Source: Bacillus sp. ISL-55
GTDB taxonomy: Bacteria > Bacillota > Bacilli > Bacillales > Cytobacillaceae
Length of the DNA stretch: 64,000 bases
Direction: 5' to 3'
Assembly (NCBI RefSeq): GCF_018613155.1
Contig: NZ_JAGGQU010000001.1
Span: 63,848-127,847, forward strand
Both the position numbers and the translations under genes were made by a program. Positions 1 through 64,000 of the stretch are shown here, one piece after another. The number at the start of each line of letters is the position of its first letter. Position 1 is the first letter of the stretch. Under the pieces are notes generated by a model that ran no database searches, was not told the DNA's origin, and worked only from the letters and a program-made list of their open reading frames with translations.

Positions 1-46
1 GGACGAAGTCTCGATTCAGCAATACATGAACCGGGAAATTAGGTGA
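1..46 (+). CDS. fliJ: FliJ, flagellar export chaperone, C-terminal end only
   Basis: The first 46 bases hold the last 14 codons and TGA stop (44-46) of an upstream gene, reading ...DEVSIQQYMNREIR. The tail resembles the B. subtilis FliJ tail (DDISIKQFM-type), and fliJ is the gene expected immediately before ylxF in Bacillus fla/che operons. FliJ is a small coiled-coil protein that joins the FliI ATPase/FliH complex to the export gate. The stop overlaps the GTG start of the next gene (GTGA), which suggests translational coupling. The call rests on 14 residues plus gene order. Confidence 0.7.
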   Translation, partial: DEVSIQQYMNREIR

Positions 47-639
47 TCAGCGTGGAGGAAAAAGAAAATCAGGATGGCAACAGGTTTCAATGGTTTTTAT
101 ATGTGATAGCAATTCCTACCTTGTTTGCAATTGTTATTGCTTTGGTTGCGCTCTCGATTCTAGGGATCAATGTTTTCGATACAGCGAAGGACATCGGTGG
201 CAAATTACCCTTCATATCTCAATATGTAAAGGAAGAAAAGCCGCTTTCCATAGATGAATTTGAAAAAAATATCATCAGCCTTGAAGCAGAAATTAAAGAC
301 CGCGAAGCACAAGTGGAACAATTGCAGTCTAAAGTCGACAGTAAAGATACACAGCTTAAACGAATGGAACTGGAAAAAGCACAGCTGCAAGCGCAAATAG
401 AGGAATTAACCGCGATTCAGGAGGAAAACAAGAGAGCCTTCCGGGAAATCGTCAAGACCTATGAAACGATGTCAGCAAAGAGTGCCGCTCCGATTATTTC
501 TAAAATGGGTACGGAGGAAGCAGTGAAGATTCTGACAAACATTAAACCAGAGTCACTTGCTGCCATAATGGAAAAGCTCCCTGCCGAAGAAGCGGCAAAG
601 TATACAGAATTATTGACCAACGAAACGAACGGAAATTAG
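43..639 (+). CDS. ylxF: YlxF, MotE-like flagellar motility protein
   Basis: 198-residue membrane-anchored protein. After a short charged N-terminus there is one transmembrane segment (about 16-42), then a long charged coiled coil (about 70-135), then a C-terminal MgtE-intracellular-domain-like segment (about 150-195: APIISKMGTEEAVKILTNI, LAAIMEKLPAEEAAKY). This matches YlxF/MotE proteins encoded between fliJ and fliK in bacilli; MotE homologues are proposed chaperones or structural partners of stator/motor proteins. The GTG at 43 overlaps the fliJ stop; an alternative in-frame GTG is at 52. Exact biochemical role in bacilli is not settled. Confidence 0.85.
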   Translation: MISVEEKENQDGNRFQWFLYVIAIPTLFAIVIALVALSILGINVFDTAKDIGGKLPFISQYVKEEKPLSIDEFEKNIISLEAEIKDREAQVEQLQSKVDSKDTQLKRMELEKAQLQAQIEELTAIQEENKRAFREIVKTYETMSAKSAAPIISKMGTEEAVKILTNIKPESLAAIMEKLPAEEAAKYTELLTNETNGN

Positions 640-668
640 CCTGACGAAATCTGAGAGGAGGTGAGAAA

Positions 669-1895
669 ATGGAAATAGGAGGTCTTGGATTTTTTAATAC
701 CATTGTTACGGGAAATCATAAAGTATCCGAAAAGGCAGTAAATGGGGGAAGCTTTGCTGGAATAATGTCCACAGTCTTATCCGGAAAGGCAGAGTCAACA
801 CCATCAACTGAATCTGCGAAGGGTGAAAAAAACCTTGAAAGTCTGGGTGCCTTAGCGGAAATGATCAACATAAAAGATCTCTTAGAGATGGAAGATGGAA
901 TGAAGTTGCTGGATGAATTGAATTCAGACTCTGAAAATCTATTAATTAAGGCGCTGGCGCATTTTGGAATCAACAAAGAAGACTTGAAACTTTTCATCCA
1001 AAAGTGGACCGGTAACAGTGAAGTTGATTTCGAAAGTGCTTCTGAAGATGAGCTGTTGTCATCCTTAGCGGCAATAATAACGGGAATCGCCAACCAAAAT
1101 GGAAATCAATTACTGGTTAAGTTAGAAAAAAATGATTTGCAGACATTAAAGGCATTAAAGCTATTGGAGTTAATGACTAGGTATGCAGATGGGAACGAAT
1201 ATAAAAGCTCTGATTCTGTTAAAGAATCGCTGAAAAACCTTGGTGGGGAATTAAAGAACCTTTTAGAAACGAATAAACCAAATCCTCACACGGAATATTT
1301 ACAAAAAAGATTTACCCAGTTAGCGAGTGATCTAAACCTTGCAAACTCAAAAAAAATAACTTTGACAGAGAGTAGCTCAGGATTAAGGACGGACGGTCCA
1401 GCAGGAACAGTTGCTTTTCTCCCACAGATGACAAAGGCTGAGCAATTGATGTTAACGATGAATAGCCCTGAAAGACCGGTTTCACCTGAACAATTAATGA
1501 AGCAATTTGAATCCATTCTATCAAAATCGCATTTCATGAACAGTGGGGGAACTCAAAAACTATTCATAAAATTATTCCCTGAGCACCTTGGCAGTATCCG
1601 TATAGAGCTTTTCCAAAAGGATCAAACGATGATGGCCCGAATCATAACTACATCTGGCACGGCAAAAGAAACGCTGGAATCCCAGATCAATGGTCTCAAG
1701 CAGGCCTTTGCGGCACAAAACCTTTCAGTTGAAAGAATTGAAGTGACACAGCAGCAGGCCCAGCAAGAACGATTCATGAATCGAGATTCTCAGCAGCAGG
1801 AGAGGCAGCCTGACAGAGGGAACCAGGAAAAGAAAGAAGAAAAAGGAGATTTTAACCTTTCCTTCGAAGAAGCACTGCTAAATACTGAAGCATAG
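669..1895 (+). CDS. fliK: FliK, flagellar hook-length control protein
   Basis: 408 residues. The N-terminal two thirds is low-conservation, helical and secreted-ruler-like; the C-terminal domain (about 270-365, GTQKLFIKLFPEHLGSIRIE...) is the Flg_hook domain that contacts FlhB to switch export specificity from rod/hook to filament subunits. The tail (about 370-400) is rich in Gln, Glu, Arg and Asp, as often seen in FliK. A GAGAGGAGGTGAG Shine-Dalgarno stretch lies directly upstream of the ATG at 669. It sits between ylxF and flgD, the standard operon position; FlhB, its partner, is encoded at 10037. Confidence 0.93.
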   Translation: MEIGGLGFFNTIVTGNHKVSEKAVNGGSFAGIMSTVLSGKAESTPSTESAKGEKNLESLGALAEMINIKDLLEMEDGMKLLDELNSDSENLLIKALAHFGINKEDLKLFIQKWTGNSEVDFESASEDELLSSLAAIITGIANQNGNQLLVKLEKNDLQTLKALKLLELMTRYADGNEYKSSDSVKESLKNLGGELKNLLETNKPNPHTEYLQKRFTQLASDLNLANSKKITLTESSSGLRTDGPAGTVAFLPQMTKAEQLMLTMNSPERPVSPEQLMKQFESILSKSHFMNSGGTQKLFIKLFPEHLGSIRIELFQKDQTMMARIITTSGTAKETLESQINGLKQAFAAQNLSVERIEVTQQQAQQERFMNRDSQQQERQPDRGNQEKKEEKGDFNLSFEEALLNTEA

Positions 1896-1905
1896 GAGAC
1901 AGAAC

Positions 1906-2535
1906 ATGGTGAATAGTATTAATTCTTCTTATCTGCTGTCGAATCTTCAAAAGGACAGGAAAGCGGGTTCAGATATTCTTGGGAAAGATGATTTCTTGAA
2001 AATCCTGATGACCCAGCTTCAGAATCAGGATCCTTTGAATCCGATGCAGGATAAAGATTTCATAGCCCAAATGGCAACATTTTCAACACTTGAGCAAATA
2101 ACGAATATGGGAAAATCAATCGATCGATTTGTACAGGCTGAACAGCAAAATAAAATGATTTCCTATAGCCAGTTTGTGGGCAAAGATGTCACATGGCATA
2201 AGATTGAATCAGTAAATGGTGAGGAAACCGTTCAACAGGGAAATGGGAAGGTAGCCTCTGTGCAGTTCAAGGAAGACACCGTTTCTTTTGTGCTTGAGGA
2301 CGGCACGACCCTGGAACCGGCGAACATCTCCCAAATCAATGAGTTGTCCAGTGAAAATCATATGTTGCAGGCGAGTATGCTGATTGGGAAAACAATTACC
2401 TATCTTGATGAAAATAAACAAGAAAAATCGGCTAATGTCCTGTCTGTTTCATTTAAGAATGGCAAAACATCTTATTTACTAGATGATGAAAATAATACAA
2501 GCATCATTTCTTCACAAATCACCAAAATTCAATAA
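1906..2535 (+). CDS. flgD: FlgD, hook assembly (capping) protein
   Basis: 209 residues. The family signature lies near residues 26-65: LGKDDFLKILMTQLQNQDPL, then NPMQDKDFIAQMATFSTLEQ. FlgD caps the growing hook and is needed for FlgE polymerisation. The rest of the protein (about 90-205) forms two short beta-rich stretches with alternating GKDVTWH / GKTITYLD segments. The gene starts 10 nt after fliK with an AGGAGA ribosome site and is followed by the small TIGR02530-type gene and flgE, so cap and hook are co-expressed. Confidence 0.94.
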   Translation: MVNSINSSYLLSNLQKDRKAGSDILGKDDFLKILMTQLQNQDPLNPMQDKDFIAQMATFSTLEQITNMGKSIDRFVQAEQQNKMISYSQFVGKDVTWHKIESVNGEETVQQGNGKVASVQFKEDTVSFVLEDGTTLEPANISQINELSSENHMLQASMLIGKTITYLDENKQEKSANVLSVSFKNGKTSYLLDDENNTSIISSQITKIQ

Positions 2536-2552
2536 TGTAAGGAAGTGATGTA

Positions 2553-2942
2553 ATGGATAAAACAAACTTTCATCCAATTCATTCACTGCCTGTTAACAGG
2601 ACACAACAAAAACCTGTAAAAGCCAATAAATTAACACAAACACCTTTTTCCTTGCAATTGCAAAGTGCTATCCAATCAAAGAATGGACTAACAATAAGCA
2701 AGCATGCAGCTGCACGGCTGGAGCAGCGTGGAATTAATATATCGCAGGAGCGCTGGAACAGGATTGAGGAAAAAGTTAGTCAGGCTAAGGCCAAGGGCGT
2801 GAGTGATTCGCTTGTCCTGCTGAAAGACGCGGCGCTGATTGTCAGTGCAAAAAACAACACAGTCATTACCGCAATGGGAAGGCAGGAAGCAGCTGAACAA
2901 ATATTCACCAATATAAATGGAACCATCGTTATGGAAAATTAA
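2553..2942 (+). CDS. TIGR02530-type flagellar operon protein
   Basis: 129 residues, no signal peptide or membrane segment. The C-terminal 80 residues (ISKHAAARLEQRGINISQER ... LKDAALIVSAKNNTVITAMGR) match what I know as the TIGR02530 'flagellar operon protein' family, found between flgD and flgE in Bacillus and Clostridium. The N-terminal 45 residues are polar and probably disordered. Molecular function is unknown; location suggests a hook assembly role. The ATG at 2553 is preceded by GGAAGTGATG. Family assignment is from memory of the motif, not from a search. Confidence 0.82.
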   Translation: MDKTNFHPIHSLPVNRTQQKPVKANKLTQTPFSLQLQSAIQSKNGLTISKHAAARLEQRGINISQERWNRIEEKVSQAKAKGVSDSLVLLKDAALIVSAKNNTVITAMGRQEAAEQIFTNINGTIVMEN

Positions 2943-3024
2943 AAAATAAATAGGCTGGACCTTCACGGAGGCCTGGGCTGTGGACTGATTGAAGCAGCCC
3001 CCAAATCGAAAGGAGTTTTAAATA

Positions 3025-4248
3025 ATGCTTCGTTCAATGTACTCAGGAATCAGTGGGATGAAAAACTTCCAAACAAAACTTGATGTGATTGGAAATAATA
3101 TTGCCAATGTAAATACATACGGCTTCAAAAAGGGCCGTGTTACTTTTAAAGATACTATGAATCAAACCATCTCGGGCGCAAGTGCTGCTACAGAGAATAA
3201 GGGCGGAAAGAACCCAATGCAGGTAGGACTGGGCTCCACGATTGCGACCATCGATATGATCGACACTCAATCAAGCTTGCAAACTACAGGACGCGCTCTT
3301 GACCTTGCGATTGCAGGCGATGGATATTTTGTTGTAAAACAAGGGCAGTCCCAGATGTATACACGTGCTGGAAACTTCTATTTGGATGATAACGGAACAC
3401 TCGTTACTGGTGAAGGTATGAAAGTGCAATCCTATAACCAAATTGGTCAGTTAGAAGATATCACTGTCAATGTTAATGCGTTGCTGCCTGCAAAACAGAC
3501 GACTGAGCTAGTGATGAAGGGGAACCTTCCGAAGGATGCTAAGGGCAATTCAGAATTACTTCAGCAAATCAAAGTAGTGGATGATCTAGGCATTGAGCAC
3601 GTAATTGATTTGAAGATCTCTCCTGTTAACGCAGCAGCTGGATCCTGGAATTTATCTTTTATAGATAGGTCGATCACTGTGGACCCTAACAATCCAAATG
3701 CCAATGTTGTTAATCAGCCAATTACAATTCCTGACTATAATCCTGCCAATCCGCCTGCGGATATGTCGATTACATTAAAGGTTAATGACGGGAATAATGG
3801 AGTCAGAGAACTGGCTGTACAAATGCCAGTCAAGGATTTAACAAAAGAAGGCGGTAGCATGGACGCTAACGCCTACCCTGATGGCAACACCCAGGGAGCT
3901 CTCGAAAGCTTCAATATTGGATCGACTGGTGAGATAAATGGTGTATTCTCAAATGGTTTAGTATTGACACTTGGACAGCTTGCATTGGCTAAATTCAGCA
4001 ATCCATCAGGACTTTCAAAAGTAGGGAATAACACATTCCAGGAATCGGTTAACTCTGGTACAGCCAATATCAATGTTGCTGGAGAAGGAAGAGGATCGAT
4101 AGCGGCAGGGGCGCTTGAAATGTCCAATGTTGACCTTTCAGAGGAGTTTACCGAAATGATCACGGCTCAGCGTGGTTTCCAGGCAAATACCAGAATCATT
4201 ACAACATCTGATGAAATCCTCCAGGAGCTCGTAAACTTAAAACGATAG
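3025..4248 (+). CDS. flgE: FlgE, flagellar hook protein
   Basis: 407 residues. The N-terminus (MLRSMYSGISGMKNFQTKLD, then IGNNIANVNTYGFKKGRVTF) is the rod/hook Flg_bb_rod motif, and the C-terminus (about 370-407, DLSEEFTEMITAQRGFQANTRIITTSDEI) is the matching Flg_bbr_C helix; together they form the coiled-coil D0 domain. The central region (about 160-340) is longer than in B. subtilis FlgE (264 residues, once called FlgG), so the exposed D2 domain is expanded here. Strong GGAGT ribosome site. No signal peptide; it is exported by the flagellar type III system encoded downstream. Confidence 0.93.
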   Translation: MLRSMYSGISGMKNFQTKLDVIGNNIANVNTYGFKKGRVTFKDTMNQTISGASAATENKGGKNPMQVGLGSTIATIDMIDTQSSLQTTGRALDLAIAGDGYFVVKQGQSQMYTRAGNFYLDDNGTLVTGEGMKVQSYNQIGQLEDITVNVNALLPAKQTTELVMKGNLPKDAKGNSELLQQIKVVDDLGIEHVIDLKISPVNAAAGSWNLSFIDRSITVDPNNPNANVVNQPITIPDYNPANPPADMSITLKVNDGNNGVRELAVQMPVKDLTKEGGSMDANAYPDGNTQGALESFNIGSTGEINGVFSNGLVLTLGQLALAKFSNPSGLSKVGNNTFQESVNSGTANINVAGEGRGSIAAGALEMSNVDLSEEFTEMITAQRGFQANTRIITTSDEILQELVNLKR

Positions 4249-4263
4249 ACTAGGAGAGGAGCA

Positions 4264-4290
4264 GGGCTGAAAGGGTAATCCTTTTAGCCC
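4264..4290 (+). promoter_or_regulatory. Strong stem-loop between flgE and swrD
   Basis: GGGCTGAAAGG (4264-4274), loop GTAAT, CCTTTTAGCCC (4280-4290): 11 pairs with one G-U. No U-run follows, so it is not a classic terminator. It ends 13 nt before the GTG of swrD, leaving no room for a normal ribosome site. It could be an RNA processing/stability element or a translational control element. Confidence 0.6.
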
Positions 4291-4303
4291 CCTGTGAATT
4301 ATT

Positions 4304-4525
4304 GTGATTAAAGTAACTAAATTAAACGGCAAATCATTTAGAATTAATTCATTATTTATCGAAGTGGTTGAAGCTTTTCCGGACACAACGATTACATTAA
4401 CCAATGGGCGAAAGTATGTCGTAAGGGAAAGTGAAGATGATGTAAGTAAATTAATCCAGGAATTTTATCAGAGTGTCGGCCTTCTAGGTGGGCGAGTGTT
4501 GGAGGAACAGAACCATGAAGAATAA
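4304..4525 (+). CDS. swrD: SwrD (FlbD/YlzI family), motor power protein
   Basis: 73 residues of the FlbD family: MIKVTKLNGKSFRINSLFIE, VEAFPDTTITLTNGRKYVVR. In B. subtilis SwrD (YlzI) is needed for swarming because it raises flagellar motor torque. The GTG at 4304 is the only plausible start that keeps the conserved N-terminus, yet the 13 bases before it (after a strong hairpin) contain no Shine-Dalgarno. The 3' end overlaps fliL by 11 nt. Position between flgE and fliL matches B. subtilis. Confidence 0.88.
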   Translation: MIKVTKLNGKSFRINSLFIEVVEAFPDTTITLTNGRKYVVRESEDDVSKLIQEFYQSVGLLGGRVLEEQNHEE

Positions 4526-4943
4526 TAAGCTGGTAATGATTATGTCGGTCATGCTGGTAGCCATATTGCTCGTAGGGACTATTGCAGTTGTAGCGGTTAT
4601 GAAGCTAAGTGCTGGGGATGGCGAAAAAGAACCAAGCATTGATGAAGTGCTGGAAGCTTCGGTGGACATCCCTGAAGTCACAACGAATCTGGCATCAAAT
4701 GATTTTATTAAAATTTCTTTTAAAATCGAAACAGACGGCAAAAAAGCAAAAGAAGAGTTGCAAAAGAGAGATTTTCAGGTGAAAAACCTGATTATTTATG
4801 AATTATCCGAGAAAAAGGCGGAAGAGCTGCAAGGCAAGGAAGGCAAGATGAACCTTGAAGAAACCCTCAAAACAAAGCTGAATGACCTGATGCAGGATGG
4901 AAAAATCAATAAGGTCTATATAACGGGTTCTCTCCTCCAATAA
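4515..4943 (+). CDS. fliL: FliL, flagellar basal-body associated protein
   Basis: 142 residues from the ATG at 4515, chosen because GGAGG lies 11 nt upstream and the protein then begins MKNNKLVMIMSVMLVAILLV, a typical short cytoplasmic tail plus single membrane helix (about 5-27). The extracytoplasmic domain (about 45-142) has the FliL pattern, with TTNLASNDFIKISFKIETDG, and ends with KVYITGSLLQ. FliL forms rings around stator units and stabilises torque generation. Overlap with swrD and closeness to fliM fit the operon. Confidence 0.92.
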   Translation: MKNNKLVMIMSVMLVAILLVGTIAVVAVMKLSAGDGEKEPSIDEVLEASVDIPEVTTNLASNDFIKISFKIETDGKKAKEELQKRDFQVKNLIIYELSEKKAEELQGKEGKMNLEETLKTKLNDLMQDGKINKVYITGSLLQ

Positions 4944-4985
4944 CAGAATGAATGAAATAACCGTAACCACATGGAGGTGAAGAGA

Positions 4986-5987
4986 ATGTCGGGAGAGGTA
5001 TTATCGCAAAGCGAAATAGATGCTTTGTTATCCGCTTTATCAACAGGAGAAATGGATGCGGATGAATTAAAGAAAGAACAAGTAGAAAAAAGGGTTAAAG
5101 TTTATGATTTTAGAAGAGCTTTGCGTTTCTCGAAAGACCAGATCCGCAGCCTTACCCGAATTCATGAAAACTTTGCCCGGCTATTGACGACCTTTTTCTC
5201 AGCTCAATTAAGGACCTATGTCAATATTAGTGTCGCGTCAGCTGATCAGATTCCATATGAGGAATTCATCCGGTCCATTCCCAAGATGACAATCTTGAAT
5301 GTATTCGATGTAGAACCTCTCGAAGGCAGAATCCTGATGGAGGTTAATCCGAATATTGCATACGCGATGATGGACAGGCTCCTTGGAGGAAAAGGGACAA
5401 GTCATAATAAAGTCGATAGCTTGACTGAAATCGAAACCAGGATCATGTCAAATATGTTCGAGAAGGCTTTTGAAAATTTTCGGGAGGCTTGGAGCTCGAT
5501 TTCTGATATCGATCCGCAGCTTTCAGAATTCGAAATCAATCCGCAGTTCTTGCAGATGGTTTCGCCAAATGAAACCGTCGTGGTCATTTCACTGAATACC
5601 ACGATCGGAGAAGCAAGCGGAATGATCAATATCTGTATACCTCACGTGGTCCTTGAACCAATCATTCCTAAGTTGTCAGTGAAATATTGGATGCAGTCCG
5701 ATAAGAAACAAAGCTTGCCAATCGAAAATTCAGTATTGCAAAGTGAAATCCGGAAAGCTGATGTATCAATTACAGCTGAAATTGGTTCATCTGAAATATC
5801 GATCCAGGACTTCTTAATGCTTGAGATCGGCGACGTGATTGAATTGAATCAGCAGATTGATAAACCATTACTGATAAAAGTCGGAGATATCCCTAAATTT
5901 GTAGGACAGCCAGGGAAAATCAACAAAAAGTTAGCCATTCAAGTGTTTGATACATTTAAGGGGGGAGACGATGATGGTGAGCGATGA
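4986..5987 (+). CDS. fliM: FliM, flagellar motor switch protein
   Basis: 333 residues from the ATG at 4986, placed by GGAGGTGA at 4973-4980. The N-terminal CheY-P binding peptide is clear (SGEVLSQSEIDALLSALSTG). A CheC-like middle domain spans about 45-235 (FDVEPLEGRILMEVNP, MMDRLLGGKG) and a SpoA/FliN-like C-terminal domain about 255-325 (EISIQDFLMLEIGDVIELNQ). FliM forms the C-ring with FliG and FliY and receives phospho-CheY. Very close to B. subtilis FliM along its full length. Its 3' end overlaps the start of fliY by 14 nt. Confidence 0.97.
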   Translation: MSGEVLSQSEIDALLSALSTGEMDADELKKEQVEKRVKVYDFRRALRFSKDQIRSLTRIHENFARLLTTFFSAQLRTYVNISVASADQIPYEEFIRSIPKMTILNVFDVEPLEGRILMEVNPNIAYAMMDRLLGGKGTSHNKVDSLTEIETRIMSNMFEKAFENFREAWSSISDIDPQLSEFEINPQFLQMVSPNETVVVISLNTTIGEASGMINICIPHVVLEPIIPKLSVKYWMQSDKKQSLPIENSVLQSEIRKADVSITAEIGSSEISIQDFLMLEIGDVIELNQQIDKPLLIKVGDIPKFVGQPGKINKKLAIQVFDTFKGGDDDGER

Positions 5988-7242
5988 CATGTTATCTCAA
6001 GATGAAATTGATGCGCTTCTAAGAGGAAGCTCTGATGAAGCGGAAGAAACAGAAAGTACCATAAATGTAGATGACTATTTTTCTTTCATGGAAAGAGATG
6101 CGTTAGGAGAAATAGGCAATATATCATTCGGTAGTTCAGCTACCGCACTATCAACTTTATTGAACCAGAAGGTGGAAATTAATACCCCTACGGTTACAGC
6201 TGTGCACAGGTCAAAACTTGAAGAAGCTTTTCCAGATCCTTATGTAGCGGTGCAGGTATACTATACCGAAGGATTTACCGGCAGCAATATGCTTGTGATC
6301 CAGCAAAATGACGCTGCGATTATCGCTGATTTAATGCTGGGTGGCGATGGATTGAACCCAAGGGATTTACTTGATGAGATTCAGCTGAGTGCAGTACAAG
6401 AGGCTATGAACCAGATGATGGGATCTGCTGCAACCTCGATGTCGACAGTATTCAGTAAAAGAGTCGATATATCACCTCCGAATATCAATCTGTTGAATGT
6501 CGTTGAAGGTGAAGGAACTGATTCAATTCCTGAAGACGATATTTTGGTGAAGGTATCATTCTCGTTAAAGATTGGCAATTTGATAGATTCGAATATTATG
6601 CAGCTTTTGCCCGTCAGTTTCGCTAAAAGTCTGGTTGATGAATTATTGAATCCAGGTGGATCACCGTCGCCAGCACCACTACCTGAAACCCAGGCGCCAA
6701 TTATGCCGCAAAATAATCAGGTTGAAATAAATAATGCAACTGCAAGTCAAGAACATCAGGACTACGCTCAATTTCAGCAAGTCCAGCAGCCGGTATATCA
6801 GGGCCATCAAGAGACAATTTATCAGCAGCAAGCTAATCAGGGATTTCCACAAGGACATGGCTATTCACAGCCAATGCAATCAGCACCACAGCATATAGGA
6901 AATGTGATGCCAGGTGCTCAGCCAACGGTTCAGCCAGCAGTATTCTCAAGTTTTGAGACAGTACAGACACAGCAGGCGGAGACAAAGAACCTGGATATGC
7001 TGCTTGATATCCCGCTGCAGGTCACAGTTGAACTTGGCAGAACGAAACGTTCGGTCAGGGATATCCTCGAGCTGGGATCGGGTTCAATTATCGAACTAGA
7101 TAAACTAGCTGGAGAACCAGTCGATATTCTTGTTAACAATCGCCTGATTGCACAGGGTGAAGTAGTTGTTATTGATGAGAATTTTGGAGTCCGTGTTACG
7201 GATATAATCAGCCAGAGCGATCGCATTAAAAAATTGAAATAA
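5974..7242 (+). CDS. fliY: FliY, motor switch phosphatase (FliN fusion)
   Basis: 422 residues if started at the ATG at 5974, which is better spaced from GGGGGAG than the adjacent ATG at 5971. Order of parts: CheY-P binding peptide (DDMLSQDEIDALLRG), CheC-like phosphatase domain with two E..N helices (GEIGNISFGSSATALSTLL near 40-60 and VQEAMNQMMGSAATSMS near 140-156), a long Gln/Pro/Ala-rich linker (about 225-335), and a FliN/SpoA domain (LDMLLDIPLQVTVELGRTKR onward). It is both a C-ring subunit and a CheY-P phosphatase. The linker is longer and more Q-rich than in B. subtilis. Confidence 0.96.
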   Translation: MVSDDMLSQDEIDALLRGSSDEAEETESTINVDDYFSFMERDALGEIGNISFGSSATALSTLLNQKVEINTPTVTAVHRSKLEEAFPDPYVAVQVYYTEGFTGSNMLVIQQNDAAIIADLMLGGDGLNPRDLLDEIQLSAVQEAMNQMMGSAATSMSTVFSKRVDISPPNINLLNVVEGEGTDSIPEDDILVKVSFSLKIGNLIDSNIMQLLPVSFAKSLVDELLNPGGSPSPAPLPETQAPIMPQNNQVEINNATASQEHQDYAQFQQVQQPVYQGHQETIYQQQANQGFPQGHGYSQPMQSAPQHIGNVMPGAQPTVQPAVFSSFETVQTQQAETKNLDMLLDIPLQVTVELGRTKRSVRDILELGSGSIIELDKLAGEPVDILVNNRLIAQGEVVVIDENFGVRVTDIISQSDRIKKLK

Positions 7243-7260
7243 CCTACAGGAGGAATTCCA

Positions 7261-7623
7261 ATGGCAAACAAGATTTTAGTCGTAGACGATGCGGCTTTCA
7301 TGAGAATGATGATTAAGGACATTTTGACAAAGAACGGCTTTGAAGTTGTCGCAGAAGCAGCAGACGGTGCACAGGCACTTGAAAAATATAAAGAATTCCA
7401 GCCTGACCTTGTCACAATGGATATCACAATGCCGGAAATGGACGGCATCACTTCTTTAAAGGAAATCAAGAAGATCAATCCGAACGCAAAGGTCATCATG
7501 TGTTCAGCCATGGGCCAGCAAGCGATGGTCATTGATGCAATTCAGGCAGGCGCCAAAGATTTCATTGTAAAACCATTCCAGGCAGACCGCGTTATTGAAG
7601 CGATTTCCAAAACACTGAGTTAG
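7261..7623 (+). CDS. cheY: CheY, chemotaxis response regulator
   Basis: 120-residue single receiver domain. Acidic pocket D9-D10, phospho-acceptor D54 in LVTMDITMPEMDG, switch serine in MCSAMGQQ, and the conserved Lys in FIVKPFQ (about 104). CheA (16340) phosphorylates it; CheY-P then binds FliM/FliY, and FliY and CheC (18916) dephosphorylate it. Preceded by AGGAGGAATTCC. Nearly identical to B. subtilis CheY. Confidence 0.98.
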   Translation: MANKILVVDDAAFMRMMIKDILTKNGFEVVAEAADGAQALEKYKEFQPDLVTMDITMPEMDGITSLKEIKKINPNAKVIMCSAMGQQAMVIDAIQAGAKDFIVKPFQADRVIEAISKTLS

Positions 7624-7653
7624 TGAACTTTTATTATTTAGAGGGTGCGGCAA

Positions 7654-8313
7654 TTGTTAAGATTAATCCGAACTGCCTCGACAATTCTTTTCTTATTAGC
7701 TGCTCTGTTCAGTCCGATTGGCATGGCGAGCGCAGAGCAGCTAAATAAAAGTGTGAAGGATTGTTTGAAAAACCCTGATTCGTGTGATGATGGTCAGGCA
7801 GAAAAAACAACAACAAACATATCAGACGATGAACAATCCGGGGTAGGGGTCGGATTCCTTGATTTTCTAAGAATGATCCTTGCTACCGCCTTTGTTGCAG
7901 CATTAATTTACTTTCTCCTCAAATTCATCAATAAGAAGAGCGTCATGTATAAAAGCTCCCAGCTTGTTGAGAATCTCGGAGGCACAAGCCTTGGCGCTAA
8001 CAGGTCAGTCCAGATTGTTAAAGCGGGCAATAAGCTGCTCATTGTTGGTGTGGGAGAAAATATACAGCTATTAAAAGAAATAGACGACCCGGAAGAGTAC
8101 AGCCAAGTCATCCAGGAATATAACAATAAAATGGAGCAGCTTGTACAGCCAAGCGATATTGTGACAAAGTTGCTTAAAAGAGCGAAGAAAGATGACGGCA
8201 ATCAGCGTTCGGAATTTTCCGCGTTACTGAAGAATCAACTGAGTGATATGGCGAGCGGAAGAAAGAAAATGCTTGAGGAGATGCAAAAGAAAGGGTCAGA
8301 AAAAGATGAATGA
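7654..8313 (+). CDS. fliO: FliO (FliZ in Bacillus), export gate assembly protein
   Basis: 219 residues from a TTG at 7654, chosen because GAGGGTG lies 9 nt upstream; an in-frame GTG at 7645 has no spaced ribosome site. The N-terminus is a Sec signal peptide (LLRLIRTASTILFLLAALFS..., likely cleaved after ASA), followed by a short extracytoplasmic segment with two Cys, one membrane helix (about 70-93) and a cytoplasmic FliO domain (TSLGANRSVQIVKAGNKLLI). FliO helps assemble the FliP ring. The stop overlaps the fliP start in ATGAATGA. Confidence 0.9.
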   Translation: MLRLIRTASTILFLLAALFSPIGMASAEQLNKSVKDCLKNPDSCDDGQAEKTTTNISDDEQSGVGVGFLDFLRMILATAFVAALIYFLLKFINKKSVMYKSSQLVENLGGTSLGANRSVQIVKAGNKLLIVGVGENIQLLKEIDDPEEYSQVIQEYNNKMEQLVQPSDIVTKLLKRAKKDDGNQRSEFSALLKNQLSDMASGRKKMLEEMQKKGSEKDE

Positions 8314-8971
8314 GTTTATGGAGTTTTTCAACAGCAGTGCTCCTGAGAGTGTATCGACATCCGTAAAGCTGATGCTCCTGCTGACTGTACTTTCTATTGC
8401 GCCAGGCATCTTGATTTTAATGACAAGTTTTACAAGGATCATCATCGTTCTTTCCTTTGTCAGAACGGCGCTTGCAACACAGCAAATGCCGCCCAACCAA
8501 GTGTTGGTCGGTCTTGCGATGTTCCTGTCATTCTTCATCATGGCCCCTACTTTCCATGAAGTGAATGAACAAGCTCTGACGCCTTTATTCAATGAAGAAA
8601 TCAATTTGGAGCAAGCGTATGAGAGGGCATCAATTCCTTTCAAGGAATTCATGAGCGCTCATACAAGGCAGAAGGATTTAGCGTTATTTCTTGAATATTC
8701 AAAGGCTGATACGCCTGAATCCGTTCAGGATATCCCTCTGACAGCCCTTGTTCCGGCATTTGCCATCAGTGAAATCAAAACAGCATTCCAGATCGGGTTT
8801 ATGATATTTATCCCTTTTCTGGTGATCGATATGGTTGTGGCAAGTGTCCTGATGTCGATGGGGATGATGATGCTGCCGCCAGTCATGATTTCACTCCCAT
8901 TTAAAATTTTGCTTTTCGTCATGGTAGATGGATGGTATTTAGTCGTGAAATCATTATTACAAAGTTTTTAA
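8306..8971 (+). CDS. fliP: FliP, flagellar type III export gate protein
   Basis: 221 residues from the ATG at 8306 that overlaps the fliO stop; this equals the B. subtilis FliP length. Polytopic membrane protein with the conserved blocks TSFTRIIIVLSFVRTALATQ and PFLVIDMVVASVLMSMGMMM. FliP forms the core ring of the export gate with FliQ and FliR, encoded next. Periplasm-facing middle region about 85-155. Confidence 0.97.
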   Translation: MNEFMEFFNSSAPESVSTSVKLMLLLTVLSIAPGILILMTSFTRIIIVLSFVRTALATQQMPPNQVLVGLAMFLSFFIMAPTFHEVNEQALTPLFNEEINLEQAYERASIPFKEFMSAHTRQKDLALFLEYSKADTPESVQDIPLTALVPAFAISEIKTAFQIGFMIFIPFLVIDMVVASVLMSMGMMMLPPVMISLPFKILLFVMVDGWYLVVKSLLQSF

Positions 8972-8985
8972 GCAGGTGAATGAAA

Positions 8986-9255
8986 ATGACATCAGAAGCG
9001 GTTATTTCGATAGCTGAACGAGGAATTTATACAGTTTTAATGATTTCAGGTCCATTGCTGGTATTAGCACTGGTAGTTGGTTTGATTGTCAGTATTTTTC
9101 AGGCAACAACGCAAATACAGGAGCAGACACTGGCTTTTGTCCCGAAGATTGTGGCCGTCCTGGTCGGAGTCGTTTTCTTTGGTCCGTGGATGTTAAGTTA
9201 TATGCTGAGCTATGCGAATGAAATATTTTCAAATCTTACAAGGTTTGTAGGCTGA
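8986..9255 (+). CDS. fliQ: FliQ, export gate protein
   Basis: 89 residues from the ATG at 8986 (CAGGTG spaced 6 nt upstream; an ATG at 8980 is too close). Two membrane helices flank the invariant block VGLIVSIFQATTQIQEQTLAF. FliQ packs around the FliP/FliR core of the type III export gate. Located 14 nt after fliP and 4 nt before fliR. Confidence 0.96.
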   Translation: MTSEAVISIAERGIYTVLMISGPLLVLALVVGLIVSIFQATTQIQEQTLAFVPKIVAVLVGVVFFGPWMLSYMLSYANEIFSNLTRFVG

Positions 9256-9259
9256 TGAG

Positions 9260-10036
9260 ATGCTAGATTTTATTCCGTCGTTTCCGGCATTCCTGCTGAT
9301 TTTTGTAAGGGTTACGTCCTTTTTCTTGATGATGCCTTTATTTTCATATCGGACGATACCTGCATCACATAAAGTAGGGCTCGGATTCATGCTTTCTATC
9401 ATCATGTTCACTGCAATAGGTGCTCCAGAAATCGCAATAGACAACACGTATTTTATGCTGGTCATCAAGGAAGCAATGGTTGGGTTATTCATAGGCTTCA
9501 TTGCGGCTTTGATGATGGCTGCCATCCAGATAGCAGGGGGATTCATAGATTTTCAAATGGGGTTTGCAATTGCGAATGTCATCGATCCACAAACAGGGGC
9601 ACAAAGCCCGCTGATGGGCCAGTATTTATATACGATTGCTCTGTTGTTTCTGCTGACAGTCAATGGCCATCATTTGTTGATGGACGGAATATTTTACAGT
9701 TATGATTTTATCCCGATTGATCAGGTGATGATTCCATTTGGGAATGAAAATATTGCAGAATTCATCATCCTGGCTTTTAACAAAATGTTCATTATTGCCT
9801 TCCAAATGTCCTTGCCGGTTGTCGGCAGCTTGTTCCTGGTTGATGTTGCGCTGGGGATTGTAGCGAGAACCGTCCCGCAGTTGAATATATTCGTTGTCGG
9901 ATTGCCGGTTAAAATTGCTGTCAGCTTTCTCGTGCTTATTGCGGTAATGGGTGTGCTGATCATGGTGATAACGGATCTGTTTTCCACCACTCTTGCAACT
10001 ATGAGAGGGTTGATGGAATTGATCGGAGGAGCTTAA
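9260..10036 (+). CDS. fliR: FliR, export gate protein
   Basis: 258 residues, about six membrane helices. Conserved segments: RVTSFFLMMPLFSYRTIPAS, GGFIDFQMGFAIANVIDPQT, and the C-terminal VGLPVKIAVSFLVLIAVMGV. It completes the FliPQR export gate. The TAA at 10034-10036 is followed immediately by the ATG of flhB, so translation of the two is probably coupled. Confidence 0.96.
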   Translation: MLDFIPSFPAFLLIFVRVTSFFLMMPLFSYRTIPASHKVGLGFMLSIIMFTAIGAPEIAIDNTYFMLVIKEAMVGLFIGFIAALMMAAIQIAGGFIDFQMGFAIANVIDPQTGAQSPLMGQYLYTIALLFLLTVNGHHLLMDGIFYSYDFIPIDQVMIPFGNENIAEFIILAFNKMFIIAFQMSLPVVGSLFLVDVALGIVARTVPQLNIFVVGLPVKIAVSFLVLIAVMGVLIMVITDLFSTTLATMRGLMELIGGA

Positions 10037-11122
10037 ATGGAATTTTTAAGGTTAGACCTGCAATTCTTTGCGGGCGAGAAGACAGAAAAAGCGACTCCCA
10101 AAAAGAGACAGGACGCACGGAAAAAAGGACAGGTTGCCAAAAGCCAGGATGTCAATACAGCTATTGTTCTCCTTGCTGTGTTTTTGTTTTTGATGTTTTT
10201 TGGCAGTGTGATGATGGAGGGGCTTATCGGAATTCTTCGCCATTCCTTGCAAAATTATATGTTGATGGATTTGACAGCAACGAACATTGAATCCATTGTA
10301 ATCGAAATATTGGGTGAACTGGTCATCTTCCTAGGCCCTGTCATGATTGTTGCGTTGATCGCAGGGGTGGCTGCCAACTACATCCAGGTTGGCTATATGT
10401 TTTCTACTGAAGCCATACAAATGAAACTTGAAAAAATCAATCCGATCAGCGGCTTCAAGAGAATCTTTTCCATGAGGGCTATTGTAGAATTGCTAAAATC
10501 AATCCTCAAAATCACCTTTGTAGGAGTGATTGCTTTCTCAGTTCTGTGGCTGAGATTGGACGAAGTCCTGCTGCTCGCAAATAAGAGTGTTGGTGCTGCA
10601 TTGGCGACAATTGCCGGGCTGACGCTCCAAATGGGCCTTTTTGCTTCCGGAGCATTGCTATTTCTATCATTATTGGACTATCTTTACCAAAAATATGATT
10701 ATGAGAAAAGTATCCGCATGTCAAAGCAAGACATGAAGGATGAGTATAAAAATATCGAAGGTGACCCTCTGATCAAGTCAAAAATCAAGCAGAAGCAAAG
10801 AGAGATGGCAATGCGGCGGATGATGCAAGAAGTCCCAAAAGCGGATGTGGTCATTACAAACCCGACCCATTTTGCGATCGCGTTAAAGTATGACGAACAG
10901 AAGTCCGATGCTCCGATTGTTGTAGCAAAGGGTGTCGACTTTGTCGCACAGAAGATTAAATTGATTGCCAAGGAAAATGATATTATATCTGTCGAGAACC
11001 GTCCCTTGGCAAGAGCTTTATACAGCCAGGCTGAAATCGGGGATGCCATTCCTGAAGAATTTTTCAAAGCGGTGGCAGAAATCCTGGCCTATGTGTATCA
11101 AACAAAAAATAAAGTGCTGTAA
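10037..11122 (+). CDS. flhB: FlhB, export specificity switch protein
   Basis: 361 residues. N-terminal basic stretch (GEKTEKATPKKRQDARKKGQ) then four membrane helices (about 40-210), a charged linker, and a cytoplasmic domain with the autocleavage motif NPTH at about N275 (VVITNPTHFAIALKYDE). Cleavage between N and P, prompted through FliK, switches export to late substrates. Starts directly after the fliR stop. Confidence 0.97.
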   Translation: MEFLRLDLQFFAGEKTEKATPKKRQDARKKGQVAKSQDVNTAIVLLAVFLFLMFFGSVMMEGLIGILRHSLQNYMLMDLTATNIESIVIEILGELVIFLGPVMIVALIAGVAANYIQVGYMFSTEAIQMKLEKINPISGFKRIFSMRAIVELLKSILKITFVGVIAFSVLWLRLDEVLLLANKSVGAALATIAGLTLQMGLFASGALLFLSLLDYLYQKYDYEKSIRMSKQDMKDEYKNIEGDPLIKSKIKQKQREMAMRRMMQEVPKADVVITNPTHFAIALKYDEQKSDAPIVVAKGVDFVAQKIKLIAKENDIISVENRPLARALYSQAEIGDAIPEEFFKAVAEILAYVYQTKNKVL

Positions 11123-11156
11123 TTCTTAGGTATGCAGTGTTTAGGAGAGAAGTACT

Positions 11157-13193
11157 ATGTCAGCAAGAGATCTGTCCGTCCTGCTTAGTGTCATATTAAT
11201 CGTAGCAATGTTGATCATTCCTTTTCCGCCATGGCTATTAAGTATACTAATCATGGTAAACATCTCAATTGCACTTCTGGTGCTTTTGAACACAATGAAT
11301 ATGACCGAGCCGCTCCAGTTTTCTGTTTTTCCTTCACTGCTGCTGTTGTTAACTTTATTCAGGCTTGGCCTGAATGTATCGACAACCCGTTCAATTTTGT
11401 CAAAAGGTGAAGCCGGCGGGGTGGTTGAGACTTTCGGTACCTTCGTTGTCGGAGGGAATGTGGTTGTCGGTATGGTTGTGTTCCTGATATTGATCATTAT
11501 CCAATTCATCGTCATCACGAAAGGTTCCGAGCGTGTATCAGAGGTTGCAGCAAGGTTTACACTTGATGCGATGCCTGGTAAGCAAATGAGTATCGATGCT
11601 GATTTGAATGCCGGGATGATTTCCGAACAGCAGGCGCGTGAACGACGCGAAAAAGTAAGCCGTGAAGCCGATTTTTACGGCGCGATGGATGGTGCGAGTA
11701 AATTCGTAAAAGGAGACGCGATAGCGGGAATCATTATCGTCCTGATTAACTTGATCTTCGGAATTGTCATCGGCATGACTCAATTAGGGTTAAGTATTGG
11801 CGATTCGGCTCAAAAATTCTCACTACTGACTGTAGGAGATGGAATTGTCAGTCAAATCCCTGCACTGTTGATTTCGACAGCGACGGGTATAGTGGTTACT
11901 CGAGCTGCTTCTGACGGGAATCTTGGAATAGATATTACCTCACAGTTACTTGCTTATCCTAAAATGCTGTATGTCGGAGCAGCAACGATTTTCCTGTTGG
12001 GGCTGTTTACGCCAATCCACGATATGCTTACGATTCCGATTGCGGCATTGATGGCTTTTGGCGGGTACTCATTCTCCCGAGTTCCAGAGCCTGATAAGCA
12101 GCAGCTGCAGGAAATGGAAGAAGACATTCAGATGGACGAGATGAAAAGTCCTGAAAGTGTTGTCAATCTATTGAATGTTGATCCGATTGAGTTTGAATTC
12201 GGGTATGGGCTGATCCCGCTTGCAGACGCTAACCAGGGAGGAGACCTGCTTGACCGGATTGTCATGATCAGAAGGCAGCTGGCGATTGAGCTTGGCCTGG
12301 TCATTCCAGTCGTCAGGATCCGGGACAATATCCAGCTCCAGCCGAATGAATACAGACTGAAAATCAAAGGAAACGAAATGGCGAGAGGAGAGTTGCTTCT
12401 CGATCATTATCTGGCAATGAGCCCTGGCATTGATGATGATTCAATTGAAGGAATCGATACAATCGAACCAAGCTTCGGGTTGCCTGCTAAGTGGATTACG
12501 GAAGAAATGAAGGAACAGGCTGAAATCTTCGGCTACACTGTTGTCGACCCGCCTTCGGTTGTGTCGACCCATATTACTGAAGTAATCAAGGCTAATGCCC
12601 ATGAACTGCTGGGAAGACAGGAAACGAAGCAGCTGATCGATCACCTGCGTGAAAGCTACCCGATCCTTGTCGAGGAAGCAACACCTAATCCGTTATCTGT
12701 TGGTGAAATCCAAAAAGTACTTGGCAAGCTGCTTAAGGAGAATGTATCAATCAGGAATCTGCCGATTATCTTTGAAACACTTGCAGATTACGGAAAAGTA
12801 ACAACAGATACAGACATCCTTGCTGAATACGTTCGCCAGGCGCTTGCTAGACAAATCACGAACCAGTATTCGCGAAATGGAGAAACCTTAAAGGTGATTA
12901 CACTATCAGGGCGAGTGGAAAAGGTCATTGCAGATGGTGTTCAGCAAACTGAGCACGGTAACTACTTATCTCTTGATCCCGCCGTTTCTCAAGGGATTTT
13001 GGAATCGGTGGCAAACCAGGTTGAACAATTGAGCATAATGGAACAAACACCGATTATTTTATGCTCCCCTGCGGTCAGGATGTATGTGCGCCAGTTGACT
13101 GAAAGGTATTTTGCACAGATTCCAGTATTGTCTTATAACGAACTTGAAGCAAATGTTGAAGTCCAAAGTGTCGGAGTGGTGAATGTAGAATGA
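11157..13193 (+). CDS. flhA: FlhA, export gate ring protein
   Basis: 678 residues. About eight N-terminal membrane helices (to about residue 310), the family signature near 140-175 (RFTLDAMPGKQMSIDADLNA), and a large cytoplasmic domain that docks chaperone-substrate complexes and forms a nonameric ring. GGAGAG ribosome site before the ATG. The last codons overlap the start of flhF (ATGA), indicating coupling. Confidence 0.97.
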   Translation: MSARDLSVLLSVILIVAMLIIPFPPWLLSILIMVNISIALLVLLNTMNMTEPLQFSVFPSLLLLLTLFRLGLNVSTTRSILSKGEAGGVVETFGTFVVGGNVVVGMVVFLILIIIQFIVITKGSERVSEVAARFTLDAMPGKQMSIDADLNAGMISEQQARERREKVSREADFYGAMDGASKFVKGDAIAGIIIVLINLIFGIVIGMTQLGLSIGDSAQKFSLLTVGDGIVSQIPALLISTATGIVVTRAASDGNLGIDITSQLLAYPKMLYVGAATIFLLGLFTPIHDMLTIPIAALMAFGGYSFSRVPEPDKQQLQEMEEDIQMDEMKSPESVVNLLNVDPIEFEFGYGLIPLADANQGGDLLDRIVMIRRQLAIELGLVIPVVRIRDNIQLQPNEYRLKIKGNEMARGELLLDHYLAMSPGIDDDSIEGIDTIEPSFGLPAKWITEEMKEQAEIFGYTVVDPPSVVSTHITEVIKANAHELLGRQETKQLIDHLRESYPILVEEATPNPLSVGEIQKVLGKLLKENVSIRNLPIIFETLADYGKVTTDTDILAEYVRQALARQITNQYSRNGETLKVITLSGRVEKVIADGVQQTEHGNYLSLDPAVSQGILESVANQVEQLSIMEQTPIILCSPAVRMYVRQLTERYFAQIPVLSYNELEANVEVQSVGVVNVE

Positions 13194-14365
13194 AAGTGAA
13201 AAAGTATACAGCTTCATCCATGCCGGAAGCAATGAAACTAGTCAGAGGGGAACTTGGAAGTGATGCAGTAATCTTGAATTCTCGTGTCATCCAGACAGGA
13301 GGGTTCATGGGATATTTCAAGAAAAATAGCATTGAGGTAATTGCCGCCATTGACCCGGACACTGAAGCAAGCCAAAAGCCTGCAAGTATGGATAAACCTA
13401 ATAAATATAAGCCGTCCTTAAAAGATGACGAAGCTAAAAAGGACTCACAGTCTGGAAGGATGAATCCTATAACGGTAACACCTCCAAAAGCCGACAGGGA
13501 TCTTTTAAAAGAAATTTCACAGCTTAAGGAAATGTTAAAGGGAACGGGTAAAACAGAAGGAGTCTCTTTGCCAGAACCGGTGAGCAGGCAAATACAATGC
13601 TTGAGAGATCAGGAAGTAGACCACGAAATCATTGATGAATTGGCTGCAGTCCTTCTTGAAAAGTGGTACCTCGGCGGAGCGAAAGCAAGCGAGGAGGAAA
13701 TCACTGAATGGATTGGCACAGCTATTGGACACAGGCTTTCTCCCCTTTCATTTGAAGGTGTTTCTTTTAAAAAGAAGTTCGTCAATGTTATTGGGCCGAC
13801 TGGAGTAGGGAAAACGACAACACTGGCAAAGGTTGCTGCTGAATGTGTATTGAAGCACCAGAAGAAGGTGGCTTTTATTACGACAGACACCTATCGAATT
13901 GCGGCAATTGAGCAGTTGAAAACATATGCAAAGATCCTCGATGTCCCAATTGAAGTTTGCTACAACCTGGATGATTTCAAGGCTGCAACAGATAAATTCG
14001 CTGAGTATGACCTTGTCTTTATTGATACAGCAGGACGGAATTTCAGAAATCAAAAATATGTAAACGATTTGAAAAATGTGATTGATTTTGGTAAGGACAT
14101 GGAAACTTACCTTGTCCTCGCTTTGACGGCGAAACAAAAAGATATGGAAGAAATACGCAGGCAATTTTCGCTGATTCATATTGATCAATTCATTTTTACT
14201 AAATTGGATGAAACGGCGGTTTACGGGTCGATGCTTAATATGGCAATAAAGTTCTCGACTGGAATTGCCTATCTGACCAATGGACAAGATGTGCCAGATG
14301 ACCTGATCGAGGCAAATCCTGAAATGATTGCAAATACTATTCTTGGAGCAAGAAGCTATGAATGA
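13190..14365 (+). CDS. flhF: FlhF, SRP-type GTPase for flagellar placement
   Basis: 391 residues: N-terminal B domain (MKVKKYTASSMPEAMKLVRG...), low-complexity Lys/Pro linker (about 60-105), then N and G domains of the SRP GTPase class. Motifs: VIGPTGVGKTTTLAKVA (about 200-215), TTDTYRIAAIEQLKTYAKIL, DTAGR and TKLDE. Dimerises with GTP; its GTPase is activated by FlhG, encoded next with overlapping codons. Controls number and position of flagella. Confidence 0.96.
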   Translation: MKVKKYTASSMPEAMKLVRGELGSDAVILNSRVIQTGGFMGYFKKNSIEVIAAIDPDTEASQKPASMDKPNKYKPSLKDDEAKKDSQSGRMNPITVTPPKADRDLLKEISQLKEMLKGTGKTEGVSLPEPVSRQIQCLRDQEVDHEIIDELAAVLLEKWYLGGAKASEEEITEWIGTAIGHRLSPLSFEGVSFKKKFVNVIGPTGVGKTTTLAKVAAECVLKHQKKVAFITTDTYRIAAIEQLKTYAKILDVPIEVCYNLDDFKAATDKFAEYDLVFIDTAGRNFRNQKYVNDLKNVIDFGKDMETYLVLALTAKQKDMEEIRRQFSLIHIDQFIFTKLDETAVYGSMLNMAIKFSTGIAYLTNGQDVPDDLIEANPEMIANTILGARSYE

Positions 14366-15224
14366 CCAGGCAGAAAAATTAAGAAACCGTCTTAAAATGG
14401 ATACTCCAGCGAAGGAAGCGAAAACTCTTGCTGTGGTCAGCGGCAAGGGTGGAGTCGGAAAATCGAATTTTTCACTTAACTTCTCGATTTCTCTGGCCAA
14501 AAAGGGCTATAAGGTATTGCTGTTTGATCTTGATATCGGAATGGGGAATATCGAGATCTTAATGGGTAAAAATTCTTCGCTCTCCATTGCCGATTTTCTT
14601 TCAGGTAAATCATCGATGGAGGAAGTTATTTTTCAAGGGCCGCATGGCGTTGAATATATTTCAGGCGGTACAGGTTTAAGCCAGTTGGTCAGGATGGACC
14701 GTGATAGCGTCGAATATTTCATTTCCAGCTTAAGTGAGGTACTAAGAAAGTATGATTATCTTATTTTTGATATGGGGGCAGGATTGAACGAAGAAACTTT
14801 ATCAATCCTGCTGTCTGTCAACGAGATATTCGTAATTACTACGACTGAACCAACTTCATTAATGGATGCATATGCCACTATGAAATACATCCATCTTGCA
14901 GATTCAGAATTGCCTTTCTATTTAGTGGTCAACAGGGCGGGTTCTGACAAAGAGGGCAATGAAACGATGGCAAGGCTCGAGGATGTTCTTGTTAAATTTC
15001 TGGGCAGGACGCCTACCAAGCTTGGGATTCTGCCAGATGATAAAACGGTTCAAGAAGCTGTGAAACGCCAAATACCATTCACATTGTTCAATGAAAGGTC
15101 ACAAGCTTCTAAAGGAATGGCAGCAATTATCGAAAAATATATCAATAAAGAGAGCTACAATGCCGAAAAGAGAGATAACAGGAGTTTTACAGCAAGATTA
15201 AAACAATTCCTTTTCGAAAGGTAG
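14358..15224 (+). CDS. flhG: FlhG (YlxH), MinD-type ATPase
   Basis: 288 residues from the ATG at 14358, which overlaps the flhF stop. Deviant Walker A (VVSGKGGVGKSNFSLNFS, about 25-42), LLFDLDIGMGNIEIL, and DYLIFDMGAGL. The first residues (NDQAEKLRNRL) correspond to the DQAxxLR motif that activates the FlhF GTPase. Works with FlhF in patterning basal bodies. The C-terminal basic/aromatic tail may be membrane targeting. Confidence 0.95.
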   Translation: MNDQAEKLRNRLKMDTPAKEAKTLAVVSGKGGVGKSNFSLNFSISLAKKGYKVLLFDLDIGMGNIEILMGKNSSLSIADFLSGKSSMEEVIFQGPHGVEYISGGTGLSQLVRMDRDSVEYFISSLSEVLRKYDYLIFDMGAGLNEETLSILLSVNEIFVITTTEPTSLMDAYATMKYIHLADSELPFYLVVNRAGSDKEGNETMARLEDVLVKFLGRTPTKLGILPDDKTVQEAVKRQIPFTLFNERSQASKGMAAIIEKYINKESYNAEKRDNRSFTARLKQFLFER

Positions 15225-15231
15225 TGGTCGA

Positions 15232-16320
15232 GTGGCAAAAATTAGAGTTCTCATCGTAGATGATTCGGCTTTCATGCGTAAGCTGATCAACGACTTTCTA
15301 TCAGAACATCCAGAGATTGATGTTATTGGCGCAGCTCGTAACGGAGAGGATGCCATTAAAAAATGGCGGGAATTACGTCCGGATGTTATTACACTTGATG
15401 TCGAAATGCCAAAATTGAACGGGTTAGAAGTTTTGAAAACGATTATGAAAGAGCAGCCGCTTCCGGTTGTGATGCTTTCAAGCACTACGAAAGAAGGCGC
15501 TGACACGACTTTGCAGGCGATTCAAGCCGGAGCTGTGGATTTTGTGGCAAAGCCATCAGGCTCCATTTCTATTGATTTACATAAAATCAAAACGGAGTTA
15601 ATCCAGAAGGTTTTATCAGCCAGTAAAGCCAACTTATCCAAAATAAACTTTCTTGAAGACTCCCAATCTGTTGGAAAGAAGCAAAAGAGTTCAATAGGTT
15701 CAGAGATCAAGGAAGTTCGGCATGTAACAACCAGGGGCTTTACCCGTGAATCCAAAAAGATTGTCTGCATTGGAACATCTACCGGGGGCCCGCGGGCATT
15801 GCAGCAGGTTATAACTTCATTGCCAAAAGATATTGATGTACCTGTACTTGTCGTCCAGCATATGCCGCCTGGTTTTACAAAGTCCCTTGCCAATCGACTT
15901 GATTCCTTAAGCCAGATAACAGTCAAGGAAGCGGAAGATGGAGAGCTTTTACAAAAAGGGACGGCTTATATAGCTCCAGGTGGATTTCATATGGAGGTTA
16001 AGAATTTAGGATCAACGCTGGCAGTCAGCCTTAGCCTATCACCGCCGCGAAATGGCCATCGACCTTCAGTCGATGTGATGTTCGAGTCCGTCAGCAGCGT
16101 CAAGAACTACTCTAAAATTGCTGTCATCATGACAGGAATGGGTTCAGATGGCTCCAAGGGACTGGTTGAGATGAAAAAAAGCGGCACAGTTAAAGCGATT
16201 GCCGAATCGCAGGAGACTTCAATCGTTTTCGGGATGCCGAAAGCAGCGATTGCAACGAACATGGTTGATGAGGTTGCGAATGTAGAAAACATTGCTCAAT
16301 CAATCATGAATTATATATGA
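15232..16320 (+). CDS. cheB: CheB, chemoreceptor methylesterase
   Basis: 362 residues, GTG start. Receiver domain (D10, D11, phospho-acceptor D56 in ITLDVEMPKLNG) joined by a Ser/Lys-rich linker to the methylesterase/deamidase domain with a Ser-His-Asp triad visible as S183 (IGTSTGGPRALQ), H210 (VVQHMPPGF) and D306 (MTGMGSDGSKG). Removes methyl groups from receptors after phosphorylation by CheA, giving adaptation. No cheR lies in this window; in B. subtilis cheR is elsewhere too. Confidence 0.97.
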   Translation: MAKIRVLIVDDSAFMRKLINDFLSEHPEIDVIGAARNGEDAIKKWRELRPDVITLDVEMPKLNGLEVLKTIMKEQPLPVVMLSSTTKEGADTTLQAIQAGAVDFVAKPSGSISIDLHKIKTELIQKVLSASKANLSKINFLEDSQSVGKKQKSSIGSEIKEVRHVTTRGFTRESKKIVCIGTSTGGPRALQQVITSLPKDIDVPVLVVQHMPPGFTKSLANRLDSLSQITVKEAEDGELLQKGTAYIAPGGFHMEVKNLGSTLAVSLSLSPPRNGHRPSVDVMFESVSSVKNYSKIAVIMTGMGSDGSKGLVEMKKSGTVKAIAESQETSIVFGMPKAAIATNMVDEVANVENIAQSIMNYI

Positions 16321-16339
16321 GGCCGGAGGTGCTGAGCAC

Positions 16340-18397
16340 ATGGAATTGAATCAATATCTTGAAGTCTTTATTGAAGAAAGTAAAGAACATTTACAGGCCT
16401 GCAATGAACAGTTGTTGGAATTAGAGAAGAACCCACAGGATTTATCGATCATAAATGAAATCTTCAGATCAGCCCATACTCTTAAAGGGATGTCAGCGAC
16501 AATGGGTTACGAGGATCTGGCAAGTCTTACTCACCAAATGGAAAATGTATTGGATGCAATCCGCAATAACAGATTGACAACAACACCAGAAATTGTCGAT
16601 GTTATTTTCATGGCTGTCGACCACCTAGAAGATATGGTTCAGTCAATCGCGTCCGGGGGCGATGGCAAAAAGGATGTTTCCGAAACAGTCGAAAAGTTGA
16701 AATTGATTGAAAAAGGGGAACCTCTCTCAGGTTCTGCCAAGAATGAGGTAGCTGCTACAGCAGTTTTAGAAGCCAATCAAGAATCCCACTATGATGAATT
16801 TGAATTGACCGTATTAAAACAGTCCAAAGAACAAGGATTCGGTGTTTATGAAATCGCCATCGCTCTGCGCGAAGATTGCTTATTGAAAGCTGCTCGGGTC
16901 TATATGGTGTTTGAGGTACTGGAGAAGCTTGGAGAAGTAATCAAAACCAACCCATCAGTAGAGCAGCTGGAGGAAGAACAATTTGACCATGAATTTACTG
17001 TAACAATTGTCTCAAAAGATAATCCAGAGGATATTAAAGGCATGATCATGAAGGTGTCTGAAGTTGTCAAAACTGACTTAAGATCCTTAGAATTTGATGA
17101 CAAAATGAATGAAGAAACTATTGAAGCGGTGGATACTTCAAGAGCTCCAGGCGAATCCAATTCTCCTGCCCTTGATCAATCACAATCGAGTGCATCTGAA
17201 GTTTCTCCGGTTATAGATAAAAAAGGCAATGTCAAACAGCAAACTAACAGCAGTAAAACAATAAGGGTAAACATTGAGCGTCTTGATATTTTAATGAATT
17301 TATTCGAAGAGCTTGTAATCGACCGCGGCAGACTAGAGCAGATTTCCAAAGACCTCGAAAATAGCGAGCTTACTGAAACAGTCGAAAGAATGTCAAGGAT
17401 CTCCGGTGACCTGCAAAATATCATCCTGAATATGCGGATGGTCCAGGTTGAAACGGTATTCAACCGTTTCCCAAGAATGATCCGTCAATTAGCGAGAGAC
17501 TTAAATAAAAAGATCAACCTGGAAATCGTTGGTGCTGAAACTGAATTGGACCGCACTGTAATTGATGAAATTGGCGATCCGCTTGTACATTTATTGAGAA
17601 ACTCTGTTGACCATGGAATTGAATCACCTGAAGTGCGCAGGGCAAAGGGCAAGAATGAAGAGGGTACTGTCATACTTCGTGCGTTCCACAGCGGAAATCA
17701 TGTGTTCATTGAAATTGAAGATGATGGAGCTGGAATCAACAGGGATAAAGTTTTAAAGAAGGCAATCAGCAAGGGAATCATTACCGAGCAATCCGCTTCT
17801 GGCTTTACTGACAAACAGGCGTATGAATTAATTCTTTCATCTGGCTTCTCTACCGCTGATACAATATCCGATATTTCCGGACGCGGGGTAGGATTGGATG
17901 TTGTAAAGAATACAATCGAGTCATTGGGAGGATCAATCTCTATCGATTCAAAGGAAAATGAGGGAACCATTTTCTCGATTCAGCTTCCGCTGACATTATC
18001 GATCATCTCTGTGATGTTAGTCGAAATCCAGAAAGAAAAATTTGCTATTCCTTTGTCTTCGATCATTGAGACAGCCATAATCAAAGACACTGACATCATG
18101 AATGCGCATAATCAAAAGGTGATTGATTTTAGAGGCAAGGTCGTACCGCTGCTGTTCTTAAAGGATATCTTCGAGGTACCGTCAGAGCAGGCTGATGATC
18201 AATTCCACTCTGTCATTATCGTTCGCAAAGGAGATAAAATGGCTGGTTTGATTGTAGATTCATTCATCGGCCAGCAAGAAGTAGTCCTTAAATCACTAGG
18301 GAATTATTTAACGAATGTATTTGCGATTTCCGGAGCTACGATCCTCGGAGATGGGCAAGTAGCTTTAATAGTGGATTGCAATGCCTTAATAAAATAG
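16340..18397 (+). CDS. cheA: CheA, chemotaxis histidine kinase
   Basis: 685 residues. HPt domain with phospho-accepting H46 (RSAHTLKGMSATMGY), a CheY/CheB-binding P2 domain (about 155-255), an acidic/Ser linker, dimerisation domain P3 (about 300-370), HATPase domain (N box HLLRNSVDHGIE, G1 DDGAGINRDK, G2 SGRGVGLDVVKN), and C-terminal CheW-like domain. Forms receptor arrays with CheW, encoded next. GGAGGTGCTGAGC precedes the ATG. Confidence 0.97.
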   Translation: MELNQYLEVFIEESKEHLQACNEQLLELEKNPQDLSIINEIFRSAHTLKGMSATMGYEDLASLTHQMENVLDAIRNNRLTTTPEIVDVIFMAVDHLEDMVQSIASGGDGKKDVSETVEKLKLIEKGEPLSGSAKNEVAATAVLEANQESHYDEFELTVLKQSKEQGFGVYEIAIALREDCLLKAARVYMVFEVLEKLGEVIKTNPSVEQLEEEQFDHEFTVTIVSKDNPEDIKGMIMKVSEVVKTDLRSLEFDDKMNEETIEAVDTSRAPGESNSPALDQSQSSASEVSPVIDKKGNVKQQTNSSKTIRVNIERLDILMNLFEELVIDRGRLEQISKDLENSELTETVERMSRISGDLQNIILNMRMVQVETVFNRFPRMIRQLARDLNKKINLEIVGAETELDRTVIDEIGDPLVHLLRNSVDHGIESPEVRRAKGKNEEGTVILRAFHSGNHVFIEIEDDGAGINRDKVLKKAISKGIITEQSASGFTDKQAYELILSSGFSTADTISDISGRGVGLDVVKNTIESLGGSISIDSKENEGTIFSIQLPLTLSIISVMLVEIQKEKFAIPLSSIIETAIIKDTDIMNAHNQKVIDFRGKVVPLLFLKDIFEVPSEQADDQFHSVIIVRKGDKMAGLIVDSFIGQQEVVLKSLGNYLTNVFAISGATILGDGQVALIVDCNALIK

Positions 18398-18442
18398 GTT
18401 CCTGCTTAATTCAATGATGATGATATTTTAGGAGTGATGAAA

Positions 18443-18898
18443 ATGGCTGAAAATCTGGTTTCAGACTTGAAAGTAATCGTGTTCCAGCTGAATGATAAAG
18501 AGTATGGTGTTCCAGTAAGCCAGGTGAAATCTATTGAAAAAATCATGCATATCACAAGGGTCCCTCATACAAATCCTTTTGTAAAAGGGGTAATGAACCT
18601 CCGGGGAGTAGTGACTCCGCTTTTGGATTTGCGCGTCAGGTTTGGTATGGGGGAACAAGCATACAACGAAGGTACCCGTGTAATCATTGTTTCTGTAGAA
18701 GATAAAGAAGTAGGACTGATTGTAGACGGCGCAAATGATGTTATTGATATCCCAACAAGCTCGATCGAACCACCGCCTGAAGTCGTGGGGATAGCAGCTG
18801 AAGGTTTTATTGATGGAGTAGCCAATCTGGATAAGAGGCTGTTGATTTTAATAGATTTGAACAAAATCCTTGAGTCTGATGAAGTTAAAGCTTTGTAA
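18443..18898 (+). CDS. cheW: CheW, receptor-kinase coupling protein
   Basis: 151 residues from the ATG at 18443, 8 nt after AGGAG; upstream GTG/ATG codons at 18434 and 18437 overlap or abut the ribosome site. Two-subdomain beta-barrel pattern: KVIVFQLNDKEYGVPVSQVK, then VMNLRGVVTPLLDLRVRFG and VGLIVDGANDVIDI. Links chemoreceptors to CheA. Confidence 0.96.
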   Translation: MAENLVSDLKVIVFQLNDKEYGVPVSQVKSIEKIMHITRVPHTNPFVKGVMNLRGVVTPLLDLRVRFGMGEQAYNEGTRVIIVSVEDKEVGLIVDGANDVIDIPTSSIEPPPEVVGIAAEGFIDGVANLDKRLLILIDLNKILESDEVKAL

Positions 18899-18915
18899 GT
18901 GAAGGGAATATAACT

Positions 18916-19557
18916 ATGACTTTTCTAAAAAGCATTTCGGACATTCACCTTGATATATTAAAAGAGGTAGGAAATATTGGGGCAGGACATGCTGCAACGG
19001 CTTTATCAACTTTATTGGATAAAAAAATTGATATGAAAGTTCCCAGTGTCAGGGTCGTATCCTTTGACGAAGTGATGGACCTTGCCGGCGGACCTGACAA
19101 TGTGGTGGCAAGTGTTTTTCTTCGGCTAGAGGGCGATGCTCCAGGGAGCATGTTCTTTATCCTTCCGCTTCCACAGGCGGAGAAATATATCGGACAACTT
19201 ACAAAAAACCAATCATTCTCGTTTTCCGAAGAACATGATAATGAACTGGCATTATCCGCTCTCCAGGAATTAGGCAATATTTTATCAGGGTCATATTTAT
19301 CTTCTCTTTCGGATTTCACAAAACTGAGCCTGTACCCTTCAGTGCCGGCTTTAAGTATAGATATGGTAGGAGCAGTCATCAGTTTCGGGCTGCTGGAATT
19401 GTCTCAGGTGAGTGATTATGCAATCGTAATCGATACGGCTTTGGATGAAGAAGAAGCCCAGCTTCCTGACAGTGTCAATGGCCATTTCTTTCTATTGCCA
19501 GATCCGGATTCGTTCCATATCATTTTTTCAGCATTAGGAGTAAGGGTTGATGCATAA
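18916..19557 (+). CDS. cheC: CheC, CheY-P phosphatase
   Basis: 213 residues with the two diagnostic E-x3-N helices: LKEVGNIGAGHAATALSTLL (about 14-33) and LQELGNILSGSYLSSLSD (about 117-134). CheC dephosphorylates CheY-P and binds CheD; CheY-P raises its affinity for CheD, forming an adaptation loop. Its last codons overlap cheD by 8 nt, consistent with the known CheC-CheD partnership. Confidence 0.96.
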   Translation: MTFLKSISDIHLDILKEVGNIGAGHAATALSTLLDKKIDMKVPSVRVVSFDEVMDLAGGPDNVVASVFLRLEGDAPGSMFFILPLPQAEKYIGQLTKNQSFSFSEEHDNELALSALQELGNILSGSYLSSLSDFTKLSLYPSVPALSIDMVGAVISFGLLELSQVSDYAIVIDTALDEEEAQLPDSVNGHFFLLPDPDSFHIIFSALGVRVDA

Positions 19558-20047
19558 AACAGCAGAAATCATCAAAGTTGGCATTGCTGATATGAATATC
19601 GTCAAGGTTCCGGATTCAATACGGACTACGGGTCTTGGTTCCTGTGTTGGTGTGGTATTGTATGACCAGGCAAGGGAAATCGCGGGTATGGCACATATTA
19701 TGCTGCCGGATTCATCCTTATCTCGTGCGGAGCCGCTGAATAAAGCTAAATTCGCTAATACTGCCATCAAGGAACTGTTAAATACATTGGTAAAAACAGG
19801 AGCAAGACCTTCAGGAATAAAAGCGAAGATTGCTGGCGGCGCGCAAATGTTCCAGTTTTCCGGAAGCAGCGACATGATGAGAATTGGACCTAGGAATGTG
19901 GAAGCAGTTTTACAAGAATTGAAGGAACTAAGGATTCCGGTTTTAGCCCAGGATGTAGGCGGGAATAGCGGAAGGACAATTGAGTTCGACCCAAAAACCG
20001 GTTTGATGCAAATCAGGACTGTTAATAAAGGGAATAGTGAAATTTAA
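19550..20047 (+). CDS. cheD: CheD, receptor glutamine deamidase
   Basis: 165 residues from the ATG at 19550 (a TTG at 19547 is less likely). Catalytic Cys in TTGLGSCVGVVLYD (C32) and His in AGMAHIMLPDS (H49), with KIAGGAQMF further on. Deamidates receptor Gln residues to Glu and activates CheA-receptor complexes; sequestered by CheC. Start lies inside the cheC end. Confidence 0.95.
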   Translation: MHKTAEIIKVGIADMNIVKVPDSIRTTGLGSCVGVVLYDQAREIAGMAHIMLPDSSLSRAEPLNKAKFANTAIKELLNTLVKTGARPSGIKAKIAGGAQMFQFSGSSDMMRIGPRNVEAVLQELKELRIPVLAQDVGGNSGRTIEFDPKTGLMQIRTVNKGNSEI

Positions 20048-20109
20048 TGGAAGTTGATTTATCTGATAGCTTCAAAGAATAATGCGTAATGCGCGTGAGG
20101 AGGATTACA

Positions 20110-20871
20110 ATGGTACGAGGATCCACTTCGGAAGAACAGGTAACATGGGATAAATGGGTACAGTTCCGCGATCCGGATGCAGGTAATTTGCTGATAAAAA
20201 AATATATGCCACTTGTTTCCTACCATGTGCAAAGAATTTCAGTGAGTCTTCCGAAAAGTGTGTCTAGAGATGATCTAAAAAGTCTGGGAATGATTGGTTT
20301 ATATGATGCTCTCGAAAAATTCGATCCAAACAGGGATCTGAAATTTGATACATATTCTTCATTTCGAATTCGCGGTGCGATACTGGATGGATTAAGAAAG
20401 GAAGACTGGCTGCCAAGAAGTACCCGGGAAAAGGCCAAAAAAATTGATGCAGCGATTGAGAGACTTGAACAGCGGTTTATGAGGAATGCGACCACCGAAG
20501 AAATTGCCAGAGAACTGAACATGGATGAAACAGAAATTTACACAACAATAAATGAACATTTTTTTGCGAATGTATTATCCATAGATGAACACCCAAGTGA
20601 AAATGATGAACGCGATAACCAGTCATTTGTGATCAAGGATGAAAAGGCTGAAATTCCTGAAGATAAACTCATTAAGTCTGAATTGCTGGAAGAGATTGCT
20701 GAAAAAGTTTCAAAATTAAATGATAAAGAACAACTTGTATTGAGCTTGTTTTATAAAGAAGAATTAACACTGACAGAGATTGGACAAGTCATGAATTTAT
20801 CTACATCGAGGATCTCACAAATTCATTCAAAAGCGATATTTAAACTGAGAAAATGGTTAGAGACAGCTTAA
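20110..20871 (+). CDS. sigD: SigD, flagellar/motility sigma factor
   Basis: 253 residues from the ATG at 20110, set by the GAGGAGGA ribosome site; B. subtilis SigD is 254. Sigma-28 family: region 2 (MPLVSYHVQRISVSLPKSVS ... FDPNRDLKFDTYSSFRIRGA), region 3 (EIARELNMDETEIY) and region 4 helix-turn-helix (ELTLTEIGQVMNLSTSRISQ). Directs late flagellin, chemotaxis and autolysin genes; held by FlgM. Position near the operon 3' end matters in B. subtilis, where its level sets the motile fraction. Confidence 0.97.
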   Translation: MVRGSTSEEQVTWDKWVQFRDPDAGNLLIKKYMPLVSYHVQRISVSLPKSVSRDDLKSLGMIGLYDALEKFDPNRDLKFDTYSSFRIRGAILDGLRKEDWLPRSTREKAKKIDAAIERLEQRFMRNATTEEIARELNMDETEIYTTINEHFFANVLSIDEHPSENDERDNQSFVIKDEKAEIPEDKLIKSELLEEIAEKVSKLNDKEQLVLSLFYKEELTLTEIGQVMNLSTSRISQIHSKAIFKLRKWLETA

Positions 20872-20890
20872 CAGAAGGCAGGAGATCAAC

Positions 20891-22273
20891 TTGGCGACGG
20901 AAAATAAGGTGAAGTTATCCCATGACAGGCTTACAGCTGAATTGTTTCTGGATATCGGAAGTAAAGAGAAAGCTTTTTCCGTAGACGAATTAATGAATGT
21001 TTTAAAAAATGAAAAAATCGTGTTCGGTGTTAAGATGGATGTTATAACAAAAATCTCAGAAGATCCTAATTCTATCGAATATCCGATCACTATCGCTGCA
21101 GGAGAACCAAAAGAAGATGGTGCAGACTCTTATTTGCGCAACGAACTCCGGCAAAATAATCATGAGGACCATAAAGTCTTTAATTTTCGTTCTGTTATCC
21201 ACATTCCATCAGTTAGAAAGGGTCAGTTGTTGGCATCTGTAGTACCGCCAACGAATGGACGACATGGGACAGATGTCACCGGGAAAACGATTCCCGCCAA
21301 GCCTGGGCGTCCCCTCAGGATCAAGCCGGGAAACAATGTGTTACTAGAATCTCAACAATTCTTTGCAGCATGTGATGGCCAGGTCAGCATTACTCAAAAA
21401 TCAATCTCAGTCAATCCTGTTTTCGAAGTCAAAGGTGATCTTGATTTAAGGACAGGCAATATCGACTTTGTGGGGAATATCACCATTAAAGGGAATGTGC
21501 CAAGCGGATATGAATTGAAAGCCGGGGGAGACATCGTAGTCGATGGACTTGTCGAGGCAGCCAATCTCCATGCAGAAGGCAATATCATCATCAAGGGTGG
21601 TATAGCCGGAGCGATGAAAGGTAAGGTTTCAGCGGAAGGAAATGTGCTGGCGAATTACCTGAACCAGGCCAACGTAAAAGCAGGACAGGATATAATCGTG
21701 AAGTCTTCCATACTGCATAGTAAACTTACTGCTGCCGGCAATGTAGAATGCCGTACTGGGACAATCATCGGGGGGGCAATCTCTGCCGGCCGAAATATTT
21801 CCGTCAAGGAACTGGGAAATGAGCTTTTTACCAAAACCGAATTAGCCGTTGGCTGGGATCCATTGCTGGAAAAAGCTGAGCTCGAAACTCTCCAATCCAT
21901 TGAAACAGCAAAAGCCAATATTAGAAAACTTACTGATATAGAAGTGAAGCTTGCTGAAATTGGCAAACGGTCAGGTGTACTTACTGCTGAACAAAAACAG
22001 ATGATTGCGAAACAGCGGAATACAAGGCGGAATGTTGAAGCTGGTTTAGCTGAATTGCTTTCTGAACTCGAGTTTTTGCAAATTGAAAAACAGGATAGAT
22101 TATTCTCGGCCTTATCCGTATACGATAGAGTATTTCCAAATACAAAGGTGTTTTTCGGGAAGTATGCGATCCTGACAAATCAGTTTTACAAGAAAGTTAG
22201 CTTTCATCTGGAAAATAGCGAGATTTCTATTCATCCGATTGTTGATACGGAAAGTCCACTAGTTAGGAAGTGA
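20891..22273 (+). CDS. FapA-like DUF342 protein
   Basis: 460 residues, TTG start preceded by AGGAGATC. The N-terminal region is followed by a beta-helix with repeating segments (GNIDFVGNITIKGNVPSGYE, GGDIVVDGLVEAANLHAEGN, GGIAGAMKGKVSAEGNVLA) typical of the DUF342/FapA family, then a helical coiled-coil C-terminus (about 320-420). FapA in Vibrio is linked to polar flagellar assembly/glucose signalling; other family members have been linked to signalling and polysaccharide functions. B. subtilis has no gene here between sigD and swrB. Role here is unknown but likely motility-linked by operon position. Confidence 0.85.
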   Translation: MATENKVKLSHDRLTAELFLDIGSKEKAFSVDELMNVLKNEKIVFGVKMDVITKISEDPNSIEYPITIAAGEPKEDGADSYLRNELRQNNHEDHKVFNFRSVIHIPSVRKGQLLASVVPPTNGRHGTDVTGKTIPAKPGRPLRIKPGNNVLLESQQFFAACDGQVSITQKSISVNPVFEVKGDLDLRTGNIDFVGNITIKGNVPSGYELKAGGDIVVDGLVEAANLHAEGNIIIKGGIAGAMKGKVSAEGNVLANYLNQANVKAGQDIIVKSSILHSKLTAAGNVECRTGTIIGGAISAGRNISVKELGNELFTKTELAVGWDPLLEKAELETLQSIETAKANIRKLTDIEVKLAEIGKRSGVLTAEQKQMIAKQRNTRRNVEAGLAELLSELEFLQIEKQDRLFSALSVYDRVFPNTKVFFGKYAILTNQFYKKVSFHLENSEISIHPIVDTESPLVRK

Positions 22274-22277
22274 CATG

Positions 22278-22589
22278 ATGAGCCTCAAAGCAATCGAAAT
22301 GCAGATTGCGCTTCCGAGGACACATGATGCCGGCAAGATACAGGAACAACTTCAGCAGCGGGGACAGCATCTTCAGGAGCATGCCACACAAAGTGTGACA
22401 AAGGAAGATGATTTAAAGCGCAAGACGGTGGTTAAAAATAATCAAAAGCAAGAAGCCCGCCTAAATCAGGAAGGCAGCCAATCAGGACAACAGGAGCAAA
22501 ATGGCAGGGGAGATAAAAGGAACAAGAGTGACCAACCTGCACAGCACCACCACCCTTATAAAGGGAAGGTGATTGATTACAGCGGATAG
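22278..22589 (+). CDS. Small hydrophilic protein of the sigD-swrB interval, unknown
   Basis: 103 residues from the ATG at 22278 (ATG at 22275 also possible; GGAAGTG upstream). Very hydrophilic, rich in Gln, Lys, Asn and His, predicted disordered in the middle (about 40-90), with a better-ordered N-terminus (LKAIEMQIALPRTHDAGKIQ) and a short C-terminal motif HHHPYKGKVIDYSG. Similar small genes with a terminal HPYKG-type motif occur next to FapA-like genes in other Firmicute motility operons, as far as I recall. No function is known. It lies 4 nt after the FapA-like gene and 9 nt before swrB. Confidence 0.7.
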   Translation: MSLKAIEMQIALPRTHDAGKIQEQLQQRGQHLQEHATQSVTKEDDLKRKTVVKNNQKQEARLNQEGSQSGQQEQNGRGDKRNKSDQPAQHHHPYKGKVIDYSG

Positions 22590-22598
22590 AGGGATGTT

Positions 22599-23183
22599 AT
22601 GACCACTTTTCTACTACTTTTAAGCCTCATTTTAAACGGTGCAGCAATCTTCGCAATTATCCTATTATACCTACGTCAAAATCGGCTTGTAGAAGCAGAG
22701 AAAAAGCAGGAAAAAATCATCAAAGAAATTGAAGAGATATTTTCAGCTTATCTCTTTGAATTAAAAGAGGAAAATGATAAATTCCTCGAAGTGATGACGA
22801 AAACAAAAGTTCAAAATCAAGCTAATGATAAAGGTCCGGCTGCCATCGTGGCGTCAGATAAGGACCCGGAAAAAGGCTTCGATCATAAAGCACAGGAAGA
22901 GCATCCGAATCGGCTTGGGAAAGGCATTGCCTACCATGCTGCCAGGAAGGCGTACAAGCAAAACCACGAGCCGGTACCAACTGATTTACATTTGGCTGAG
23001 AATGATATAATTGCAGTGGATTTACAGGAAACTAAAGTTGAATTAAAACAATTAAGTTTTATTGACCAGGTTCTGCACATGAAAAAACAGGGATTGACGA
23101 TTGAAGAAATTGCCAGGGAACTGGATAAAGGGAAAACAGAAATTGAACTTTTGCTTAAATTTCGGCAAAAAACGCAAGAATAA
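22599..23183 (+). CDS. swrB: SwrB (YlxL), motility/swarming protein
   Basis: 194 residues. Single N-terminal membrane anchor (TTFLLLLSLILNGAAIFAII), charged coiled-coil stretch (about 30-75), a variable linker, and a C-terminal helix-turn-helix-like segment (LTIEEIARELDKGKTEIELL). This layout and position just before rpsB match YlxL/SwrB, which in B. subtilis promotes completion of the flagellar export apparatus and SigD activity. Sequence outside the two ends is poorly conserved, as known for the family. Confidence 0.85.
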   Translation: MTTFLLLLSLILNGAAIFAIILLYLRQNRLVEAEKKQEKIIKEIEEIFSAYLFELKEENDKFLEVMTKTKVQNQANDKGPAAIVASDKDPEKGFDHKAQEEHPNRLGKGIAYHAARKAYKQNHEPVPTDLHLAENDIIAVDLQETKVELKQLSFIDQVLHMKKQGLTIEEIARELDKGKTEIELLLKFRQKTQE

Positions 23184-23184
23184 C

Positions 23185-23213
23185 TTGAATGTCAGTTTTA
23201 TATATGCTATATT
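23185..23213 (+). promoter_or_regulatory. Probable SigA promoter of rpsB
   Basis: TTGAAT (23185-23190), 17 bp, TATATT (23208-23213), immediately after the swrB stop. It would give a leader of roughly 105 nt before rpsB and separates ribosomal protein expression from the fla/che operon. No terminator is visible between swrB and this promoter. Confidence 0.65.
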
Positions 23214-23219
23214 ATCTCA

Positions 23220-24038
<819 letters not shown>

Positions 24039-24046
24039 TTTAAAAT

Positions 24047-24084
24047 AAGGTGATATAGGGAAGCACCCTTTATCACCTTTTTTT
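24047..24084 (+). terminator. Terminator after rpsB
   Basis: AAGGTGATA / TATCACCTT stem (24047-24055, 24071-24079) extended internally by AGGG/CCCT, followed by a run of T to 24084. Confidence 0.9.
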
Positions 24085-24187
24085 AAGACTTATATTCCAG
24101 ATAAATCCCATTGGGGTTTATATTGGCGAAATCAAGTTAAAATAAAGTATAGGTACATAAACCTGAGATTTTAGGAGGAATTTCATT

Positions 24188-25072
24188 ATGGCAATTACTG
24201 CACAAATGGTAAAAGAATTGCGCGAAAAAACAGGCGCAGGTATGATGGATTGCAAAAAAGCACTACAGGAAACAAATGGTGATATGGAACAAGCGATCGA
24301 TTTCCTTCGTGAAAAAGGTATCGCTAAAGCTGCCAAGAAAGCTGACCGCATCGCTGCTGAAGGAACAACTTACATTCTTGCTGAAGGCAATGAAGCTGTA
24401 ATCCTTGAAGTAAACTCTGAAACAGATTTCGTAGCAAAGAACGAAGGTTTCCAGGTTCTTGTTAAGGAAATCGCTGAGCACCTTCTTAAGAACAAGCCTG
24501 CATCTGTTGAAGAAGCTAACGCTCAAACAATGGAAAATGGTGAAACTGTAGAAACTCGCATCAACAATGCAATCGCAAAAATCGGTGAGAAGCTTTCACT
24601 TCGCCGCTTTGAAGTGAAAACTAAAACTGATAGCGACGCATTCGGTGCATACCTTCACATGGGCGGACGCATTGGCGTACTTTCAGTTCTTGAAGGAACT
24701 ACAGACGAAGCAGCAGCTAAAGATGTTTCTATGCACATCGCTGCATTGAACCCAAAATATGTTTCACGTGACGAAGTATCTCAAGAAGAAGTTGAGCATG
24801 AGCGTCAAATCCTTACTCAACAAGCTCTTAACGAAGGCAAGCCAGAAAACATCGTTGCTAAAATGGTTGAAGGCCGCATTAGCAAATATTTCGAAGATGT
24901 TTGTGTTCTTGACCAGGCATTCGTTAAGAACCCAGATCAAAAAGTTCGCCAGTTTGTTGAATCAAAAGGCGGTACACTTCGTGAGTTTACTCGTTACGAA
25001 GTAGGCGAAGGCATCGAAAAGCGTGAAGATAACTTTGCTGAAGAAGTAATGAACCAAGTAAACAAGAAATAA
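24188..25072 (+). CDS. tsf: Elongation factor Ts
   Basis: 294 residues. N-terminal UBA-like module ([20 protein letters not shown]), the signature [20 protein letters not shown], core motif [15 protein letters not shown], dimerisation subdomains and a C-terminal module. Nucleotide exchange factor for EF-Tu. AGGAGGA ribosome site. The upstream 100 nt contain a small hairpin (AAATCCC/GGGTTT at about 24103-24120) and an AT-rich stretch that may hold its own promoter, but I see no clear -35/-10 pair. Confidence 0.98.
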
Positions 25073-25094
25073 TTTTAACTAGCCTATGTAATTG

Positions 25095-25123
25095 CAGGGA
25101 ACACTCCAGTGTTCCCTGTTTTT
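25095..25123 (+). terminator. Terminator after tsf
   Basis: Perfect 11-bp stem CAGGGAACACT / AGTGTTCCCTG (25095-25118) with a 2-nt apex (physically a slightly larger loop) followed by TTTTT. Confidence 0.9.
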
Positions 25124-25180
25124 GGACATAGCTTTAAAAAGGCTTTTCGATAAGCCTTAAATTACATATGGAGGTACCCT

Positions 25181-25906
25181 ATGACGAGCCCTAAATACAA
25201 AAGAGTTGTTTTAAAGTTAAGTGGAGAAGCATTAGCCGGAGAACAAGGATTTGGCATCAATCCGTCGGTAATCAAAAATGTTGCAGACCAGGTGAAAGAG
25301 ATTGCGGAACTGGGTGTGGAGGTCGCTGTTGTAGTAGGCGGGGGAAATATCTGGAGAGGCAAAATCGGTGAAGAAATGGGAATGGACAGAGCGACGGCAG
25401 ACTATATGGGCATGCTTGCTACCGTCATGAATTCACTGTCATTACAGGACAGCCTGGAACAAGCGGGAATCGAGACAAGGGTTCAAACTTCCATTGAAAT
25501 GCGCCAGGTGGCAGAGCCATACATCAGAAGAAGAGCAATCAGGCATCTGGAGAAGGCGCGCGTCGTTATTTTTGCAGCTGGAACAGGAAATCCGTACTTC
25601 TCAACGGATACGACAGCTGCACTGCGTGCTGCTGAGATTGAAGCAGATGTTATCCTTATGGCGAAAAATAACGTTGATGGCGTCTATTCTGCAGACCCGC
25701 GAGTTGACAAAAACGCAACAAAATATGAAGAATTATCATATCTGGATGTGTTGAAGGAAGGTCTGGCAGTCATGGATTCAACAGCTTCATCCCTGTGTAT
25801 GGACAATGATATCCCGTTAATTGTATTCTCTATTATGGAAAAAGGTAATATTAAACGAGCGGTAATGGGTGAAACAATCGGAACAATCGTTAGGGGGAAA
25901 AACTAA
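25181..25906 (+). CDS. pyrH: UMP kinase
   Basis: 241 residues, amino-acid-kinase fold. [20 protein letters not shown] (N-terminal), [31 protein letters not shown] and [13 protein letters not shown] are PyrH signatures. Phosphorylates UMP to UDP; hexameric, usually activated by GTP and inhibited by UTP. Its TAA shares one base with the ATG of frr, so the two are translationally coupled. Confidence 0.98.
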
Positions 25907-26463
25907 TGCCAAAACAAGCAATTGCTAACGCGAAAGAAAGAATGTCAAAAGCGATCCAAGCTTATACCCGCGAACTTGCCAGCATCCGTGCAGGCAGAGC
26001 AAGTGCCTCTCTTTTAGACAGAGTGCAGGTGGATTATTACGGAGCACCTACTCCAGTCAATCAACTTGCAGGTATTTCTGTACCGGAAGCGCGTCTTTTG
26101 GTCATCCAGCCATATGATAAAACAATCCTTGGCGAAATTGAAAAAGCGATCTTAAAGTCTGATCTTGGCCTGAATCCTTCAAACGACGGATCAATTATCA
26201 GGATTGCGATTCCTCAGCTGACTGAGGAACGACGCAAGGAGCTTGCAAAGCAAGTTAAAAAGGAAGCTGAAGAAGCAAAAATCGCAGTCCGTAATATTCG
26301 CCGCGACGGCAACGAAGATCTGAAGAAGCTAGAGAAAAACGGAGAAATCACAGAAGATGATCTTCGTGGATATTCTGACGATATTCAAAAGCTAACGGAT
26401 GAGCATATCGCAAAAATCGATCAGATTACAAAAGACAAAGAAAAAGAAATCATGGAAGTTTAA
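25906..26463 (+). CDS. frr: Ribosome recycling factor
   Basis: 185 residues, the standard RRF length. Motifs: [40 protein letters not shown], and the coiled-coil region [20 protein letters not shown]. Splits post-termination ribosomes with EF-G. Overlaps pyrH by one base and is followed by a terminator. Confidence 0.98.
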
Positions 26464-26487
26464 TACTTCTACTGTAGTCAACATCGA

Positions 26488-26516
26488 AAACCCTCTGTTT
26501 TCCAGGGGGTTTTTTC
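26488..26516 (+). terminator. Terminator after frr
   Basis: AAACCCTCTG (26488-26497), loop TTTTC, CAGGGGGTTT (26503-26512), continuing into T-run; ten pairs with one G-U. Confidence 0.85.
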
Positions 26517-26883
26517 TCTATACATATAGCGGGTGAACCAAAGTTTTGACAACCAGAGAGTTTACGAAAACGGCCTAAATGATAGAATATAATAATATTG
26601 GCTGGTATATTCTGTTTTACTGCTAAACAACATACTCTGTATATAAGGTTCCTTATGTGAAGGAACGGGCTGGAATTGAATATTAAACTGTAGTCCAACG
26701 GTTTATAGAGATATCTTTTTTCTTTTTTGGTATGATAGTGGCATATGGAAATGAAAGAGAGAAGAAAAGGATCGCTTTTAAAGAGCTGTCCGGCTTCAGC
26801 GCCAAACGAGTTGCCAGGGAAAGTAAGTGCCTGGATGTATGACTAATTGGAGCTAAAGATAATCTTTTGGGGGAGCTGTCCGA
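26517..26883 (+). promoter_or_regulatory. frr-uppS intergenic region with extended -10 promoter and uppS leader
   Basis: No gene is visible. A TTGACA hexamer at 26546 has no matching -10. The best promoter is an extended -10, TGGTATGAT (26728-26736), giving a leader of about 140 nt. In that leader the decamer GAGCTGTCCG occurs twice, 90 bp apart (26783-26792 and 26873-26882), the second copy abutting the uppS start, and CCAGG/CCTGG form a small hairpin between them. No known riboswitch motif recognised. Confidence 0.45.
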
Positions 26884-27660
26884 ATGTTAAATAAAATGAA
26901 TCCGTGGAAGAAGGAGCAAAATCCTTCCAGTTTCCGTGATCGCGTACTTCAAATTAAGGATCATGAAGTCCCTTCCCATGTTGCCATTATCATGGATGGT
27001 AATGGGCGTTGGGCTAAAAAACGCGCTTTGCCCCGGGTTGCTGGCCATCATGAAGGCATGAAAGTTGTCCGCAAAATAACCAAGCTAGCCAATGAACTTG
27101 GTGTTAAAGCACTTACTGTTTATGCTTTTTCTACAGAAAACTGGAAAAGACCTAAAATGGAAGTTGATTTCCTGATGAAACTGCCCGAAGAATTTCTTGG
27201 CACCTTCCTTCCAGAATTAATAGAAGAAAATGTCCGTGTCGAAATGATTGGATATATGGATATGCTTCCTGAGCATACGAAAAGGGCAGTCGGAAAAGCG
27301 ATGGAAGATACAAAAAATAATACTGGTCTTGTCTTGAACTTTGCCCTTAACTATGGGAGTCGGGCAGAAATCCTGGACGGTGTTAAAAGAGTCATGGATG
27401 ATGTCAAAAATGGTAGGATTACCGAAAGTGAGCTGAATGAGGAAGTCTTCTCTTCTTATCTCATGACAAAGGATTTGGATGATCCTGACTTGTTAATCAG
27501 GACAAGTGGTGAAATCCGCTTAAGCAATTTTATGCTTTGGCAGCTGGCATACACGGAGTTCTGGTTTACTGATGTACTATGGCCAGATTTTGATGAAGAA
27601 CATTTTGTCGAAGCAATTGAAGCATTCCAGGGCCGGCAACGGCGTTTTGGAGGAGTATAA
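26884..27660 (+). CDS. uppS: Undecaprenyl pyrophosphate synthase (cis-prenyltransferase)
   Basis: 258 residues. Signature HVAIIMDGNGRWAKKRALPR with catalytic Asp at D38, YAFSTENWKRPKMEVDFLM, and the C-terminal LIRTSGEIRLSNFMLWQLAY. Condenses eight isopentenyl units onto FPP to make the C55 lipid carrier for peptidoglycan and teichoic acid. GGGGGAG lies about 9 nt before the ATG. Followed by cdsA, dxr and rseP, the usual bacillar order. Confidence 0.98.
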   Translation: MLNKMNPWKKEQNPSSFRDRVLQIKDHEVPSHVAIIMDGNGRWAKKRALPRVAGHHEGMKVVRKITKLANELGVKALTVYAFSTENWKRPKMEVDFLMKLPEEFLGTFLPELIEENVRVEMIGYMDMLPEHTKRAVGKAMEDTKNNTGLVLNFALNYGSRAEILDGVKRVMDDVKNGRITESELNEEVFSSYLMTKDLDDPDLLIRTSGEIRLSNFMLWQLAYTEFWFTDVLWPDFDEEHFVEAIEAFQGRQRRFGGV

Positions 27661-27679
27661 AAAAGGTGTGAATAAATAA

Positions 27680-28468
27680 ATGAAACAGAGAATCATTACA
27701 GCAGTCATAGCAGCGGCTGTTTTTCTTCCAATCGTAATTTTTGGAGGCTGGCCATTTATTGCAATGGTTTACCTAATCGCTTCCGTAGCATTATATGAAG
27801 CACTCAAGATGAAGCAATTAAAGCTTTTCTCTGTTCCGGGAATTCTTTCTTTGGTTTTATTATGGATTTTCTTGATTCCCGACCAATATAGCGGATTTCT
27901 TAATGAAATTGATTATACAAAACTGGAGCTTTTCTTTCTTGGAGTGCTTTTATTTCTGACATATACGGTCATAACTAAAAATCGCTTCACTTTTGAGGAA
28001 GTTGCTTTTTCAATCATGTCGACACTTTATGTTGGACTTGGTTTCTATTTCTTCATTGAAACTAGAGAAGCAAACCTGACATTTGTGTTTTATTCACTAT
28101 TCATTATATGGGCTACCGATTCAGGAGCTTATTTTATCGGACGGGCAATTGGCAAACATAAGCTTTGGCCTGAAATCAGTCCGAATAAGACAACAGAAGG
28201 CTTTTTTGGCGGAATAGTTTCTGCACTTGTAGTTGCCGTGCTGTTCAGTGTGTTTGGAGATATGAAAGTACCGACTATGATCCTTCTTGTCGCGACTGCA
28301 TTTTTGTCTGTGTTTGGCCAAGTAGGGGATCTTGTCGAGTCAGCACTAAAACGCCATTACAATGTTAAGGATTCAGGGAATATTCTCCCTGGACATGGAG
28401 GCATGCTTGACCGCTTTGACAGCTTGTTATTTGTCTGGCCGTTGATTCATTTATTCCATTTGTTGTAA
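27680..28468 (+). CDS. cdsA: Phosphatidate cytidylyltransferase (CDP-DAG synthase)
   Basis: 262 residues with about seven or eight membrane helices. The CdsA signature is at the C-terminus: SVFGQVGDLVESALKRHYNV, then KDSGNILPGHGGMLDRFDSL. An earlier ATDSGAYFIGRAIGKHKLWP block also fits. Makes CDP-diacylglycerol from CTP and phosphatidic acid. Begins 19 nt after uppS. Confidence 0.97.
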   Translation: MKQRIITAVIAAAVFLPIVIFGGWPFIAMVYLIASVALYEALKMKQLKLFSVPGILSLVLLWIFLIPDQYSGFLNEIDYTKLELFFLGVLLFLTYTVITKNRFTFEEVAFSIMSTLYVGLGFYFFIETREANLTFVFYSLFIIWATDSGAYFIGRAIGKHKLWPEISPNKTTEGFFGGIVSALVVAVLFSVFGDMKVPTMILLVATAFLSVFGQVGDLVESALKRHYNVKDSGNILPGHGGMLDRFDSLLFVWPLIHLFHLL

Positions 28469-28563
28469 TCGAGCCATCATACGGCTAAAACTGACAAAAC
28501 CACTGAATTTTGATTATACCGGGTACGTACTAATTCCCGTTGGAGATATTAGGAGTGAAATTT

Positions 28564-29706
28564 GTGAAAAGAATCAGTTTGTTGGGAGCGACTGGATCGA
28601 TAGGGATCCAGACGCTTGATGTAATCAGGGAGCATCCTGAAGAGTTCAAGCTTGTATCGATGTCTGCTGGCAGGAACGTAGAACTTACCAGGAAAATCAT
28701 AGCTGAATTTTTTCCGGAACTGGTTTCAGTGCAAGAGAAGGACGATGCAGAACGGTTAAAGGCAGATTTTCCAAACGTGAAAATTGTGTATGGACTAGAA
28801 GGTCTTGAGGAGGCTGCAGTCTTTCATAAGTCGGATATACTTGTAAATGCAGTTCTCGGAAGTGTTGGGTTAAACCCCACGCTAGAGGCCATTAGATCCG
28901 GAAAAACGATTGCGATTGCGAATAAGGAAACGCTGGTCACTGCCGGCCATATTGTGATGGGAGAGGCGAAGCGTCATAACGTGCCCATCCTTCCGGTCGA
29001 CAGTGAGCATTCGGCAATTTTTCAGGCCTTGCAGGGTGAAAGAGAAAAAAATATAGAGAGACTGATCCTCACGGCATCGGGAGGAAGTTTCAGAGATCGC
29101 ACGAGGGAAGAATTGCAGGGTGTAACAAAAGCAGATGCATTGAACCACCCTAACTGGTCGATGGGGGCAAAAATTACGATTGATTCCGCAACAATGATGA
29201 ATAAAGGGTTGGAAGTCATTGAGGCGCATTGGCTATTTTCTCTCCCATATGATGATATTTCTGTCATTCTCCATCGTGAAAGTATCATTCATTCGATGGT
29301 AGAATTCCATGACACGAGTATTATGGCTCAATTGGGAACACCGGATATGAAAGTGCCAATTCAATACGCTCTTACATACCCAGACAGGCTCCCATTAATT
29401 TCGGGAAAAAGACTGAACCTGGCGGAAATTGGCCGGCTTCACTTTACGGAAATGGATTTCGATCGTTTCCACTGCCTGAAGTTTGCTTATGAAGCTGGTC
29501 GGGCAGGAGGCACCATGCCTGCGGTCATGAATGCTGCAAATGAAGCAGCGGTAGCATCCTTTTTGGACGACAGAATCACCTTCCTCCAAATTGAAGACTT
29601 GATAGAGAGAGCAATGGAAAGCCATAGCATCATAGAAAATCCTGACCTTGAAACGATTCAAGAGGTTGACAAAGAGACAAGAAGGTATGTAAAGTCACTA
29701 CTATAA
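28564..29706 (+). CDS. dxr: 1-deoxy-D-xylulose 5-phosphate reductoisomerase
   Basis: 380 residues from a GTG at 28564, 6-7 nt after AGGAGTG; an upstream TTG (28540) would add eight unneeded residues. N-terminal Rossmann motif [20 protein letters not shown], metal/substrate motifs [48 protein letters not shown]. Second step of the MEP isoprenoid pathway, supplying UppS. Followed by rseP. Confidence 0.97.
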
Positions 29707-29757
29707 ATTTAAGTCTCAAGAGTGGATTCTTATCCTATTAAAAGGTGGTTAGAAAAT

Positions 29758-31020
29758 TTGAATACAGTTATTGCCTTTATCGTCATTTTCGGTGCCCTGG
29801 TATTCTTTCATGAACTTGGACACTTGATTTTCGCTAAACGAGCAGGTATCCTCTGTCGTGAATTTGCAATTGGATTCGGTCCAAAGGTCTTTTCTTTTAA
29901 GAAGAATGAAACGACTTATACCATCCGTCTCCTTCCAATCGGAGGGTTTGTCAGAATGGCTGGCGAAGATCCTGAAATGATTGAGATCAAGCCAGGGCAT
30001 AGAATAGGATTGCTTTTTAACAAGAGTGAAGAAGTTCAAAAAATCATTCTGAATAATAAGGAAAAGTATCCTGATGCACGAATAGTGGAAGTGGAAAGAG
30101 CCGACATTGAACATGAACTTTTTGTTAAAGGTTATGAAGAAGGGGAGGACGACAGCAAGCTGACAACCTTCCCAATAAGTAAAACAGCGGTTCTTGTCGA
30201 GAACGGGGTAGAGACGCAGATTGCTCCGTTTGACAGGCAGTTCGGTTCCAAGACGCTTGGACAAAGAACAATGGCAATTTTCGCTGGACCGATGATGAAC
30301 TTTATCCTTGCGATGGTGATTTTCATCATCCTTGCTTTGTTCCAGGGAATCCCTTCGAACGAACCTGAGTTGGGTAAGCTTACTCCAGATGGGAGTGCAC
30401 TCAAAGCAGGACTACAAGAAGGGGATGTTGTCAACAGCATTGAGGGATCTGAAGTTTCCAGCTGGCAGGATGTTGTGGAAATCATTCGAAAAAATCCAGG
30501 AAATGAACTGGACTTCTCGATTGTGCGTGATGGAGAGAGTATGGAGGTTCCGGTTACACCTGCGGCACAAGATGTTGAAGGGGAGAAAATCGGATTAATC
30601 GGTGTATACAACCCTGTGGAAAAATCGCCGTTAAAATCTCTTGCCTACGGTGTGAAGGAAACATATTTCTGGACAGTAGAAATCTTTTCAATGCTAGGCA
30701 AACTTCTGACCGGCCAATTTTCAATAGATGCATTATCAGGACCGGTGGGCATTTATGTTTCCACTGACACGGTTGCCAAATCCGGTATCTTCTATCTAAT
30801 GAAATGGGCCGCGATCCTGAGCATCAACTTAGGGATCATGAATCTCCTGCCATTCCCGGCACTTGATGGCGGCAGGTTGACCTTCTTTGCGGTTGAAGCA
30901 CTAAGAGGAAAACCGATCGACAAGCAAAAGGAAGGAATGGTCCACTTTGTTGGCTTCGCATTATTAATGCTGCTGATGCTCGTGGTCACCTGGAATGATA
31001 TTCAAAGATTCTTCCTGTAA
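29758..31020 (+). CDS. rseP: RseP/RasP, site-2 intramembrane metalloprotease
   Basis: 420 residues from a TTG at 29758 (AAAGGTGG 9 nt upstream); a GTG at 29722 lacks a ribosome site. B. subtilis RasP is 422. Zinc motif H18-E19-L-G-H22 in the first membrane helix, a long insertion, one PDZ domain (about 210-290), and the second catalytic motif NLLPFPALDGGRL near the C-terminus. Cleaves anti-sigma factors such as RsiW, and remnant signal peptides and FtsL. Strong terminator follows. Confidence 0.96.
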   Translation: MNTVIAFIVIFGALVFFHELGHLIFAKRAGILCREFAIGFGPKVFSFKKNETTYTIRLLPIGGFVRMAGEDPEMIEIKPGHRIGLLFNKSEEVQKIILNNKEKYPDARIVEVERADIEHELFVKGYEEGEDDSKLTTFPISKTAVLVENGVETQIAPFDRQFGSKTLGQRTMAIFAGPMMNFILAMVIFIILALFQGIPSNEPELGKLTPDGSALKAGLQEGDVVNSIEGSEVSSWQDVVEIIRKNPGNELDFSIVRDGESMEVPVTPAAQDVEGEKIGLIGVYNPVEKSPLKSLAYGVKETYFWTVEIFSMLGKLLTGQFSIDALSGPVGIYVSTDTVAKSGIFYLMKWAAILSINLGIMNLLPFPALDGGRLTFFAVEALRGKPIDKQKEGMVHFVGFALLMLLMLVVTWNDIQRFFL

Positions 31021-31049
31021 GATAACATATCTACTGACACAATAATCTT

Positions 31050-31085
31050 CCTGCCCGGACCGCACCGGGCAGGAATATTTTTTTT
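31050..31085 (+). terminator. Terminator after rseP
   Basis: Perfect 9-bp GC-rich stem CCTGCCCGG / CCGGGCAGG (31050-31073) with a 6-nt loop, then AATA and eight T. This ends the uppS-cdsA-dxr-rseP unit at the place where proS would usually follow in Bacillus. Confidence 0.93.
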
Positions 31086-31159
31086 ATATGAAATAATCAT
31101 TTTTTAAATGATTAATCAAAATGGTAATATCAAACACAGGTAACGATACAAGCAATTTA

Positions 31160-31273
31160 TGTTATAATAACCTTTGCTATTAAACACGATTACATCCAAC
31201 TAGAGTTGTTTTTAAACGGGCAAATCCGCCCGATAGATAGAATTAAAGCTTTTCAGATGGGAGAGAAATAACC
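31160..31273 (+). promoter_or_regulatory. Extended -10 promoter and leader of polC
   Basis: TGTTATAAT (31160-31168) is an extended -10 with a perfect TATAAT; no good -35 is visible. The roughly 100-nt leader contains a small CGGGC/GCCCG hairpin at about 31218-31233. It provides separate transcription of polC, unlike the rasP-proS-polC order of B. subtilis. Confidence 0.6.
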
Positions 31274-34200
31274 ATGGGTGATCTTTCTTCAGGGAAAAAA
31301 GAAAGGTTTCAGCTCCTGCTGCAGCAGCTGCAGCTAACAGAAGATGCAATTGTCACTCATTTTCAAAATGCTGAAATTGACAGGGTAGTGATTGAAAAAC
31401 AGGCAAGGAAATGGCATTTCTTTTTCCAGTTTGAACGAATTATCCCTTGTCAGCTGTATAGCACATTCATTGGCAAGCTGGAACAGACTTTCTCACATAT
31501 TGCGAAAATATCATACTCCGTAAGAGTACTTGAACAGGCAATCAGCGACGAGAAAATCCTTGATTACTGGAAGTCGTGCATTAAAGAAATAGATGGCATC
31601 GCGCCTCCGTTGTTAAAACTCCTGAATGAACAAGTTCCACAAATCCAGGGAACAAAAATCATTCTAACAGCAAGAAACGAAGCCGAAGGGCTAGCGCTTA
31701 AGCGTAAATATGGTGGCATTATTGCTGAGATCTACCAGAGCTTCGGATTTCCTTTACTGACGATTGATACGGTCGTAAGTGAAGAAAGTTCTTCAGACGA
31801 ATATGAAAAATTCATGAAGGCAAAAGAGAAGGAAGACCAGGAACGCGGTCTGATGGCAATGATCGAGATGCAGAAGAAGGAAGCTGAACAAGCCAAGGGA
31901 GATGGGCCGCCGCAGGATGGGCCTGTAAATATTGGGCTTACGATCAAGGACGATGCTGACTTCCGCAAGCTTGAAGACATCGTTGATGAAGAGCGCCGCG
32001 TAGCTGTCGAAGGTTATGTATTCTTTGCCGAAACGAGAGAACTTCGCAGCGGCAGGACGCTTTTAACATTCAAGATTACCGATTACACAAGCTCCATCAT
32101 GGTAAAAATGTTCTCGCGCGATAAAGAAGACGCCGCTATTTACCAGCGTATTACAAAAGGAATGTGGCTAAAGGTAAGAGGAAGTATCCAGAACGACACT
32201 TTTGTCCGCGATCTTGTCATGATCGGAAATGACGTTAATGAAATCAAACCTAAAGGAAGAATCGATTCTGCTCCTGTAGGCGAAAAAAGAGTCGAGCTTC
32301 ACCTTCATTCACCGATGAGCCAGATGGACGCGGTGACTCCTGTCAGTGCACTTGTTGCCCAGGCAGCAAAGTGGGGGCACAAAGCTGTAGCGATTACGGA
32401 CCATGCAGTCGTCCAATCCTATCCAGAAGCATTTGGGGCAGGAAAGAAAAACGATATTAAGATTCTTTACGGTGTGGAAATAAACCTTGTTGATGATGGT
32501 GTGCCGATTGCTTATAATTCCGCACACAGAGTGCTTGCAGATGATACGTATGTCGTATTCGACGTCGAAACAACAGGTCTGTCAGCTGTATATGATACCA
32601 TCATTGAACTGGCTGCGGTTAAAATACGCGGCGGAGAAATTATCGACCGGTTCGAGTCATTTGCAAACCCGCATCATCGTTTATCGGCGACGACCATCAA
32701 CCTTACCGGGATTACCGATGATATGGTCCGCAATGCACCGGAAGTAAGTGAAGTGCTGAAAAAGTTCCAAGAATGGACAGGCGATAGTGTCCTGGTTGCC
32801 CACAACGCCTCATTCGATATGGGCTTCCTGAATGTCGGCTATAAGAAAATCGGTTTTGGCAAAGCACCAAATCCGGTTATTGATACACTCGAACTTGGGC
32901 GTTTCCTTTATCCTGATATGAAGAACCATAGATTGAATACATTAGCCAAGAAATTCGATATTGAATTGACACAGCATCACCGTGCGATATATGATGCCGA
33001 GGCTACGGGCTATCTATTGCTCCGTATGCTGAAGGATGCTGCTGAAAAAGGCCTTGAATACCATGACCAGCTGAATGACAATATGGGCCAGGGTAAAGCC
33101 TACCAGCGTGCACGGCCTTACCATGCAACATTGATGGCCCAGAATGAAGTCGGCATGAAAAATATCTTTAAATTAGTATCAATAGCACATATTGATTATT
33201 TTTACCGTGTGCCACGAATCCCGAGATCCGTTTTAAATAAACACCGTGAAGGGATCCTGATAGGGTCGGGCTGTGACAAAGGTGAAGTTTTTGAGGGTAT
33301 GATGCAGAAGGGGCCTGAAGAGGTCGAAGAGGCAGCACAGTTTTATGATTACCTCGAAGTCCATCCAAAAGCTGTTTATGCACACTTGCTCGAGCTGGAA
33401 CTAGTCCGTGACCAGAAAGCCCTTGAGGATATCATTAACAATATCGTCAAGCTTGGAGAGAAGCTGGACTTGCCAGTGGTTGCTACAGGCAATGTTCACT
33501 ATCTGAATGAAAATGACAAGATATACCGTAAAATCCTGGTCAATTCCCAGGGAGGCGCCAATCCGCTGAACCGCCATGAGCTTCCTGACGTGCATTTCAG
33601 GACAACAAATGAAATGCTTGATGCCTTTAAGTTTCTGGGAGAAGCAAAGGCTAAAGAAATTGTTGTGGAAAATACAAACAAGATTGCTGACATGATCGAT
33701 GTCATAAAGCCAATCAAGGATGATCTATACACGCCGAAAATTGAGGGCGCAGACGAAGAAATGCGCAGCATGAGCTATGGAATGGCACGCAGTATTTACG
33801 GGGATGACCTTCCTGAGATCGTTGAGGCGCGTCTTGAAAAAGAATTGAAAAGTATCATAGACAACGGGTTTGCGGTTATTTACCTGATTTCTCATAAGCT
33901 TGTTAAAAAATCATTGGATGACGGTTACCTAGTTGGTTCTCGTGGATCGGTCGGTTCTTCTTTCGTCGCGACCATGACCGAAATCACGGAAGTCAATCCG
34001 CTTCCGCCACACTATGTTTGCCCTAAATGTAAAAAATCTGAGTTCTTCAATGATGGATCAGTCGGTTCAGGTTTTGACCTTCCCGACAAGGATTGTCCGG
34101 ATTGTGGAATCAAATATAAAAAAGACGGCCATGATATCCCGTTTGAGACCTTCCTTGGTTTCAAAGGAGACAAGGTTCCCGATATCGATTTGAACTTCTC

Positions 34201-35599
34201 GGGTGAATATCAGCCGCGTGCCCATAACTATACAAAAGTTTTGTTCGGAGAGGATTACGTTTACCGTGCGGGGACGATTGGTACTGTTGCGGATAAGACG
34301 GCCTATGGTTATGTAAAAGGCTACCAGGGTGACAATAACCTGCAGCTTCGCGGGGCGGAGATTGACCGTCTTGCATCCGGCTGTACTGGTGTAAAACGGA
34401 CTACTGGACAGCACCCTGGCGGAATCATCGTAGTGCCGGATTACATGGATATTTTTGATTTTTCACCCATCCAGTTCCCGGCTGACAGCAGCACATCAGA
34501 ATGGAAAACAACCCATTTTGATTTCCACTCGATACACGATAACTTGTTGAAGCTGGATATCCTGGGCCACGATGACCCAACCGTGATCAGGATGCTCCAG
34601 GATTTAAGCGGGATCGACCCTAAAACAATTCCGACTGATGACCCTGAAGTCATGAAGATTTTCAGCGGGACAGAATCAATTGGTGTGACTGAAGAACAAA
34701 TCATGTCGAAGACTGGATCATTGGGTATTCCGGAATTCGGGACGCGCTTTGTTCGCCAGATGCTTGAGGATACGAAGCCAACGACATTCTCGGAGCTCGT
34801 ACAGATATCGGGTCTTTCCCACGGTACGGATGTTTGGCTCGGAAATGCACAGGAATTGATCCATAACAACATCTGTAACCTTAGCGAAGTAATCGGCTGC
34901 CGTGATGATATCATGGTATACCTGATCTACCAGGGACTTGAGCCGGCATTTGCTTTTAAAATCATGGAATCTGTCCGTAAGGGTAAAGGCCTGTCAGATG
35001 AAATGGAAGAAGAAATGCGCAAGAATAAAGTGCCGGAATGGTACATTGATTCTTGTAAAAAGATCAAGTACATGTTCCCTAAAGCCCACGCGGCTGCTTA
35101 TGTTTTGATGGCAGTCAGGATTGCCTATTTCAAAGTGCACCATCCGCTTATGTATTATGCAGCGTACTTCACAGTCAGGGCAGATGACTTTGACGTCGAT
35201 GCAATGGTCCGTGGTTCAGAGAGCATCCGGGCGGTGATTGAGGAAATCAACGCTAAGGGGCTTGAAGCTTCGACAAAAGAAAAGAACTTGATGACCGTCA
35301 TGGAACTCGCGCTTGAAATGTGCGAGCGTGGTTTTGGATTCGCTAAAGTTGATCTATACAAATCGAGCGCCTCAGAATTCATCATCGAGGGCGATAAGCT
35401 GATCCCGCCATTTAATGCAATACCTGGACTCGGAACGAACGCGGCTATTAATATTGTTAAAGCCCGTGGAGAAGGAGAATTCCTGTCTAAGGAGGATTTG
35501 CAGCAGCGCGGTAAGATCTCCAAAACTATTCTTGAATACCTGGACAACCATGGCTGCCTTGAGGGCATGCCAGACCAGAACCAGTTATCATTGTTCTAA
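31274..35599 (+). CDS. polC: DNA polymerase III PolC-type alpha subunit
   Basis: 1441 residues (B. subtilis 1437). Order: N-terminal domains, OB fold (about 235-335), PHP domain opening with [15 protein letters not shown] (about 340) and interrupted by the 3'-5' exonuclease (VFDVETTGL at about 428; [22 protein letters not shown]), then the second PHP part, the polymerase palm and fingers, a zinc-binding Cys cluster (CPKCKKS ... CPDCGIKY, about 915-945), the catalytic palm [12 protein letters not shown] (about 968), and the C-terminal beta-clamp binding end QLSLF. Main replicative polymerase with proofreading. No frameshift or missing motif seen. Confidence 0.99.
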
Positions 35600-35638
35600 T
35601 TTAGCTTTTTGGAAAAGCAAGCTATAACTGCCGTTTGT

Positions 35639-35667
35639 TTGCAATAAATATCTGGTTATGTTATATT
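35639..35667 (+). promoter_or_regulatory. Promoter of the rimP-nusA-infB operon
   Basis: TTGCAA (35639-35644), 17 bp, TATATT (35662-35667) with a TG extension at 35659-35660. Start of transcription is expected near 35674, placing the hairpin at 35703 about 30 nt into the transcript. Confidence 0.7.
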
Positions 35668-35702
35668 TTTATTGGAAATACTAAGGATATCTCTGGCAGA
35701 TG

Positions 35703-35730
35703 AGAGTGGGGCAACCCGCTCTTTCTTGTT
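35703..35730 (+). terminator. Attenuator-like hairpin in the rimP leader
   Basis: AGAGTGGG (35703-35710), GCAA tetraloop (GNRA type), CCCGCTCT (35715-35722), then TTCTTGTTTG. It resembles an intrinsic terminator lying between the promoter and rimP. Leader attenuation by NusA or other factors is plausible; I recall similar hairpins upstream of rimP in other Firmicutes but cannot confirm it here. Confidence 0.55.
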
Positions 35731-35802
35731 TGTTAGGCACTTTTACGGGGATAAAAACCAAATAGTGATTAAGTAATGAGGTTGTGTCAAAGGAGGGATT
35801 TT

Positions 35803-36273
35803 ATGAGCAAGGTTACCGAAGTTGTGGAAGAGCTAGTAACTCCCATCTTAAATGAAAACGAACTAGAATTGGTGGACATTGAATATGTCAAAGAAGGAAA
35901 GAACTGGTTCCTGCGCGTATACATTGATAAGGACAACGGAATTGATATCGAAGAATGCGGCATCGTCAGTGAGCGCCTTAGCGAAAAGCTCGATGCCATT
36001 GATCCAATCCCGCATAACTACTTTTTGGAAGTCTCCTCACCAGGTGCAGAACGTCCGCTGAAAAAGGAGAAAGATTATCAAAAAGCAATTGGCAAGAATG
36101 TCTTCATCAAGACCTATGAACCTATCGATGGTGAAAAGGCTTTTGAAGGAGTCTTAACTGATTATAATGGGGAAACTGTCACTGTTGATGTGATGATTAA
36201 AACTCGCAAGAAAACAGTCGTTATCCCATTTGATAAAATTGCCAGTGCGAGACTCGCTGTCACTTTTTCATAA
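35803..36273 (+). CDS. rimP: Ribosome maturation factor RimP
   Basis: 156 residues from the ATG at 35803, with a near-perfect AAGGAGGGA ribosome site. N-terminal alpha/beta domain ([40 protein letters not shown]), the conserved [18 protein letters not shown], and a C-terminal SH3-like barrel. Needed for 30S assembly. First gene of the rimP-nusA-ylxR-ylxQ-infB-ylxP-rbfA operon. Confidence 0.96.
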
Positions 36274-36340
36274 TCTGTCCAGAAAATATCTTCAGTTAAT
36301 TAATTAAAGGATCGTTTCGAACCTGTTGTTTTTAGGCAAA

Positions 36341-36403
36341 GCTCAAGCATGCTTAAACGCTATCCTCCCCTTGGTGGCAGAAGAAAACGTTTAAGGTTTG
36401 AGC
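36341..36403 (+). repeat. Long interrupted inverted repeat between rimP and nusA
   Basis: GCTCAA (36341-36346) pairs with TTGAGC (36398-36403) and CTTAAACG (36352-36359) with CGTTTAAG (36388-36395), separated by internal loops of 5 and 2 nt; the apical loop of 28 nt contains CCTCCCC, which is anti-Shine-Dalgarno-like. A 63-nt RNA hairpin is therefore possible about 70 nt upstream of the nusA start. Could be a regulatory or processing element or a small dispersed element. Confidence 0.6.
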
Positions 36404-36475
36404 TGGTGGACAGAGGGCAGAGTATCGAAAAGAGCCTTACAAAGTAGGGTAGTAAAAAAGGGGGATTTGTATCTC

Positions 36476-37585
36476 ATGAGCAGCGAATTGATGGATGCTC
36501 TTACGATTCTTGAAAAAGAAAAAGGAATTTCCAGGGACATCTTAATTGATGCAATCGAGGCGGCGCTTATTTCAGCATATCGACGTAACTTTAACCAAGC
36601 GCAAAACGTCCGTATTGATTTAAACCTTGGCAATGGTTCCATGCGCGTTTTTGCGAGGAAAGAAGTAGTCGATGAAGTTTTCGATCCGCGTTTGGAAATC
36701 TCATTGGAAGATGCACAGAAAATCAATCCGAATTACGTGGTTGAAGATGTCGTTGAACTTGAAGTCACGCCAAAGGATTTCGGAAGGATTGCTGCGCAGA
36801 CTGCGAAGCAGGTAGTTACTCAGCGTGTCCGTGAAGCAGAAAGAGGAATCATCTATTCTGAATTCATTGATCGTGAAGAAGATATCATGACAGGTATCGT
36901 TCAGCGTCAGGATCCAAAGTTCATCTATGTAAGCCTGGGGAAAATCGAGGCGATCCTGCCAGCGAATGAACAGATGCCGAACGAACATTATAAGCCTCAC
37001 GACCGCATCAAAGTATTCATCACCAAGGTTGAAAAAACCACTAAAGGTCCGCAAATCTTCGTTTCCAGAACCCATCCGGGACTGTTAAAGAGACTTTTCG
37101 AGATTGAAGTTCCCGAGATTTATGACGGAACTGTTGAAATTAAATCAGTGGCTCGTGAAGCAGGGGACCGATCTAAGATCTCTGTTCACTCAGACAATCA
37201 AGAAGTGGATCCAGTTGGTTCATGTGTCGGGCCTCGTGGAAATCGTGTCCAGGCTGTCGTTAATGAGCTTAAGGGTGAAAAAATCGATATCGTGAAATGG
37301 TCTGAAGACCCAGTCGTATTTGTTGCCAACGCGTTGAGCCCATCAAAGGTTCTTGATGTCATTGTCAACGAAGAAGAAAAAGCGACTACGGTTATTGTTC
37401 CTGATTATCAGCTGTCTCTTGCAATCGGAAAGCGCGGACAAAATGCGCGTCTTGCCGCAAAGTTGACTGGCTGGAAGATTGACATCAAAGCAGAAACTGA
37501 GGCAAGGGAATCCGGGATTTATCCTCGTGACAATGAGCCGCTTTTGACTGCAGATGACGATTTTGAAGATGAAGACATCGATTAA
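36476..37585 (+). CDS. nusA: NusA, transcription elongation/termination factor
   Basis: 369 residues from the ATG at 36476, preceded by GGGGGAT; longer in-frame starts (36398) would add 26 residues absent from homologues. N-terminal RNAP-binding domain ([20 protein letters not shown]), S1 domain (about 135-200), KH1 ([20 protein letters not shown]) and KH2 ([20 protein letters not shown]). Lacks the E. coli C-terminal repeats, as usual for Firmicutes; acidic tail [10 protein letters not shown]. Confidence 0.98.
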
Positions 37586-37601
37586 GGTGAGGTGAATGAT
37601 C

Positions 37602-37883
37602 GTGAACAGCCGCAAAAAGGTTCCTATGCGAAAATGTGTCGCTACCGGTGAAATGAGACCGAAAAAAGAACTAGTTCGCATCGTTCGCTCCAAGGAAGGA
37701 GAAGTATCCGTCGACCTGACAGGAAAAAAATCAGGGCGAGGCGCTTATCTTTCTAAAGATAAAGAAGCAGTGCAATTAGCAAAGAAACGAAATATATTGT
37801 CCAAACAGCTTGAAACTCAAGTGGACGATGCAATATACGATGAGTTGAATGACCTCATCGAAAAGGAGAGCAGACTATCCTGA
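37602..37883 (+). CDS. ylxR: YlxR (RnpM) family RNA-binding protein
   Basis: 93 residues from a GTG at 37602, chosen because it gives [20 protein letters not shown], like other YlxR proteins; an ATG at 37596 is also possible. Signature MRKCVATGE followed by basic strands and [15 protein letters not shown]. In B. subtilis YlxR has been reported to bind and modulate RNase P RNA (RnpM). Overlaps ylxQ by one base (TGATG). Confidence 0.92.
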
Positions 37884-38185
37884 TGAACTCAAATCAATGG
37901 ATGTCATTGCTTGGCTTAGCCAATCGAGCACGGAAAATTATTTCAGGGGAAGAGCTTTCCGTCAAAGAAATCAGAAGCGGGAAGGCGAAGCTCATTTTGC
38001 TTTCTGCGGATGCATCCGCAAATACTACAAAAAAGATTACCGACAAGTGCAAATCGTATAATGTGCCTTACAAAGTGGTCCCGGACCGGAATCAGCTAGG
38101 CCAGGCGATCGGCAAGGAAGCACGTGTTGTAGTAGCCCTGTTGGACGAGGGTTTTGCAAAAAAACTGTTGACGTTGCTCGATTAA
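37883..38185 (+). CDS. ylxQ: YlxQ, L7Ae-family RNA-binding protein
   Basis: 100 residues. L7Ae/L30e fold pattern: [60 protein letters not shown]. Binds kink-turn RNAs in related proteins; also named RplGA. Precise role in bacilli is not established. Lies between ylxR and infB, as in B. subtilis. Confidence 0.92.
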
Positions 38186-38204
38186 TTCTAGCGGGGGTGA
38201 AGAT

Positions 38205-40493
38205 ATGAGTAAAACACGCGTTTATGAATATGCAAAGAAGCATAATTTATCGAGTAAAGACGTGATTATAAAATTAAAAGAAATGAATATTGAGGTTTCT
38301 AACCACATGACTGCAATGGAAGACGAGACCGTAAAGAAACTGGATGCTGTTTTTATTAAAAAAGAGGGTAAGCCGCAGGCAAAGCCCCAGCAGCAGAACC
38401 AGCAAAAGGGTTCACAGGGACAGCAAGCCCAGAACCGCAATCAGGGCCAAAAGCCTAACCAGGGACAGAATCGCAATCAATCCCAAAATCAGCAAAACAA
38501 CAACCAGGGACAGCCAAAAGCTCAGCTAAAGACAACAGCTAGCGCTTTTTCAGACGACGAGCGTCGTGCAACAACTCCTGAGAAAGTGAAAACTTCAGCA
38601 GTAGCTAAAAAGCCTGGGAACTCCCAGCCTTTCAACAAAAACAATAAGAGCAAACAAAATAAGAATAAAAACCAGCAAAACCAGAATAAGGGCAGACAGA
38701 ATCAGCAGCAGGCCCCACAACAGCCTAAGAAGGTTAAAGAGCTTCCTTCGAAGATTACTTTCAGTGAATCTCTAACAGTAGCTGAATTAGCCAAGAAGCT
38801 AAACCGTGAGCCTTCTGAGATTATCAAGAAGCTCTTTATGCTTGGTGTAATGGCTACGATCAACCAGGATCTGGATAAGGATGCAATTGAACTGATTGCA
38901 ACTGATTACGGAGTAGAAGTTGAAGAAGAAATCAAGATTGACACAACTGACCTTGAGGTTTATTTCACAGAAGATGATGAAGCATCTATGGTTGAAAGAC
39001 CATCAGTTGTAACAATCATGGGTCACGTTGACCATGGTAAAACAACCTTGCTTGATTCAATCCGCAACACGAAAGTGACTGCAGGAGAAGCAGGCGGCAT
39101 CACTCAGCACATCGGTGCATACCAGGTAGAAGAAAACGGCAAAAAAATCACATTCCTTGATACACCTGGTCACGCAGCATTCACAACAATGCGTGCTCGT
39201 GGTGCAAAGATTACCGATATCACAATCCTTGTTGTAGCTGCAGATGACGGTGTTAAGCCACAGACTGTGGAAGCATTGAACCATGCTAAAGCTGCCAATG
39301 TACCAATTATCGTAGCGGTTAATAAAATGGACAAACCAACTGCAAATCCGGATCGTGTTATGCAGGAGCTAACTGAATACGGACTTGTTCCAGAGGCGTG
39401 GGGCGGCGAAACAGTTTTTGTTCCGATTTCTGCCTTAACAGGAGAAGGTCTCGATAACCTGCTGGAAATGATATTGCTTGTTGGTGAAGTTGAAGAATAT
39501 AAAGCAAATCCTGATCGAAATGCTATCGGTACTGTAATTGAAGCGCAGCTTGATAAAGGCCGCGGATCTGTTGCTACTTTGCTTGTCCAAAACGGTACAT
39601 TGAAGATTGGTGATCCAATAGTAGTCGGCAATACCTATGGACGTGTTCGTGCAATGGTAAATGACCTAGGCCGCCGGGTTAAAGAAGCTGGCCCTTCAGC
39701 CCCTGTAGAAATCACAGGCTTGAATGATGTTCCGCAAGCAGGCGATCGTTTTGTAGTATTCGATGATGAAAAGACTGCCCGCCAGGTTGGAGAAATCCGT
39801 TCACAGCAGGCTGTTCAGGCACAAAGAAGCGAAAAAGCGCGCGTCAGCCTCGATACATTGTTTGAACATATGAAACAAGGGGAAATGAAAGACCTAAATC
39901 TAATTATTAAAGCCGACGTCCAAGGTTCAGTTGAAGCACTTGCTGCAGCATTGCAGAAACTGGATGTGGAAGGTGTAAATGTAAGAATCATTCACACTGG
40001 TGTTGGTGCGATCAATGAGTCTGACATCACACTTGCAGCAGCTTCTAACGGTATCGTCATCGGTTTCAACGTCCGTCCGGACAACAATGCTAAGCGCGCT
40101 GCAGAATCAGAGAGCGTCGATATCCGACTTCACCGCATTATTTACAAAGTGATCGAAGAAATCGAATCAGCGATGAAGGGTATGCTTGATCCGGTTTATG
40201 CTGAAAAGATCATCGGCCAGGCTGAAGTCCGCCAGACCTTCAAGGTATCGAAAATTGGTACGATTGCCGGATCCTACGTTACTGACGGTAAAATCAGCCG
40301 TGACAGCGGCGTCCGTTTAATCCGTGACGGTGTCGTCATCTTCGAAGGAGAAGTCGATGCACTGAAACGCTTCAAGGATGATGCCAAGGAAGTAGCTCAG
40401 GGATATGAGTGCGGTATTACCATTAAAAACTTCAAAGACGTCAAGGAAGGCGACGTTATCGAAGCATATATCATGGAAGAAGTGGAACGTTAA
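38205..40493 (+). CDS. infB: Translation initiation factor IF-2
   Basis: 762 residues. N-terminal IF2_N domain ([20 protein letters not shown]), a long Gln/Asn/Lys-rich linker (about 55-185), second IF2_N segment ([20 protein letters not shown]), G domain (G1 [16 protein letters not shown] about 270, G3 DTPGHAAF about 319, G4 NKMDK about 373), domains II-IV with [23 protein letters not shown]-dependent fMet-tRNA recruitment. The ylxP ATG uses its stop (TAATG). Confidence 0.99.
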
Positions 40494-40774
40494 TGGTAGT
40501 AGGCTTAGCAGCCTGTGAATGCATCATCTATGATGCTCATTCTCTAAAAGAAAAGAGAGCTGTCTTGCAGCGGATTATTACAAGGCTGAAGCAGAAGTAC
40601 AATATTTCGGTATCTGAGGTAGATCATCACGATGTTTGGCAGCGGACAACAATTGCAGTTGCAGCCGTATCGGCATCGAAGGTGTCCACTGAAAGAGAGC
40701 TTCAAAATGCCTTGAAAATGATTGATTCTTTTCCGGAAATAGAACGTACCATCACCGAAATAGAATGGCTTTGA
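40493..40774 (+). CDS. ylxP: YlxP, DUF503 protein
   Basis: 93 residues: VVGLAACECIIYDAHSLKEK, RAVLQRIITRLKQKYNISVS, EVDHHDVWQRTTIAVAAVSA. This is the DUF503/YlxP family found between infB and rbfA in Firmicutes. Function unknown; position suggests a ribosome biogenesis role. Start overlaps the infB stop by one base. Confidence 0.93.
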   Translation: MVVGLAACECIIYDAHSLKEKRAVLQRIITRLKQKYNISVSEVDHHDVWQRTTIAVAAVSASKVSTERELQNALKMIDSFPEIERTITEIEWL

Positions 40775-40793
40775 TAGAACGAGGTGATTGAAA

Positions 40794-41174
40794 ATGGGTC
40801 ATAGAGTAAATCGTGTTGGCGAACAAATGAAGAAAGAAATAGGCGATATCATCAGCCGAAAAATCAAGGATCCGCGAGTAGGTTTCGTAACAGTAACGGA
40901 TGTCGAGGTTACAGGGGACCTTCAGCAGGCAAAGGTGTATATCTCTGTTTTAGGCGATGAACAACAGAGGGAAGACACTCTTAAAGGATTAGCGAAGGCC
41001 AAGGGCTTCATCAGGACAGAAATTGGCCAGCGAATCCGCCTAAGAAAGACTCCTGAACTGATCTTTGAATTTGATGAAACGATGGCTTATGGTAATCGTA
41101 TCAATTCTCTAATCCATGAGCTGCATAGGGAAGAGCAGCCTGGAGAAGAAGAGCAAGAAAAGGACAATGATTAA
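40794..41174 (+). CDS. rbfA: Ribosome-binding factor A
   Basis: 126 residues from the ATG at 40794 (GAGGTGA 6 nt upstream). KH-like domain: [56 protein letters not shown]. 30S maturation factor acting on the 16S 5' end. Acidic tail (EEEQEKDND). Last gene before a strong terminator. Confidence 0.97.
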
Positions 41175-41175
41175 A

Positions 41176-41250
41176 CGGATAGACATAATTGTCTGGACCG
41201 TTGATCTTGATAGGAAAAATGGATAGACACTTTTGTCTATCCATTTTTTT
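41176..41250 (+). terminator. Terminator after rbfA with a possible competing upstream hairpin
   Basis: Terminator: AAATGGATAGACA (41217-41229), 4-nt loop, TGTCTATCCATTT (41234-41246), T-run; 13 perfect pairs. Upstream, CGG..AGACA/TGTCT..CCG (41176-41200) forms a weaker hairpin. Its arm GGATAGACA (41177-41185) is identical to the terminator 5' arm, so it could pair instead with TGTCTATCC of the terminator 3' arm. Confidence 0.85.
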
Positions 41251-41332
41251 CGATAATAATCGTAAAAACGAATACATAGAAAAAAAGGTTGAGAAAACAG
41301 CCTAATACATAAAAGAATCGAGGAAATAGAAA

Positions 41333-42250
41333 ATGGAAGGGATTCTGCCTCTTTTTAAACCAGCGGGAATGACATCGCATGATTGCGTGTTTAAACTCAG
41401 GAAACTGTTAAGAACGAAGAAGGTCGGGCATACAGGCACACTTGATCCTGATGTGACTGGAGTATTGCCAATTTGTGTGGGCAAAGCGACAAAAATCGCC
41501 GAATACATTACAGATGCAGGAAAGGCATATGAGGGTGAAGTCACCCTTGGATTCACGACCACTACGGAAGATGCTTCGGGTGAGAAGGTCGAGGAAAAAC
41601 AAGTGGACAGAGTCATAACAAAAGGTGAGATTCTAAAGGTCCTTCAGTCGCTGGAGGGTGAAATTGAACAGACACCTCCGATGTATTCTGCTGTAAAAGT
41701 AAACGGAAAAAAATTATACGAATATGCTAGACAAGGGATTGAAGTTGAAAGGCCAACAAGGAAGGTCACTATTTATGGCATAGAGCTTCTTGATGACAGA
41801 GAGTTGTTTGAAGGTCAGCAGGTTAGCTTTAAATTCCGGGTATCATGCAGCAAGGGCACGTACATTCGAACATTGGCAGTGATGATTGGTGAAAAATTAG
41901 GCTATCCTGCACATATGTCTTCCCTGGTGAGAATCCAATCCGCTGACTTTACTATTGAGGACTGCTATACCTTTGAACAGCTTGAAGAATTGGCACAAGA
42001 AAGCGAGCTGGAAACTGCTCTGCACCCATTGGAAGCTGGTATTTCTTATTTGCCGAAATATCGCATTAATGATAAAGTAGCAGAGAAAGTGAAAAATGGG
42101 GCATTGCTTACGATCCCTGAGGATTTTAAGGGGATTGAGGGTCCTATCGTAGTAGAAACAGAAGACGAAAAAGCGCTCGCGATCTACAGGGCACACCCAA
42201 CCAAAATTGGGATGATGAAGCCTGATAAAGTACTAAGAAATGAGCAGTAG
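41333..42250 (+). CDS. truB: tRNA pseudouridine-55 synthase
   Basis: 305 residues. MEGILPLFKPAGMTSHDCVF, then the catalytic Asp motif KVGHTGTLDPDVTGVLPICV, YEGEVTLGFTTTTEDASG, and CSKGTYIRTLAVMIGEKLGY. C-terminal PUA-like domain. Isomerises U55 in the T loop of tRNAs. Between rbfA terminator and ribF; no clear promoter found in 41251-41332. Confidence 0.98.
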   Translation: MEGILPLFKPAGMTSHDCVFKLRKLLRTKKVGHTGTLDPDVTGVLPICVGKATKIAEYITDAGKAYEGEVTLGFTTTTEDASGEKVEEKQVDRVITKGEILKVLQSLEGEIEQTPPMYSAVKVNGKKLYEYARQGIEVERPTRKVTIYGIELLDDRELFEGQQVSFKFRVSCSKGTYIRTLAVMIGEKLGYPAHMSSLVRIQSADFTIEDCYTFEQLEELAQESELETALHPLEAGISYLPKYRINDKVAEKVKNGALLTIPEDFKGIEGPIVVETEDEKALAIYRAHPTKIGMMKPDKVLRNEQ

Positions 42251-42337
42251 TCTATCTTTTGCTTTTTCTTATAAATAAGCAATTATTGCAATTGTCTTGA
42301 TAAATGAGCAGCTGGGTCAGAAAAGGTGAGTATTATC

Positions 42338-43291
42338 GTGAAATTGATTAAGCTAAACCACCCTCATGAGTATAGAAAAGAAGATTTTCCAGCGATGGCT
42401 ATGGCACTGGGCTATTTTGACGGAGTACATTTAGGGCATCAGCAGGTAATCGAAGAAGCAAAAAAAGAGGCTGAAGCCAAAGGATTGAAGAGTGCGGTCA
42501 TGACCTTTGATCCTCATCCTTCTGTGGTTCTTGGCAAGAGCGTCCAACACATTGAATATATAACACCTTTGGATGAAAAAACTCGAATAGTCGAGGAAAT
42601 GGGTGTAGATTACTTATTTGTTGTTAATTTCTCAATCGAATTCTCAAGTCTTTTGCCCCAGGAATTTGTCGATCAATATATCATAGGATTGAATGTACAC
42701 CATGTTGTGGCAGGATTTGATTATTCTTACGGCAAAATGGGGAAAGGGAATATGGAGACAATCCAGTTCCATTCGAGAGGTAAATTCGATTTTACAGTAG
42801 TATCAAAGCTGTCCAATCAAGATGAAGAAAAGGTTAGCTCTACCTTGATCCGTACCATTTTAAGGGACGGAAAGGTGGAGGAGATGCCAGGTTTGCTAGG
42901 GAGATTTTATACGACAAAGGGAACCGTTATAAATGGAGAGCGCCGAGGTCGAACAATTGGTTTCCCGACTGCGAATGTTGGCATCGAAGACCAGTACATT
43001 CTCCCGCCAACTGGAGTTTACGCTGTAAAGATTCAGGTTGAAGGGGTATGGCATGAAGGAGTCTGCAATGTTGGCTATAAACCAACCTTCCACAAGGAAA
43101 AAAAGGACAAACCTTCTGTTGAAGTCCACATCTTCAATTTCAACAAAGAGGTTTACGGTGAAGCCGCAACAATCGAGTGGCACCTCCGGTTGAGAAGTGA
43201 ACGGAAATTCGAGGGAATACAGCAGCTTGTTGCCCAAATCGAAAAAGATAAGCAACAAGCACTCCTATACTTTGAAAAAAACCAGGGTTAG
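42338..43291 (+). CDS. ribF: Bifunctional riboflavin kinase/FAD synthetase
   Basis: 317 residues from a GTG at 42338, 8 nt after AAAGGTGA; the GTG at 42326 lies inside that ribosome site. N-terminal FMN adenylyltransferase domain (MALGYFDGVHLGHQQVIEEA, TFDPHPSVVLG) and C-terminal riboflavin kinase domain (GERRGRTIGFPTANVGIEDQ, PPTGVYAVKI, GVCNVGYKPTF). Makes FMN and FAD. Called RibC in B. subtilis. No FMN riboswitch precedes it. Confidence 0.97.
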   Translation: MKLIKLNHPHEYRKEDFPAMAMALGYFDGVHLGHQQVIEEAKKEAEAKGLKSAVMTFDPHPSVVLGKSVQHIEYITPLDEKTRIVEEMGVDYLFVVNFSIEFSSLLPQEFVDQYIIGLNVHHVVAGFDYSYGKMGKGNMETIQFHSRGKFDFTVVSKLSNQDEEKVSSTLIRTILRDGKVEEMPGLLGRFYTTKGTVINGERRGRTIGFPTANVGIEDQYILPPTGVYAVKIQVEGVWHEGVCNVGYKPTFHKEKKDKPSVEVHIFNFNKEVYGEAATIEWHLRLRSERKFEGIQQLVAQIEKDKQQALLYFEKNQG

Positions 43292-43293
43292 AC

Positions 43294-43322
43294 TTGCTTT
43301 TTGTCGTAAAAAGATGTATTCT
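43294..43322 (+). promoter_or_regulatory. Probable rpsO promoter
   Basis: TTGCTT (43294-43299), 17 bp, TATTCT (43317-43322), just after the ribF stop, giving a leader of about 85 nt. Confidence 0.6.
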
Positions 43323-43329
43323 TATTAAC

Positions 43330-43413
43330 GTATCAAAAAAGAACCTTTGCTTGGCAAGTCGAGTCACCGACGCTTGCTCGGTAACAGGGGATTACTAATT
43401 GGAGGTGAATCGG
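43330..43413 (+). promoter_or_regulatory. Putative S15 autoregulatory leader
   Basis: Between the promoter and rpsO, ACCGA/TCGGT form a hairpin and CTTTGCTTGG-type sequence offers alternative pairing with GCAAG, just before GGAGGTGAATCGG. S15 leaders that fold and bind S15 are known in bacilli; structure is consistent but not proven here. Confidence 0.45.
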
Positions 43414-43683
43414 ATGGCAATCACAAAAGAACGTAAAAACGAACTTATCAACGAATTCAAGACTCACGAAAGTGATACTGGATCACCAGAAGTTCAAATC
43501 GCTGTCCTTACTGCAGAAATCAATACATTGAACGACCACTTGCGCGTTCACAAGAAGGACCACCACTCACGTCGCGGTCTTTTGAAAATGGTAGGTAAGC
43601 GTCGTAATCTTTTGACTTACCTTCGTAACAAGGATGTTGCTCGTTACCGCGAGTTAATCAACAAGCTTGGTCTACGTAGATAG
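43414..43683 (+). CDS. rpsO: Ribosomal protein S15
   Basis: 89 residues, the standard S15 length, from the ATG at 43414 (GGAGGTGA upstream). [60 protein letters not shown]. Binds the central domain of 16S rRNA early in assembly. Followed by a perfect terminator; pnp lies next. Confidence 0.99.
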
Positions 43684-43689
43684 TCTGTA

Positions 43690-43715
43690 AAAGCGGGATT
43701 TATCCCGCTTTTTTA
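43690..43715 (+). terminator. Terminator after rpsO
   Basis: AAAGCGGGAT / ATCCCGCTTT (43690-43711) with a minimal apex and following T-run. Confidence 0.92.
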
Positions 43716-43974
43716 TTAGGCAAATTTTTTGGATGTACATAACATTATATTGATATTAAGCGTTGTATTTTGGCGCATACTATAACATAAAAGTTTTCTC
43801 CTGAAGCAGGACAGGCAGTTTAAAACGAGGTCTGATTAACCAGACTCGTCTTATGTGTTTTAATCTCTTTTATAAAGGTATATTTGTTATAAGACAGGCA
43901 ATGGTACTGTTTTAAATAATTTTCCCAGATAGTAAATCTGGATGGATTTTCATGGTAGAGAGGGGCTTAAATGT
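43716..43974 (+). promoter_or_regulatory. pnp upstream region with two leader hairpins
   Basis: A TATAAC -10-like element near 43782 lacks a good -35. Downstream are ACGAG-g-TCTG/CAGA-CTCGT (43825-43849) and CCAGAT/ATCTGG (43925-43941), the second shortly before the ribosome site. Leader hairpins upstream of pnp are known targets of autoregulation in other bacteria; inference only here. Confidence 0.4.
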
Positions 43975-46092
43975 ATGGAACAAGAAAAACAAAGTTTTTC
44001 CTTTGACTGGGCAGGCCGTAAGCTGACAGTCGAAATAGGGCAGCTTGCTAAGCAGGCAAATGGAGCTGTACTTGTCCGTTATGGCGATACAGCGGTACTT
44101 AGTACTGCAACTGCTTCAAAAGAACCGAAGAATTTAGACTTTTTCCCGCTGACAGTAAATTATGAAGAAAGATTATATGCTGTTGGTAAAATCCCAGGTG
44201 GTTTTATTAAGCGTGAAGGACGTCCAAGCGAGAAGGCTATCCTTGCCAGCCGCTTGATTGACCGTCCAATCCGTCCGTTATTTGCTGATGGTTTCCGTAA
44301 TGATGTACAGGTAATCAGCATTGTGATGAGTGTGGATCAAAATTGTTCATCTGAAATGGCTGCAATGTTTGGTTCATCACTGGCGCTATGTGTTTCCGAT
44401 ATTCCGTTTGAAGGGCCGATCGCTGGTGTGACAGTTGGAAGAATTGATGGCAAGTTCGTCATTAATCCATCTGTTGAAGAAACAGAAAAGAGCGATATGC
44501 ATCTTGTCGTTGCAGGTACAATGGATGCGATTAACATGGTTGAAGCCGGTGCGGATGAGGTTCCTGAAGAAGTAATGCTTGAAGCGATCATGTTTGGACA
44601 TGACGAAATCAAGCGTCTTATTGCTTTCCAACAGGAAATTGTGGCACAGGTTGGTAAAGCGAAGCGCGAAATTACTCTCTTTGAAATAGACAAAGAATTA
44701 GAAGCAGAAGTACGCGGGATTTGCGAACCAGACATGCTTGCTGCAATCCAGGTACAAGAAAAGCATGCACGCGAAGATGCAATTAAAGAAGTTAAAAATT
44801 CCATTGTTGCTCGCTATGAAGAGCAGGAAGCGGATGCAGACAAGCTTAAAATGGTGAAACAGATCCTTGATAAAATCGTCAAAGGCGAAGTACGCCGCTT
44901 GATTACGGAAGAAAAAGTCCGTCCAGACGGCCGTGGAGTAGACGAAATCCGCCCGCTTTCTTCAGAGGTAGGCTTGCTTTCCCGAACTCATGGTTCCGGC
45001 TTGTTCACAAGGGGACAAACACAGGCTTTGAGCATTTGTACGCTTGGAGCAATGGGTGATGTTCAAATCCTTGACGGACTTGGAATAGAAGAAGAAAAAC
45101 GTTTCATGCACCATTATAACTTCCCGTTATTCTCAGTAGGTGAAACTGGACCGATTCGCGGACCAGGCCGACGTGAAATTGGGCACGGTGCACTTGGCGA
45201 ACGTGCGCTTGAACCTGTTATCCCAAATGAAAAAGACTTCCCATATACAGTCCGCCTTGTATCCGAAGTTCTTGAATCAAATGGTTCTACTTCACAGGCG
45301 AGTATCTGTGCAAGTACATTAGCTTTGATGGATGCTGGTGTGCCGATTAAAGCACCGGTTGCTGGTATTGCTATGGGTCTAATTAAATCAGGAGAACACT
45401 ACTCTATTCTCTCTGATATCCAGGGTATGGAAGACCACCTTGGTGACATGGACTTCAAAGTAGCCGGAACGGCAAAAGGTGTTACGGCATTGCAGATGGA
45501 TATCAAGATCGATGGGTTATCCCGTGAGATACTTGATGAAGCTTTACAACAGGCGAAAAAAGGTCGTATGCATATCCTGGAATCTATGCTTGCCACTATC
45601 AAAGAACCACGCGAGCAGCTTTCAAAATATGCTCCGAAAATCATTACGATGTGGATCAAGCCGGATAAAATTCGCGACGTCATTGGGCCAAGCGGAAAAC
45701 AAATCAACAAGATCATCGAAGAAACTGGCGTAAAAATCGATATCGAACAAGATGGTACGGTATTTATTGGTTCAGTAGACGAAGAAATGATCCAAAAGGC
45801 CAAGAAAATCATCGAAGATATCGTCCGTGAAGTCGAAGTCGGAGAGATGTATCTTGGTAAAGTCCGCCGCATCGAAAAGTTTGGTGCGTTCGTGGAAATC
45901 TTCCCTGGAAAAGACGGTTTGGTACACATTTCCGAGCTTGCTGAAGAGCGGGTAGGAAAAGTTGAAGATGTCCTTAAGCTCGGAGATGAACTTCTAGTTA
46001 AGGTCACTGAAATCGACAAGCAAGGAAGAGTCAATCTTTCACGCAAGGCAGTGTTGAAAGAACAGCGTGAAAAGGCTGAAAAACAATCATAA
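43975..46092 (+). CDS. pnp: Polynucleotide phosphorylase
   Basis: 705 residues from the ATG at 43975; upstream in-frame start at 43942 is unlikely because AGAGGGG is close to 43975 and homologues start at this point. Two RNase PH-like domains ([40 protein letters not shown]), then KH ([20 protein letters not shown], about 550-610) and S1 ([20 protein letters not shown], about 618-690). 3'-5' phosphorolytic exoribonuclease of the RNA degradation machinery. Confidence 0.98.
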
Positions 46093-46093
46093 A

Positions 46094-46159
46094 ATAAGAA
46101 ATGCCGATGCGCCTCGAAGGGCTAGGCGCTGGAGCTGGACACAGATTTCAGTTTCTTAT
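46094..46159 (+). repeat. Short dispersed palindromic element (copy A)
   Basis: 66 bp bounded by ATAAGAAA (46094-46101) and TTTCTTAT (46152-46159), perfect 8-bp terminal inverted repeats. It contains GCGCC/GGCGC arms and, on the minus strand, GTCCAGCTCCAGCGCCTAGC (46121-46140), a motif repeated at 17 of 20 positions in 63466-63485. I recall similar short elements scattered through Bacillaceae intergenic DNA. Confidence 0.6.
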
Positions 46160-46168
46160 AAAACATTG

Positions 46169-46197
46169 AAAGGCCGGGGGCAATCCGGCCTTTTTTT
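46169..46197 (+). terminator. Terminator after pnp
   Basis: AAAGGCCGG / CCGGCCTTT (46169-46193) with 7-nt loop and following T. The rest of the intergenic DNA to 46410 shows no gene, repeat or convincing promoter apart from the AGAGGAGGCG ribosome site of ylxY. Confidence 0.92.
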
Positions 46198-46410
46198 GAT
46201 TTTCTCACAAATTATTTTTAACACCCCCGGCTCATCCGAAGCATTCCACGCAAGCTAGTAGTCACGCTCTGTTTTTTCTTTGATGGCTGACAATGGTCTT
46301 TCGTTCTACCTTGTCCTTCTGTTTCATAAAATAAAATAAGGCCTTGTTTGTACATTCGAGACTCAAAGCCAATTTTATGAAGAGACCTTACAGAAGAGGA
46401 GGCGCATTAA

Positions 46411-47376
46411 ATGAGAAAATTTTTATTAATTTCTGTCATGTTGATTGCGGGCTGGACCATGGTGAATAATCCATTCTCTCATACATATGTAACAGGGCTA
46501 AAAGCCGGGACACTTGCGGTGACAGGGAATGTGAATTCATTAATGTCAGAAATCGAAATGAAAGCAAAAGAATTTGAAGTTGAACCATCGGATGCCAGGA
46601 AGGATCCGGTCTGGAAGGTAATCCCCGGCTACAATGGTCTTAAAGTAGATGTAAAAAAGTCATATAGCAAAATGGAGAAGGAAGGGAAATTTGATCCGGA
46701 AAAGCTGGTCTTTAAACAGGTTCCTCCTGAAATCCATCTAAGTGATTTGCCGCCTATGGCCATTTACAAAGGGCATCCTGAAAAGCCAATGGTCAGCTTT
46801 ATTATCAATGTAGCATGGGGGAATGAGTATTTGTCCGGGATGCTGGCGACATTGAAGAAGCATAATGTGACCGCTAGTTTTTTTCTTGAAGGCAGATGGG
46901 TAAAGAATAATCCGGGTATGGCTAAAATGATTGCTGATGCGGGCCATGAGATAGGAAACCATTCATTTACGCATCCAAACATGAAGCAGCTTTCTGCTCC
47001 TAAAATCAATGAAGAGATTAGGAGGACAAATGAAGTTATTGAAGCAGTGACCGGGGTGAAAACCAAATGGTTCGCTCCACCGAGCGGGTATTACAAGGAC
47101 GAGGTAGTTGAAATTGCTGCAGCCCATCAATTAGGGACTGTCATGTGGAGTGTTGATACAATCGACTGGCAGAAGCCAACGCCAGAAAAACTGATCGACA
47201 GGGTGATGGGTAAGGTGCATAATGGCGCAATGATTTTAATGCATCCAACAGAGTCGACTGCTGCCTCGCTCGACCAATTAATCACAAAAATAAAAGATAA
47301 AGACCTGCAAATTGGAACTGTATCAAATATGTTGAGTGAAAATCGGATAGTATCTGCAAAAAAAATGAAAGAATAG
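46411..47376 (+). CDS. ylxY: YlxY, NodB-domain polysaccharide-deacetylase-like protein
   Basis: 321 residues. N-terminal signal/anchor (MRKFLLISVMLIAGWTMV), then a NodB-like domain from about 125. The usual TFDDG motif is replaced by SFIINVAWGNEY (about 129-140), so the catalytic-base Asp pair is missing, while the metal His pair is kept in EIGNHSFTHPNM and the end motif in LMHPT; the RPPxG motif reads APPSGYY. B. subtilis YlxY shares NVAWGNEY, so this is a family trait and not damage. Activity is therefore doubtful or atypical. Confidence 0.92.
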   Translation: MRKFLLISVMLIAGWTMVNNPFSHTYVTGLKAGTLAVTGNVNSLMSEIEMKAKEFEVEPSDARKDPVWKVIPGYNGLKVDVKKSYSKMEKEGKFDPEKLVFKQVPPEIHLSDLPPMAIYKGHPEKPMVSFIINVAWGNEYLSGMLATLKKHNVTASFFLEGRWVKNNPGMAKMIADAGHEIGNHSFTHPNMKQLSAPKINEEIRRTNEVIEAVTGVKTKWFAPPSGYYKDEVVEIAAAHQLGTVMWSVDTIDWQKPTPEKLIDRVMGKVHNGAMILMHPTESTAASLDQLITKIKDKDLQIGTVSNMLSENRIVSAKKMKE

Positions 47377-47459
47377 CATTGTATTTGGAAAAAGTAAGTT
47401 AAATGGACTATACTAAGTAATGCAGAAGTTTTAGCAGCAGGTTCCAGAGGAGGAATATA

Positions 47460-48692
47460 ATGATAAAGAAATATACATGCCAAAACGGTGTAAGAATCGT
47501 ACTAGAACAAATCCCAACTGTCCGTTCTGTCGCAATCGGAGTATGGATCGGAACGGGCTCCCGTAATGAAAGCCCAGAGAATAATGGGATTTCCCATTTC
47601 CTTGAGCATATGTTCTTCAAAGGCACCAAAACAAGGTCTGCCAGAGAAATCGCAGAGTCCTTTGACAGCATTGGCGGCCAGGTGAATGCATTCACTTCCA
47701 AGGAATATACCTGCTATTACGCTAAGGTGTTAGATAATCATGCACAATATGCACTTGAAGTTTTAGCTGATATGTTCTTTAATTCTACCTTTGATTCAGA
47801 GGAGCTAAATAAAGAGAAGAACGTTGTAAATGAAGAAATCAAGATGTATGAAGATACACCAGATGATATCGTCCATGATTTACTTAGTCAGGCTGTTTAT
47901 GGTGACCATCCACTGGGGTACCCAATCCTGGGTACGGAAGAAACGCTCCAAAGTTTTACAGGAGAAAAATTGGAACAGTATATGCATGATACGTACAGAC
48001 CGGAAAACGTCGTCATTTCCATTGCTGGGAACGTTCCGGAATCTTTCATTAATAATGCTGAAAAATTCTTCGGCTCATATGAAGCGAGCAAAGAGAAGAT
48101 GGAATATGAGAAACCAGAGTTCCACGCAACACAGGCTTCCAGGAAAAAAGAAACTGAACAAGCACATCTGTGCCTTGGGTTTGAAGGCTTGCAAATTGGC
48201 CATTCAGACGTCTATAGCCTAATCGTATTGAACAATGTACTGGGAGGCAGCATGAGCAGCAGATTGTTCCAGGAGGTACGTGAACAACGCGGCCTTGCTT
48301 ATTCTGTATTTTCCTATCACTCCGCTTATCGTGACAGCGGAATGGTGACGATTTATGGCGGCACAGGAGCAAATCAGCTTGGCGTTTTATATGAAACAAT
48401 TCAGGACACGCTCACGAAGCTGCGAGCAGACGGCATTACGGAGAAGGAACTCAACAACAGCAAAGAGCAGCTTAAAGGCAGTCTGATGCTAAGTCTTGAG
48501 AGCACAAACAGCCGTATGAGCAGAAACGGAAAAAATGAACTCCTGCTAGGAAGACACCGCTCCCTTGATGAGATCGTCGAACAAATCGACCAGGTGACCA
48601 AGGATAGCGTAGACGGCATGGCAAATAAGATCTTTACAGACAAATACTCTGTTTCGCTGATCAGTCCAAATGGCGAACTGCCAAACGTATAA
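47460..48692 (+). CDS. mlpA: MlpA (YmxG), M16 zinc peptidase
   Basis: 410 residues. Inverted zinc motif H46-F-L-E49-H50 in NGISHFLEHMFFKGTKTR, third ligand Glu in NVVNEEIKMYEDTPDD, and the second M16 lobe (LFQEVREQRGLAYSVFSYHS). No signal peptide. In B. subtilis MlpA (YmxG) lies between ylxY and ymxH. GGAGGAATATA precedes the ATG. Confidence 0.96.
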   Translation: MIKKYTCQNGVRIVLEQIPTVRSVAIGVWIGTGSRNESPENNGISHFLEHMFFKGTKTRSAREIAESFDSIGGQVNAFTSKEYTCYYAKVLDNHAQYALEVLADMFFNSTFDSEELNKEKNVVNEEIKMYEDTPDDIVHDLLSQAVYGDHPLGYPILGTEETLQSFTGEKLEQYMHDTYRPENVVISIAGNVPESFINNAEKFFGSYEASKEKMEYEKPEFHATQASRKKETEQAHLCLGFEGLQIGHSDVYSLIVLNNVLGGSMSSRLFQEVREQRGLAYSVFSYHSAYRDSGMVTIYGGTGANQLGVLYETIQDTLTKLRADGITEKELNNSKEQLKGSLMLSLESTNSRMSRNGKNELLLGRHRSLDEIVEQIDQVTKDSVDGMANKIFTDKYSVSLISPNGELPNV

Positions 48693-48705
48693 AATCGTCC
48701 CATCG

Positions 48706-48736
48706 ACAGCAGCTTCCATATGAAGCTGCTGTTTTT
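48706..48736 (+). terminator. Terminator after mlpA
   Basis: ACAGCAGCTTC / GAAGCTGCTGT (48706-48732), 11 perfect pairs, 5-nt loop, TTTT following. It isolates mlpA from the repeat array downstream. Confidence 0.92.
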
Positions 48737-48781
48737 GATCCATTCAGGGCAAGGGCGGATACTAGTATAACTTGGTGATTC

Positions 48782-49257
48782 TTGACAGCTTTATGATCTT
48801 CTTCTGAAAAGCTGTCAAGAAAACGAAGGAATCGTGACAGGTTTGGCCGCTGCACTTGAAAAGCTGTCAAGAAAACGAAGGAATCGTGACAGGTTTGGCC
48901 TCTACATCTGAAAAGTTGTCAAGAAAACGAAGGAATCGTGACAGCTTTGGACACTGCACCAGAAAAGCTGTCAAGAAAACGAAGGAATCGTGACAGGTTT
49001 GGCCTCTGCACTTGAAAAGCTGTCAAGAAAACGAAGGAATCGTGACAGGTTTGGCCTCTGCACTTAAAAAGCTGTCAAGAAAACGAAGGAATCGTGACAG
49101 GTTTGGCCTCTGCACTTGAAAAGCTGTCAAGAAAACGAAGGAATCGTGACAGGTTTGGCCTCTGCACTGGAAAAGCTGTCAAGAAAACGAAGGAATCGTG
49201 ACAGCTTTGGCCTCTGCGCCTGAAAAGCTGTCAAAATAACAGCAGATTCATGATAAC
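48782..49257. repeat. Tandem palindromic array 1: eight 52-bp units
   Basis: Units start at 48811, 48863, 48915, 48967, 49019, 49071, 49123 and 49175, each exactly 52 bp, to 49226. Each has a palindromic module, AAAGCTGTCA - 17 nt - TGACAGGTTT (TGACAGCTTT in units 3 and 8 gives ten perfect pairs), and a 15-nt linker with TGCACTTGA. Partial units flank: 48782-48810 (right half) and 49227-49257 (degenerate left half). Units 1 and 3 vary most; the others are almost identical. 52 is not a multiple of three and no reading frame crosses it, so it is not coding. It fills most of the 654-bp mlpA-ymxH gap. Confidence 0.97.
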
Positions 49258-49346
49258 AATACCCCTTTTTTAACGGATATGTATTCTAAAAAACTTCCTG
49301 GATTGATACATATATAATAAGGACAAAGTGACAGGGGGAGGGCATC

Positions 49347-49592
49347 ATGAAACTAAGTGAACTTGGAGGAAAAGAAATCGTCGATGTAAAGAGGGCAGAA
49401 AGATTGGGCGTCCTTGGTCAGACGGATTTGGAAATCAATGAAAGAACCGGACAAATAGAGGCTTTGATTATTCCGTCTTTAAAATGGTTCGGCCTCCGCA
49501 AACAATCAGGAGAAGTAAGGGTACCATGGAAGCATATCAAAAAAATAGGATCAGACATGATTATCATTGACATCCCTGATGATGAAGAGTAA
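49347..49592 (+). CDS. ymxH: YmxH, YlmC/YmxH family PRC-barrel protein
   Basis: 81 residues: MKLSELGGKEIVDVKRAERL, GVLGQTDLEINERTGQIEAL, VRVPWKHIKKIGSDMIIIDI. PRC-barrel-like YlmC/YmxH family, sporulation-associated in bacilli; function unknown. GGGGGAGGG ribosome site. A TATAAT at 49313-49318 lies close upstream but lacks a -35, so its promoter is uncertain. Confidence 0.93.
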   Translation: MKLSELGGKEIVDVKRAERLGVLGQTDLEINERTGQIEALIIPSLKWFGLRKQSGEVRVPWKHIKKIGSDMIIIDIPDDEE

Positions 49593-49622
49593 AAGCGGGC
49601 CTAAAGCCGGCTTTATTTTTTT
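49592..49622 (+). terminator. Terminator after ymxH
   Basis: AAAGC-g-GGC, loop CTAAA, GCC-g-GCTTT (49592-49614), then ATTTTTTT. Confidence 0.8.
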
Positions 49623-49667
49623 GCCTATGTATTTAGGGATCATTGTTTTTAAACTAATACAATTTTG

Positions 49668-49699
49668 AGCGCTGGCCAATGGCTGGCGCTTTTCTTTTA
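49668..49699 (+). terminator. Second terminator-like hairpin before dpaA
   Basis: AGCGCTGGCC, loop AAT, GGCTGGCGCT (49668-49690) with two internal mismatches, followed by TTTCTTTT. Two terminators in series insulate dpaA from ymxH. Confidence 0.75.
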
Positions 49700-49709
49700 T
49701 GGAAAACTC

Positions 49710-49737
49710 ACCTATTCCCAGTCTGATACATATGATG
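49710..49737 (+). promoter_or_regulatory. Candidate SigK promoter of dpaA
   Basis: AC (49710-49711), 17 bp, CATATGATG (49729-49737), one mismatch from the mother-cell SigK pattern AC-N16/17-CATAnnnTA. The spoVF (dpaAB) operon of B. subtilis is SigK-dependent, so position and sequence agree. Confidence 0.45.
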
Positions 49738-49803
49738 TTGAAGTAGTTCGAAATGAATGAAATTTATATTCCAGGATTAATGGAAAAGAAGGTGATTGTT
49801 CTC

Positions 49804-50706
49804 ATGCTGACAGGAATGCAAATCGCGGTTATCGGCGGTGATGCGAGACAGCTGGAGATTATTCGCAAGCTGACAGAGCTTGATGCAAAGCTTTCTTTAA
49901 TAGGCTTCGAGCAGTTGGATCATGCTTTTACAGGTGCCTCAAAAGAAAAGATAGATGAAGTTGATTTTTCCGTACAGGATGCTTTGATCCTGCCTGTGCC
50001 AGGTACGAGTATGGAGGGCCAGGTCGAGACCATTTTCTCGAATGAAAAAGTAGTCCTTATAAAAGAAATGCTTGAAAAAACACCTGAACATTGCACAGTT
50101 TATTCAGGTATCAGTAATTCCTATTTAACTGGGATTACAAATCAAGCGAACAGGAAACTCGTACAGTTATTCGCTCGTGATGATGTTGCAATATATAACT
50201 CGATTCCGACGGTCGAAGGAACGATCATGATGGCAATCCAACATACGGATTTCACTATCCATGGCTCAAGGATAGCTGTTCTCGGCCTTGGAAGAGTTGG
50301 GATGAGTGTCGCGAGAACCTTCCATGCCCTTGGAGCCAAGGTGAAGGTAGGGGCCCGGAAAAGCGAACACATTGCAAGGATTTCGGAAATGGGGTTAGAA
50401 CCTTTCCTTTTATCCGATATAGGCAAGGCGGTCTCGGATTCCGATATTTGCATCAATACGATTCCTAATCAAATTGTTACTGCCTCCGTCATTTCGAGGA
50501 TGCCTGCTCATACTTTGATCATCGACCTTGCATCCAAACCAGGTGGAACGGATTTTCGCTATGCGGAAAAACGTGGAATCAAAGCATTGCTTGCACCTGG
50601 ATTGCCAGGAATCGTTGCCCCGAAAACAGCGGGACAAATTTTGGCGAATGTTCTTTCTCAGCTGCTTATGGAAGACTTTATAAACCGAAAGGAGAAAGAA
50701 GTATGA
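49804..50706 (+). CDS. dpaA: Dipicolinate synthase subunit A (SpoVFA)
   Basis: 300 residues from the ATG at 49804, with AAGGTGA 8 nt upstream; homologues begin MLTGxxIAVIGGDARQLEII in the same way. Rossmann dinucleotide motif RIAVLGLGRVGMSVARTFHA (about 155-175) and GLPGIVAPKTAGQILANVLS at the end. With DpaB it makes dipicolinic acid from dihydrodipicolinate (product of DapA, 54093) in the mother cell for spore heat resistance. Overlaps dpaB by 4 nt. Confidence 0.97.
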   Translation: MLTGMQIAVIGGDARQLEIIRKLTELDAKLSLIGFEQLDHAFTGASKEKIDEVDFSVQDALILPVPGTSMEGQVETIFSNEKVVLIKEMLEKTPEHCTVYSGISNSYLTGITNQANRKLVQLFARDDVAIYNSIPTVEGTIMMAIQHTDFTIHGSRIAVLGLGRVGMSVARTFHALGAKVKVGARKSEHIARISEMGLEPFLLSDIGKAVSDSDICINTIPNQIVTASVISRMPAHTLIIDLASKPGGTDFRYAEKRGIKALLAPGLPGIVAPKTAGQILANVLSQLLMEDFINRKEKEV

Positions 50707-51299
50707 GTTTAAAAGGTAAGAAGATTGGTTTTGGATTAACAGGCTCACATTGTACGTACGACGCTGTTTTTCCGGAAATTGAAAAGTTGGTGAATGCAGG
50801 CGCTGAAGTTTTACCTGTTGTCACATTCACAGTTAAAAATACAGAAACACGTTTTGGAAAAGGTGAAGATTGGGTACAGCGGATTGAAGAACTAACAGGT
50901 AATAAAGTGATTGATTCGATTGTAAAGGCAGAACCTCTAGGTCCAAAAATCCCTCTGGATTGCATGGTCATTGCGCCGCTGACTGGTAACTCCATGAGCA
51001 AGTTTGCAAATGCAATGACAGATTCGCCAGTTTTGATGGCTGCCAAAGCAACATTAAGGAACCAAAAGCCAGTTGTCCTTGGTATTTCTACTAACGATGC
51101 ATTGGGGCTTAACGGCGTAAACCTTATGAGGCTGATGGCAACCAAGAATATTTACATGATTCCTTTTGGCCAGGATGATCCAGTGAAAAAGCCAAATTCA
51201 ATGGTTGCAAGAATGGAAATGCTTTCCGAAACAATCGTTGAGGCAATGAATGGAAAACAGTTACAACCCGTATTAGTCGAGCGTTACAAGGATAACTAA
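50703..51299 (+). CDS. dpaB: Dipicolinate synthase subunit B (SpoVFB)
   Basis: 198 residues, flavoprotein (HFCD) fold: KKIGFGLTGSHCTYDAVFPE, MVIAPLTGNSMSKFANAMTD, VLGISTNDALGLNGVNLMRL. Partner of DpaA in dipicolinate synthesis. ATGA overlap with dpaA. Confidence 0.97.
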   Translation: MSLKGKKIGFGLTGSHCTYDAVFPEIEKLVNAGAEVLPVVTFTVKNTETRFGKGEDWVQRIEELTGNKVIDSIVKAEPLGPKIPLDCMVIAPLTGNSMSKFANAMTDSPVLMAAKATLRNQKPVVLGISTNDALGLNGVNLMRLMATKNIYMIPFGQDDPVKKPNSMVARMEMLSETIVEAMNGKQLQPVLVERYKDN

Positions 51300-51696
51300 G
51301 GAGAAATTTCAGGCTTTTTTCGAAATCATTGTTGCTAGCGGGAGTAAAATTTGGTTTATGGATAGCCATATCCGTTCAGAGGTCATACAGAAATGAGTTT
51401 GAGAGCCTCTAAGGTTGCACGTGTTCAAGGGAATGTGCGGATAGCAACAATCGATGCGAAAAGAGTCTGTTTTTTTTAAAAAAACAACACAAACACAGCA
51501 TATTTTATTTTGGAAATGCTTTTCTCCGGCAGTGAAGCAAAATGTTTCTTTTCTTAATGATTGATTATGATAAAATATAGGATAATATACTAGGCGGTTA
51601 TTTCTTATAGACCGCCGTTTTATACTTATGATTCAAACAACCTCAGCTAAAATGCGGGGTATTAAAACGATATTGGTAGTGGAAGGGGAAACAGCA
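51300..51696 (+). promoter_or_regulatory. dpaB-asd intergenic region with asd promoter candidate
   Basis: 397 bp without a gene. Nested pairing GTTGC..GCAC / GTGC..GCAAC spans about 51415-51452, and T8 follows at about 51471 without an adjacent stem. A promoter candidate is TTGATT (51561-51566), 16 bp, TAATAT (51583-51588). GGCGGT / ACCGCC (51593-51616) followed by GTTTTA is a small terminator-like hairpin just downstream, so the leader could be attenuated. No lysine riboswitch pattern recognised. Confidence 0.4.
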
Positions 51697-52746
51697 ATGT
51701 CAGAGAGAAAAGGTTACCGTGTAGCAGTAGTTGGAGCAACAGGAGCAGTAGGTCAGCAGATGATCCAGACGCTTGAAAGCAGGGACTTCCCTGTGTCTGA
51801 GCTATTATTGTTGTCATCATCAAGATCAGCTGGTACAAAGGTTCAATATAAAGGCGAAGAGTTGACAGTACAGGAAGCCAAGCCAGAAAGCTTTGAAGGT
51901 GTAGATATCGCCTTGTTCAGCGCAGGAGGAAGTGTTTCCAAGGAACTGGCACCAGAAGCAGTCAAACGCGGTGCGATTGTTGTGGATAACACAAGTGCAT
52001 TCCGTATGGATGAAAACACTCCGCTTGTCGTGCCTGAAGTAAATGAGGAGGATCTGCATTCACATAATGGGATCATCGCTAACCCGAACTGCTCTACGAT
52101 CCAGATGGTCGTTGCATTGGAGCCATTACGGAAAAAGTTCGGCCTGAAAAAGATTATCGTATCCACGTACCAGGCAGTATCTGGTGCAGGTGCTGCTGCT
52201 GTCGAGGAGCTGGAGGAGCAGACACAGGCAATCCTGAACGGAGAAGAATATGAACCTAAGATCCTTCCGGTCAAGTCAGCCGATAAGCACTACCAGATTG
52301 CATTCAACGCCATTCCCCAGATCGATACATTCGTAGATAACGGTTTTACGTATGAAGAAATGAAGATGATCAATGAAACTAAAAAAATCATGCACATGCC
52401 TGGACTGCAGGTAGCGGCAACATGTGTACGCCTGCCGGTAGGCACAGGTCATTCAGAATCGGTGTATATTGAAATTGGGCAGGACGATGTTTCTGCAGCA
52501 GAAGTGAAAGAGCTTTTAGCTGATGCACCGGGAGTTGTCCTGCAGGATGATCCTGAACAGCAGCTTTATCCAATGCCTGCATTCTGTGTTGGCAAAAATG
52601 ACGTTTTTGTCGGCAGAATCAGGAAGGATCTAGACAATGACAAAGGCTTCCATATGTGGGTCGTTTCTGACAACCTGTTAAAAGGGGCAGCATGGAATTC
52701 AGTCCAGATTGCTGAAAGTCTTGTAAAGCTTGGAATAGTAAAGTAA
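51697..52746 (+). CDS. asd: Aspartate-semialdehyde dehydrogenase
   Basis: 349 residues from the ATG at 51697 (GGAAGGGGA 8 nt upstream). NADP motif [20 protein letters not shown], catalytic Cys C132 in [12 protein letters not shown], and [15 protein letters not shown]. Reduces aspartyl phosphate to the semialdehyde, feeding DapA and threonine/methionine branches. Followed by dapG and dapA; the three share the aspartate pathway. Confidence 0.97.
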
Positions 52747-52787
52747 ACACAAAATTGATTTAATGACAGAAATTCTGAGGTGTTACG

Positions 52788-54032
52788 ATGAAAATAATCG
52801 TTCAAAAATTTGGCGGTACTTCTGTCCGAGACGAACAAAGCCGCATCCAGGCGATGAGTCATATTAAGAAGGCAATCGCGGATGGGTACAAAGCGGTGGT
52901 AGTCGTTTCTGCGATGGGCAGGAAGGGAGATCCGTACGCTACTGACACTCTCCTCAGCATGCTGGGAGGAAGTGACAGCAAGATCAGCAAGCGGGAGCAT
53001 GATATGCTATTATCATGCGGAGAAACGATTTCAAGTGTTGTTTTTACCAATATGCTGCTTGAAAATGGCATTAATGCAACTGCGCTTACAGGTGCTCAGG
53101 CTGGTTTCAGGACGAATAGCGAGCATACGAACGCAAGGATACTTGATATGAAGTGCGACCGATTGCTAAGAGAACTGGATCAGGTCGACGTAGTCGTCGT
53201 GGCAGGATTCCAGGGTGCTGCAAAAAATGGGGACGTGACTACAATCGGCAGGGGCGGCAGTGACACATCGGCGGCGGCACTCGGCGCGGCGTTAAACGCT
53301 GATTGGATTGACATCTTTACCGATGTCGAAGGAATCATGACTGCTGATCCGAGAATTGCTGATAACGCACGTCCACTTTCCGTGGTAACATATACCGAAG
53401 TTTGCAATATGGCTTACCAGGGAGCAAAGGTGATCCACCCACGTGCTGTTGAGATCGCCATGCAGGCAAAAGTTCCGATCAGAATCAGGTCAACTTATTC
53501 GGAAGGCCTTGGCACGCTCGTTACTACCCTTAATCGTGAAAATAAAGGAACTGACATAAAGGAACGACCTGTAACGGGAATTGCGCATGTTTCAAATGTA
53601 AGCCAAATAAAGGTTTTTGCAAAAAAAGACCAATACAATCTCCAATCTGAGGTTTTTAAGGCAATGGCCAATGAAAATATCAGCGTGGATTTTATTAATA
53701 TTTCTCCAAATGGAGTGGTCTACACTGTCTTGGACGAAATGACGGACCGGGCTGTGAGAGTATTAGAAGGATTGGGACACACTCCGCAAATTGTGAGACA
53801 TTGTGCGAAGGTATCGGTTGTCGGAGCAGGAATGGCAGGAGTCCCGGGTGTAACTTCAAAAATTGTTACAGCTTTATCAGAAAAAGGGATCCGCATCCTT
53901 CAGTCCGCTGACAGCCATACAACCATTTGGGTATTGGTCAAACAAGAGGATTTAGGAAAGGCAGTAAATGCATTGCATGATGCCTTCCAACTCGAAGAGG
54001 AAACAGCAGATTTCGAACGGCAAGATATTTAA
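52788..54032 (+). CDS. dapG: Aspartokinase I (DAP-sensitive type)
   Basis: 414 residues. Kinase domain opens MKIIVQKFGGTSVRDEQSRI and includes FQGAAKNGDVTTIGRGGSDT; two C-terminal ACT regulatory domains (about 265-400, with VYTVLDEMTDRAVRVLEGLG and VVGAGMAGVPGVTSKIVTAL). First step of the aspartate pathway; DapG is the meso-DAP-inhibited isozyme of bacilli. 41 nt after asd. Confidence 0.96.
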   Translation: MKIIVQKFGGTSVRDEQSRIQAMSHIKKAIADGYKAVVVVSAMGRKGDPYATDTLLSMLGGSDSKISKREHDMLLSCGETISSVVFTNMLLENGINATALTGAQAGFRTNSEHTNARILDMKCDRLLRELDQVDVVVVAGFQGAAKNGDVTTIGRGGSDTSAAALGAALNADWIDIFTDVEGIMTADPRIADNARPLSVVTYTEVCNMAYQGAKVIHPRAVEIAMQAKVPIRIRSTYSEGLGTLVTTLNRENKGTDIKERPVTGIAHVSNVSQIKVFAKKDQYNLQSEVFKAMANENISVDFINISPNGVVYTVLDEMTDRAVRVLEGLGHTPQIVRHCAKVSVVGAGMAGVPGVTSKIVTALSEKGIRILQSADSHTTIWVLVKQEDLGKAVNALHDAFQLEEETADFERQDI

Positions 54033-54042
54033 TAAAGATTTT

Positions 54043-54068
54043 GCTTCCGGCCTCTAAAAGCCGGAAGC
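54043..54068 (+). promoter_or_regulatory. Perfect hairpin between dapG and dapA
   Basis: GCTTCCGGC (54043-54051), 8-nt loop, GCCGGAAGC (54060-54068), followed only by CTTTC. Lies 24 nt before dapA. Without a good T-run it may act as a partial attenuator or an RNA processing/stability element inside the operon. Confidence 0.6.
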
Positions 54069-54092
54069 CTTTCAGAAGAGGAGTGAACAGGA

Positions 54093-54959
54093 ATGGTTCA
54101 ATTCGGAAGAGTATCCACAGCAATGGTGACCCCTTTTGACCACAAAGGTCACATTGATTTCAATAAAACGACCCAGCTAGTAAACCATTTGATCGATAAC
54201 GGGACAGATTCCCTTGTTGTTGCAGGGACAACAGGTGAATCCCCGACTCTATCTAAAGAAGAGAAAATCGCATTATTCCGGCACGTCGTGAAGGTTGTTG
54301 ACAAGAGGGTTCCTGTCATTGCAGGAACGGGCAGCAATAACACATATGCTACCATCGAACTGACTAAAAAAGCAGAAGAGATTGGCGTGGACGCGATCAT
54401 GATTGTAGCGCCATACTATAATAAGCCAAACCAGGAGGGCCTTTACCAGCATTTTAAGGCAGCTGCAGAAGCTACCTCACTCCCAGTAATGGTGTATAAC
54501 ATTCCGGGCAGGTCAGTAGTCAACATTCTGCCAGAAACAATCATCAGGCTTGCTGAAATTCCCAACATTGTCGCTGTAAAAGAAGCAAGCGGCGACTTGA
54601 ACGCCATGACGCAAATCATCGCCAATACACCGGACGATTTCCTTCTATATAGTGGAGATGATGGATTGACTCTGCCAGTGCTTGCAATCGGCGGTACTGG
54701 AATTGTATCTGTAGCTTCACATGTAATTGGAAATGAAATGCAAGCAATGGTTGATGCATACTTAAGCGGAAGAAATGCTGATGCAGCGAAACTCCACCAG
54801 AGACTGCTGCCAATCATGCAGGGACTGTTCGCAGCTCCTAGTCCTTCACCTGTAAAAACGGCTTTACAGCTAAAAGGGCTTGATGTAGGATCTGTACGTT
54901 TGCCAATGGTGCCATTGACTGAACAGGAAAGAACCGCAGTAGCTAAACTATTTCAATAA
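54093..54959 (+). CDS. dapA: 4-hydroxy-tetrahydrodipicolinate synthase
   Basis: 288 residues, TIM-barrel NAL family. GTTGESPTLSKEEKIALFRH, the catalytic Tyr in VMVYNIPGRS, and Schiff-base Lys K163 in VAVKEASGDL. Condenses aspartate semialdehyde and pyruvate; its product feeds both lysine/DAP and, through DpaAB, dipicolinate. GAGGAGTG ribosome site; strong terminator follows. Confidence 0.97.
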   Translation: MVQFGRVSTAMVTPFDHKGHIDFNKTTQLVNHLIDNGTDSLVVAGTTGESPTLSKEEKIALFRHVVKVVDKRVPVIAGTGSNNTYATIELTKKAEEIGVDAIMIVAPYYNKPNQEGLYQHFKAAAEATSLPVMVYNIPGRSVVNILPETIIRLAEIPNIVAVKEASGDLNAMTQIIANTPDDFLLYSGDDGLTLPVLAIGGTGIVSVASHVIGNEMQAMVDAYLSGRNADAAKLHQRLLPIMQGLFAAPSPSPVKTALQLKGLDVGSVRLPMVPLTEQERTAVAKLFQ

Positions 54960-54969
54960 ATTGTGTAAG

Positions 54970-54996
54970 GCCAACCTTTGGGGGTTGGCTTTTTTT
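54970..54996 (+). terminator. Terminator after dapA
   Basis: GCCAACC / GGTTGGC (54970-54989) with 6-nt loop and seven T. Confidence 0.93.
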
Positions 54997-55063
54997 GAGA
55001 TGTAAAAAAAGCAATTTTTGAACTATGGCATTTCAGTAATGTCATCGTGGCCTTTCTTATGGT

Positions 55064-55631
55064 ACTGTCCACAAGCTACAAAATGTCTAATAACCACAGC
55101 TTCCTGGACATTTTGAAAGTGCACAAGCACCAAAATGTCTAATAAAAATAGTTTCCTGGACATTTGAAAAGTGCACAAGTTCCAAAATGTCTAATAACCA
55201 CAGCTTCCTGGACATTTTGAAAGTGCACAAGCTACAAAATGTCTAATAAACCCAGTTTCCTGGACATTTTGAAAGTCCACAAGCTCCAAAATGTCTAATA
55301 ACCACAGCTTCCTGGACATTTTGAGAGTGCACAAGCTTCAAAATGTCTAATAAACCCAGCTTCCTGGACATTTTGAAAGTGTACAAGCTACAAAATGTCT
55401 AATAAACACAGTTTCCTGGACATTTTGAAGGCCCACAAGCACCAAAATGTCTAATAAAACCAGCTTCCTGGACATTTTGAAAGTGCACAAGCTACAAAAT
55501 GTCTAATAAACACAGTTTCCTGGACATTTTGAAGGCCCACAAGCACCAAAATGTCTAATAAAACCAGCCTTCCTCGACATTTTGACTGAACACGCGGCCT
55601 GAAATGTCTATTAAGTTCAGTTAGACATTTG
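55064..55631. repeat. Tandem palindromic array 2: ten exact 52-bp units plus degenerate ends
   Basis: Units start at 55079, 55131, 55183, 55235, 55287, 55339, 55391, 55443, 55495, 55547, all 52 bp apart; these are followed by a degenerate unit at about 55599-55631. Module: CAAAATGTC - 19 nt - GACATTTTG (9 perfect pairs in most units) plus a 15-nt linker, usually AAAGTGCACAAGCTA. Variants in loop and linker are distributed non-randomly: units 8-9 match units 10-11 as a 104-bp higher-order repeat. A partial linker (CCACAAGCTA) precedes unit 1. Not coding. With the dapA terminator and the rnjB promoter it accounts for most of the 868-bp dapA-rnjB gap. Confidence 0.97.
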
Positions 55632-55746
55632 GCCACCTTCCTGACCTCAGGATGTTTGATAAACACTTATGCTGGTTCTAATGGATAAAAGCAGATTAAT
55701 GAAAAAACCGGGTTCTGTCACCTAGAAAATCCCTTAGGATATTAAG

Positions 55747-55776
55747 TTGTCAATATTTTCTGTCATCAAGTATAAT
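55747..55776 (+). promoter_or_regulatory. Probable rnjB promoter
   Basis: TTGTCA (55747-55752), 18 bp, TATAAT (55771-55776). Start of transcription near 55783, about 45 nt before the rnjB start. 55632-55746 holds nothing recognisable. Confidence 0.7.
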
Positions 55777-55827
55777 GTTATTAATTGGTCACGGTCGGAG
55801 ATATAACAACATAGGAGGAGCGGAGAA

Positions 55828-57498
55828 TTGAATACGAAGAAAAATGAAAATATAAAAATCATTGCACTTGGTGGAGTAGGGGAAATCGGCAAGAATATGT
55901 ACGTCACCGAAGTGGACGGTGATATTTTTGTGGTTGATGCAGGGTTAATGTTCCCCGAAGATGAGATGCTGGGGATCGATATTGTCATTCCCGATTTTTC
56001 CTATTTAACTTCTAATAGTGAAAGGGTAAAGGCGATTCTACTGACGCATGGGCATGAAGACCACATTGGCGCATTAACTTATGTTTTGAGAAAAATAAGT
56101 GTTCCTGTTTATGGAACTAAGCTTACCATTGCCCTTGCAAAGGAGAAGATGAAGGAACAGGAATTTTGTGGTTCGGTTGATTTTCATGACATCAATGCAG
56201 ATACTGTCTTGAATTTCGAAAGTGTTTCTGTTTCATTTTTCAAGACCAATCACAGCATCCCTGATTCAGTTGGCATCAGCATCAATACCTCAGAAGGAGC
56301 AATCGTACATACAGGTGATTTTAAATTCGATCAGGCTGCTGGCCCGCTATACAAACCCGAAATTGGCAAGATGGCCGCAATTGGTGAAAAAGGAGTTCTC
56401 TGCCTGCTTTCTGACAGTACAGAGGCGGAGAGCCCGGGATATACTCCATCTGAATCAACCGTTGTTTCTGAGTTGTCTAATGTATTTCATAATGCACAGG
56501 GCAGAATCATTGCTGCCTGCTTCGCTTCTGATCTAAACAGAATCCAGCATCTCTTTGACAGTGCCGCGGCAAATGCCCGTAAGGTAGCTGTGGCAGGAAA
56601 AAGCCTGAAACGTGTTTATGATCTGGCATTACAACTTGGCTACATACAGGTTGAAAAGGACTTGATTATTTCGGTAAATGATTTGGAGAACTATGAAGAT
56701 AATCAGGTAGTTATTTTAACCACGGGAAATCAGGGCGAGCCAATTGAAGCCCTTCAAAAAATGGCTAAACAAGTGCATCCCCAGGTAAATATCCAGGAAG
56801 GGGACACTGTCTTGTTTGCAGCATCCCCATTAAGGGGAAGTGAAGTATTTATTTTTAAGACAATGGATATGCTTTACCGAGCCGGAGCAAACGTAGTATC
56901 AAGCAAAAAAAGTGTTCAGGTTTCAAGCCATGGAAGCCAGGAAGAACTGAAATTCATGATTAATTTAATGAACCCGAAATTCTTCATTCCTGTTCATGGT
57001 GAACACAAAATGCTTAAGGCCCACAAAAAGTTAGCGCAGTCTTGCGGAATTTTGGAAGAGAATATTTACATCCCGGACCGCGGTGACGTTATTGACATTT
57101 CTGGCGGAAAACTAAAGTCCACAGAGAAGGTGCCGGCAGGGAATATATTGATTGATGGAATCGGAGTAGGAGATGTAGGCAATATTGTTCTCCGCGACCG
57201 CAGGCTGCTCTCGCAGGACGGTGTTTTAATTGTAGTCGTCACACTGAATAAAGCAGACAGAAAGATTGCAGCCGGCCCGGAAATTATATCCCGCGGATTC
57301 GTCTATGTACGAGAATCAGAAAAGCTGATGGCTGATTCAATCACCCTGGTAAAAGAAGTCGTAGAGAAAAATACAAATAAAGAGCCATTCGATTGGAACA
57401 GTCTAAAACAGGATATACGTGATTCACTGAGCCAATACTTATATGAAAAAACAAAACGCCGCCCAATGATCATGCCGATCATAATGGAAGTTAAATAA
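55828..57498 (+). CDS. rnjB: Ribonuclease J (RnjB position)
   Basis: 556 residues, TTG start after AGGAGGAGCGGAG. Metallo-beta-lactamase/beta-CASP fold: IIALGGVGEIGKNMYVTEVD, the metal motif H74-G-H76-E-D78-H79, HTGDFKFDQ, SQEELKFMINLMNPKFFIPV, and FVYVRESEKLM. By locus it is RnjB (RNase J2). B. subtilis RnjB has a degenerate motif here (HGHDEN as I recall), whereas this protein has the complete HxHxDH. 5' exo/endoribonuclease in mRNA turnover. Confidence 0.94.
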   Translation: MNTKKNENIKIIALGGVGEIGKNMYVTEVDGDIFVVDAGLMFPEDEMLGIDIVIPDFSYLTSNSERVKAILLTHGHEDHIGALTYVLRKISVPVYGTKLTIALAKEKMKEQEFCGSVDFHDINADTVLNFESVSVSFFKTNHSIPDSVGISINTSEGAIVHTGDFKFDQAAGPLYKPEIGKMAAIGEKGVLCLLSDSTEAESPGYTPSESTVVSELSNVFHNAQGRIIAACFASDLNRIQHLFDSAAANARKVAVAGKSLKRVYDLALQLGYIQVEKDLIISVNDLENYEDNQVVILTTGNQGEPIEALQKMAKQVHPQVNIQEGDTVLFAASPLRGSEVFIFKTMDMLYRAGANVVSSKKSVQVSSHGSQEELKFMINLMNPKFFIPVHGEHKMLKAHKKLAQSCGILEENIYIPDRGDVIDISGGKLKSTEKVPAGNILIDGIGVGDVGNIVLRDRRLLSQDGVLIVVVTLNKADRKIAAGPEIISRGFVYVRESEKLMADSITLVKEVVEKNTNKEPFDWNSLKQDIRDSLSQYLYEKTKRRPMIMPIIMEVK

Positions 57499-57507
57499 GC
57501 ACGATAA

Positions 57508-57536
57508 AGTACTGGCTCAAGGCCAGTGCTTTTTGT
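57508..57536 (+). terminator. Terminator after rnjB
   Basis: AGTACTGGC / GCCAGTGCT (57508-57530) with one G-U and one A-C-like mismatch, 5-nt loop, then TTTTG and T7. Confidence 0.85.
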
Positions 57537-57620
57537 TTTTTTATTTTTATGTCACTTAGCGCTCTGGAATGAAATTGAAGATGATGTTCATACTAAAATT
57601 ATCATGCCTGAAGGGAGCAT

Positions 57621-58367
57621 ATGAATATGAATAAATTCAGTTCGGAAAACCAGGAAGGTCAGCAAGGGGATAAGGAAAACAAACCATCGGGCCTTCTTGA
57701 GAAAATCCAACAGCTTGGTCAGACGAATGTTCCCCAGCTGTCTCAAGATTCAAAAATTCATTGTTTGACGATTGTCGGTCAAATCGAAGGGCATATGCAG
57801 CTTCCGCCTCATAATAAAACGACAAAATATGAGCATTTGATTCCGCAGCTTGTTGCAATTGAACAAAACCAGAATATTGAAGGATTGCTTGTCATTCTTA
57901 ATACTGTTGGCGGGGATGTGGAAGCAGGGCTGGCAATCTCGGAAATGCTGGCATCACTTTCGAAGCCAACCGTTTCTATCGTACTTGGCGGCGGTCATTC
58001 CATCGGAGTGCCTATAGCAGTTTCCTGTGATTATTCGTTTATTGCCGAGACTGCGACAATGACAATTCATCCAGTCAGGTTGACTGGACTCGTCATCGGT
58101 GTTCCGCAAACATTTGAATATCTCGATAAAATGCAGGATAGAGTTATTAACTTTGTTACGAAGCATTCCAATATAACTGAAGAGACATTCAAAGAGTTGA
58201 TGTTTGCCAAAGGCAACCTGACAAGGGACATCGGAACGAATGTTGTCGGCCTTGATGCAGTTGAGACTGGTCTGATCCATGAAGTCGGCGGAATAGGGCA
58301 GGCGATGAAAAAATTAAATGAATTAATCGATATAAATAAACGAGAGTCAGAAGTGATTGTACAATGA
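57621..58367 (+). CDS. tepA: TepA, ClpP-like serine protease family protein
   Basis: 248 residues (start ATG 57621; ATG 57627 also in frame). ClpP/crotonase-type fold: [20 protein letters not shown], nucleophile Ser in [13 protein letters not shown] (about 126), His in [12 protein letters not shown]-terminal 45 residues polar. Reported in B. subtilis as translocation-enhancing protein and more recently in spore physiology; substrate unknown. Its last codons overlap ylzJ (ATGA). Confidence 0.93.
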
Positions 58368-58576
58368 TCCTTTATACTATGATGCCGCATGAACAGGTTT
58401 TTCCGCCGAGTGAAGAGGGAGCCGTTAACCAGGTCATGATCAGCTATAATGGAATCCCTATCATGGCTGAATATACAGAGAATCACGAGTACCGGGTAGT
58501 CAGGGTAATGAGTACAGACCCAAACCATTATATGGAGCAATCCTGTTTGCCTGGTTCTACCATTACTCTTTCTTAA
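58364..58576 (+). CDS. ylzJ: YlzJ-like small protein
   Basis: 70 residues: [48 protein letters not shown]. Matches the YlzJ-like family found between tepA and spoIIIE in bacilli. Function unknown. ATGA overlap with tepA suggests coupling. Confidence 0.9.
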
Positions 58577-58694
58577 GTACTCATTGCGCGATATGATTTA
58601 ATAGAAAACCTTTTACCACGACCAGAGCACCCAGTGAAATAGCATCGCCCCTATCTATTATAAAAAACGATTGTGCCGATTCTACTGGCAAATA

Positions 58695-58745
58695 TGATAT
58701 AATATGGTTACACTAAAGCATTGGCAGCCGAATAGGGCTGCTTTT
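58695..58745 (+). promoter_or_regulatory. spoIIIE promoter (extended -10) and leader hairpin
   Basis: TGATATAAT (58695-58703) is an extended -10 with no good -35. About 20 nt downstream GCAGCC/GGCTGC (58724-58741) is followed by TTTTATT, a terminator-like hairpin within the leader. 58577-58694 shows no gene. Confidence 0.55.
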
Positions 58746-58818
58746 ATTCTTACTGCAGTTTGAGAACAGGACTCTTTGCTTATGCTGATAGTGAAGCTAA
58801 AAATATTCAGGTGATAAA

Positions 58819-61155
58819 ATGGCCAAAAAGAAAAGACGGCAATCGAGAAAGAAGAGTACATTGAAAACAACAGTTCAATATGAACTTGCCGGGTTAGCAC
58901 TGCTCGCGTTGGCCATCATAGCGATGGCGGATTTGGGTGCTGTAGGAAGGGCGGTCGTAATGTTTTTCCGCTTTTTCTTCGGGGAATGGTATATGCTCAG
59001 TCTGGTAGGACTGGTCGTGTTCAGTATTTACATTATGTGGAAACGCAGTCTCCCGTTTATATTCCATACCAAATTGCTTGGTACATATCTGATTGTTGGT
59101 GCAATCTTGTTATTAAGTCATGTGACGTTATTCGAACTATTATCCAATGGAGGTAAGTTTGAGGATCCTAGTGTCATTAAAAATACTTTTGAGCTATATG
59201 TCATGGAAGCAAAAGGAGAGACAAGCACGACCGACCTCGGAGGCGGGATGATCGGCGCTGTGATGTTTGCGCTGTTTTACTTTTTGTTTGATGCAGCAGG
59301 ATCTCAATTGATTGCTTTTCTTCTGATCATCATTGGAGGTATTCTCGTTACAGGGAAGACCTTTAGTGAAGTTGCGGGGAAAATACTTACACCGATTGGC
59401 AGTTTTATCAAAGGCCAGTGGATTTCATTTATTGATGATCTAAAGCAGTGGAAGGAAGATCAACAGCATAAAAAGGAAGCCAAGAAGCTCGAAGCGAAAC
59501 AGGCAAAAACTGAGAGCAAACAGGCAGATAAACAGGAATCATCTGTTGAAAAAATAATTGACCTTAACCCGGAGCCCGCTCCAGAGCCAATCATCTCCAG
59601 CTTTGCGGAGCGAGCCTATACAAACCCGGCTGAAGCACAACCATGGCAGCCGGAGAAGCAGGCAAAACCTGCAAATGACAAAGAAGATGACGGGGAAGCA
59701 TTGGCACAGCCCATTACTTTTACCGAGGTAGAGAATACCTCCTATGAGCTCCCGCCGATAGACATATTGAAGCTGCCGAATAAAACCGACCAGAGTGGAG
59801 AATACGAAATGATCCATGCCAATGCGGCCAAGCTTGAACGTACATTCCACAGCTTTGGCGTAAAGGCAAGGGTTACCCAGGTGCATCTTGGTCCTGCTGT
59901 TACGAAATATGAAGTGCACCCCGACGTCGGTGTCAAGGTTAGCAGAATTGTAAGTCTGAACGATGATCTGGCACTGGCTTTGGCTGCGAAGGATATCAGG
60001 ATCGAAGCGCCTATACCAGGAAAATCAGCCATTGGAATAGAGGTTCCTAATTCTGAGGTGGCAGTGGTTTCTTTACGGGAAGTTATTGATTCAAAACAGC
60101 ACAACAAACCTGGGGCAAAACTCCAAATTGGTTTAGGACGCGATATTACCGGTGAAGCAGTGCTTGCAGAATTGAATAAAATGCCCCACCTTCTTGTTGC
60201 TGGTGCTACAGGAAGCGGCAAGAGTGTATGTATTAATGGCATTATCACTAGTATTCTCATGAAGGCAAAGCCTCATGAAGTCAAACTGATGATGATTGAT
60301 CCGAAAATGGTAGAGTTGAATGTTTATAACGGAGTTCCACATCTGCTGGCTCCTGTCGTCACCGATGCTAAGAAAGCATCCCAGGCACTGAAAAAAGTGG
60401 TCAGTGAGATGGAAAGGCGCTATGAGCTCTTCTCACACACTGGTACAAGGAACATAGAAGGCTACAATGAATATATTAAGAGGTATAATAGCGAGGAAGA
60501 AGCAAAACAGCCTCTGCTTCCATTCATTGTCGTTATTGTGGACGAGCTAGCTGACTTAATGATGGTCGCATCTTCGGATGTTGAAGATTCAATTACCAGA
60601 CTCGCTCAGATGGCACGAGCTGCGGGAATCCACCTGATCATTGCAACGCAGAGACCATCTGTTGATGTCATTACAGGGGTAATCAAAGCAAATATTCCGT
60701 CAAGAATTGCATTTGCCGTTTCTTCGATGACAGACTCACGGACGATTCTCGATATGGGCGGCGCTGAAAAGCTGCTGGGAAGAGGAGATATGCTGTTCCT
60801 GCCGGTCGGTGCATCCAAGCCTGTCAGGGTGCAGGGAGCTTTCTTATCGGATGAAGAGGTTGAAGAGGTTGTAAACTTCGTCATTGGCCAACAAAAGGCA
60901 CAGTATCAGGAGGAAATGATTCCAGAGGATATACCTGAGAACACGTCTGAGGTTGAAGATGAATTGTATGGTGATGCTGTAGACCTTGTGGTGGAAATGC
61001 AAACAGCTTCTGTATCCATGCTGCAAAGGAGATTCAGGATAGGATATTCACGCGCGGCAAGGCTGATTGATGAAATGGAGCTGCGCGGTGTCGTTGGTCC
61101 TTATGAAGGAAGTAAACCAAGGACCGTCCTGGTGGCTAAGTCAGAAGAGGCATAA
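58819..61155 (+). CDS. spoIIIE: SpoIIIE/FtsK DNA translocase
   Basis: 778 residues. Four N-terminal membrane helices (about 20-190), charged Lys/Gln/Glu linker (about 200-310), alpha/beta RecA-like motor with Walker [10 protein letters not shown] (about 462) and Walker [12 protein letters not shown], and a C-terminal winged-helix gamma domain ([20 protein letters not shown]) that reads DNA orientation sequences. Pumps the chromosome into the forespore. GGTGATAAA ribosome site. Neighbours tepA/ylzJ and ymfC match B. subtilis. Confidence 0.97.
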
Positions 61156-61175
61156 AATCAATACTTGAAACGAGT

Positions 61176-61208
61176 CAAAAGCCGGATGGTCACATCCGGC
61201 TTTTGCTT
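61176..61208 (+). terminator. Terminator after spoIIIE
   Basis: CAAAAGCCGGAT / ATCCGGCTTTTG (61176-61205), 12 perfect pairs with a 6-nt loop. 61209-61384 shows an AT-rich stretch without a gene; ATTGTC/GACAAT at about 61301-61323 is a weak palindrome. Confidence 0.92.
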
Positions 61209-61384
61209 TTGATATAGTAAATACCTCCTATTGGAGAAATAATTATGTCATACTATTAAAACCGCTTACAAATTACTATTATATCAAAAATATAGGTTTA
61301 TTGTCCCGGAAAAAGTGACAATTTTGGTTATTCTAGCTTTTTTCGACAAATTGTTGAAACACTATTTATTTATGCCTGAAAAAG

Positions 61385-61393
61385 TGTTATAGT
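61385..61393 (+). promoter_or_regulatory. Candidate ymfC promoter
   Basis: Extended -10 TGTTATAGT (61385-61393); the -35 region (TTTATT at 61365) is weak. Confidence 0.45.
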
Positions 61394-61417
61394 ATTTTCG
61401 ATTAGTAGGAATGCTAT

Positions 61418-61435
61418 ACATCAGATGTCTGATGT
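61418..61435 (+). promoter_or_regulatory. Palindromic operator, probably for YmfC
   Basis: ACATCAGATGTCTGATGT: perfect 8-bp arms ACATCAGA/TCTGATGT around a 2-bp centre, between the -10 and the GntR-family gene. Typical position for autorepression by a dimeric GntR protein. Confidence 0.7.
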
Positions 61436-61462
61436 CTTGAGCAAAGGTTGGAGGAACGCCTC

Positions 61463-62188
61463 ATGTCGATCAAGTCAGATAACCGGCACCTGTATTTACA
61501 AGTAATCGATCACCTGAAGCAAGATATTCAAAAAGGTATATATAAAGAAAGAGAGAAATTGCCTTCTGAATTCGATCTTGCCAAACAACTTGGAGTTAGC
61601 AGAGCGACTCTCCGCGAAGCATTGCGAATCCTTGAAGAAGAAAACGTCATTGTTCGCAGGCATGGTGTAGGAACCTTTGTCAACGCCAAACCATTGTTTG
61701 AGTCAGGCATTGAACAGCTTAACAGCGTGACGGGCATGATTGAGCAGGCAGGGATGAAGCCTGGTACAATCTTCTTAAACTCAACGACTACTGGGCCAAC
61801 CGAAGAAGATATTCGTCGTTTTTCATGCGCGCTTGATGATGAAATCACTCTCGTCGAAAGGGTCAGAACTGCAAACGGGGAACCTGTTGTCTATTGTCTG
61901 GACAAGATTCCTGCAAGCATCCTGCCGGAAGATACTTCTTTTGAAGATGAATCATTGCTTCATCTTCTTGAGGTCAAATCAAACCGGAAGGTCACATATG
62001 CAGTGGCCCAAATCGAGCCAATCGGCTACCATGAGAAGATTTCACCCATCCTTGAATGCGAGCCGGAAACAGCGCTGCTTGTATTGAAGCAGATGCATTT
62101 CGATGATAACGATGTTCCAATTCTTTATTCGGTGAATTACTTTAAAGCCGACAAGTTCAGTTTTCATGTCCTTAGAAGAAGAATTTAA
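61463..62188 (+). CDS. ymfC: GntR/HutC-family transcription regulator YmfC
   Basis: 241 residues from the ATG at 61463 (GGAGG 8 nt upstream). N-terminal winged helix ([60 protein letters not shown]) and C-terminal UTRA effector domain (about 95-240). The palindrome 28 nt upstream suggests autoregulation. In the same direction, 87 bp downstream, lies the BMP lipoprotein gene, so a purine nucleoside-related effector is a reasonable guess but unproved. Confidence 0.9.
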
Positions 62189-62275
62189 CTTTTTTTAATG
62201 AAATGAAAACGCTAACTGATTGGTTTTTCAGAACATTCCTGCGAAATCACAAACATTCTCTGGGGGGTACAAACC

Positions 62276-63370
62276 TTGAAAAAGCGTAAATTTGGTTTGG
62301 TAATGTCATTGCTTTTAGCGGCAGGTACAATGTTGGCAGGTTGCGGAAGTGACGAAGGCGACAGTTCTAAGGGCAAGGAGTCAGACTTAAGAGTTGGTAT
62401 GGTTACTGACGCAGGTACGATTGATGACAAATCTTTCAACCAGGGCACTTGGGAAGGAATCCTGAAGGCTGAGGAAGATCTTGGAGTTAAGACAAAGTAC
62501 CTTAAGCCAGCTGGAACGACTGAAGCAGAATACTTAAAAGAAATCGGTAACTTATATGATGCAGAATATAAGTTTATCATTACACCGGGCTTTAAATTTG
62601 AAACAGCAGTTTTCCAAGCCCAAGATAAATATGAAGATGCTAAATTCGTCATCATTGACGGAAACCCACACAATGGCGACTATAATCCAGTAGTAAAAGA
62701 CAACACTGTTGCAGTATTCTTTGCTGAGCATGAGTCTGGATTCCTTGCTGGTGTTGCTGCAGCGGTTGAATTGAAGGAAGGCGAAGCTGGATTCATCGGC
62801 GGTATGGAAATTCCAGCAGTACAAAAGTTCAACTGGGGCTTCCAGCAAGGACTTAAGTATGCAAATGAAAATCTTGACACTAATGTAACAATGAAAGCTG
62901 AGAACGTTGTATATCAAGGTTCATTCGACAACGCAGCTGCTGGTGGACAAATCGCGGCTCAATTCTATGACCGTGGCGTAGATGTCATCTTCACTGCTGC
63001 AGGTGGTGTTGGTGTTGGAGCGATCAACGAAGCTAAGAACCGTGCGAAGGCTGGAGATAATGTCTGGATCGTTGGTGTTGACGTTGACCAGTTTGAAGAT
63101 GGTAAGTACGATGGCGACAAGTCAGTTATCTTGACTTCAGCAATGAAGAAGCTTGACCAGGTTGCTTTCGACATGGTACAAGCTGAGATTGACGGCGAAT
63201 TCCCAGGCGGAAAAACAATGATTTTCGATGCTAAGAACGATGGTATTGGTCTTCCTGAGAAGAACCCTAACCTAAGCGAAGAAACTACTGGCAAGGTAAA
63301 GGAAGCTTACGAAAAGATCAAATCTGAAGAAATCAAGGTCTCTGCTGAACAAGGAGATTTATTCAAGTAA
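62276..63370 (+). CDS. BMP-family nucleoside-binding lipoprotein
   Basis: 364 residues from TTG at 62276 (GGGGGG upstream). Lipoprotein signal peptide with lipobox LAGC and lipidated C23, then a Ser/Asp/Lys linker and BmpA/PnrA domain: GMVTDAGTIDDKSFNQGTWE, FKFETAVFQAQDKYEDAKFV, GGMEIPAVQKFNWGFQQGLK, FTAAGGVGVGAINEAK, VGVDVDQFEDGKYDG. Similar to B. subtilis NupN (YufN), the guanosine-type binding protein of NupNOPQ. The partial ATPase gene after it supports an ABC importer. Codon use suggests high expression. Confidence 0.92.
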   Translation: MKKRKFGLVMSLLLAAGTMLAGCGSDEGDSSKGKESDLRVGMVTDAGTIDDKSFNQGTWEGILKAEEDLGVKTKYLKPAGTTEAEYLKEIGNLYDAEYKFIITPGFKFETAVFQAQDKYEDAKFVIIDGNPHNGDYNPVVKDNTVAVFFAEHESGFLAGVAAAVELKEGEAGFIGGMEIPAVQKFNWGFQQGLKYANENLDTNVTMKAENVVYQGSFDNAAAGGQIAAQFYDRGVDVIFTAAGGVGVGAINEAKNRAKAGDNVWIVGVDVDQFEDGKYDGDKSVILTSAMKKLDQVAFDMVQAEIDGEFPGGKTMIFDAKNDGIGLPEKNPNLSEETTGKVKEAYEKIKSEEIKVSAEQGDLFK

Positions 63371-63377
63371 AAAAGTG

Positions 63378-63410
63378 CAAAAGAGACGGTCTCTTCCGTC
63401 TCTTTTGTCT
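63378..63410 (+). terminator. Terminator after the BMP lipoprotein gene
   Basis: CAAAAGAGACGG / CCGTCTCTTTTG (63378-63407), 12 perfect pairs, 6-nt loop. Binding protein and ATPase expression may thus be set at different levels. Confidence 0.9.
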
Positions 63411-63455
63411 ATCAAACTCAAAACGGAAAATATTTGAAATTGTATTTCCGCTTCG

Positions 63456-63588
63456 ATAAAGAAATGTACAGCTCCAGAGCCTGGCTTCCAATCGATCGGC
63501 CTTCCAAAGGATTTGTTTTTTCTCACTTCCCCTTGGTATCCTGGCCTATTCTTGTGAAGCTGACCAAGGCGCTTACGCTATTCTTAAT
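63456..63588 (+). repeat. Dispersed palindrome-rich element (copy B)
   Basis: About 133 bp, opening ATAAAGAAA (63456-63464) and ending TATTCTTAAT (63579-63588). Includes GTACAGCTCCAGAGCCTGGC (63466-63485), which agrees with the minus strand of copy A (46121-46140) at 17 of 20 positions, and the inverted repeat CCTTGGT/ACCAAGG (63531-63537, 63563-63569). Looks like a longer relative of copy A in opposite orientation. No gene in 63411-63622. Confidence 0.5.
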
Positions 63589-63622
63589 AGGTATAGAGTC
63601 TAATACAAAGGTGAGTGCTACT

Positions 63623-64000
63623 ATGAGTTATGTAGTTGAGATGTTGAATATTCGGAAAGAGTTTCCGGGTATCGTAGCCAACGATAATATTACCCTTACA
63701 CTAAAAAAAGGGGAAATACATGCACTTCTAGGTGAAAACGGCGCAGGAAAGTCAACCCTGATGGGTGTTCTGTTTGGCATGTATCAGCCTGAACGAGGCT
63801 TAATAAAAGTAAATGGCAAAGAAGTGAAGATTACTAATCCTAATGTTGCAAACCGTTTGGGAATTGGGATGGTTCACCAGCACTTTAAGCTGGTTGATAA
63901 CTTTACTGTAACAGAAAACATCATATTGGGCAGTGAGCCGCTTAAAGGCATGGTGCTCGATATTGATAAAGCTGCAAAAAGAATTGCAGAATTATCAAAG
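63623..64000 (+). CDS. ABC transporter ATP-binding protein (nucleoside/sugar type), 5' part
   Basis: 126 codons, open to the window end; ATG at 63623 after AAAGGTGAG. SYVVEMLNIRKEFPGIVAND, Walker A GENGAGKST (residues 37-45), and the Q-loop region GIGMVHQHFKLVDNFTVTEN. The MVHQHFKL type of Q-loop is typical of the ATPases paired with BMP lipoproteins (NupO/YufO family), which have two ATPase domains per chain. The preceding lipoprotein is its likely binding protein. Confidence 0.93.
   Translation, partial: MSYVVEMLNIRKEFPGIVANDNITLTLKKGEIHALLGENGAGKSTLMGVLFGMYQPERGLIKVNGKEVKITNPNVANRLGIGMVHQHFKLVDNFTVTENIILGSEPLKGMVLDIDKAAKRIAELSK

Follow-up and report, generated by a model that had tools for sequence, protein, structure and literature searches.

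The window, the whole stretch of 64,000 nucleotides that was analysed, holds two tandem arrays, each with a period of 52 and 0% indels according to TRF. Array 1 (48784..49232, no strand; TRF 48805-49234, 8.3 copies, period 52) is made of type 1 half-sites. It contains 8 perfect 27-bp TGTC-N19-GACA cores, from 48813 (first start) to 49203 (last end), with all steps 52 and with half-dyads at its two edges. A predicted intrinsic terminator on the + strand (48705..48735, a hairpin of -16.2 kcal/mol followed by a T run) lies between the array and the gene upstream of it, presumably mlpA, and this block recurs in aligned orthologous regions. Beyond the array, the alignment of 10 orthologous regions has a conserved block (49280..49345, + strand) upstream of the next gene, which we take to be ymxH; by inspection, this block is a candidate promoter of that gene. 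Array 2 (55079..55531, no strand; TRF 55070-55585, 9.9 copies, period 52) has type 2 half-sites and 9 perfect cores, from 55084 (first start) to 55526 (last end), again with all steps 52, and degenerate units run on to about 55630. Here too a predicted intrinsic terminator on the + strand (54967..54995, -13.8 kcal/mol, then a T run) separates the array from its upstream gene, assumed to be dapA. In an Rfam search of window positions 44000-60000 the array regions had no match up to E 1. The sole match in that interval is a partial rliD at 44000-44155, distant from the arrays.

The unit of both arrays is a 17-bp half-site, a 3-bp centre, a second 17-bp half-site and a 15-bp linker, and the half-sites alternate in orientation along the arrays. 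For example, one 37-bp dyad of array 1 occupies 48808..48844 (no strand) and is followed by its 15-bp linker. A sequence-only reading of this DNA had described two arrays with a common 52-bp TGTC-N19-GACA architecture, split 37 + 15, and both TRF and the core counts (8 and 9) agree with it. The same reading had a C-G pair flanking the core in array 1 and an A-T pair in array 2, which is correct; over 384 units of the home genome this pair is C-G in 291, A-T in 73 and something else in 20. The proposal that the linker word AAGTGCA marks homology of the two arrays in opposite orientation did not fare as well. The word is present in 4 of 9 array 2 units and, reversed, in 4 of 8 array 1 units. Among 1128 array pairs, any common 7-mer is found in opposite orientation in 7, near the chance level of about 5 (our own estimate), and on the same strand in 23.

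BLAST queries with the two window arrays recovered at least 48 arrays in the home genome, with 384 perfect cores in 48 chains; this is a minimum from a search that favours 52-bp arrays. One further array of this genome lies at G000:C1:83463-83801 (G000 being the home genome). The arrays sit between longer ORFs, and the short ORFs that overlap some of them were taken to be chance ones. Because there are at least 48 in the genome, and because a reversed-pattern control gave 0 matches in the listed genomes of the order, the arrays are not a chance occurrence. They make up one family of intergenic arrays with a fixed architecture, as had been suggested from the window, and the observation is confirmed as real and larger in extent than first noticed. 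Single steps are exactly 52 in 313 of 319 cases in the home genome.

Linkers within an array are near-copies (adjacent ones differ at 808 of 3810 positions, 21%), which bears out the earlier claim that each array is homogenised. In the alignment of 10 orthologous regions, flanking DNA outside the arrays has 10-13 substitutions for each gap; this control is between species, whereas the linker figure is between adjacent units. Linker identity between different arrays is near-random, 0.33-0.35 against 0.28 expected by composition. With 37 + 15 bp, the arrays have the repeat-plus-spacer look of CRISPR. This identification was rejected, since linkers that are near-copies within an array are not unique spacers.

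Three-dyad runs were detected by a geometry-only search in 68 of 397 genomes of the order, about one sixth, and the carriers represent 28 of 135 genera and 17 families; some species carry dozens of arrays. Caryophanales is the former Bacillales. Mesobacillus belongs to Caryophanales in the NCBI taxonomy. When the linker was widened from 23-26 to 10-40 bp, the same 68 genomes were returned, and 5275 of 5290 three-dyad runs (99.7%) were at 50-53 bp with 37-67 allowed. The sums of runs, the number of families and the HTH_7 counts by array status given below were tallied by hand. The abundance of periods other than 52 that the sequence-only reading had named as evidence against itself is thus not what the genomes contain. 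The narrow and widened searches are the independent tests of spacing, as step counts per locus come from loci preselected by the narrow pattern. Outside the order, no 50-53-bp runs were found in 391 genomes, a sample to which other orders of the same class contribute only 9 genomes and in which the reversed control was positive in one genome. In a search that went to E 0.001 per genome, many genera had only one weak match. Some lineages have a period of 51 or a core of N18 (e.g., G097, N18), and other core lengths are under-counted in the unit and symmetry sets, for which arrays were picked by N19. Up to 23 units per array are present among the arrays analysed. G008, presumably a Mesobacillus genome, and most sampled genomes have no detectable arrays, and the role of the arrays is therefore not essential. 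The surrounding letters differ between species while the spacing stays fixed; the dialects of inner bases include CTTCAT, CTCATA and YTTTTG.

A selfish or neutral satellite, spread and homogenised by slippage, recombination or a transposase, with its geometry kept by copying alone, would account for the internal homogenisation, for the patchy distribution (68/397 genomes) and for the wide differences between species in copy number at one site, where several lack the array. However, the spacing is kept across 17 families and in spite of the near-random linker identity between arrays, and one would hardly expect a plain satellite to preserve N19 and 52 when the sequence in between is lost. Neither linker indels as frequent as flank indels nor many other periods were seen. 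We regard a satellite origin as unlikely.

The sequence-only reading had also held that the two arms change together, as compensatory changes of an RNA hairpin or of a dimeric site. Symmetry was scored over the inner seven positions, with the partner arm always taken from another array, in a set from which we removed six duplicate loci, any unit containing N and any array that had one usable unit or none. Pooled across lineages, the arms do change together (640 vs 384.3 ± 18.9 for arms of any other array; 145 arrays). Most of this symmetry is lost when the comparison is with other arrays of the same genome (494 vs 467.7 ± 16.7; 118 arrays, P 0.06). None of it remains in the home genome and G009 (presumably Mesobacillus) once arms are compared inside one genome and one type, and the score there falls below the shuffle (254 vs 300.7 ± 12.8; 68 arrays); in 16 other genomes it is 228 vs 221.6 ± 7.4 (48 arrays, P 0.21). 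As for single positions, i4 is raised in the other genomes (36 vs 29.6, P 0.008 uncorrected), o5, o1, i1 and i4 exceed the same-genome comparison within G000 and G009, and o6, o3, o2 and i8 are less symmetric than the shuffle. Within a genome, the arms are nearly independent.

These figures bear on structured RNA, a reading in which the arrays are transcribed and the units fold as hairpins that are processed or protein-bound. The palindromic arms are in its favour, as are the very high pooled symmetry, the weak within-genome remainder, position i4 and the positive plain covariation count in the Mesobacillus alignment (0.207 vs 0.070 shuffled). Of 53 array-facing gene ends, 30 have a terminator before the array and 23 have none detected, a count that covers array-facing ends only; some arrays may therefore be transcribed. 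Against this, type 1 units have G-G at ±15 in 216 and C-C in 13 of 305 (229/305 mismatched), and type 2 positions ±17 and ±9 combine freely. Array-level shuffles inside type 1 and type 2 gave no general pairing excess, the lone exception being type 1 position -8 (P 0.017 uncorrected), and neither they nor the within-genome symmetry gave compensatory changes beyond the half-site consensus. In G000 and G009, the two arms of an array resemble each other less than they resemble those of other arrays of the same genome and type. We ascribe the positive covariation count to the split into two half-site types. Such a count can be positive without selection for base pairing if half-sites share one drifting recognition code. 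Each window array also follows a predicted terminator, and the array regions are without an Rfam match. Joint change of the arms thus stands across lineages and is not supported as base pairing inside the types, and a structured RNA seems quite unlikely.

Placement in the home genome is not even. Array gaps are tandem in 29 cases, convergent in 12 and divergent in 3, compared with 48, 9 and 25 for other gaps (P 0.002). Gyrase is strongly conserved, and species-specific dialects would be odd for it. This weighs against topology sites of the kind formed by enterobacterial BIMEs, in which dyads recruit gyrase or a nucleoid protein and absorb supercoils downstream of operons, even though convergent gaps are enriched, divergent ones are avoided and half-sites alternate. 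The arms also lack a REP tag, and we consider this explanation improbable, more so than a satellite. The home-genome arrays are of high copy, intergenic and palindromic, and REP/BIME elements with RAYT transposases (PMC3733652, PMC2817692) are likewise high-copy intergenic palindromes, often several together and in alternating orientation. Unlike those elements, the arrays have one locked period and little sign of selected hairpin pairing. None of 145 array consensuses has the REP foot GTAG or GGAG in the 6 nt beyond either arm; 10 of 145 have it inside N19, on either strand.

Blastp among the flanking ORFs of 30 loci found no gene that recurs widely beside arrays. Strong similarity between genera was limited to one pair of NERD-domain genes (loci L322 and L329), whose two genera belong to the same family, f42; apart from it, a single orthologous place was seen inside genus g15, and a few further pairs were weak or partial. 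The array 1 query had no match among plasmids and phages, and three viral contigs fit the array geometry. A clean empty site was not found for the arrays. The one candidate, L093 compared with L042, was rejected as an offset alignment of two occupied sites.

The arrays also resemble the subsites of Tn3 resolvase, a serine resolvase. These have the consensus TGTCYRNTA, with a site I of 28 bp, a site III of 25 bp and a distance of 53 bp, about five turns, between the centres of sites I and II; a serine-resolvase crossover site must be of even length with a 2-bp overlap. Inverted TGTC half-sites with a 27-bp core are within the 25-34 bp range of res dimer sites, and several array half-sites fit TGTCYRATA. 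On this view a resolvase or a domesticated relative would bind the arrays, which would be accessory subsites like those of res. They would be non-recombining under this reading because 27 bp, the length that N19 gives, is odd and no even-length crossover site with a 2-bp overlap results. In HTH_7 (PF02796) searches, where only the best candidates of the first pass were scored, the domain was detected in 50 of 68 array genomes vs 272 of 329 others (odds ratio 0.58, P 0.09). A cutoff of E 0.001 yielded 0 matches in the home genome, and none was detected in G011 or G013, which have more than 440 runs apiece. A Tn3-type resolvase was rejected as the binder, as HTH_7 is not associated with arrays and not found in the home genome. 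Many dialects, such as CTTCAT, CTCATA and YTTTTG, do not fit the consensus. Tn3 site III oligonucleotides given in PMC9943657 carry TGTCTGATA near one end, and in Tn3/gamma-delta res, as in the arrays, TGTC bounds an inverted dimer site of comparable length. Unlike res, the arrays number dozens on the chromosome, have up to 23 units and show an odd 27-bp core. Resolvase sites are in our judgement about as unlikely as a structured RNA.

The reading that we prefer, and hold to be somewhat probable, is that the arrays are helically phased sites on double-stranded DNA for a putative homodimeric DNA-binding protein that co-evolves with them. Fixed spacing amid differing letters suggests that such a protein binds the sites in rows, and a binding factor, as the sequence-only reading had supposed, is likely. 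One dimer would occupy each dyad of 27-37 bp, with TGTC as the invariant contact of each half-site and the roughly six bases inside it as a lineage-specific dialect drifting with the protein. A repeat of 51-52 bp is about five helical turns, which would set successive dimers on one face of the DNA, able to touch and to form a cooperative nucleoprotein row. Since arrays are found preferentially between operons and seldom in divergent promoter gaps, such a row would most likely have an architectural or insulating role in the chromosome, at dozens of loci. The protein, its dimeric state, the cooperative binding and the architectural role are what we infer. The two half-site types of the home genome require two binders or two specificities, and this counts against the preferred reading. 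So do the excess at position i4 in other genomes, the 23 gene ends with no terminator detected, the many genomes with no detectable arrays and the lineages with period 51 or N18. WhiA, with its motif GACAC, was dropped as a binder since the base after GACA is not constant. No candidate binder emerged from the flanking genes of 30 loci or from tracking HTH_7.

Tandem sites that co-evolve with one binder are known in plasmid iterons, centromere-like arrays and the CENP-B boxes of satellite DNA, and the phased protein sites proposed here would resemble them in this. Unlike iterons and centromeres, the arrays are dispersed over dozens of intergenic loci of the home genome, and array 1 has no plasmid match. 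It is possible, though we would put it only tentatively, that they form a chromosome-organising system in which a fast-evolving protein, as a dimer, covers the phased dyads of dozens of inter-operon arrays and co-evolves with them species by species. Geometry would then be conserved and sequence free, by analogy with centromeric satellites and their binders.

No published description of such arrays was found in searches of open-access full texts. Their presence in 68 of 397 genomes, with a spacing fidelity of 99.7%, suggests a DNA-protein system that would escape annotation, the arrays being non-coding and not conserved in sequence. If the binder is found, the arrays would become a natural operator system with many evolved specificities, and would allow a direct test of how bacterial chromosomes use phased rows of protein.

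Both tandem arrays of the window have a period of 52 bp and 0% indels (TRF). Array 1 contains eight perfect TGTC-N19-GACA cores (48813-49203) and array 2 nine (55084-55526), with all steps 52. The sequence-only reading had described this geometry at this period, with a 37-nt module and a 15-nt linker, and it was right on both points: the units consist of a 37-bp imperfect dyad and a 15-bp linker. Genes near the arrays are those we take to be mlpA, ymxH, dapA and rnjB. Array 1 is flanked by a predicted terminator on one side and, on the other, by a conserved block that precedes the next gene; array 2 is located downstream of a predicted terminator. With E values up to 1 allowed, an Rfam search of window positions 44000-60000 matched nothing where the arrays lie. 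In the same search region, the minus strand of 44000-44155, opposite the start of a pnp-like gene, partially matches the Listeria sRNA rliD, at 37.6 bits and so short of the gathering score (50).

Arrays of this kind are numerous in the home genome (G000; 4.52 Mb, 69 contigs). BLAST with the two window arrays gave 79 matches for array 1 and 30 for array 2, and nearly all of these places, fetched with flanks, showed period 52 (TRF). In these places a regular expression picked out 48 chains, each with 2-17 perfect cores; both window arrays are among them. This is a lower bound because a further array with a different half-site, TGTCCGAACTT, exists at G000:C1:83463-83801 (loci L415, L418 and L419), where BLAST with the window arrays missed it. 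More than two half-site types are present, and two of them are the main ones. Type 1 comprises 305 units, with AAAGCTGTCAAGAAAAC and AAACCTGTCACAATAAC or the like as half-sites; the 79 units of type 2 have CRAAATGTCYAAKAAA and CRAAATGTCYATTAAAC. Contigs C7, C8, C14 and C51 of this draft end inside or close to arrays, and draft assemblies may therefore understate the number of arrays.

The spacing of the arrays is conserved; the sequence of the linker is not. In the home genome 313 of 319 single steps measure exactly 52; the exceptions are four steps of 51 and two of 53. Neighboring units differ at 808/3810 linker positions and 704/9398 core positions, and consensus identity between different arrays is 0.33-0.35 for linkers (composition alone, 0.28) and 0.75-0.81 for cores. 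Non-array flanks in ten orthologous mlpA-ymxH regions show 10.2 and 13.3 substitutions per gap, a guide only, since the flank figure compares species and the linker figure compares units.

Gaps that hold arrays are tandem in 29 cases, convergent in 12 and divergent in 3, as against 48, 9 and 25 for other gaps of at least 150 bp at the same loci (P 0.002). With an alternative ORF call the numbers were 30, 10 and 4, and 4 gaps stayed unassigned. A predicted terminator separates the gene from the array at 30 of 53 gene ends, counting array-facing ends only.

Related genomes carry arrays as well. A sequence-only profile built from two units (R1) matched every genome of the genus but one (20 of 21; the exception is the Mesobacillus genome G008) and, at E 0.001, 68 of 193 in the family, many with a single weak match. 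Among the matches listed, runs of type 1 cores occur in Mesobacillus selenatarsenatis, M. boroniphilus and Cytobacillus oceanisediminis, and single type 1 core matches in unrelated organisms are probably chance. Arrays in other genera have a period of 52 or 51, an N19 core (mostly N18 in genome G097) and half-sites that differ greatly. The closed Mesobacillus genome G009 (4.63 Mb) has 456 three-dyad runs; the ~100 listed fall in the first 0.72 Mb, and there are others elsewhere. Records JAGGQZ01 (loci L135, L164), labelled Chryseobacterium sp. ISL-80, bear Mesobacillus-type arrays, and the organism label looks wrong.

At the mlpA-ymxH site, compared in 20 genomes, the array where present ranges from remnants to ~14 units. 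Genomes G011, G020, G001, G013 and G012 have a 111-117-bp gap and no array there, and G002, G014 and G008 have other sequence, the G014 contig beginning just upstream. The gap in G002 and G008 (loci L294, L301) holds a different, GC-rich repeat-like sequence at the array position of the relatives. Eight rows of a comparison of orthologous positions, representing six distinct places chosen for having arrays, are occupied by arrays in both species; a ninth row was discarded as an alignment artefact.

Geometry alone can be used as a search term. Three TGTC-N19-GACA cores with 23-26 bp between them were found in 68 of the order's 397 genomes, which represent 28 of its 135 genera; in the genomes listed, the same search with the pattern reversed gave 0. 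Widening the linker to 10-40 bp returned the same 68 genomes and just 15 extra runs, and 5275 of 5290 runs, in 17 families, fell at 50-53 bp. Steps between N19 cores at extra-family loci, picked by the narrow pattern, were 50 (1), 51 (47), 52 (150) and 53 (3). At locus L251 (G100:C1:4038100-4039400), a separate 155-bp repeat of 21-bp TTCGCAAACAA units adjoins a dyad. In a phylum sample 3 of 398 genomes were positive, two Mesobacillus and G830, and the reversed control was also positive in one genome. Seven of these 398 genomes are members of the order, and none of the remaining 391 has a run at 50-53 bp; the class's other orders are thinly represented, with 9 genomes. In the distant genome G830 the pattern falls in a tandem repeat of 44 bp that includes another small palindrome besides TGTC-N19-GACA (C39:6-120, C40:21856-22058, C86:77222-77336); this repeat looks unrelated to the arrays. 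Plasmids and phages gave no match to array 1. Three viral contigs fit the geometry, among them L342 with type 2 units; L343 and L344 carry near-identical 53-bp tandem TGTCCCCTTGTT...AAGGGGACA dyads.

The palindrome had been claimed to be under selection as an RNA hairpin or a dimeric protein site. A plain covariation count on the Mesobacillus alignment was positive (0.207 versus 0.070 ± 0.007), which we ascribe to the presence of two types in it. Taken type by type, the arms are independent of each other. For example, position ±15 of type 1 is G-G 216, G-C 68 and C-C 13 times (n = 305), and ±9 of type 2 is T-G 39, T-A 17, C-A 15 and C-G 8 times (n = 79), with ±17 behaving likewise. Within types, random exchange of arms between arrays revealed no pairing excess except at -8 of type 1 (P 0.017, uncorrected). 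In 145 arrays from 45 genomes, each arm was also compared at seven inner positions with its partner and with the arms of other arrays. Against any other array, symmetry was 640 observed and 384.3 ± 18.9 expected; against other arrays of the same genome most of this excess goes (494 versus 467.7 ± 16.7, P 0.06; 118 arrays, 18 genomes). Compared within genome and type, the arms of G000 and G009 fall below expectation (254 versus 300.7 ± 12.8; 68 arrays). For 16 other genomes the figures are 228 versus 221.6 ± 7.4 (P 0.21; 48 arrays), with inner position i4 alone at 36 versus 29.6 (P 0.008, uncorrected). From these results both arms mostly obey one genome- or type-specific code, with little further linkage between them. 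Of the two options in the claim, a dimer with two half-sites accounts for the arm data better than a selected hairpin does.

A search for a binding protein among flanking genes and carriers of the HTH_7 domain yielded none. Genes flanking the arrays show no wide recurrence across genera. The strongest cross-genus pair is NERD-domain genes adjoining arrays (L322:498-1406 and L329:389-1291), 46% identical, in two genera of family f42. Tn3-type res subsites bear a striking likeness to the arrays in the length of the dimer site, which is similar, in the inverted TGTC, and in the 53 bp from the centre of site I to that of site II. Oligonucleotides of Tn3 site III are given in PMC9943657. The resolvase DNA-binding domain HTH_7 was found in 50 of the 68 genomes with arrays and in 272 of the order's 329 other genomes, and not in G000, G011, G013, G014 or G034, so the arrays are not classed as Tn3-type res sites and are only likened to res accessory sites, which they may resemble in how they work. 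REP/BIME elements (PMC3733652) have a GTAG tag at the palindrome; the tag stands at the arms in 0 of 145 array consensuses, and on this feature the arrays fall outside that group.

The arrays have a fixed 51-52-bp repeat, an invariant TGTC, a free linker, a genome-specific half-site code, near-independent arms and, in the home genome, the placement described. We lean slightly towards phased protein-binding arrays with a putative binder. One dimer would occupy each dyad, and successive dimers would lie on one face of the helix, since a turn of 10.4 bp goes five times into 52 bp. Such dimers could form cooperative rows. The exact role is proposed far more tentatively: the rows may serve an architectural or insulating function.
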